From a virus: a stretch of DNA of 25,130 nucleotides. Shown here one piece after another: positions 1 to 25,130 of the stretch; position 1 is the stretch's first letter; the number at the start of each line of letters is the position of its first letter. A program made the position numbers and the translations under genes. The notes under the pieces were generated by a model, which saw only the letters and a program-made list of their open reading frames with translations, was not told the DNA's origin and ran no database searches. The stretch lies in the IMG/VR virus record IMGVR_UViG_3300017962_000105, positions 1 to 25,130 of that record; one strand, written 5' to 3'.

Positions 1-5
1 ATAGC

Positions 6-431
6 CTATTTGTGTTCTAGTAGTGCCTGGCGTAATTTATTTGAACCACCAACTCTTACATTGATGATGCCGTTGTAGTATTCGTCTGTTTCTAATACAC
101 GCCTGTCAAATTGTTCTCGTGCTTCAATGTAACTCATTTCTGCTCTGCTTTTGCAGTAATAAAGTATTTCACGAGTAAAATTTTCTTCGCCTAAGTTTTT
201 TACATCTTCGTTCAGTTTATCTGAACTTCCCCAGTATTCACGCCAATCGCTTTCTTTATAGCCTCGACGTTTGTTCTTTTTGCCTTTTAATGGTGGCTTG
301 GTTGTTTTAAATTTTGCTAACTTCTTGCCTACGTATTTTTGTTGTGTTTTTAAATTTGTAATTAGATATACAAAGCCTTCGTATTCATCTGCAATAGTTT
401 CAACAGGTTTGCCTTTATATGTCCAACTCAT
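6..431 (-). CDS. GIY-YIG family endonuclease, free-standing
   Basis: The 141-residue product carries a GIY-YIG nuclease signature near its N-terminus: GFVYLITN at residues 19-26 and KYVGKK at 32-37. A conserved block follows (WREYWGSS, 63-70; NFTREILYY, 84-92), then YIEAREQF (101-108), whose Glu103 is the probable metal-binding catalytic residue, and a conserved Asn in YNGIINV (119-125). GIY-YIG enzymes cut DNA using a divalent metal; in T4-like phages they include the Seg homing endonucleases. No intron or split gene flanks it, so it is free-standing. The ATG lies 17 bases after the upstream small gene and has no clear Shine-Dalgarno sequence, so it may be translated at a low level or by read-through of ribosomes. 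A DNA-repair or packaging-related nuclease role is an alternative to homing. The family assignment is fairly secure; the biological role is not. Confidence 0.75.
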   Translation of the reverse strand: MSWTYKGKPVETIADEYEGFVYLITNLKTQQKYVGKKLAKFKTTKPPLKGKKNKRRGYKESDWREYWGSSDKLNEDVKNLGEENFTREILYYCKSRAEMSYIEAREQFDRRVLETDEYYNGIINVRVGGSNKLRQALLEHK

Positions 432-448
432 ACATTATGTATCGTTGG

Positions 449-673
449 TTATTTGTCTTTTTGCCATTTTTGATCTTGTCTGTAGCCTTGTAATACTTCG
501 TTGTAAGTTGCCTGAATTTCATCTTGTCTTTGTTTTGCTAGATATATTAGTGTTCTTAAATGCCTTCTTGCTGCTCTTTTTGTTCTATCACTAGGACGTC
601 TTTCAAACTTTTCGTTTGCTTCAAAATATTCCAAGTATACTTTTACCAACTGGTCGTGTGTGTCGTCGCTCAT
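449..673 (-). CDS. Small basic helical protein of unknown function, coupled to gp46
   Basis: The product is 74 residues, rich in Lys, Arg, Glu and Gln, with no signal peptide, membrane segment or cysteine. The pattern suggests two amphipathic helices around a basic stretch (RTKRAARRHLRTL, residues 30-42). Its start codon overlaps the gp46 stop codon in an ATGA arrangement and has no ribosome-binding site of its own, so it is probably translated by ribosomes finishing gp46. This tight linkage to the gp46/gp47 nuclease genes suggests a role in recombination or replication, but this is inference from position only. I do not recognise a named family. The coding call rests on the coupling, the compact packing and the lack of any competing gene. 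Confidence 0.7.
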   Translation of the reverse strand: MSDDTHDQLVKVYLEYFEANEKFERRPSDRTKRAARRHLRTLIYLAKQRQDEIQATYNEVLQGYRQDQKWQKDK

Positions 674-2445
674 TCAATTATTTCAACATCGTTTTCATAT
701 GAAGTAAAGCCATTTTCTTTTACAACTTTTAAAACATGATTAACTCTACCAACCAGTTCATCCTTGTGTGAAATAAGGAAAACATTTTTATTACGTTCAC
801 GACCCATTTTTTTAAGTACATGTAACGCATTTTCAACACCAGCAGTGTCCATACCCGAGTCAATTAGCTCGTCGATAAACATTAAATTAATACCTTGGTA
901 CAATGATTCCCATACATCACGGAATGCAAAACTCATTCCTAGTATTAGCCTATTGCGTTCGCCTCGAGATAAGTTATCAAAGTCCAAGTCTTGTCCTAGT
1001 TGTGTAATCTCAACTGACAAATCGTTTTGGAATTTTACTTGATGTGGTAAGCCTAGTCGGTCTAAATAATGTGTGAGCCTATTGTTCAAGTACGCCAAGT
1101 TTTGATCAATGATCTTTTTGCGGATGAACGAGTCTTTGTTTGTCAAAAGTTTTAATAGAAACTCTTGATGGTCCTTCAAACTGTTTAAATCATTTATTGT
1201 ATCCCAAACAACTTCTTGAATTGCTGTATTATTCAAGTCGTCGATTTGTGTTTGATACGGATCTTCTTCTTGCTGTTTACTTAGCAAAGTATTACGCAAG
1301 TTATCTACGTTGTTTCGATGTTCGTATGCCTCTTTTGCACTTTCATAAAATGTATTTGGGCGTCCGTTAATGTCTCCTATCTCGGTTAACAAACTCATAG
1401 TAGCTTCTAGTTTATTAGCTACTTCAGATTGATACGTGATAGCATCATTTAATTCTTTTTGCTTGCGTGTTTCGATTTCCGCTTTCTTGTCCGCATGAAG
1501 CGTTTGACCGCAAGTGTAACAAATAGCATCGTCAAGTTCTTTGATATCCTTTTCTGCTTTGTCAACACCTTTGGTTGCTCGCATTAATGCTGTTTCAAGT
1601 GTTGCTTTTTCTTTATTCAAACTAGTTATGCGATTATTCAGCTCTGTCCAGTTAGTAAGTTGGTCGTGTGCTTCTAATTCTGCATCAATGTCTAGTTTTT
1701 CTAGTTCTTCTATAGCAGATTGCAGTTTTTTTACATCTTCTTTGCGTTTTGCTTCCCATGCACGTTGTCTTCCTACAAGAGTTTGTATGCTTTGTTCGAT
1801 TTTCTTGTTACTTGTTTCGATTGCATTGATTCTCATAGTCTCTTGTGTTATAGCATCTTTGGTTTGTTTAACTTTTTCTTTCAGCAAGTCTGCTTTTTCG
1901 GTAAGGATAGTAATGCCAAGTAACTGTTCAATGATTGCACGTTGATCATTTGCTCTCATACTCAAGAAAGGCTCTGTATAAGTGTTCAATGCAAGTATAT
2001 GTTTGAACATATCATGACTCATACCTAACAATTCACCAATTGACTCTTGTGTTTTACGACTATCACCTTGTGATTCGTCTATATCTTCTTTTTGTTCATG
2101 GTCATTTATGTAAAACTTAAGAACATTTGGAGATCGGCCACGTTCAATACGATATTTGTTACCGTTTTTCTCAAAGTTTAGAGTAACTAACATGCCTTTG
2201 CTGTTGGTCTTGTTAATCAAGTTGTTACGCTTGATGTTTGTTAGTGCTTGACCGTACAATGCGTAAGACAGTGCGTTGATTATGGTTGTTTTACCTGTAC
2301 CGTTTCGTGATCCAGTGTCGTCTCCACCTTGATCAAGGTTTTCACCAAGTACTAGTGTTAGTTGTTCTTCGTTAAAATCTACAGCTTGGGTAACATTACC
2401 CACACTCATAAAGTTTTTAACTGTTAAGTCTTTTACTTTTATCAT
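670..2445 (-). CDS. 46: Recombination endonuclease subunit gp46 (Rad50/SbcC-like ATPase)
   Basis: This 591-residue SMC-type ATPase pairs with gp47 to process DNA ends for recombination-dependent replication and, in T4, for host DNA breakdown. All motifs are present: Walker A GSRNGTGKTT (residues 45-54), a zinc hook CYTC (309-312) at the tip of a long coiled coil (about 185-440), the ABC signature LSRGE (492-496), Walker B LMFIDE (521-526), a D-loop DSGMD (529-533) and the switch histidine in FLISH (His560). The length is close to T4 gp46 (about 560). The gene overlaps gp47 upstream and the small gene downstream by ATGA, so the three are probably one coupled transcript. A weak GGA lies six bases before the ATG, in line with coupling. 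No key residue is missing. Confidence 0.97.
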   Translation of the reverse strand: MIKVKDLTVKNFMSVGNVTQAVDFNEEQLTLVLGENLDQGGDDTGSRNGTGKTTIINALSYALYGQALTNIKRNNLINKTNSKGMLVTLNFEKNGNKYRIERGRSPNVLKFYINDHEQKEDIDESQGDSRKTQESIGELLGMSHDMFKHILALNTYTEPFLSMRANDQRAIIEQLLGITILTEKADLLKEKVKQTKDAITQETMRINAIETSNKKIEQSIQTLVGRQRAWEAKRKEDVKKLQSAIEELEKLDIDAELEAHDQLTNWTELNNRITSLNKEKATLETALMRATKGVDKAEKDIKELDDAICYTCGQTLHADKKAEIETRKQKELNDAITYQSEVANKLEATMSLLTEIGDINGRPNTFYESAKEAYEHRNNVDNLRNTLLSKQQEEDPYQTQIDDLNNTAIQEVVWDTINDLNSLKDHQEFLLKLLTNKDSFIRKKIIDQNLAYLNNRLTHYLDRLGLPHQVKFQNDLSVEITQLGQDLDFDNLSRGERNRLILGMSFAFRDVWESLYQGINLMFIDELIDSGMDTAGVENALHVLKKMGRERNKNVFLISHKDELVGRVNHVLKVVKENGFTSYENDVEIIE

Positions 2446-3455
2446 TCTAATCCATTATATATGTCTAATAGTAACGATTTGTTGAAGTTGTCACTATCGA
2501 TTGCAAGTATCTCGTTGCTAACAATCTGATCTACGCTTTCAAATTGTTCAATATCCAAGTCTGTAGTAATTTCTTCTAGATGTTTTTGAGGTATAAGTGT
2601 TATTTCTCTACAATTATATTGATCCATAAAAGTTTCCTTGATGAAACTTGCCTCTTCATAGCTAATATCAATATCTAGGTTAACACGCAAGTACATTTTA
2701 CTTTTTATAAATGTATCTTTCTCATCAATCAACTGTGATAACTTGACTGTACGGTACTTAGGACACTCTGACCAGTTGACATATTCCGGTTCTGCATTGT
2801 TCTCACGGTCTAATATCATCATACCACGGTCATCATCCCACGCATCAGCATAGTTGTGTGGGAAAGCATTACCAATGTAATGGATCTTGCCCTGTTTCTG
2901 ACGCTTGTGGAAGTGTCCTGAGAACACATACTCTTGGTTCTTGAAGTGTTCCGACTTTAGTTCACCGTGATCTGGCATCTGCACCATAGCATTCATGTAA
3001 AACGATGGTAGTTCGAAGTGTCCAAACAAGTATTTGGCTTGTAACTTCTCAATTCGGCGCCATTCATCACCTACTAACCAAGGAACCAGTGCTACATCTT
3101 CTATAACTTGAATACTATCTACTACTGTGATACCAGGAATGTGCTTTGCAAACTCAGTTGACTTCACATCACGCTTGTCTTTGTAGTATAAGTCGTGATT
3201 ACCGGCAAACATATAGAACTGTTCAAAGGCATTACCTAGTTTTTCCAACAACCTAATGGTTGTATCCATAGTTGTAAGGTTTAAACTGTTCCTATTATGG
3301 TGCCAGTCACCGCAAAAGATACCTGTTTCGCAGTTATTTGCTTTTGCTTGTTCAATATACCAATCGATATAGTCTTCACAATCTTGATTGTGTATTCGTG
3401 AGTTACCCTTCATACCCAAATGTATGTCAGTAAACACTGCTGCTTTTTTAAACAA
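2442..3455 (-). CDS. 47: Recombination endonuclease subunit gp47 (Mre11/SbcD-like nuclease), TTG start
   Basis: This 337-residue calcineurin-type metallophosphoesterase is the nuclease partner of gp46. The metal-binding motifs are in order: DIH (residues 10-12), GDWHH (49-53), GNHD (85-88), GHFE (145-148) and GHFH (180-183). The length matches T4 gp47 (about 340). The only start that keeps the N-terminal motif is TTG at 3453-3455; it is preceded by AAGGA (3464-3468) at an 8-base spacing and no in-frame ATG lies nearby. A near-consensus sigma70-type promoter (TTGACT-N17-TACAAT) lies at 3483-3511, so the gene can be transcribed independently of gp55. Its stop overlaps the gp46 start. Stretches here are visibly richer in GC than the baseplate genes: bases 2881-2940 count 29 G/C in 60. 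Confidence 0.96.
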   Translation of the reverse strand: MFKKAAVFTDIHLGMKGNSRIHNQDCEDYIDWYIEQAKANNCETGIFCGDWHHNRNSLNLTTMDTTIRLLEKLGNAFEQFYMFAGNHDLYYKDKRDVKSTEFAKHIPGITVVDSIQVIEDVALVPWLVGDEWRRIEKLQAKYLFGHFELPSFYMNAMVQMPDHGELKSEHFKNQEYVFSGHFHKRQKQGKIHYIGNAFPHNYADAWDDDRGMMILDRENNAEPEYVNWSECPKYRTVKLSQLIDEKDTFIKSKMYLRVNLDIDISYEEASFIKETFMDQYNCREITLIPQKHLEEITTDLDIEQFESVDQIVSNEILAIDSDNFNKSLLLDIYNGLE

Positions 3456-3463
3456 AATAATTA

Positions 3464-3468
3464 TCCTT
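3464..3468 (-). promoter_or_regulatory. Ribosome-binding site that fixes the TTG start of gp47
   Basis: AAGGA on the minus strand lies 8 bases before TTG at 3453-3455. This spacing, and the absence of an in-frame ATG before the first catalytic motif, support TTG as the initiator. Confidence 0.75.
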
Positions 3469-3482
3469 ACAATTGCACGTTA

Positions 3483-3511
3483 ATTGTATGATAACGATTA
3501 AACTAAGTCAA
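3483..3511 (-). promoter_or_regulatory. Sigma70-type promoter of gp47-gp46
   Basis: On the minus strand, TTGACT (3506-3511) and TACAAT (3483-3488) are separated by exactly 17 bases, each box matching five of six consensus positions. The expected start of transcription is near 3476, giving a leader of about 21 bases that includes the AAGGA site of gp47. The -35 box overlaps the stop codon of gp55. This would let host RNA polymerase make the recombination proteins separately from, as well as together with, the gp55 transcript. Confidence 0.65.
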
Positions 3512-4329
3512 CCGTTATTTTTTTCACGTCTTAGTGCTGCTTCCCATTCTCCGGAGTGCAATCTTGTATGACTTGGATTCATATCATTCATTTCAAGTAT
3601 GTCATCACGTATGTTTTGATTGCGTTTTTCTAAATTAATGACACGCACAAAGCTATTAGTAACAGCAGCGGTATAATAAGCAAAAGGATTGTTGGATTTA
3701 GATTCATCAAATTGTAGTCCTATTTGTGAAAGTTGTAAAATAGCCTGGCCTTTCATTTCGTCGTTGTAAGTATAACCACGAACATTGCCTCTAGTTGCAT
3801 ATCTATCAACTAGTTTTAACCACATCATTGCTAATTTGTTTGTAGCCATACCGTGTGTTTTGTCAAAATGTCCATTTTCCATGCCACCTGTCCAATGACT
3901 TTTACCTACACATATTAAATTGTCTTCTTCATCAAACTTATAGTGTTGAAAAGGAGGAAAGTTTAGTTTTGTTTTAGTATCTGCTATAGTTTTAGGGTTT
4001 TTCTTTCTACCAGGCTCTTCTGGAATATGATCAAATGTCATAATTCTAAAAATTAGTTCTTGTTTTTTAATTGTTTTGTAATCAACTTCGCAATCTGCCA
4101 TCTTTGTCTTTTTGTTAATAGCTTTTTGTTGTTCGTATTCACGTTGACTCATTAATTTGGCTTTATTTCTTTTGGCTTCTGCAATTGTGCGTATGTTTAT
4201 TTTGTCAACACTTGGTAAAATTATATCATAATTTGCATATTCGGGACTTACATAGCTGCAAAATGTTGCTTTTGACTTATGTATCTCAGCTAACATGTCT
4301 TTGTTGTTTAAATAGTTTACTCTTTTCAT
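3508..4329 (-). CDS. 55: Late-transcription sigma factor gp55
   Basis: This is the phage sigma factor that directs host RNA polymerase to late promoters of the TATAAATA type. The 273-residue product has the T4 gp55 opening (VNYLNNKDMLAEIHKS, residues 4-19) and the sigma core at about 164-240, including YTYNDEMKGQAILQL (187-201) and FDESKSNNPFAYYT (207-220). T4 gp55 is 185 residues; the extra length is mainly a charged insertion at about 25-160. The C-terminus (GEWEAALRREKNNG) does not resemble the hydrophobic-acidic tail by which T4 gp55 binds the gp45 sliding clamp. ATG at 4327-4329 has AGGA seven bases upstream. Linkage 55-47-46 is as in T4. The gene is driven by a consensus sigma70-type promoter, which fits early or middle expression before the late genes it serves. 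Confidence 0.88.
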   Translation of the reverse strand: MKRVNYLNNKDMLAEIHKSKATFCSYVSPEYANYDIILPSVDKINIRTIAEAKRNKAKLMSQREYEQQKAINKKTKMADCEVDYKTIKKQELIFRIMTFDHIPEEPGRKKNPKTIADTKTKLNFPPFQHYKFDEEDNLICVGKSHWTGGMENGHFDKTHGMATNKLAMMWLKLVDRYATRGNVRGYTYNDEMKGQAILQLSQIGLQFDESKSNNPFAYYTAAVTNSFVRVINLEKRNQNIRDDILEMNDMNPSHTRLHSGEWEAALRREKNNG

Positions 4330-4352
4330 ATATTTTTCCTAATCTTAACTTT

Positions 4353-4381
4353 ATTATAATACACGCACTTTATTTTGTCAA
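4353..4381 (-). promoter_or_regulatory. Consensus sigma70 promoter of the gp55 operon
   Basis: The minus strand reads TTGACA (4376-4381), a 17-base spacer, then TATAAT (4353-4358). Both boxes are perfect matches to the bacterial housekeeping consensus and the spacing is optimal. The expected start of transcription is near 4346, 17 bases before the gp55 ATG, and leaves its AGGA site (4337-4340) within the leader. Host polymerase should read this promoter strongly with no phage factor. Confidence 0.85.
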
Positions 4382-4388
4382 CTAAATA
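4382..4388 (+). promoter_or_regulatory. Late promoter element (CTAAATA) for the baseplate operon
   Basis: CTAAATA differs at its first bases from the T4 late -10 consensus TATAAATA. It lies 17 bases before the ATG of the first baseplate gene, with AGGAG at 4395-4399 between. If transcription starts about six bases after the element, the leader is only about a dozen bases. It abuts the -35 box of the oppositely directed gp55 promoter. It is assigned to gp55-type polymerase by resemblance and position. Confidence 0.65.
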
Positions 4389-4405
4389 CAATATAGGAGA
4401 ATACC

Positions 4406-5215
4406 ATGACTACAAGAGTAAGTTCGCCTTCTTCGTTTGCAGGCAACCAACCAAATAATAATACACCTATAGCAGACTTTTTAGGAAATGTGAATAACCT
4501 AATGTCTAGTTTTAGGGCAAGAAACATATCACCTGGTGCAGAACCTCAAAGTGCTAATGCTGCACAGGCAAGTTTTTCCTATACAAATGATTACACAGAT
4601 GATTGGAGAGTACGAGTCTCAGTTCCGTCATCTGGTGCATTTGCAAGTAGTCCTATTCTTTCTCCTTTAAGAGATACAAACAACTCCTTAGTATGGCCAA
4701 CTGTGCCTACAGTATTACTTAGCCAATCTGCTAATTATAATGAACTGTCTCATGTACACAATAATTATGTTTTTCCGCAATACGAAAGCAGTAGAGTTGA
4801 AGATATACAAATTGCAGGCCAGTTTCCTGTGCAAAATGCAAATGATGGAAAATATTGGATAGCAGCAGTTCATTTTTTACGCAGTGTAACCAAAATGTCT
4901 TACGGTCAAACCAGCAACAAAGGTGCTCCACCGCCGTTGTTAAGATTAAATGGTTATGGTGATTATGTATTAAAAAATATTCCAGTGCTTTGTACATCAT
5001 TTACTGTTGATCTTCCTGCAGATGTTGATTATATACGTAGTGAATTTGCAACTGGAGCAGACATTGACGGTTTTGGTTTAAGTAACAACGGAATGGTTCC
5101 TACACTAAGCACAATTACATGTGTGTTCAAAGTTGCATACAGCAGAAACAAAGTAAATCAATTTAGTTTAGATGATTTTGTTAATGGCAATTTAATTGAT
5201 CAAGGATATTTATAA
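4406..5215 (+). CDS. 48: Baseplate tail tube cap protein, gp48-like
   Basis: The 269-residue product begins with a low-complexity Asn/Ser/Pro-rich stretch (about 1-60). A beta-rich domain with the look of the tail-tube-cap fold follows: SRVEDIQIAGQF (130s-140s), DGKYWIAAVHFLRSVTK, LLRLNGYGDYV and SFTVDLPADVDYI. In T4, gp48 and gp54 cap the hub and nucleate tail tube polymerisation; this protein would sit at that junction. T4 gp48 is longer (364 residues). It is the first gene of the plus-strand late operon, with AGGAG six bases before its ATG, and its stop overlaps the next start as TAATG. The match to gp48 is from remembered conserved blocks and position. gp54 or another tube-fold initiator is the main alternative. 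Confidence 0.6.
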   Translation: MTTRVSSPSSFAGNQPNNNTPIADFLGNVNNLMSSFRARNISPGAEPQSANAAQASFSYTNDYTDDWRVRVSVPSSGAFASSPILSPLRDTNNSLVWPTVPTVLLSQSANYNELSHVHNNYVFPQYESSRVEDIQIAGQFPVQNANDGKYWIAAVHFLRSVTKMSYGQTSNKGAPPPLLRLNGYGDYVLKNIPVLCTSFTVDLPADVDYIRSEFATGADIDGFGLSNNGMVPTLSTITCVFKVAYSRNKVNQFSLDDFVNGNLIDQGYL

Positions 5216-5517
5216 TGGCAGAATACAGTAATGCAAGTCCTTATGCTATAACTCCTACTGCAAAAGACGGAACATTAGGCTATTTTAGCATTCGACCTGT
5301 TCCGGCACAGGATGATGATTTAGTTTATACTATCGAACCACAATACGAAAACCGTCCTGACCTGTTAGCTTATGATTTATATGGAAATAGCAAGCTCTGG
5401 TGGGTGTTCACACAGAGAAATATGGATATAATAGAAGATCCTATCAATGATTTTAAGGCAGGAACTGAAATATTTTTGCCTAAGAGTTCAAATATTAAAA
5501 GGGTATTAGGAATCTAA
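5215..5517 (+). CDS. 53: Baseplate wedge subunit gp53
   Basis: The 100-residue product carries the gp53 core: YENRPDLLAYDLYGNSKLWW (about residues 43-62), then VFTQRNMDIIEDPINDF and GTEIFLP near the end, which reads like a LysM-type turn. In T4, gp53 joins the assembled wedge and links wedges to the hub. T4 gp53 is 196 residues, so this is a short version that keeps mainly the conserved domain. The start overlaps the previous stop by one base (TAATG), with AAGGA eight bases upstream inside the preceding gene. Its own stop overlaps the next start in the same way, so translation of the three is probably coupled. Confidence 0.8.
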   Translation: MAEYSNASPYAITPTAKDGTLGYFSIRPVPAQDDDLVYTIEPQYENRPDLLAYDLYGNSKLWWVFTQRNMDIIEDPINDFKAGTEIFLPKSSNIKRVLGI

Positions 5518-7637
5518 TGTCGTTACTCAACCCTCTGCATCAGTTCAGTACATTTAACACTATCTTTACTTTGTCTGTTTTGACAGCTGGAGAAGTAAAT
5601 TCTCCTAATACAACTTACAAAGTTAGAGAACCTAATCACGTACTTTTAAGATCGGGCGGTGGAGCAACAAATAAAACAACAACGTACTATGAAGATAGAC
5701 TAGGAATTAAACTTGAATATTTTATTGATAATGTAAACATTGAAAGTTTAGTCACAAATAATAGTAAAACAAGAAGTTCTAACGCTACTGCAATAAGTTT
5801 TGATGTAATTGAACCATACAGTATGGGATTGTTTTTACAAACACTTGCTATTGCTGCTAAAGAAGCATACGGAAACGAATATGTAAACTATTTAGATACT
5901 CCTTATTTGCTTACAATAGAATTTATTGGGTATGATGATGATGGAAATCCTATTGCTATACAAGATAACTTAACTAGACACTTCCCAATCCAACTTACAG
6001 ATATGCAGTTTGATGTTAGTCAAAGCGGAAGTCAATATTCAGTTGAAGCTATACCTTGGAATGAAACTGCATTTTTTGATCAAATCGAAAGAACCAATGC
6101 AGATATCCAAATCACTGGCAGAACTGTTGCTGAAGTATTACAAGATGGGCCATATAGTTTAAGCACTGTTCTTAATGCTAATCTAGCTCGACAGGTAGCA
6201 GAAGGAAAAGAAGTAGAAGCTGATAGTGTTGCTATTATATTTCCTCAAAGTATTACATCATCTAACAATTTAGGCACATTACAAGCAACACAAATAGATG
6301 CTGCACAACAAAATTTAAATATTGATGATGCAGGAGTACCTGGTGCAGTAATTACAGGTTTTAAAACAGGAGTTCTAGACAGTGGTGTAGGTCAAAATAC
6401 AGTTGATCCTTCGATTAAAAATTATGTAGACAATTTTATTAGAGAACAAAGCGATGATTTTTCAGTTGCAGAGTCAATAGGCTTAAATGATTTTGGTGCA
6501 GCTAAAATTATTGATGGATTTCAAGAACCAGGTAAAACACCTATGCCGTTTGAAAGTGATCAATACAAAAATGATGTGTTTTATAGGAGTGATGTTACAC
6601 TAGATAATGAACTACGTGTTTATAATTATGGTCAAAATACAAAAATAACTAAAATCATCGAAGATGTGATATTAAGCAGTAAATGGGGTCAAGGATTGAC
6701 TAGTGTCTCGCCGGACGCAAACGGATATGTTGATTGGTTTAGAGTACAAAGTAAGGTTTTACTCGATAGCGATAAAACACAGCAAAGACATAGTGGTAGA
6801 TTAGCAAGAACGTACATATATGAAGTGGTTCCGTATAAGGTACATATGAGCACCATTCAACTTCCAACTACCGGCGGTCCAGGATATGGTCCTATGCAAT
6901 CTGCAGTAGCAAAAGAATACAATTACATCTATACCGGTGAAAACAGTGATATACTTAATTTTGATATTAGATTAAATGCTGCTTTCTTTGTTGGTTTAAA
7001 AACAGATATCGGTAACATAAACAATGAACACGCTACAGGAGCAACACAAGATCATTCAAAGCAACAAGACGTTGAATATGTTCAAGTAGGTACAGGCAGC
7101 GGCGTAGAAAATCCAGGAGGATTAGGTAAAACTGGAAATGTGTTAAGTTCTAATACTAGTAGTGCCGGTGGCAATGGCATATCTAATAGTAAAATTAGTG
7201 CAGCACAACAATTTCATAATTTAATTATTAATAGTGATGTTGATTTATTAGAATTAGATTTAGATATATTTGGAGATCCTTATTTTATGGCAGATAGCGG
7301 AATGGGAAATTACAATAGCCCTGAAGCTACACTATTTTTAAATGGAGACGGAACTTTAGATTATCAACGGAGCGAAACAAGTGTAATAGTAAACTTTAGA
7401 ACACCTATAGATTACAATGATAATGGTGGTATGTATTTTCCAGAAGATCAATCTGTAGCTGTTGATGCGTTTAGTGGATTATATAGAGTATTGTCTATTA
7501 CAAATACAATCAATGGTGGTAAATTTACCCAAAGATTAAACCTTCTTAGATTAAGAAACCAAGACGAAGTACCAGAAGAAGAAAGTACACCAATTCTACA
7601 AGATGGTGCCAGTGGACCATATTCGCCGTTTGGTTAA
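5517..7637 (+). CDS. Baseplate hub protein, VrlC/gp27-like
   Basis: This 706-residue protein is placed where marine T4-like phages carry a VrlC-type gene. The N-terminal part (about 1-190) is a beta-rich block with SFDVIEPYSMGLFLQTL (94-110), YLLTIEFIGYDDDG (130-143) and HFPIQLTDMQFDV (155-167). The C-terminal part carries patterns typical of phage hub proteins: GDPYFM (586-591) and GLYRVLSITNTINGGKFTQR (654-673). T4 hub protein gp27 is only about 390 residues, and no separate gp27 is visible in this window, so this protein probably provides the ring onto which gp5 docks. That it directly precedes gp5 supports the idea. The start is in a TAATG overlap with AGGA upstream. The structural role is likely; the exact T4 equivalent is inferred. 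Confidence 0.6.
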   Translation: MSLLNPLHQFSTFNTIFTLSVLTAGEVNSPNTTYKVREPNHVLLRSGGGATNKTTTYYEDRLGIKLEYFIDNVNIESLVTNNSKTRSSNATAISFDVIEPYSMGLFLQTLAIAAKEAYGNEYVNYLDTPYLLTIEFIGYDDDGNPIAIQDNLTRHFPIQLTDMQFDVSQSGSQYSVEAIPWNETAFFDQIERTNADIQITGRTVAEVLQDGPYSLSTVLNANLARQVAEGKEVEADSVAIIFPQSITSSNNLGTLQATQIDAAQQNLNIDDAGVPGAVITGFKTGVLDSGVGQNTVDPSIKNYVDNFIREQSDDFSVAESIGLNDFGAAKIIDGFQEPGKTPMPFESDQYKNDVFYRSDVTLDNELRVYNYGQNTKITKIIEDVILSSKWGQGLTSVSPDANGYVDWFRVQSKVLLDSDKTQQRHSGRLARTYIYEVVPYKVHMSTIQLPTTGGPGYGPMQSAVAKEYNYIYTGENSDILNFDIRLNAAFFVGLKTDIGNINNEHATGATQDHSKQQDVEYVQVGTGSGVENPGGLGKTGNVLSSNTSSAGGNGISNSKISAAQQFHNLIINSDVDLLELDLDIFGDPYFMADSGMGNYNSPEATLFLNGDGTLDYQRSETSVIVNFRTPIDYNDNGGMYFPEDQSVAVDAFSGLYRVLSITNTINGGKFTQRLNLLRLRNQDEVPEEESTPILQDGASGPYSPFG

Positions 7638-7646
7638 GGAAAACAA

Positions 7647-9542
7647 ATGACACAAGATAACACAAAAAACAATCAGGTTACTAGAACGCAAGAGGATCCA
7701 AATGCGGCTAAAAAATATGGATTTAAAGTTGGTAGAATTGTAAGTCATTTAGATCCTCATTATATGGGATCATTAAAAGTAACATTAATCAATTTTGATA
7801 CAGCTGGTAATGAATTAGAAGATGAAGGCGAAACTGTTGATGTTGAATATGCTCCAGTGTTTTATGGAACTACACCTGCAGAACACCTGACTCCTGGTGA
7901 TACTTATGCTGACACACAACAAAGTTATGGTTTTTGGGCTGTTCCTCCTGATGTAGGTTCTAGAGTTTTATGTGGGTTTGTTGATGGTGATATTAATAGA
8001 GGCTATTGGTTTGCATGTATACAAGATAGATACATGAACTTTATGGTACCAGGAGCGCAACCAGCAACAGAATACTATAAAGGCAAACCACCTGAAGGAG
8101 TAAAAGGTAAAAAATTACCAACAGCTGAGTATAATAAAAAGACAGATGGCGATAAACAAAAAGATCCAACAAAAAATAAAAAAGCACTTAATCTTAAATT
8201 TATAGAAAAATTAAAAGAAAGCGGATTAGCTGAAGATGACATACGGGGTATAACCAGCACAAGTGCAAGACGTGAAATACCTAGTGCAGTTTATGGAATA
8301 AGTAGTCCAGGTCCTTTGGATAAAGCAGGTCCTAGGGCGCAACGTGGTACAAAAAATGGTAAAGCAATTGTTCCAAAAAGCAGACTAGGCGGACAAAGTA
8401 TCACAATTGACGACGGTGATGATAAAAGATTACGTAAAGGTCCTGCAGACAGCGTTCCTTATGAATATATTGATCAAGAAGCTAGTGGTGGAGGTGATAA
8501 AGCTATACCTCATAATGAAATGGTGCGTTTAAGAACACGTACCGGTCATCAAATATTACTTCATAATAGTGAAGATTTAATTTATATTTCAAATGGCAGA
8601 GGTACTAGCTGGATTGAACTTACCAGTAATGGTAAAATTGATATCTATGCACAAGATAGCATAAGTGTACACAGCGAAAATGATATAAATTTTGTTGCTG
8701 ATAGAGATATTAATTTAGAAGCAGGTAGAAATATTAATACAAACGCAGTGCAAAATCAATATCACACAGTTGGTAAAAATATTGAAAACCGTGTAGGAGA
8801 AACATACAAAACTAGTGCTGCAAAAAACATTGAACTATATGCAGTTAAAGACAATTTTGTAACAGCAGGAGAAAGAAATTTATTTAACAGTTATCTGCAA
8901 ACATATATTACAGCACTCCAAGATATGCACGTTTTAACAGAAAAAAATCTGTTTAGTCATTCATTTGAAAACACACATATCACAGCAGACAAAAGTGTAT
9001 TCATTAATGCAAAAGAAGGTTTTGAAGGTATTTCTGGTAGCGGAAGTATGAAATTAAAAGTTGGCAGCAATATGGAAATACTTGTAGCTGAAACTACTAA
9101 AATTACCAGTGGAGGAAATTTAGAAACACTTACAACTGGTAATACAAATATAACTAGTAGCGGAAATAGTAATATAAACAGCAAAGGACATTATGAAACA
9201 GCTAATCCGATACATATGAACGGTCCTACAGCAACTAAAGCAACAGCAGCTACAGAAGCAACTGAGGCAACTGTCTCAGAAGAATCAGAAATAATTGAAG
9301 AGGTTGCATTAGCAGCACTATTTCCTGCAAGAGTTCCACAACATGAGCCGTGGAGCGGCCATGAAAATTGGGATCCTATGGCAGTTACACCAGATAAAAC
9401 AGAAGCAAAACCAGATAGCCAAGATATTCACATTCCTGTTGAAGACGAATCAAGGCTTGCAACAGATCGATCATTGATTAGTGACGTTTGGGACAGCGGA
9501 GAAGGTATCAAATATCCTGAAATTCCAAAACGTGACAGATAA
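7647..9542 (+). CDS. 5: Baseplate central spike gp5 without lysozyme domain
   Basis: The 631-residue spike has three parts. An OB-fold domain (about 23-130) includes GFKVGRIVSHLDPHYMG and GSRVLCGFVDGDINRGYW, which in T4 docks the spike to the hub. A charged linker (about 145-290) contains TSARREIPSAVYGISSPG (204-221). A beta-helix (about 293-520) has octad-like repeats such as DINFVADRDINLEAGRNINT and forms the membrane-puncturing needle. A C-terminal extension holds PARVPQHEPW (560-569). T4 gp5 has a lysozyme domain of about 170 residues between the OB fold and the needle; no such domain or its Glu-Asp-Thr catalytic set is recognisable here. The ATG follows AAGGA by six bases, nine bases after the previous stop. 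Confidence 0.85.
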   Translation: MTQDNTKNNQVTRTQEDPNAAKKYGFKVGRIVSHLDPHYMGSLKVTLINFDTAGNELEDEGETVDVEYAPVFYGTTPAEHLTPGDTYADTQQSYGFWAVPPDVGSRVLCGFVDGDINRGYWFACIQDRYMNFMVPGAQPATEYYKGKPPEGVKGKKLPTAEYNKKTDGDKQKDPTKNKKALNLKFIEKLKESGLAEDDIRGITSTSARREIPSAVYGISSPGPLDKAGPRAQRGTKNGKAIVPKSRLGGQSITIDDGDDKRLRKGPADSVPYEYIDQEASGGGDKAIPHNEMVRLRTRTGHQILLHNSEDLIYISNGRGTSWIELTSNGKIDIYAQDSISVHSENDINFVADRDINLEAGRNINTNAVQNQYHTVGKNIENRVGETYKTSAAKNIELYAVKDNFVTAGERNLFNSYLQTYITALQDMHVLTEKNLFSHSFENTHITADKSVFINAKEGFEGISGSGSMKLKVGSNMEILVAETTKITSGGNLETLTTGNTNITSSGNSNINSKGHYETANPIHMNGPTATKATAATEATEATVSEESEIIEEVALAALFPARVPQHEPWSGHENWDPMAVTPDKTEAKPDSQDIHIPVEDESRLATDRSLISDVWDSGEGIKYPEIPKRDR

Positions 9543-9551
9543 GGGGGCAAT

Positions 9552-11078
9552 ATGAGTATTGTAAGAGACAGTAATGGAAATCCTGTTAGAGATAGTAGGG
9601 GCAATCCAGTAAGAAGTACACCACAAGTATTTGGTGTAAACAACGGAAGTGTAAGCACTGCTCCAATTGGCAATCCTTTAAGAGCAATAAACAATACTCT
9701 AAACGATTTAGGTATAAATTTAGGAGGCCAAAATTTAGATTTTCGTAGTGCGCAAAATTTTAGTCGACAAGCAAGCCAAACTGTTGTGAATACTTTAGGA
9801 AATAACGGGTCTGTAAATATTAACGCAAATGGTTTATTTGCTAGAGTAACTAAAGATAATGCTAGTTTTGGGTTTGATAACGGTAATGCAGGAGTTATAA
9901 TACAAGATGGTCAACTAGGAGGATTTAGAGTTGGTAGTGCTGGTGTAGGATTTCAAGATGGAAAGATACAAGGAATAACAGCAGGTCCATTAAGTTTGGG
10001 TTTTGATAGTAACGGCAATATCAGTGGAGGTAATATTACATCAGGTCCCCTTAGTTTAAGTTTAACCGAAGGCGGTATAAGTGGAGGAATAAACACAGGC
10101 CCATTAAATTTTCAATTTGGACCTCAAGGTATTACTAGCGGATCATTTAATGCAGGCGGAATAAGTGCTAGTTTTGGTCCAGGCGGTTTCGGAATAGGCG
10201 GCAGTGTAGGTGGACTAAACTTTAGTATAGGCAGCGGCGGATTTAATTTAAGTCTAGGCGGAAGTTACTTTGGCTTCGGCGGCGGAGGTCCTCATACAGT
10301 TGGCGGAAATGGCACAGGCGCAATAGATAGATATCAAAAAGAGAATCCTACCCAAGTAACCAATCCTGGAGAAAGTGCAGTTGAAATAACAATTGATACA
10401 TTTTTAAAAGGTGCTGGAGGAGCATCTGGTTTAGGAGGATTAATATCAGGCTTATTAGGAACAGTAGCTGGCGGCGCTTTGCTTGCAAACTTGTCAGGTG
10501 ATTTGCTAAAAGCAGTTGGAGGTGCGTCTGGAGCACTAGGTGATGCTTTAGGAAAATTAGGTGGTGCAATTGGCGATGTTGTAGGTGATTTTGCTGGAGG
10601 TTTAGGTGATGCATTAAATGGAATACCAGGCATAGGACCTTCATTATCTGCATTTGGCCAAGGAATTGGAAATTTAGTTGGTGAAGTTGGTGATGCAATA
10701 CTTGATGCGCCTACACCTGTACAAGATATTATAGCAGGTGCGTTTGCTTCAAAGCTAACAGGACAACCTATAGTTTTGACAGCAAACGAAAGAGGACAGA
10801 TTACAGCAGGTTTACAGTTTGATTCACCTATAGGTTCTTTAGCATTGAATTTAGGAGAAGCAACACGAACTCTAATTAATGGTGCAACAGACAATAATAT
10901 TACAAATACTGGTAGTCTTCTAACACTGACTAGTGCATCGAATAATTTATCTTTTATTGCAAATAATAACATAACAAGCACTGGAAGAATTGGCACTAAT
11001 GTATCACGCAATATTGTATTAGATCGCAATGGTAATCCTGTAACAGATAGTAGTGGAAATGCAGTAACTAGTGGATAG
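9552..11078 (+). CDS. Glycine-rich repeat protein next to the gp5 spike, unknown function
   Basis: I do not recognise a named family. The 508-residue product has four visible parts. Tandem DSxGNPV motifs occupy residues 6-21. A beta-type repeat block at 123-238 holds six units of 19-20 residues, each a pair of short strands around Gly/Asn turns (for example TSGPLSLSLTEGGISGGIN). A Gly/Ala-rich hydrophobic block at 285-385 has many GxxxG spacings and few charges. A C-terminal part ends with another tandem DRNGNPVTDSSGNAV (491-505). It lies between gp5 and gp25 with GGGGG four bases before its ATG, so it is probably a virion protein of the hub or spike tip. A PAAR-like tip protein (as T4 gp5.4) or a membrane-active protein are possibilities; neither is shown. 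Confidence 0.8.
   Translation: MSIVRDSNGNPVRDSRGNPVRSTPQVFGVNNGSVSTAPIGNPLRAINNTLNDLGINLGGQNLDFRSAQNFSRQASQTVVNTLGNNGSVNINANGLFARVTKDNASFGFDNGNAGVIIQDGQLGGFRVGSAGVGFQDGKIQGITAGPLSLGFDSNGNISGGNITSGPLSLSLTEGGISGGINTGPLNFQFGPQGITSGSFNAGGISASFGPGGFGIGGSVGGLNFSIGSGGFNLSLGGSYFGFGGGGPHTVGGNGTGAIDRYQKENPTQVTNPGESAVEITIDTFLKGAGGASGLGGLISGLLGTVAGGALLANLSGDLLKAVGGASGALGDALGKLGGAIGDVVGDFAGGLGDALNGIPGIGPSLSAFGQGIGNLVGEVGDAILDAPTPVQDIIAGAFASKLTGQPIVLTANERGQITAGLQFDSPIGSLALNLGEATRTLINGATDNNITNTGSLLTLTSASNNLSFIANNNITSTGRIGTNVSRNIVLDRNGNPVTDSSGNAVTSG
9573..9611 (+). repeat. 39-base repeat, copy at the 5' end of the glycine-rich gene
   Basis: These 39 bases match 11028-11066 at 33 positions when compared by eye, without gaps and in the same codon frame. 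They encode the NGNPVRDSRGNPV motif. Confidence 0.7.
9918..10265 (+). repeat. Six tandem 19-20-residue beta repeats in the glycine-rich protein
   Basis: Units begin at residues 123, 143, 163, 182, 201 and 220. A typical unit is a Gly-Pro/Gly, then a strand of alternating small and large residues (LSLGF, LSLSL, LNFQF, ISASF, LNFSI), a Gly/Asn turn, and an Ile-Ser-Gly strand. The regular length suggests a beta-roll or solenoid stacked along an axis. Confidence 0.7.
11028..11066 (+). repeat. 39-base repeat, copy at the 3' end of the glycine-rich gene
   Basis: Direct-repeat partner of 9573-9611 with six mismatches. It encodes the NGNPVTDSSGNAV motif just before the stop codon, so the same motif closes both ends of the protein. 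Confidence 0.7.
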
Positions 11079-11089
11079 GTAAATACGTT

Positions 11090-11518
11090 ATGGTACAAAA
11101 AATATATAAAAATACTTCTGTAGGAACTAACACAAAACAATCACCTGTAAAAAGCAAATCTTACAGAGGAGTTAGTACTGTTAACCGTCCTAAAAAGTTT
11201 AAAATTTATGATTTAGAATTAATAAAACAAGATATATTAAATCATTTTCATATACGTCAAGGTGAAAAACTTGAAAATCCTACTTTTGGAACAATCATAT
11301 GGGATATACTTTTTGAACCATTAACTGATGATTTAAAATTAGCAGTTGAAAAAAATGTTACAGATATAATCAACTATGATCCTAGAGTAAGTGTTGATAA
11401 AGTTGCTATAGATAGTTACGAAAATGGCATACAAGTTGAAGTGCAACTTACATATCTTCCTTACAGTATAAGCGAACAACTTAAATTAAGATTTGATCAA
11501 AATGCAGGTTTAATTTAA
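11090..11518 (+). CDS. 25: Baseplate wedge subunit gp25
   Basis: The 142-residue product belongs to the GPW/gp25 family, which together with gp6 forms the core of the baseplate wedge and primes sheath assembly. An unstructured basic N-terminus (about 1-36) precedes the conserved domain, with DLELIKQDILNHFHIRQGEK (41-60), NPTFGTIIWDILFEPL (63-78) and a C-terminal LKLRFDQNAG. The length is close to T4 gp25 (132). The ATG is 11 bases after the stop of the glycine-rich gene; AGGT overlapping that stop codon is the only ribosome-binding candidate, at a 9-base spacing. The gene lies just ahead of gp6, its binding partner. Confidence 0.92.
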   Translation: MVQKIYKNTSVGTNTKQSPVKSKSYRGVSTVNRPKKFKIYDLELIKQDILNHFHIRQGEKLENPTFGTIIWDILFEPLTDDLKLAVEKNVTDIINYDPRVSVDKVAIDSYENGIQVEVQLTYLPYSISEQLKLRFDQNAGLI

Positions 11519-11539
11519 ACTGCGTATATTATTCAATGC

Positions 11540-11547
11540 GATAAATA
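11540..11547 (+). promoter_or_regulatory. Late promoter element (GATAAATA) before gp6
   Basis: GATAAATA matches seven of eight bases of the T4 late -10 consensus TATAAATA. It sits in the 53-base gap between gp25 and gp6, 24 bases before the gp6 ATG, with AAAGGAA (11558-11564) between. Transcription starting about six bases after the element gives a leader of about 19 bases. It would boost gp6 and the giant gene separately from the operon start. Confidence 0.65.
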
Positions 11548-11571
11548 TTACTGTATTAAAGGAATATCTCT

Positions 11572-14500
11572 ATGGCTATAACTGATAGACAAAACAAATT
11601 GCTCAAAGCTGAAGATTGGAAGCGTATATATCAAACTTTCCGTAACGCTGATTTTAAGAGCTACGATTTTGACAATCTACGCAGAACAATGATTAACTAT
11701 CTGCGTGAAAACTATCCTGAAGATTTTAATGATTATATTGAAAGCAGTGAATATATTGCATTAATAGATTTGATTGCATTTTTAGGACAAAATATCAGCT
11801 ATCGTGTTGATCTTAATGCAAGAGATAACTTTATAGAACTTGCCGAACGTAGAGAAAGTGTGTTAAGACATGCACGTCTTTTAAGTTATAATCCAAAAAG
11901 AAACAAGCCTGCAAACGGTTTATTAAAAATTGTAAGCGTTAGCACAACAGAATCTATAATTGATAGTAATAATATTAATGTTGCTAACCAAAGTATACTT
12001 TGGAATGATAATACAAACTCTAATTGGCAAGAACAATTTACAAGAATTTTAAATGCTGCACTACCGGCACAAAATGGTATTGGTAAACCACTAAAAGATG
12101 GCAGCGTTAACGGTGTATCAACACAGCTTTATAGATTTAATGGAACAAGTAATACTGTTCCTGTTTATGAATTTTCAAAATCAATTGATAATAAAAAAGA
12201 AAGTTTTGAAGTTGTAAGCACCAATTTTGACAATAATAAAATATATGAGGAAGCGCCATTACCTGGTAATAACTTAGCATTTTTATATAGAGATAATGGC
12301 CAAGGCCCTGGTAGTACAAACAGTGGATATTTTTTACATTTTAGACAAGGTAAACTTTTAAACAACCAATTCCGTTTAGATGTAGCTGCACCGCATGAAA
12401 CCGTTGATGTAAACACAGCAAACATCAATAACGATGATGTTTGGCTTTACAAATTAAATACTGATGGCAACGAATCAGATTTATGGAATAAAGTTGATGC
12501 AGTAGAAGGCAACAACATTGTTTACAATAGTTTAGAAAAAAATATAACAAATATTTACACTGTGTTAACAAAAGTAAACGATACAGTAAGTCTTGTTTTC
12601 AGTGATGGTGTTTTTGGCACTATTCCAAAAGGTAATTTTAGAATTTATTATAGACAAAGTGCTAATCGTCCAATTAGAATTATTCCTGCAGAATTTACTG
12701 GTGTAAATGTAGTTGTACCTTATATTAGTAAAGCAGGAAAAGTAGAAAAGATTTCTTTAGTTCTTGAACTACAAAGCACTATTACAAATGCTACAACTAG
12801 CGAAACTAATGCTAGTATTAAACAAAATGCACCTTCAAATTATTATACACAAGATAGATTGATAACTGGTGAAGACTATAATGTTGGTCCTTTAAGTGTA
12901 AGCCAAGAAATTGTAAAAACCAAAAGTGTTAACCGAACTAGTAGTGGTGTTAGTAGATATTTTGATTTGAGAGATTCTACAGGAAAATATAGCAATACTA
13001 ATTTGTATGGCAACGACGGTTTAATATATAGAAATTATTTAAATGAAAAATTAAACTTTGAATTTGTTAATCAAACTGACATTGAATTTTTTGCTAGGAA
13101 TACAATTATTGAACTTATAAAAAATAGTAAAATGCGTAATTACTATTTAGATAAATTTCCTAGAAATGAAACTATTGCAAATTTTGGATTGACCTGGAAT
13201 AAAGAAACATTTGATTTAAATCGTTGTACTGGTAAATTTATTGATACTGATGGTATTACTGCTACTCTTGGTAGTTTTACAAGTGGACTTTTAACATATA
13301 TTAAACCTGGTGCTTATTTGAAATTTGAAGCACCTGTAGGATATTATTTCGATAGCACTGATAATAATAAACTTAAACAGGGCACTGCAACTGTTAAAGG
13401 TGCTATAACATATAAATGGATAAAAGTTATTAGTGTATTTGAAAATGGAACTACTAACGATCCAGATACTAATTTAGGTCCTGTAATTATTAATGATAAC
13501 ATTGAAACTGGCAGTAAGCTAGTAGAAATTATCCCAGTTCTTACAAAATCATTAGATGACGATACAATTAATTTGTTTGTAGAGCAGATGTTTGCTTTTA
13601 AACGTTTTGGATTACGTTATGATTTTGAAAAAAGCAGATGGGATATAATACTCGATAAAGATTTAAGTTCTAGCCAAGAATTTAGTTTAAGTAGTACCGG
13701 AGATATATCTGGAAGAAACTTAGATGGCAGTTGGCTAATATTGTTTGAAAACAACGGTGTATATTATACTGTTACATATAGAGGTTTAAAATACATATTC
13801 AGTAGTTTAGACGAAATACGTTTTTACTTTGATAAAGTTGATAAAATCTATGATAGCAGAACACAAAGAATTGTAAAAGATAAAATACAAATTTTAAATA
13901 TTAATAATAAACCTTTTGCTCTAGATTATTTTACAACTGACATTGATTGGCAAATAGTTTCTGATTATATTAATATTGACAATTATGTTGATAGCACTAA
14001 AATAGAAATTGACTTTTTTGATTCAGACGACGATGGTGTTGTAGATAATCCTGATATTTTTACTGATTTTGTTGCTATAGATAATAATAGTTACGTTTAT
14101 GAAAAGAAAATGTCTACCGGAGATACCGAAGCGTTTTATGCGATAGATAATGCTGTCGAAGGTATTATTGATACGTTTGAACTAGAACAAAACATCGGTG
14201 CTTTAAGTCAATATGATGAAGGTACAGTATTCTATTTTAGATCCACTGATATTTTTAAAAGGTTAGAAAGTAATAGACTAATTATTGATGATAGATATAG
14301 AGCGTATATCGGAAGAGATAATATTAAGTTTAGATATTATCATGCTGCTAATGAGAATCGCAGATTAGATCCAAGTGTATCAAATATGATTGATACATAT
14401 CTTTTAACTAGATCTTATGATACAGAATATAGGAAATGGATAGGCAATGAAATCAGTGATAAACCGTTGCCTCCAAGCAGTGATGAATTGTTTATCCAAT

Positions 14501-14997
14501 ATGGACAAGAAATTAATCAACGCAAAAGTATCAGTGACGAAGTAATATATGATCCTGTAAAATACAAAGCATTATTTGGTAGTAAAGCACCGGTTGATTT
14601 ACAAGCAAAAATTAAAATTGTAAAAAACAATGAACAAGTATTAAATGACAATGATATTAAGGCACGTGTAGTTTCTGCTATTAATACATTTTTTAGTTTA
14701 GAAAATTGGGACTTTGGAGAAACTTTTTATTTTAGTGAATTATCTACTTACATAGTTTCAACATTATCTCCTGATATTGCAAGTATAGTTTTAGTTCCAG
14801 TACAAGAAAATCAAAGTTTTGGAAGTTTATATGAAATCAAAGCAGAAAGTGATGAAATATTTGTAAGTGCAGCAACAGTTAATGACATTGAAATTATTGA
14901 TGCAATTACAGCAACACGCTTAAAAGCCACAGGCACAATTGTTACCGCAACTAACACACAAAACGTTAATATTCAAAGCAGTACATTAAGTGAATAA
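11572..14997 (+). CDS. 6: Baseplate wedge subunit gp6 (baseplate J-like), enlarged
   Basis: gp6 forms the inner ring of the baseplate wedge with gp25 and gp53 and dimerises to join neighbouring wedges. The N-terminus is the recognisable part: KAEDWKRIYQTFRNADFKSY (about 11-30), DLIAFLGQNISYRVDLNARD (67-86) and ERRESVLRHARLLSYNPKR (about 92-110). A C-terminal block beginning KARVVSAINTFFSLENWDFG (about 1027) ends in the baseplate-J-like fold. At 1,141 residues it is far longer than T4 gp6 (660). The added middle includes a DSDDDGVVDNPD loop (817-828) that looks like a calcium-binding EF-hand-type loop. The ATG is preceded by AAAGGAA and a late-type promoter. The stop TAA is followed at once by an in-frame TAG. 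Confidence 0.88.
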   Translation: MAITDRQNKLLKAEDWKRIYQTFRNADFKSYDFDNLRRTMINYLRENYPEDFNDYIESSEYIALIDLIAFLGQNISYRVDLNARDNFIELAERRESVLRHARLLSYNPKRNKPANGLLKIVSVSTTESIIDSNNINVANQSILWNDNTNSNWQEQFTRILNAALPAQNGIGKPLKDGSVNGVSTQLYRFNGTSNTVPVYEFSKSIDNKKESFEVVSTNFDNNKIYEEAPLPGNNLAFLYRDNGQGPGSTNSGYFLHFRQGKLLNNQFRLDVAAPHETVDVNTANINNDDVWLYKLNTDGNESDLWNKVDAVEGNNIVYNSLEKNITNIYTVLTKVNDTVSLVFSDGVFGTIPKGNFRIYYRQSANRPIRIIPAEFTGVNVVVPYISKAGKVEKISLVLELQSTITNATTSETNASIKQNAPSNYYTQDRLITGEDYNVGPLSVSQEIVKTKSVNRTSSGVSRYFDLRDSTGKYSNTNLYGNDGLIYRNYLNEKLNFEFVNQTDIEFFARNTIIELIKNSKMRNYYLDKFPRNETIANFGLTWNKETFDLNRCTGKFIDTDGITATLGSFTSGLLTYIKPGAYLKFEAPVGYYFDSTDNNKLKQGTATVKGAITYKWIKVISVFENGTTNDPDTNLGPVIINDNIETGSKLVEIIPVLTKSLDDDTINLFVEQMFAFKRFGLRYDFEKSRWDIILDKDLSSSQEFSLSSTGDISGRNLDGSWLILFENNGVYYTVTYRGLKYIFSSLDEIRFYFDKVDKIYDSRTQRIVKDKIQILNINNKPFALDYFTTDIDWQIVSDYINIDNYVDSTKIEIDFFDSDDDGVVDNPDIFTDFVAIDNNSYVYEKKMSTGDTEAFYAIDNAVEGIIDTFELEQNIGALSQYDEGTVFYFRSTDIFKRLESNRLIIDDRYRAYIGRDNIKFRYYHAANENRRLDPSVSNMIDTYLLTRSYDTEYRKWIGNEISDKPLPPSSDELFIQYGQEINQRKSISDEVIYDPVKYKALFGSKAPVDLQAKIKIVKNNEQVLNDNDIKARVVSAINTFFSLENWDFGETFYFSELSTYIVSTLSPDIASIVLVPVQENQSFGSLYEIKAESDEIFVSAATVNDIEIIDAITATRLKATGTIVTATNTQNVNIQSSTLSE
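14020..14055 (+). other. DxDxDG calcium-type loop in gp6
   Basis: Residues 817-828 of gp6 read DSDDDGVVDNPD, with acidic residues at loop positions 1, 3, 5, 9 and 12 and Gly at 6. This is the spacing of EF-hand, dockerin and thrombospondin type 3 calcium loops. No second loop was found beside it. Confidence 0.5.
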
Positions 14998-15014
14998 TAG
15001 AGGAATATCAAAGT

Positions 15015-18000
15015 ATGGCATATAACGACCAGCAACAAGAATTTCCAGTTGGTGATAACAGGAAGAAGAGTAGCAAATTTTTACCTCGTTATTTTAGAAC
15101 AAGTACCAATGAAAAACTTACAGGTTCTACTATAGACCAACTTTTTTCAACAGGCGCAGTTGAAAAAATAAATGCATTTGTAGGTAGAAAAAACGCCAAA
15201 GCTAATATTAACAACAGCACTTATCTTACAGAAATAAACTCATTAAGACAAAATTATCAGTTAGATCCTAGTATCAATATCAAAGATGATTTGGATAATG
15301 TTGTATTTCATAAAGATTACATTGACTATATTGGTCAATTAAACAGTTTTTACAGTAATACAAAAAATCAAAGCAAATTAAATGAACAAGAAATATATTC
15401 TTGGAATCCAAATATTAACTTTGATATGTTTACAAATTTCCGTGAATACTATTGGTTACCAAATGGGCCTCAAACAGTTACAGTTACAGGTAATCAAAGA
15501 AACGTAGTAAGCACTTACAAAGTAAGTGTTGTAGATGACGGTGATAATTTTGCATATGTTTTTACTCCTGATAAACTTACTAGAAATCCACTACTTACAT
15601 TATACAAAGGACAAACATACAGATTTGAAATTAATACTCCGGGACATCCTTTTGCATTTGCAATAAGTAGAGAATTTTTACCTGGTTTAACATATGAAGA
15701 CAGTGTTAGAAATGAAAGCACACTTTATACAACTGGAATTACAACTACAAATGCAGATGTTGATGGATATGTAGAAAATGGTATTATAGAATTCACAATT
15801 GCAGATAACACACCAGATAGTTTATTTTATATTAGCAAAGAAGATATTAATACAAGTGGACTTCTTAATATAGCAAGTATTGAAGAAAACACAGTATTAG
15901 ATGTTGATAAAGAAATAGTAGGAAAAACAACATATACTACAGGGCAAGGCTGGAGTTTGAGCAACGGTATGAAAATTACTTTTGCAGGAAATATTACACC
16001 AGAAAAGTATTCTTCGGGTGAGTTTTATGTTGAAGGTGTTGGAAAAGAAATAGTACTTATACCACTGGAAGATTTAACAACTGTAGATTTATTATCAGAT
16101 GACGAGAATGTTCCATTTGATGTATATGGATTTGATAGATTGCCGTGGAGTACTACAGTAGGATATCCTGCGGTAAAAGATTACATTATTAGTAATAGAT
16201 CAAGTAAAGATAAAAATCCTTGGGCACGTTATAACAGATGGTTCCACATTAGTGTCATCAATGAAAGTGCAAATATTAACAAACAGGATTATATTTTACC
16301 TGAAAATAGTAGAGCAAAACGTCCTATCATTGAATTTGCTCCTGGTATTAAAATGTGGCATAATGGAACAGTATGCAAAACACCTATTGATTTAATTGAT
16401 GATTGGACAAAAGACGTATTTTCTATTATAGAGGGCAGAGAAGGTTATAATATTGATAATGTCGATGTTGTGGATGGAATGCGTATCTTGTTTACAGCTG
16501 ACACAGATCCTCAAGTTAAAAATAAAATTTACAAAGTAGAATTTATAAAGTTTCAAAACAAAACACAAATTTCTTTAGTAGAAGAGCCAGATGCTTTACC
16601 AAATGAAGATGAAATAGTTTTAGTTACTAGCGGAAAAATAAATTCTGGAAAACAGTATTTTTATACAAATGGATCGTGGAAAAAAGCACAAGAAAAAATC
16701 AGTGTAAATCAAACTCCGTTGTTTGATATGTTTGATGAAAATGGAATTTCTTATGGTGATGAATTCTATACAAGCAATGACTTTGTAGGAAACACAATCT
16801 TTTCATATAAGCAAGGGTCGGGATCAAACGATAGTGAATTAGGATTTCCAATAAGTTATAAAAATATTGATAATGTTGGTGATATAGTTTTTGAATTTAA
16901 TTTGTTAAAACAAGTTAACACTTATATTGTAGATGATGAAACAGTAAACTTACCGTCAAACAAAGGTTTCCTAAAAATCACAGACAGTTATAATGCTGAA
17001 GAAAGTTTTACAAATGCTTGGAAAAAGCACTATAAGAAAAGTTCTCAAGCAGTAATATTGGATTATCAAGGCAATGAGCAAACAAACAATTACGAAATCA
17101 ACTGTTTTGAAAAAAGCGAAAGATTAAATGATTTACAATTAAAAGTATTTACAAATCGTAAATTTTTGAAACTAGGCACAGATTATACCCTAACTGCAAA
17201 TGCTAGAGAAAATGTTGTTATTAATTTAGTAGAAGATATTGCTGAAAATGACAGACTTATAATCAAGTGTTATAGTGAATCTGAAAAAAATTCTAATGGT
17301 TATTATGAGACTGCATATAACCTTGAAAGAAATCCTAATAATTTGGATGTTACTGAATTTACTATTGGCGAAGTAAATGATCATGTTCAAACAATTGTTG
17401 AGAATATTGACAACTTTAACGGAATACATCCAGGTGTAGGAAATTTACGAGATTTAGGACCTATAGAAATTTATGGTGATAGATTTGTTACACATTCAGG
17501 ACCAATTGGATTACCGTTATATCATTTAACATCAAAAGAACACAATGTTGTAAACAGTATAAAACTGGCATTAAGAGAATATAGTAAATTCAAAAGAGAG
17601 TTTTTAAGAATTGCCACATATGATGGATATAATAATACAATTGTAAAACATGTTGATTATTTGTTAGGTCAGTTTGCAAGTAGCAAAACTCGTAGTGATG
17701 CGTTTTATGATAGTGATACTGTGCCATTTGGCGGAAAAAATATAATCGAATATACAGTTTTAGATGCAGGAAATCCTTATTATCCATTAACTACAGCGTT
17801 CGATATAACATCACTTAGCTCTAAAGCAGTTTTGATTTACAAAAACGGTGTACAATTATTATATGGTATTGATTATGAATTTACTACCGAAGGATTTGTA
17901 TATATTTTTACAGTTCAAAATGATGATAAAATTGAAATACACGAATATGAAACAACCGATGGTTGTTTTGTTCCGCCTACTCCTAGTAAGTTAGGACTAT

Positions 18001-21000
18001 ATCCATTATACGAACCAAAAATTTATGTTGATACTTCTTATAGTACTCCTACCAAAGTAGTTAGAGGACACGATGGAAGTAGAACTGTTGCATTTGATGA
18101 TTTTAGAGATGAATTGCTTTTAGAATTAGAGAAAAGAATCTTTAATAATGTTAAAAATAGATATGACGCAGAAATTTTTAATATCTATGATTTTGTACCA
18201 GGACGTTACAGAAACACTGGATTAAGTCAAAAAGATATAGATTTTATTCTTATCGCAGATTTTATAAATTGGACTAATGTTTCTCAGGTTTACGATTATC
18301 AAGAAAACAAATACAGTGATATAAATGATTCTTTTTCATACAATTATAAAGTTTCAAGCGACATTGATGGAAATAGATTAGAAGGCTTTTGGAGAGCTGT
18401 ATATAAAAATGCGTATGATACAGATACTCCTAATTTAACACCTTGGGAAATGTTAGGTTTTACTGTACAGCCAACTTGGTGGGAAAGTGTTTACGGTCCT
18501 GCGCCTTATACATTAGATAACATTCCATTATGGAAAGACTTAGAAGCAGGTATAATTAGAGAACCAAATAAACTAATTAGAAAAAATGTAAAATTTGCTC
18601 GTCCTAATCTTACAAAACAAATACCAGTTAACGAAAATGGGCAGTTGAGAAGTCCTTTTGAAACTGGATTTGCAAAAGATTTTAGTTTTGCAAATCAAAT
18701 TGGATACAGTCTTGAATTTGGTGATCAAGGACCTGCTGAAACAGCATGGCGTAGAAGTAGCGAATATCCATTTAGTTTAATTACAGCACTATTGTTACTT
18801 AGACCTGCACAAATTTTTGGTTTAACTTATGATAATAGTAAAATTAAGAAAAACTTAGCAGGAAATATAGTTTACAATGATGCCGGAATAAGAACTTCTA
18901 AAATTGATTTCGATAATCTTACTAGTGGATTAATAAATTATATCAAAGGATTAATCAATTTTAAAAGCATGTCTTTTGAAAAATATAAAGATGATGTTAA
19001 AAATATAAGTTTTAATTTAAGTTTTAGACTTGCTGGCTTTAGTGATAAAGAAAAAGTAAATCTTGTGTTAGACAGTAAAACTCCTAACAGCAGCGGCGAC
19101 ATATTTACGCCTCAAGAAAATTACAATTTATTTTTAAAAACTAGCAGTCCATATGATGTAGCTACTTATAGTGGTGTTGTAATAGAAAAAGTTGCAACTG
19201 GATATAATATAAGAGGTTACGATAGATATAATCCGCAATTTACATATTATGATGTTATACCATCAAATAATGATCCGTTTTTCACAGTAGGAGGTATAAG
19301 CGAAACATTTAGTAATTGGACAAGTGAAAAATTATATGTTGCAGGTGGAATTGTTAGATTTAGTGACGTTTACTACAGAGTTAACGAAACACACACAAGT
19401 GGAAATGATTTTGATAATACAAAATTTAGCAAGTTAGCAGAATTGCCAACTGTTGGTGGTAGAACAGCAAGATTTAGTAAAAGATTTTCAACTCAAAAAT
19501 CTACTCTCCAATATGGTACAGTTTTAAAAACTTATCAGCAAGTTGTAGATTTTCTTTTAGGATATGATAGATACTTACAAGAAATTGGATTTGAATTTGA
19601 CTACAATAATTCAAATTACGGAATTGTTGAAAACTTTAGACTAAGTGCAAAAGAATTCTTGTTTTGGACTACACAAAACTGGGGCGAAAATAGTGTAATA
19701 AGTTTATCACCTAGTGCAAACCAAATAAAATTTAAAAGAAATTTCTACTTACCCGACAGCTTGTATGATGGTATTTTTGACTATGAAATACTAGATCAAG
19801 ACGGTAAATTGCTTTCTAATGAATTTGTTAATTTGGTTAGAGATACAGACAATACTTTTAGTTTAGCAAGTAACGATGAAAATATAGGTGTTTACTTTGT
19901 AAGACTATTCTTAGTTCAAAAAGAACATTGTATTGTTATAGATAATAACACTGTTTTTGCTGATACTATCTATAATGAAACAAGTGGATATAGACAAGAG
20001 AGAATCAAAGTAGTTGGTTATAAAACAGCAGATTGGAGTGGTACATTAAATATTCCAGGATTTGTGTTTGACGAACCTAAAGCAACAAAATGGAAAAGTT
20101 ATGCTGATTACATAATTGGTGATGTAGTACAATATAAAGACAAATATTATACAGCTATATTAAGTCATACGAGTGCAGAATTCTTTAATGCTACAAATTG
20201 GACTATCTTAAGTGAAAAGCCAACTAATCAGCTAATACCAAACTTTGATTACCGTGCAAGTCAATTTGCTGATTTTTATGACCTAGATACAGATAATTTT
20301 GATACAGAACAACAAAGGTTAGCACAACATCTAATTGGATATCAAAAAAGAGAATACCTAAAAAATATAATCAACGATGATATTAGTCAATACAAATTCT
20401 ATCAAGGAATGATACAAGACAAAGGCACTAAAAATGTTTTAACAAAATTGTTTGACAAATTAAGTGCTGCTGATAAAGATAGCATTGAGTTTTTTGAAGA
20501 ATGGGCTATTAGAGCAGGACAATATGGTGCTACAGATAGTTTTGATGAGTTTGAAATTACTATAGATGAATCTAAATATAAGTTATCACCTCAACCCTTT
20601 GAATTAGTTAAATCTGTTGATAGAACAAGAACTGATTTTATCTATCAAGTTCCTACAACTGATATAGAAATTAAACCTTTAAATTATAATGAAACTATTT
20701 TTGAATACAAAGATTATGAAGAAATTACTAAAACAGCTGGATATGTAGCACCGGCACAAATAGACTTTATCACATCTGGTATAGATCAACTTCTTGGTTT
20801 TGATATAAATTTAGTTACACAAGGACAGTATGTTTGGGTAACTGAAGATGGACTAGATTGGAGTGTTTACGAATTTGTTAAAAAAGATTATCAAGTTGAA
20901 CGTATTGTAAAAACTCTTACAGGTTTTAAAGTTTTCTTTGATAAACAACACGATTTATCACCTAACGATGTTATAGGCTTGACAAATATTACTGATGAAC

Positions 21001-24000
21001 TTGACGGATTTAGACAAGTAATATATACTGGATATAAAGAAGTAGAATTTTACACAGAATCAGACATTGCTGAAGATGAAATTAATTTAGAAGATAGTAG
21101 CAAAGGTATTGTACTTAAAGTTGCATCGAGAAGATTTAATGATATTGATTCTTGTAATACAAATTTAACAGTTACAGACGTATCTGATGGTAAAAAAGTA
21201 TGGATTGACAATATTGGAAATAACAAATGGTCAGTATTAGAAAATAAATCTGTATTTGATGTTGAAGATATTATTGTAAATCCGCAAACAGGATTAAAAA
21301 CTAACTTTGCAGATGCTATTGCTGTAGATCAAACAAACACCAGACTTGCTATAGGTGATCCTAATAGCAATGGCAGAGTTATAGTTTATAGTCGTATTGG
21401 TGAAAACGGAGACTTTACATCTACTGAAAATTATCAAGCAGATACAGCAATAGTAGGAAACAACAGCAGATTTGGTGCAAGTTTAGCTATGTCACCAAAT
21501 GGAGACTACTTGTTTGTTGCAGCGCCAAATGCTGCAAACTTAAACACTAGATTCAAAGGTAATATTTTATCAGGCACCAGTTATAGTGCAGGTGATATTG
21601 TTAATGACCGAGGTACACTCTGGAGAGCTAAAGTAGATATTGATGGTAGTGATACAAGTACAATTAATAAACTTAGCCAAGATTGGGAAGTTGCGCCGTT
21701 AATCGAAGTTGATAATGATGGCAGTTCAACAGCATCAGTAAGTGGTGCAGTTTCAATTTATAAAAAAGCCGAAGTAGGAACAACATATGAATTACAAACC
21801 ACAATTGTAAGCCCAGACCCTACAGCCGCAGAGCAATTTGGCAGAATTGTAAAGTGTAGAAAAGACTTAGACGGTATTTTACGTTTGTATATTGCTAGTA
21901 ATGTAGCTGAAGGTAGAATATATTTCTTTGATAACGATACCGAAGATGGAAGTTTTAAATTCAGCAAAGATAACAATTATAGAGGTAGTTTTTCTGTTGC
22001 AGAAAATTATGTCGAAGGTGAAATAGTCTGGTATAATACTACTGGTGGTGCCGACGGAGATAGTAACTTATATCGTGCTACTAAAGATTTACCGGCTCAA
22101 ACATTTAATTCAGCATTTTGGGAAGTATTAGATGTTTATGTAGATTATAAAGGATATATTCCACCACAAATTAACTTGTTAAAAGAAGAAAGCGATAATC
22201 TTGGTGTTGCAGATGGATTTGACATTGCTACTGACTTTGATGTAAGTTTAGATGGCGAAGTAATTATAGTTAACGGCGAAGATGTTCTTAATACAAATAA
22301 AGTTAGCATATACAGAAGAGTTGATAACAGATACGCTTATTACGAAACTATTGAAACAAATGATATAGGCGAAGACTTTGGAAGAAATATTGCGGTCAGT
22401 GCAAACGGAAAAGCAATAGCAATATCGGCGATAAGAAATGATGACTTAGGAACCGATTATGGTGCTGTATATGTTTACAGATACAATGGAAACGAATATG
22501 CACTCACACAAACTCTTTATCCGCCAACTGGCAATGATGGAGAATTGTTTGGTATTGATTTAAACTTCAGCGATGAAAACTTAATCATTGCTAGTGCAAA
22601 TGGATTTAGATCTAATCCAACATTGTTTGATCAAACGTTAATCCGTGTTGAAGATACAACATTTGACAATAACACAACCAAGTTCTTTAATAAATTTGAA
22701 AATGGCGGAACTATATACATTTTCCAAAATTTCAATAACAACTATTTGTATGCTGAAGAATTGGATTGGAACTACAACACAAAAGGCAGTTCGACTCCAA
22801 TCTTATTAAGTAATTTTAATCACATTTATATAGGGTATCCTAGATTAGAATACACAGCAGATTACGGTGTTGTTGTTAATTTAAAAAGAGATAAAACAAA
22901 ATATACTTGGAACAAATTATCGGAACAAATTGACACACCAGATATTAATAAAATTAAACGTGCATTCTTGTTTGATAAAACCAACAATGATATAATTACA
23001 TTCCTTGATGTTGTGGATCCGATCCAAGGAAAAATAGCAGGTCCAGCAGAAGAAGCTATTGATTTAAAACTTGCATTTGATCCTGCAAGTTATTCTGTAG
23101 ATGTAACCAATAACAACAACCAAGATTTTTGGGCTAGTGAATTTGTAGGTACATATTGGTGGAATACTGGATCTACTAAGTGGTATAATCCTTATCAAGG
23201 TAATGCAGAAAACCAAACAAGTTTTTGGAATAAATTAATTCCTAATAGTACTACAGAAGTTTACGAATGGGTAGAGTCAGATTACTTGCCAAGTGAATGG
23301 GACGAACTTGCAGATACAAACGACGGTATCATAGAAGGCATCAGCGGTATTAGTAAATATGGAGATTTTAAATACAGTGTTGGTCGTAAATTTAATAGTG
23401 TAACAGAAACATTTGAAACAAAGTATTATTTCTGGGTGCAAAACAATAAGCTTCGTACAAGCGAAAACAAAAAAATTAGTTCTTATGATGCACAACAATT
23501 AATAGTAGATCCTCAAGGATCAGGATATAGATTCATGAGTGCCTTAAGCACTGATAAATTTGCATTGCATAACGTAGGTTCTTTAATAAAGGATAAAGAT
23601 GTTGCTTTACACATTGATGTTTACAAAGGTGAAATAAACGATAGAAATATTCACACTGAATATAAACTTTTAAGTGAAGGATTAGCAGGAAGTAATCCAC
23701 CAGAAACATTTATTAATAAATGGATTGATAGCTTAGTAGGTTATGATGTTAATAACAGACCAGTACCTGATCCTGATTTAGGCGAAACTAAAAAATACGG
23801 CATTGAAAATCGTCCAAGACAAGGTTTATTTAGGAACAATTTAGAAGCACTGAAACAAACTTTAGAAAGAACAAACTATATTTTAAGACAACAAATTATT
23901 ACTGATTTTAAAGATATAGACGACTTGTTCAAAGAAGATCAAAAACCTAGATTGTTAGAAGGCTTATTTGATGTTGAAGTTGATACAGTTGATGATATAA

Positions 24001-25130
24001 CAACAATAGGGGTAGCAAATACTAAACAAGCAACACTGACTCCTGTATTAGAAAATGGTAGACTTGTAAGTGTTATTGTAGATGACAGAGGGTATGGTTA
24101 CAAATCTGCACCCCAAGTAACTGTTACAGGAACAGGCACAGATGCAGAAGTACAAGTAACTATCGATAATGTTGGCAGAATTAGTTCTGTGAAAATTGTT
24201 AATCAGGGTAATAATTATTCTTCTATGAACTTGTCAGTCCGTCCATTTAGTTTATTAATAAATTCTGATGCAGAACTTAATGGTAAATGGGCAATTTATG
24301 ATTATGATTATAATGGCAACTTTGAAAGAGTAAAATATCAAAGGTGGACTGTTCCAAGTTACTGGAACTACAGCGATTGGTATGAAACAGGATATGATGC
24401 AAATACAGCTATTGATTACTTAATAGATGGTAGCTATCAGTTAGACAGTATTAACGATACAATTGGCGATGTTGTTAAAATCAAAGATGTTGGAACAGGT
24501 GGATGGTTGTTGTTACAAAAAATAGATGTCCAACCAGAAGTTGACTACACTGTAAACTACAAAACTATAGGACGTCAAAATGGTACTATACAGTTTAGTA
24601 GTAGATTGTATCAAAATACAAATTTTGGTTTTGATAAAATCGGATTTGATAATTTAGTGTACGATACTGAACCAGTTAATGAAAGACGTATTATATTAGA
24701 AACACTAAGAGATAAAATTCTAATAGATGATTTAGAATTAAAATTCAATGAAATACTGTTTACAGGTATTAGATATGCATTGTATGAGCAACAAACAGTG
24801 GATTGGATATTTAAAACTAGCTTCTTAACAGCAAAACACAATGTAGGCGAATTAGATCAAAGAATCAACTTTAAATCAGATAATCTTGATAGTTACAAAG
24901 ATTTTATTAGTGAAGTTAAACCTTACAGTAGTAAAATTAGAGAATACATCAGCGCATATGATAAAGTAGAAAATTCTCAAACTATGATAAGTGATTTTGA
25001 TTTACCTCCTAGATATGATCAGATTCAAAACAAAATTGTTACCGAAACAGTAAAATTCTACAATGAAAGAATTGTAGGAGATAGAGAATTTATTGATACA
25101 TATCCTCAAAAGAATTGGCTTGAAAATTAC
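15015..25130 (+). CDS. Giant baseplate wedge-associated protein at the gp7 position, partial (no stop in window)
   Basis: An open frame runs from ATG 15015 to the last base, at least 3,372 codons; the 3' end lies outside the window. AGAGGAA lies about nine bases before the ATG, just after the gp6 stops. Visible parts: a conserved N-terminus (KFLPRYFRTSTNEKLTGST, about 21-39; FREYYWLPNGPQ, about 141-152); a cupredoxin-like domain (about 165-290); a large region with NPWARYNRWFH (about 402) and a PWEMLGF...PTWWESVYGP block; four CBM5/12-like modules near 1435, 1693, 2184 and 2322; FG-GAP-like propeller blades (about 2097-2579); a GxGY module (about 3008-3078); and a conserved segment with VDWIFKTSF and GELDQR near the end. 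No signal peptide or membrane span was seen. The order after gp6 points to gp7, the wedge initiator (1,032 residues in T4), but the T4 match is positional. It may serve as a peripheral wedge and receptor-binding protein. Confidence 0.85.
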   Translation, partial: MAYNDQQQEFPVGDNRKKSSKFLPRYFRTSTNEKLTGSTIDQLFSTGAVEKINAFVGRKNAKANINNSTYLTEINSLRQNYQLDPSINIKDDLDNVVFHKDYIDYIGQLNSFYSNTKNQSKLNEQEIYSWNPNINFDMFTNFREYYWLPNGPQTVTVTGNQRNVVSTYKVSVVDDGDNFAYVFTPDKLTRNPLLTLYKGQTYRFEINTPGHPFAFAISREFLPGLTYEDSVRNESTLYTTGITTTNADVDGYVENGIIEFTIADNTPDSLFYISKEDINTSGLLNIASIEENTVLDVDKEIVGKTTYTTGQGWSLSNGMKITFAGNITPEKYSSGEFYVEGVGKEIVLIPLEDLTTVDLLSDDENVPFDVYGFDRLPWSTTVGYPAVKDYIISNRSSKDKNPWARYNRWFHISVINESANINKQDYILPENSRAKRPIIEFAPGIKMWHNGTVCKTPIDLIDDWTKDVFSIIEGREGYNIDNVDVVDGMRILFTADTDPQVKNKIYKVEFIKFQNKTQISLVEEPDALPNEDEIVLVTSGKINSGKQYFYTNGSWKKAQEKISVNQTPLFDMFDENGISYGDEFYTSNDFVGNTIFSYKQGSGSNDSELGFPISYKNIDNVGDIVFEFNLLKQVNTYIVDDETVNLPSNKGFLKITDSYNAEESFTNAWKKHYKKSSQAVILDYQGNEQTNNYEINCFEKSERLNDLQLKVFTNRKFLKLGTDYTLTANARENVVINLVEDIAENDRLIIKCYSESEKNSNGYYETAYNLERNPNNLDVTEFTIGEVNDHVQTIVENIDNFNGIHPGVGNLRDLGPIEIYGDRFVTHSGPIGLPLYHLTSKEHNVVNSIKLALREYSKFKREFLRIATYDGYNNTIVKHVDYLLGQFASSKTRSDAFYDSDTVPFGGKNIIEYTVLDAGNPYYPLTTAFDITSLSSKAVLIYKNGVQLLYGIDYEFTTEGFVYIFTVQNDDKIEIHEYETTDGCFVPPTPSKLGLYPLYEPKIYVDTSYSTPTKVVRGHDGSRTVAFDDFRDELLLELEKRIFNNVKNRYDAEIFNIYDFVPGRYRNTGLSQKDIDFILIADFINWTNVSQVYDYQENKYSDINDSFSYNYKVSSDIDGNRLEGFWRAVYKNAYDTDTPNLTPWEMLGFTVQPTWWESVYGPAPYTLDNIPLWKDLEAGIIREPNKLIRKNVKFARPNLTKQIPVNENGQLRSPFETGFAKDFSFANQIGYSLEFGDQGPAETAWRRSSEYPFSLITALLLLRPAQIFGLTYDNSKIKKNLAGNIVYNDAGIRTSKIDFDNLTSGLINYIKGLINFKSMSFEKYKDDVKNISFNLSFRLAGFSDKEKVNLVLDSKTPNSSGDIFTPQENYNLFLKTSSPYDVATYSGVVIEKVATGYNIRGYDRYNPQFTYYDVIPSNNDPFFTVGGISETFSNWTSEKLYVAGGIVRFSDVYYRVNETHTSGNDFDNTKFSKLAELPTVGGRTARFSKRFSTQKSTLQYGTVLKTYQQVVDFLLGYDRYLQEIGFEFDYNNSNYGIVENFRLSAKEFLFWTTQNWGENSVISLSPSANQIKFKRNFYLPDSLYDGIFDYEILDQDGKLLSNEFVNLVRDTDNTFSLASNDENIGVYFVRLFLVQKEHCIVIDNNTVFADTIYNETSGYRQERIKVVGYKTADWSGTLNIPGFVFDEPKATKWKSYADYIIGDVVQYKDKYYTAILSHTSAEFFNATNWTILSEKPTNQLIPNFDYRASQFADFYDLDTDNFDTEQQRLAQHLIGYQKREYLKNIINDDISQYKFYQGMIQDKGTKNVLTKLFDKLSAADKDSIEFFEEWAIRAGQYGATDSFDEFEITIDESKYKLSPQPFELVKSVDRTRTDFIYQVPTTDIEIKPLNYNETIFEYKDYEEITKTAGYVAPAQIDFITSGIDQLLGFDINLVTQGQYVWVTEDGLDWSVYEFVKKDYQVERIVKTLTGFKVFFDKQHDLSPNDVIGLTNITDELDGFRQVIYTGYKEVEFYTESDIAEDEINLEDSSKGIVLKVASRRFNDIDSCNTNLTVTDVSDGKKVWIDNIGNNKWSVLENKSVFDVEDIIVNPQTGLKTNFADAIAVDQTNTRLAIGDPNSNGRVIVYSRIGENGDFTSTENYQADTAIVGNNSRFGASLAMSPNGDYLFVAAPNAANLNTRFKGNILSGTSYSAGDIVNDRGTLWRAKVDIDGSDTSTINKLSQDWEVAPLIEVDNDGSSTASVSGAVSIYKKAEVGTTYELQTTIVSPDPTAAEQFGRIVKCRKDLDGILRLYIASNVAEGRIYFFDNDTEDGSFKFSKDNNYRGSFSVAENYVEGEIVWYNTTGGADGDSNLYRATKDLPAQTFNSAFWEVLDVYVDYKGYIPPQINLLKEESDNLGVADGFDIATDFDVSLDGEVIIVNGEDVLNTNKVSIYRRVDNRYAYYETIETNDIGEDFGRNIAVSANGKAIAISAIRNDDLGTDYGAVYVYRYNGNEYALTQTLYPPTGNDGELFGIDLNFSDENLIIASANGFRSNPTLFDQTLIRVEDTTFDNNTTKFFNKFENGGTIYIFQNFNNNYLYAEELDWNYNTKGSSTPILLSNFNHIYIGYPRLEYTADYGVVVNLKRDKTKYTWNKLSEQIDTPDINKIKRAFLFDKTNNDIITFLDVVDPIQGKIAGPAEEAIDLKLAFDPASYSVDVTNNNNQDFWASEFVGTYWWNTGSTKWYNPYQGNAENQTSFWNKLIPNSTTEVYEWVESDYLPSEWDELADTNDGIIEGISGISKYGDFKYSVGRKFNSVTETFETKYYFWVQNNKLRTSENKKISSYDAQQLIVDPQGSGYRFMSALSTDKFALHNVGSLIKDKDVALHIDVYKGEINDRNIHTEYKLLSEGLAGSNPPETFINKWIDSLVGYDVNNRPVPDPDLGETKKYGIENRPRQGLFRNNLEALKQTLERTNYILRQQIITDFKDIDDLFKEDQKPRLLEGLFDVEVDTVDDITTIGVANTKQATLTPVLENGRLVSVIVDDRGYGYKSAPQVTVTGTGTDAEVQVTIDNVGRISSVKIVNQGNNYSSMNLSVRPFSLLINSDAELNGKWAIYDYDYNGNFERVKYQRWTVPSYWNYSDWYETGYDANTAIDYLIDGSYQLDSINDTIGDVVKIKDVGTGGWLLLQKIDVQPEVDYTVNYKTIGRQNGTIQFSSRLYQNTNFGFDKIGFDNLVYDTEPVNERRIILETLRDKILIDDLELKFNEILFTGIRYALYEQQTVDWIFKTSFLTAKHNVGELDQRINFKSDNLDSYKDFISEVKPYSSKIREYISAYDKVENSQTMISDFDLPPRYDQIQNKIVTETVKFYNERIVGDREFIDTYPQKNWLENY
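15507..15885 (+). other. Cupredoxin-like domain of the giant protein
   Basis: Residues about 165-290 show the pattern of cupredoxin-like modules seen in marine phage structural proteins: PLLTLYKGQTYRFEINTPGH (192-211), then an ENG..EFTI strand and LFYIS (270-274). His211 is retained. The position where copper-binding members have Cys is Ile273 and the expected following His and Met are absent, so copper binding is unlikely. Confidence 0.55.
19317..19440 (+). other. CBM5/12-like module, copy 1
   Basis: Residues 1435-1476 follow the family pattern: an initial Trp, then Y-x-x-G-x-x-V (YVAGGIV), an aromatic pair (VYYRV), and HTSGNDF. The closing Trp is replaced by Phe (TKFSKL). Confidence 0.5.
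20091..20215 (+). other. CBM5/12-like module, copy 2
   Basis: Residues 1693-1734 are the best copy: WKSYADYIIGDVVQYKDKYY, then HTSAEFF and a closing NWTIL. The spacing of Trp, YxxGDxVxY, YY and the final Trp fits the chitin-binding type 3 pattern. Confidence 0.6.
21564..21702 (+). other. CBM5/12-like module, copy 3 (inside the propeller)
   Basis: Residues about 2184-2230 read SYSAGDIVNDRGTLWRAKV, then a Asp/Ser-rich loop and a closing DWEVAP. The YxxGDxV core and final Trp are kept, with a longer loop than copy 2. Confidence 0.5.
21978..22134 (+). other. CBM5/12-like module, copy 4 (inside the propeller)
   Basis: Residues about 2322-2373 read NYVEGEIVWYN, LYRATKD, then FNSAFWEVLD. The core YxxGxxVxY, the second aromatic and the closing FW are kept. 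Confidence 0.55.
24036..24246 (+). other. GxGY beta module near the end of the window
   Basis: Residues about 3008-3078 hold two copies of a strand pattern: GRLVSVIVDDRGYGYKSAPQ with VTVTGTGTDAEV, then GRISSVKIVNQGNNYSSMNL. The form G-x-V-x-x-V-x-V-x-x-x-G-x-x-Y recurs in phage and marine surface proteins; its function is not known to me. Confidence 0.5.

Follow-up and report, generated by a model that had tools for sequence, protein, structure and literature searches.

The gene that directly follows the gp5-like spike gene in an uncultured T4-like phage encodes a protein, here called X, whose family is without annotation in the libraries searched. This family is fixed beside the spike throughout one clade of uncultured large phages, and it bears a tag that is otherwise carried by the spike chain itself. 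We propose, with about even confidence, that X belongs to the central spike or hub of the virion as one half of a split spike, presenting a helical domain, and we regard it as a testable candidate for envelope crossing by such phages.

The X gene and its family

The window, that is the whole stretch of 25,130 bases analysed, is the record of an uncultured T4-like phage described as large and marine (virus record IMGVR_UViG_3300017962_000105, positions 1 to 25,130). Its minus strand holds gp55 together with genes labelled gp46/gp47-like on the basis of their adjacency to gp55, after the annotation in relatives. The plus strand encodes, in order, a 269-aa structural protein, gp53, a 706-aa hub-like protein, gp5, X, gp25, gp6 and a very long open frame. 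The features to which we refer are the following.

7647..9542, plus strand: gp5-like spike without a hydrolase domain (profile matches)
9342..9365, plus strand: HEPWSGHE, a conserved motif after the gp5 beta-helix
9462..9482, plus strand: gp5 tail peptide TDRSLIS, replacing a DTFxK ending (TDR[TS]xx[NS] count)
9552..11078, plus strand: X, 508-aa probable spike-partner protein (ORF, 61 distinct relatives, purifying selection)
9561..9587, plus strand: VRDSNGNPV motif, X residues 4-12 (pattern [IVL]xDxxGxP[VI])
9837..10265, plus strand: beta-repeat region, X residues about 96-238, in 18-20-residue units (self-similarity)
10254..10412, plus strand: most conserved stretch of X, residues 235-287, from the repeat end through the linker to DTFLKG (identity comparison)
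10395..10412, plus strand: DTFLKG tag, X residues 282-287 (in 61 of 61 X; carried by the gp5 tail in phages that lack X)
10431..10976, plus strand: predicted all-helical, Gly/Ala-rich amphipathic domain, X residues 294-475 (AF2 model and periodicity)
11016..11042, plus strand: VLDRNGNPV motif, C-terminal, X residues 489-497 (same pattern as at residues 4-12)
11090..11518, plus strand: gp25-like baseplate wedge protein (profile matches)
11572..14997, plus strand: gp6-like baseplate wedge protein (profile match)

The X open reading frame (9552-11078, plus strand, ATG start) was confirmed. A homologue search, suggested by the sequence-only reading, uncovered a single-copy family: 61 distinct full-length relatives were collected in IMG/VR, all from uncultured T4-like phages, and each of the nine X records that were searched contains a single copy. 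The gene is directly followed by gp25 in every one of the 61 and directly preceded by gp5 in 59, the remaining two lying at a contig end, and six further loci found later show the same gp5-X-gp25 order. The members are 387-535 aa long, their identity to the window X falling to 19-27% in some, and the core common to the family comprises residues about 264-475, in which a D[TS]F[LI][KQR] tag is followed by an all-helical domain. X is clearly under purifying selection, although its dN/dS of 0.13-0.14 against its two nearest relatives is above that of the neighbouring genes (0.04-0.11). X, and its helical domain especially, evolves faster than the structural proteins next to it. In a gp25+gp6 tree of 99 loci, built by a quick method, all 35 X rows fall on one side of a single branch with support 97; the locus joining next to them, L098, has a long gp5 and a CHAP peptidase in the gp5-gp25 slot.

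X yielded no match in Pfam, PHROGs, NCBIfam, PDB sequences or, by tblastn, INPHARED phages. Its best PDB sequence match was apolipoprotein A-IV at E 0.03, which we set aside as an amphipathic-helix resemblance. Foldseek, run on the full model with PDB and BFVD as targets and on the core with PDB, returned nothing under E 0.07, and a single pattern found no relatives of X in 84,980 bacterial and archaeal genomes. A match to a known non-structural family, which the sequence-only reading had named as evidence against itself, did not appear in Pfam, PHROGs, NCBIfam, PDB sequences or the Foldseek searches.

In PHROGs, several relatives weakly matched tape-measure families, many and different ones (E 2e-2 to 2e-5), and these matches are what would speak for X being a short tape-measure-like protein within the tube. 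The window protein had no match to tape-measure profiles and is in good part beta, and the scatter of the relatives' matches over differing families is as expected from composition bias. Tape measures scale at about 1.5 A per residue, and proteins of 387-535 aa, in which no more than about 180 residues are predicted to be helical, are too short for the tape measure of a myovirus, all of which makes this reading highly unlikely.

The closest cultured relatives of gp5 and gp6 come from large phages, among them PA5oct, RaK2, PBECO4 and Atu_ph07. In virions of phAPEC6, proteins were detected that fit, by order and size, the 269-aa protein, gp53, the hub, gp5, gp6 and the giant protein (PMC7247149), the correspondence to the window genes being set by these two properties. 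The annotation of PA5oct marks the products of the corresponding genes as detected by MS in the virion, gp53 excepted. X might also be an assembly chaperone or another non-virion protein, lying in the operon by chance. The homologues of most surrounding genes are virion proteins in cultured relatives, and beta-stalk repeats and a gp5 tag would be unusual in a chaperone, so that we give this reading very little credence.

Two further observations concern the ends of the window. The open frame at 15015-25130 exceeds 3,372 aa and continues past the window end, and giant virion proteins are found at the same place in PA5oct and phAPEC6. A small ORF at 6-431 on the minus strand, with a VYLITN...YVGKK stretch, resembles a GIY-YIG nuclease and may encode one.

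The DTFxK tag and the gp5-gp25 slot

All 61 X proteins carry the D[TS]F[LI][KQR] tag just ahead of the helical domain, and its D and F are invariant even in the most divergent members. In X-less phages a DTFxK tag of this type is found on the C-terminal tail of gp5, where it often forms the terminal residues (for example ...VDTFRKGS), while in several X-less gp5s the chain runs on behind it for 150-300 further residues. As several X-less gp5s continue past the tag in this way, the helical domain of X occupies the place of the extra gp5 region. With a relaxed pattern the tag was detected on gp5 in 53 of 64 X-less rows, not all X-less gp5s bearing a recognisable one, compared to 0 of 35 X rows; a looser pattern used earlier had flagged one X-row gp5, at an unrelated site within the beta-helix. 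The gp5 of X phages instead carries TDR[TS]xx[NS] near its end (28/35 X rows, 0/64 X-less rows). Outside gp5 and X the tag pattern is rare, occurring in 18 of 3,514 unassigned ORFs (about 0.5%), mostly gp46/gp47-like genes with the pattern at internal sites. The tag is a short one, and beyond it sequence comparison of X with gp5 tails detected no homology; a few X members ranked above shuffles, with a best E of 1.4.

The tree places the gain of X and the loss of the tag from gp5 on one branch, as one event kept since. That gp5 and X exchanged the tag more than once was rejected, as the tree requires a single change, and since X arose once, the correlation between tag and X does not amount to repeated independent evidence.

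In other phages the gp5-gp25 slot is either empty or holds a CHAP peptidase (L098), a PAAR protein (L118) or both (L132, record G013), and many X-less phages have no gene and no detectable hydrolase there. XacN1 has a protein annotated as an M23 peptidase in this slot, and PBECO4 and RaK2 have a protein of 162 aa whose annotation is tail lysozyme. PAAR matches were found in records G011 and G013, and the nine X-bearing records, which are fragments of 51-98 kb, gave no match to PAAR, Phage_lysozyme, CHAP or GH19. As side observations, genes for CHAP-like peptidases of 252-256 aa and for PAAR-like proteins of 92-103 aa are seen in the X-less slots of L087, L098, L101, L118 and L132, a Pfam match being shown for those of L098, L118 and the L132 record. 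In L121, L103 and L123 the C-terminal part of gp5 appears to have a GH19-like hydrolase domain fused to it (PF00182), the match being weak in the last.

Three properties point to the spike as the site of X: its invariant placement between gp5 and gp25, a tag that it has in common with gp5 tails and that gp5 lacks where X is present, and a slot that in related phages holds PAAR tips or wall hydrolases. The spike itself had been described as lysozyme-free, and the window gp5 indeed has Pfam matches to OB, DUF2345, DUF3540 and gp5-trimer families only. X resembles the T4 gp5/gp5.4 (PAAR) complex in that its gene adjoins a gp5-type spike, of which it is a probable partner, and in that related phages hold a PAAR protein in its slot (L118, by Pfam). 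Unlike gp5.4, it is about five times larger, is built of beta repeats and a helical part, and lacks the PAAR motif (PF05488; no Pfam match). With the tail-associated hydrolases (CHAP, M23, GH19, lysozyme) X shares the gene position, or the C-terminal place where these are fused to gp5, yet it matches no catalytic domain family of murein hydrolases.

Beta repeats, helical domain and membrane character

Residues 123-238 of X had been described as six regular beta repeats of 19-20 residues. The repeats are real, and they are built on an 18-residue unit into which extra residues are occasionally inserted: the equivalent region of L034 repeats cleanly every 18 residues (z = 12.7 at lag 18), with a half period of 9, and the self-similarity of the window X peaks at lags 18, 19 and 37 (z 2-4). 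Such repeats are confined to the window genus and L031-L034; elsewhere in the family the N-terminal part is a different one. With units of about 18 residues, two short strands and Gly/Pro turns, the repeats are like those of trimeric beta-repeat shafts (triple beta-spiral, triple beta-helix); unlike these, they have no PDB sequence match and an AF2 monomer fails to resolve their fold. Residues 235-287 are 94-98% identical within the genus and 60% identical to L034, compared to 41% overall. An N-terminal W/F-x-V-x-x-G-x-V motif was considered as common to other virion proteins and rejected, as 26 of 119 X rows have it, along with 3 unrelated ORFs. Among four loci compared, covering three subclades, the [IVL]xDxxGxP[VI] pattern was present at both ends of X and in X alone; a DxNGNPV-type motif at either end is as if the two ends might pair or bind one partner.

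The C-terminal half was predicted with confidence. AF2 with 34 sequences modelled the core as all-helical (pLDDT 78, pTM 0.73), and in the full model residues 294-475 are helical with pLDDT mostly 75-89. Hydrophobic residues (L/I/V/F) are enriched at spacings of 4, 7 and 11 (z 3.9, 3.1, 2.4) and depleted at 2, 5 and 6, a pattern that reads as an amphipathic alpha-helix, and helix periodicity is found family-wide (z 5-8 in most members). The low-charge Gly/Ala/Leu block recognised earlier at residues 285-385 was borne out (31% G, 14% A, 18% L, 3 K/R, 8 D/E). The glycine zipper seen in its GxxxG spacings was not, 11 being observed against 8.95 expected from composition (p = 0.23; z mostly 0-2 across the family), and an excess of such motifs was rejected.

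The block had also been singled out as a candidate for membrane insertion. It contains one segment of membrane-helix grade, the only one in the window X (residues 294-312, Kyte-Doolittle 1.74), which is not kept across the family: the maximum 19-residue hydropathy ranges over 1.03-1.74, most other subgroups lying at 1.1-1.5, and exceeds 1.6 only in the window genus and in L208, there at the N-terminus. Hence a hydropathy scan across members did not find conserved membrane-spanning segments as a family property. Of the suggestion that X is a spike-tip or ejected membrane-active protein, the link to the spike stands by placement, tag and slot, while X matches no membrane-active family and its transmembrane character is not family-wide. 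Sequence does not discriminate between a spike tip, a hub and an ejected protein.

X could conceivably be ejected as a glycine-zipper pore former that makes a DNA channel in the inner membrane. Its Gly/Ala-rich amphipathic helices and the segment 294-312 of the window genus would suit this role, and the T6SS effector Tde1 requires a GxxxG motif for crossing the target inner membrane (PMC10240207). We nevertheless consider it quite unlikely, as GxxxG stays at composition level, most relatives are devoid of a transmembrane-grade segment, and pore formers give no significant fold match. Tde1 (PMC10240207), which has a glycine-zipper N-terminus and whose Gly-rich helical segment is delivered through a contractile injection machine, may serve as a working analogy and as no more than that; unlike it, X has no toxin domain match and no GxxxG surplus.

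The helical Gly/Ala-rich domain is compatible with membrane insertion and equally with an ordinary helical baseplate domain. X may be purely structural, a trimeric beta stalk with a helical bundle that plugs or braces the junction of hub and wedge without contacting the host membrane. The position between gp5 and gp25, the compact and confident helical model and the low transmembrane character of most relatives agree with such a role, whereas the faster evolution of X, notably of its helical domain, compared to its structural neighbours and the envelope-acting or tip proteins with which relatives fill the slot argue against it; we judge it possible, on the unlikely side.

A proposed split spike and its gp5 chain

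In the split spike that we favour, the gp5 chain of the clade ancestor would have lost its C-terminal DTFxK(G/C) tag plus any domain behind it, and the tag would now be borne by a separate protein, X, with the helical domain directly behind. The tag, together with the highly conserved stretch preceding it, is probably what docks X on the spike or hub, the beta-repeat stalk possibly being an additional docking part in the window subgroup. X would then enter the envelope along with the tube, and there its amphipathic domain may either open onto the membrane or simply cover and guide the spike tip. The data show the family, its gene order, the tag in every X and its absence from gp5 of X phages, and the helical domain; we infer the virion location, docking, delivery and membrane contact, and an action of X on envelope or membrane is plausible and unproven. 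The spike tip of T4 showed no strong liposome binding, and the passage of its tube through the inner membrane is unexplained (PMC7600766).

A further-reaching version, which we advance as rather doubtful, is that of a two-gene piercing spike in which the amphipathic helical domain stands in for both a PAAR tip and a murein hydrolase and itself acts on the host membrane, DTFxK being a conserved, undescribed docking tag of T4-like spikes. What is offered for testing is a defined domain and a defined peptide, and as DTFxK is present on gp5 tails of many uncultured phages, it is testable in any of them.

The gp5 chain shows one more conserved element. Behind its beta-helix, RxPxHEPWxxHENxxP is conserved in many of these phages (for example the window, L115, L041 and L083), and its two spaced histidines might bind a metal at the tip; at the HEPW position the PAAR-bearing L118 has AEPW and L113 has VEPW.

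Follow-up and report, generated by a model that had tools for sequence, protein, structure and literature searches.

Four CBM5/12-type copies in a giant protein at the wedge position of an uncultured T4-type phage, with a possible docking or spacer role

The window, that is the whole stretch of DNA that was analysed, comprises 25,130 nucleotides of an IMG/VR virus record (IMGVR_UViG_3300017962_000105). The virus is an uncultured marine T4-type phage and a relative of jumbo phages; no relative was found when bacterial genome contigs were searched for related loci as a clue to the host. Genes for gp53-like, gp5-like, gp25-like, gp6-like and giant proteins follow each other in this order. The gp5-like baseplate hub/spike protein (7647..9542, plus strand) matched phrog_13211 (4.2e-46), and the gp25-like baseplate wedge protein (11090..11518, plus strand) matched PF04965 with 33.8 bits at a cut-off of 27.2. 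The gp6-like baseplate wedge protein (11572..14997, plus strand) matched phrog_10646 (2.8e-281) and phrog_219 (2.4e-23). The giant open reading frame (15015..25130, plus strand) encodes 3372 aa in the window, is open at its 3' end and matched phrog_10938, virion structural protein (3.7e-293). The full length of the protein is 4528 aa, as given by the identical locus L018. Since the frame starts at 15015, residue 1435 corresponds to base 19317, as originally stated.

The giant gene directly follows the gp6-like gene, which is the position of gene 7 in T4, and those cultured relatives that have an annotated wedge gene showed the gene order of the window. From this order, and not from homology, we infer that the giant is located in the baseplate. 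When residues 1-1249 and 1480-2060 were searched against PDB profiles, T4 gp7 was not matched: one search returned nothing and the other only three weak CBM-type matches. Comparison of both regions with 7 gp7 sequences by hhalign, using shallow profiles, resulted in a probability of about 0.1. As neither approach supported homology to T4 gp7, we dropped this assignment and retained the gp7 position alone. A stretch with the pattern FYQGM..DKGT..LF..EEWA..GQYG (residues 1795-1838; 20397..20528, plus strand) was conserved in 24/24 compared rows. By eye it recalls the KGT stretch of wedge proteins, while the profile comparison with T4 gp7 gave no support.

The original prediction placed four copies of a module of carbohydrate-binding families 5/12 near residues 1435, 1693, 2184 and 2322. 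The profile search agreed with these families, as PF02839 (CBM_5_12) matched the giant with 36.3 bits (cut-off 26.2, E 5.5e-9). Taken singly, copy 2 (residues 1692-1734; 20088..20216) exceeded the cut-off with 28.4 bits, copy 1 (residues 1434-1476; 19314..19442) and the degenerate copy 3 (residues 2180-2226; 21552..21692) stayed below it with 23.8 and 15 bits, and copy 4 (residues 2322-2373; 21978..22133) had no PF02839 match of its own; all copies are on the plus strand. A family HMM with only copies 1 and 2 as seeds recovered all four copies in L018 (i-E 8e-18, 2e-17, 1e-5 and 6e-9, respectively) and no fifth copy in the whole 4528-aa protein. Because this HMM was iterated on sequences that it then counted, the E-values it gives for relatives lack independence, unlike the Pfam scans and the shuffled controls. 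A PDB profile search also matched CBM12 domains, and NCBIfam returned nothing useful. The proposed pattern W...YxxGDxVxY...YxA...FN..xW was present as a whole only in copy 2 (W1693...YIIGDVVQY..YYTA...FNATNW). Copy 1 reads W1435...YVAGGIVRF..YYRV...FDNTKF, copy 3 I2184...YSAGDIVND..LWRA...DW2224 and copy 4 YRGSF2326...YVEGEIVWY..LYRA...FNSAFW2369, so that the opening W is found in two of the four copies and the closing W in three. The weak Pfam scores of copies 3 and 4 might be taken for a chance or low-complexity resemblance, but the same sites recurred in relatives and the predicted folds matched. This explanation, which we regard as having practically no chance of being right, was refuted by the controls: 204 reversed or shuffled giants gave zero domains below an i-E of 1e-2. 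Pfam detected no enzyme family in residues 1-3372 of the giant or residues 3373-4528 of L018; CBMs in the CAZy sense are parts of carbohydrate-active enzymes, but exceptions are permitted.

Structure prediction by AlphaFold2 yielded the CBM5/12 fold for copies 1 and 2, while for copies 3 and 4 the strand pattern of this type was read from the order of strands in a model of the surrounding domain. The model of copy 1 (pLDDT about 84-90) matched 9jeo_A and 3wx7_A with a VIA Z of 7.1 and 1.2 Å over 45 aa, and copy 2 matched 1wvu_B with a VIA Z of 5.6 and 2.5 Å over 46 aa. Many of the top fold matches were CBM12 domains of chitin deacetylases and chitinases. The highest Z (7.6) was reached by 8fqc_P1 with an rmsd of 31 Å, because two modules that differ in their relative position were aligned at once; we therefore quote single-module matches for the fold.

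The domain surrounding copies 3 and 4 (residues about 2079-2635; 21249..22919, plus strand), which the original prediction had missed, is predicted to be a seven-bladed FG-GAP propeller of the integrin-alpha type. The model (pLDDT 83.7, pTM 0.85) matched 7usl_A with a Z of 33.8 and 3.6 Å/348, and Pfam FG-GAP_2 scored 22.4 bits, just under the cut-off of 23. With the propeller sequence as query, neither tblastn against 50,697 phage records nor a PHROG search gave a match. Structure matches in BFVD revealed such propellers in giant viruses and some phages; thus, the propeller as such is not new in viruses. Among papers mostly from outside subscription journals, we found none that describes a phage baseplate with an integrin-like propeller. 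In the predicted structure, copies 3 and 4 are inserts in two different blade loops. The copy 3 loop that is equivalent to the segment after YxA contained 473-738 extra residues in 29/42 intact relatives (the truncated L049 was excluded from this count), and most of the relatives with the insertion kept the closing W. None of the five nested inserts scanned matched a Pfam family, and two compared with PHROG gave only weak matches (E 0.14-0.28). The propeller loops could be sockets for CBM5/12-fold modules that themselves accept domains of about 460-730 aa; a single wedge protein would then display an integrin-like adhesion head of modular build for ligand binding, comparable to some integrins with their inserted alphaI domain. 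We judge this reading unlikely. If confirmed, such a head would add a receptor-like architecture to contractile-tail baseplates.

The family comprises 435 loci in IMG/VR, of which the best 80 were taken up. Dereplication (93% identity, 85% coverage) reduced 88 giants to 51, and conservation was counted in the 43 metagenomic giants, leaving out the 8 cultured ones. Alignment A1 uses 39 of 43 listed rows, A3 33 of 40, and A5 and A7 24 each; A4 holds 46 of the 180 modules found by the family HMM. Copies 1 and 2 were present at fixed sites in 43/43 relatives. For 175 of 180 modules the best cross-genome match was the module of the same site, and the five exceptions were single or divergent copies. 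Residues W1435, F1466, W1693, D1698, Y1699, K1708, Y1712, F1724, W1729 and P1736 were invariant in all 43 sequences; the most invariant positions of copies 1 and 2 are fold-defining aromatics. The mean column entropy of copies 1 to 4 (1.67, 1.37, 1.97 and 1.96) was near that of the surroundings, with copies 1 and 2 somewhat more variable than the interval between them (1.25). In comparisons with the two relatives closest to the giant, the identity of copies 1 and 4 was below the protein average. In all 8 cultured relatives copy 2 was absent and replaced by a short linker with a clean junction, and the family HMM found no copy in CBB, 121Q and RaK2. Such absences would suit a role as inert spacers, left over from domain insertion, which only add length to the protein and have no specific partner or ligand. 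We consider this quite improbable, as copies 1 and 2 with their many invariant residues are too conserved for filler.

In CBM5, the segment after YxA bears the ligand aromatics. Chitin or cellulose is bound by aromatic residues at the surface, such as W687 of ChiA1 and W479/Y481 of ChiB. The original prediction took the four modules per chain for multivalent weak glycan-binding sites that allow a reversible search on a cell surface or on polysaccharide particles. The PF02839 score above the cut-off and the many CBM12 domains among the top fold matches agree with this. Position 1696 of copy 2 carried an extra aromatic in 43/43 relatives (W in 32, Y in 10, F in 1), and the conserved F (1466/1724) aligned with a W of the Vibrio deacetylase CBM12 domains, so that an aromatic platform for sugars is possible. 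A precedent comes from Bacillus phage Vp4, whose wedge protein Gp119 has CBMs of other families and binds cells, while the homologue free of CBMs does not, according to the accessible text of the report (PMC11406892); this makes the original idea plausible. However, at positions 1715-1719, after YxA, at most 3 of 43 relatives had an aromatic at any position, and the corresponding loop of copy 3 is the one that carries the nested insertion in 29/42 relatives. Fast evolution at exposed aromatics, another expectation, was not borne out for the conserved aromatics, which were among the most invariant residues, and column entropy indicated no general acceleration. In addition, solved particles use the fold for docking, and the neck-fibre CBM of A-1(L), whose family is unstated, did not bind to host cells as far as the accessible description goes. 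Glycan binding, with host surface polysaccharide as the target, is conceivable but rather doubtful.

A profile of 46 modules searched against the PDB matched Milano gp124 (8fqc_P1, 1.2e-12), 9rkv_M (1.7e-12) and the Anabaena contractile injection system (CIS) chain 7b5h_AE (3.4e-5), and the fold matches concurred with these matches to phage and injection-machine chains. In Milano, according to the accessible text, the modules belong to the tail-binding N-terminal part, which is wedged in between BW2 and BW3 and makes its contacts by two proline-rich stretches (PMC10811340). The copy 4 loop TKDLPAQTFNSAFW resembles one of these stretches by eye. The N-terminal domains of Cis13 bind the baseplate, as stated in the part of the report at hand (PMC8894136). 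Chain 8kec_a of A-1(L) matched at 134-184; it is probably gp33, judged by its length, and the joint domain 111-215 of gp33 binds the wedge according to the accessible sections (PMC10966104). In Milano and the Anabaena CIS, and probably in A-1(L), the fold is part of those fibre domains by which the fibre attaches to the wedge or baseplate. A 'chitin-binding-like' domain of the T4 capsid bridges neighbours, again by the accessible text (PMC3185693). In the solved fibres named above, it is the fibre that carries the module and not the wedge.

Taken together, a role in holding the particle together is better supported than one as sugar-searching feet. We consider it somewhat probable that the four beads of CBM5/12 fold are modules for protein-protein docking or spacers on a wedge-like giant. 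This is based on the fixed sites in 43/43 relatives with 175/180 same-site best matches, the invariant fold aromatics together with a post-YxA segment nearly free of aromatics, the loop insertion of copy 3 in 29/42 intact relatives, and the profile and fold matches to the Milano, 9rkv, Anabaena CIS and A-1(L) chains. Cell binding by Vp4 Gp119 (PMC11406892, accessible text) argues against it, as do the aromatic at 1696 and the alignment of F1466/F1724 with the CBM12 W, the higher variability of copies 1 and 2 than of their flanks and the below-average identity of copies 1 and 4, the location of the module on the fibre side in the solved fibres, and the searches that found no homology of the giant to T4 gp7. 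The sequence family, the predicted folds of copies 1 and 2 and of the propeller, the fixed positions, the clean junctions and the nested insertion are directly supported, while the docking role would follow by structural analogy. As short scaffold insertions near the conserved KGT stretch, copies 1 and 2 would brace the giant or serve adjacent wedge or fibre proteins as docking sites. From the loops of the integrin-alpha-type propeller, copies 3 and 4 would project, and in relatives copy 3 may itself bear an additional domain of about 460-730 aa.

Copies 1 and 2 resemble members of PF02839 (ChiA1, 1ed7; Vibrio chitin deacetylases, 4ny2/3wx7; S. griseus ChiC, 1wvu) in profile and fold (1.2-2.5 Å). 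The differences are that the giant has no recognisable enzyme, F replaces the W of the deacetylase CBM12, and copies 3 and 4 are below the cut-off. In their N-terminal tail-binding module, gp124 (8fqc), the tail spike of Agrobacterium phage Milano, and the fibre of phage 7-7-1 (9rkv) have two modules matching the same profile, and the giant has an FDxxxW loop like the one by which Milano touches the wedge; however, the Milano modules are on a trimeric spike and those of the giant on a wedge-position protein. Pseudomonas phage PAC2 (PP408249.1), a PA5oct relative, encodes a protein of the same family as the giant, where the annotation under the match reads 'chitin-binding type-3 domain-containing protein'. 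The PA5oct homologue, for which there is an MS note, has one copy at the copy 1 site and no propeller match. Like the giant, Vp4 Gp119 is a wedge protein with added CBM folds that are missing from a close homologue, but its CBMs belong to other families and its cell binding was demonstrated, according to the accessible text (PMC11406892). CBM5/12 matches in phage structural proteins are readily taken as glycan binding; in the giant's family, which has hundreds of uncultured members, docking is favoured by position, by conservation and by the solved relatives, and simple assays can separate the two readings. Literature mostly from outside subscription journals yielded no paper that treats CBM5/12 modules of this family. 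In the integrins alphaM, alphaX and alphaL, an alphaI domain is inserted in the propeller. The giant shares with the integrin alpha propeller the fold and the extra domains in blade loops, but its inserts are of the CBM5/12 type with about 45 aa.

The plus strand of the window, a 25,130-base IMG/VR virus record, carried a T4-type baseplate cluster with gp53-like (a weak match of 19.5 bits, below the cut-off of 21), gp5-like (phrog_13211), gp25-like (33.8 bits, cut-off 27.2) and gp6-like (phrog_10646 and phrog_219) genes, followed on the same strand by a giant ORF (15015-25130; 3372 aa, 3' end open). An identical stretch in locus L018 gave a length of 4528 aa for the complete giant protein. A 508-aa glycine/asparagine-rich repetitive protein without Pfam or PHROG match was encoded at 9552-11078, after the gp5-like and before the gp25-like gene, and a SegE-type GIY-YIG endonuclease (PF19835, 117 bits) was found at 6-431 on the minus strand, opposite to the baseplate genes.

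The giant protein is a member of phrog_10938, "virion structural protein" (3.7e-293), and its cultured relatives are jumbo phages, e.g., PA5oct (whose homologue has an MS note in its record), Atu_ph07, Phosso, SCTP-2, CBB, 121Q and RaK2. The preceding gene is annotated as baseplate wedge in most of them, with the exception of an unnamed large ORF in SCTP-2 and a CBM5/12-annotated gene in a Vibrio phage. In Vibrio phage 2.275.O this neighbour at the gp6 position (L009:1389-5252) carries the annotation "carbohydrate-binding module family 5/12", and thus the module is present in the adjacent gene too. From the gene order, we infer that the giant protein is a baseplate component. No homology to T4 gp7 was found by PDB profile searches and by hhalign against seven gp7 sequences, applied with shallow profiles to residues 1-1249 and 1480-2060. 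A highly conserved stretch common to the giant protein and the cultured jumbo relatives (FYxGM..KGT..L...EEWA..GxYG, 20397-20528) looked similar to the KGT stretch of wedge proteins, and its profile comparison with T4 gp7 failed. A search of bacterial genome contigs for related loci returned no relative and indicated no host.

Four CBM5/12-type copies had been proposed for this protein, and residue 1435 indeed corresponds to base 19317. The full motif, originally described for all four, was present in copy 2 (residues 1692-1734) and not in copies 1 (1434-1476), 3 (2180-2226) and 4 (2322-2373). The whole protein scored 36.3 bits against Pfam CBM_5_12 (cut-off 26.2); by position, copy 2 passed with 28.4 bits, while copy 1 (23.8) and copy 3 (15) stayed below and copy 4 was unreported. 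A family HMM that started from copies 1 and 2 and was refined iteratively over 51 dereplicated giant proteins recovered all four copies in L018 and no fifth in its 4528 aa. Applied to 204 giant proteins with reversed or shuffled sequence, the same HMM gave zero domains under i-E 1e-2. Of 46 modules, taken from the window and from 16 loci and scanned one at a time, 37 matched PF02839 at E ≤ 0.1.

Structure prediction of residues 1250-1800 (39 alignment rows, mean pLDDT 68.5) reached a pLDDT of about 84-90 in copy 1 and 86-88 in copy 2, and the predicted fold was of the CBM5/12 type for both. Copy 1 matched the CBM12 domains of Vibrio chitin oligosaccharide deacetylases (9jeo_A, 3wx7_A; Z 7.1, 1.2 Å over 45 residues) and ChiA1 (1ed7; Z 4.9, 1.6 Å over 40), and copy 2 matched ChiC (1wvu_B; Z 5.6, 2.5 Å over 46 residues). 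The Z values are modest because the domain is tiny; Foldseek gave E > 0.05 with a probability near 1.0 for these matches.

Residues 2050-2660 (33 rows, pLDDT 83.7, pTM 0.85) were predicted to form an integrin-alpha-type seven-bladed FG-GAP propeller (21249-22919), with integrin alpha heads as top matches (7usl_A, Z 33.8, 3.6 Å over 348; also by Foldseek). The strand list of the model, read against the sequence, placed copies 3 and 4 as interruptions of this propeller, copy 3 after the strand ending VAAPN and copy 4 between two blades. The propeller-region profile, built from 33 of the same sequences that it counts, matched 43/43 metagenomic giant proteins and 0/8 cultured ones at E < 1e-10. 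No match (E ≤ 0.01) was obtained by tblastn of the region against 50,697 phage records. By eye, the L089 protein showed a further CBM5/12-like stretch (YSGGQVVYAYGAYRQC...W) in a third propeller loop (alignment columns 501-560).

Copies 1 and 2 were found in all 43 metagenomic relatives, which stem from the best 80 of 435 loci. All eight cultured relatives have a short linker instead of copy 2; copy 1 is present in four and missing in Vibrio phage 2.275, CBB, 121Q and RaK2. The best partner in other genomes came from the same site for copy 1 (46/47), copy 2 (43/43), copy 3 (29/29) and copy 4 (41/41), so these are ancient copies passed down at fixed sites. Other relatives had extra modules near residues 227 (11/51), 2570 (5/51) and 5168 (1/51). 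In 29 of 42 intact relatives, the part of copy 3 that runs from YxA to the closing W holds 473-738 aa (e.g., L083:12479-13957 and L052:12186-14372), compared to 20 in the window; five of five scanned inserts had no Pfam family.

The expected fast evolution at the aromatics was not observed: there was no burst of change, although copies 1 and 4 tend to be variable. Mean entropy was 1.67, 1.37, 1.97 and 1.96 for copies 1-4 and 1.46 for the whole protein. Values beside copies 1 and 2 were similar or lower (1.41, 1.25, 0.53); around copies 3 and 4 they about equalled those of the copies (1.90, 2.05, 1.91). Identity to the two nearest relatives was 72/67%, 79/77%, 86/86% and 63/67% for copies 1-4, and 70-87% for other segments. 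Invariant were the fold aromatics, D1698, K1708 and P1736. Putative glycan binding by the modules appears less likely to us; we still consider it since the aromatic at residue 1696 in copy 2 is conserved and the wedge CBM of Vp4 binds cells, according to PMC11406892.

The module profile matched chitin-active enzymes and also parts of contractile particles: the Milano tail spike (28-118), a phage 7-7-1 fibre, Anabaena CIS 7b5h_AE, F2-pyocin and a long-tail-fibre proximal subunit. Fold matches included T4 gp23/gp24 and residues 134-184 of 8kec_a. We regard docking or bracing as the somewhat likelier role of the copies, since this fold, as the respective papers describe it, serves attachment to wedge or baseplate in Milano, Anabaena CIS and probably A-1(L), and bridging in the T4 capsid. 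In T4 a chitin-binding-like capsid domain bridges adjacent subunits, per a review (PMC3185693). The Anabaena CIS baseplate is bound by Cis13 N-terminal domains (PMC8894136), and the A-1(L) short-fibre joint domain (111-215) attaches to the wedge periphery (PMC10966104); the 8kec_a match lies within this domain if the chain is gp33, as its length suggests. The N-terminal part of the Milano tail spike is its tail-binding module, lodged between BW2 and BW3, with two proline-rich stretches that contact the wedge (PMC10811340). By the numbering in that paper, these contact stretches fall within loops of Milano's two modules.
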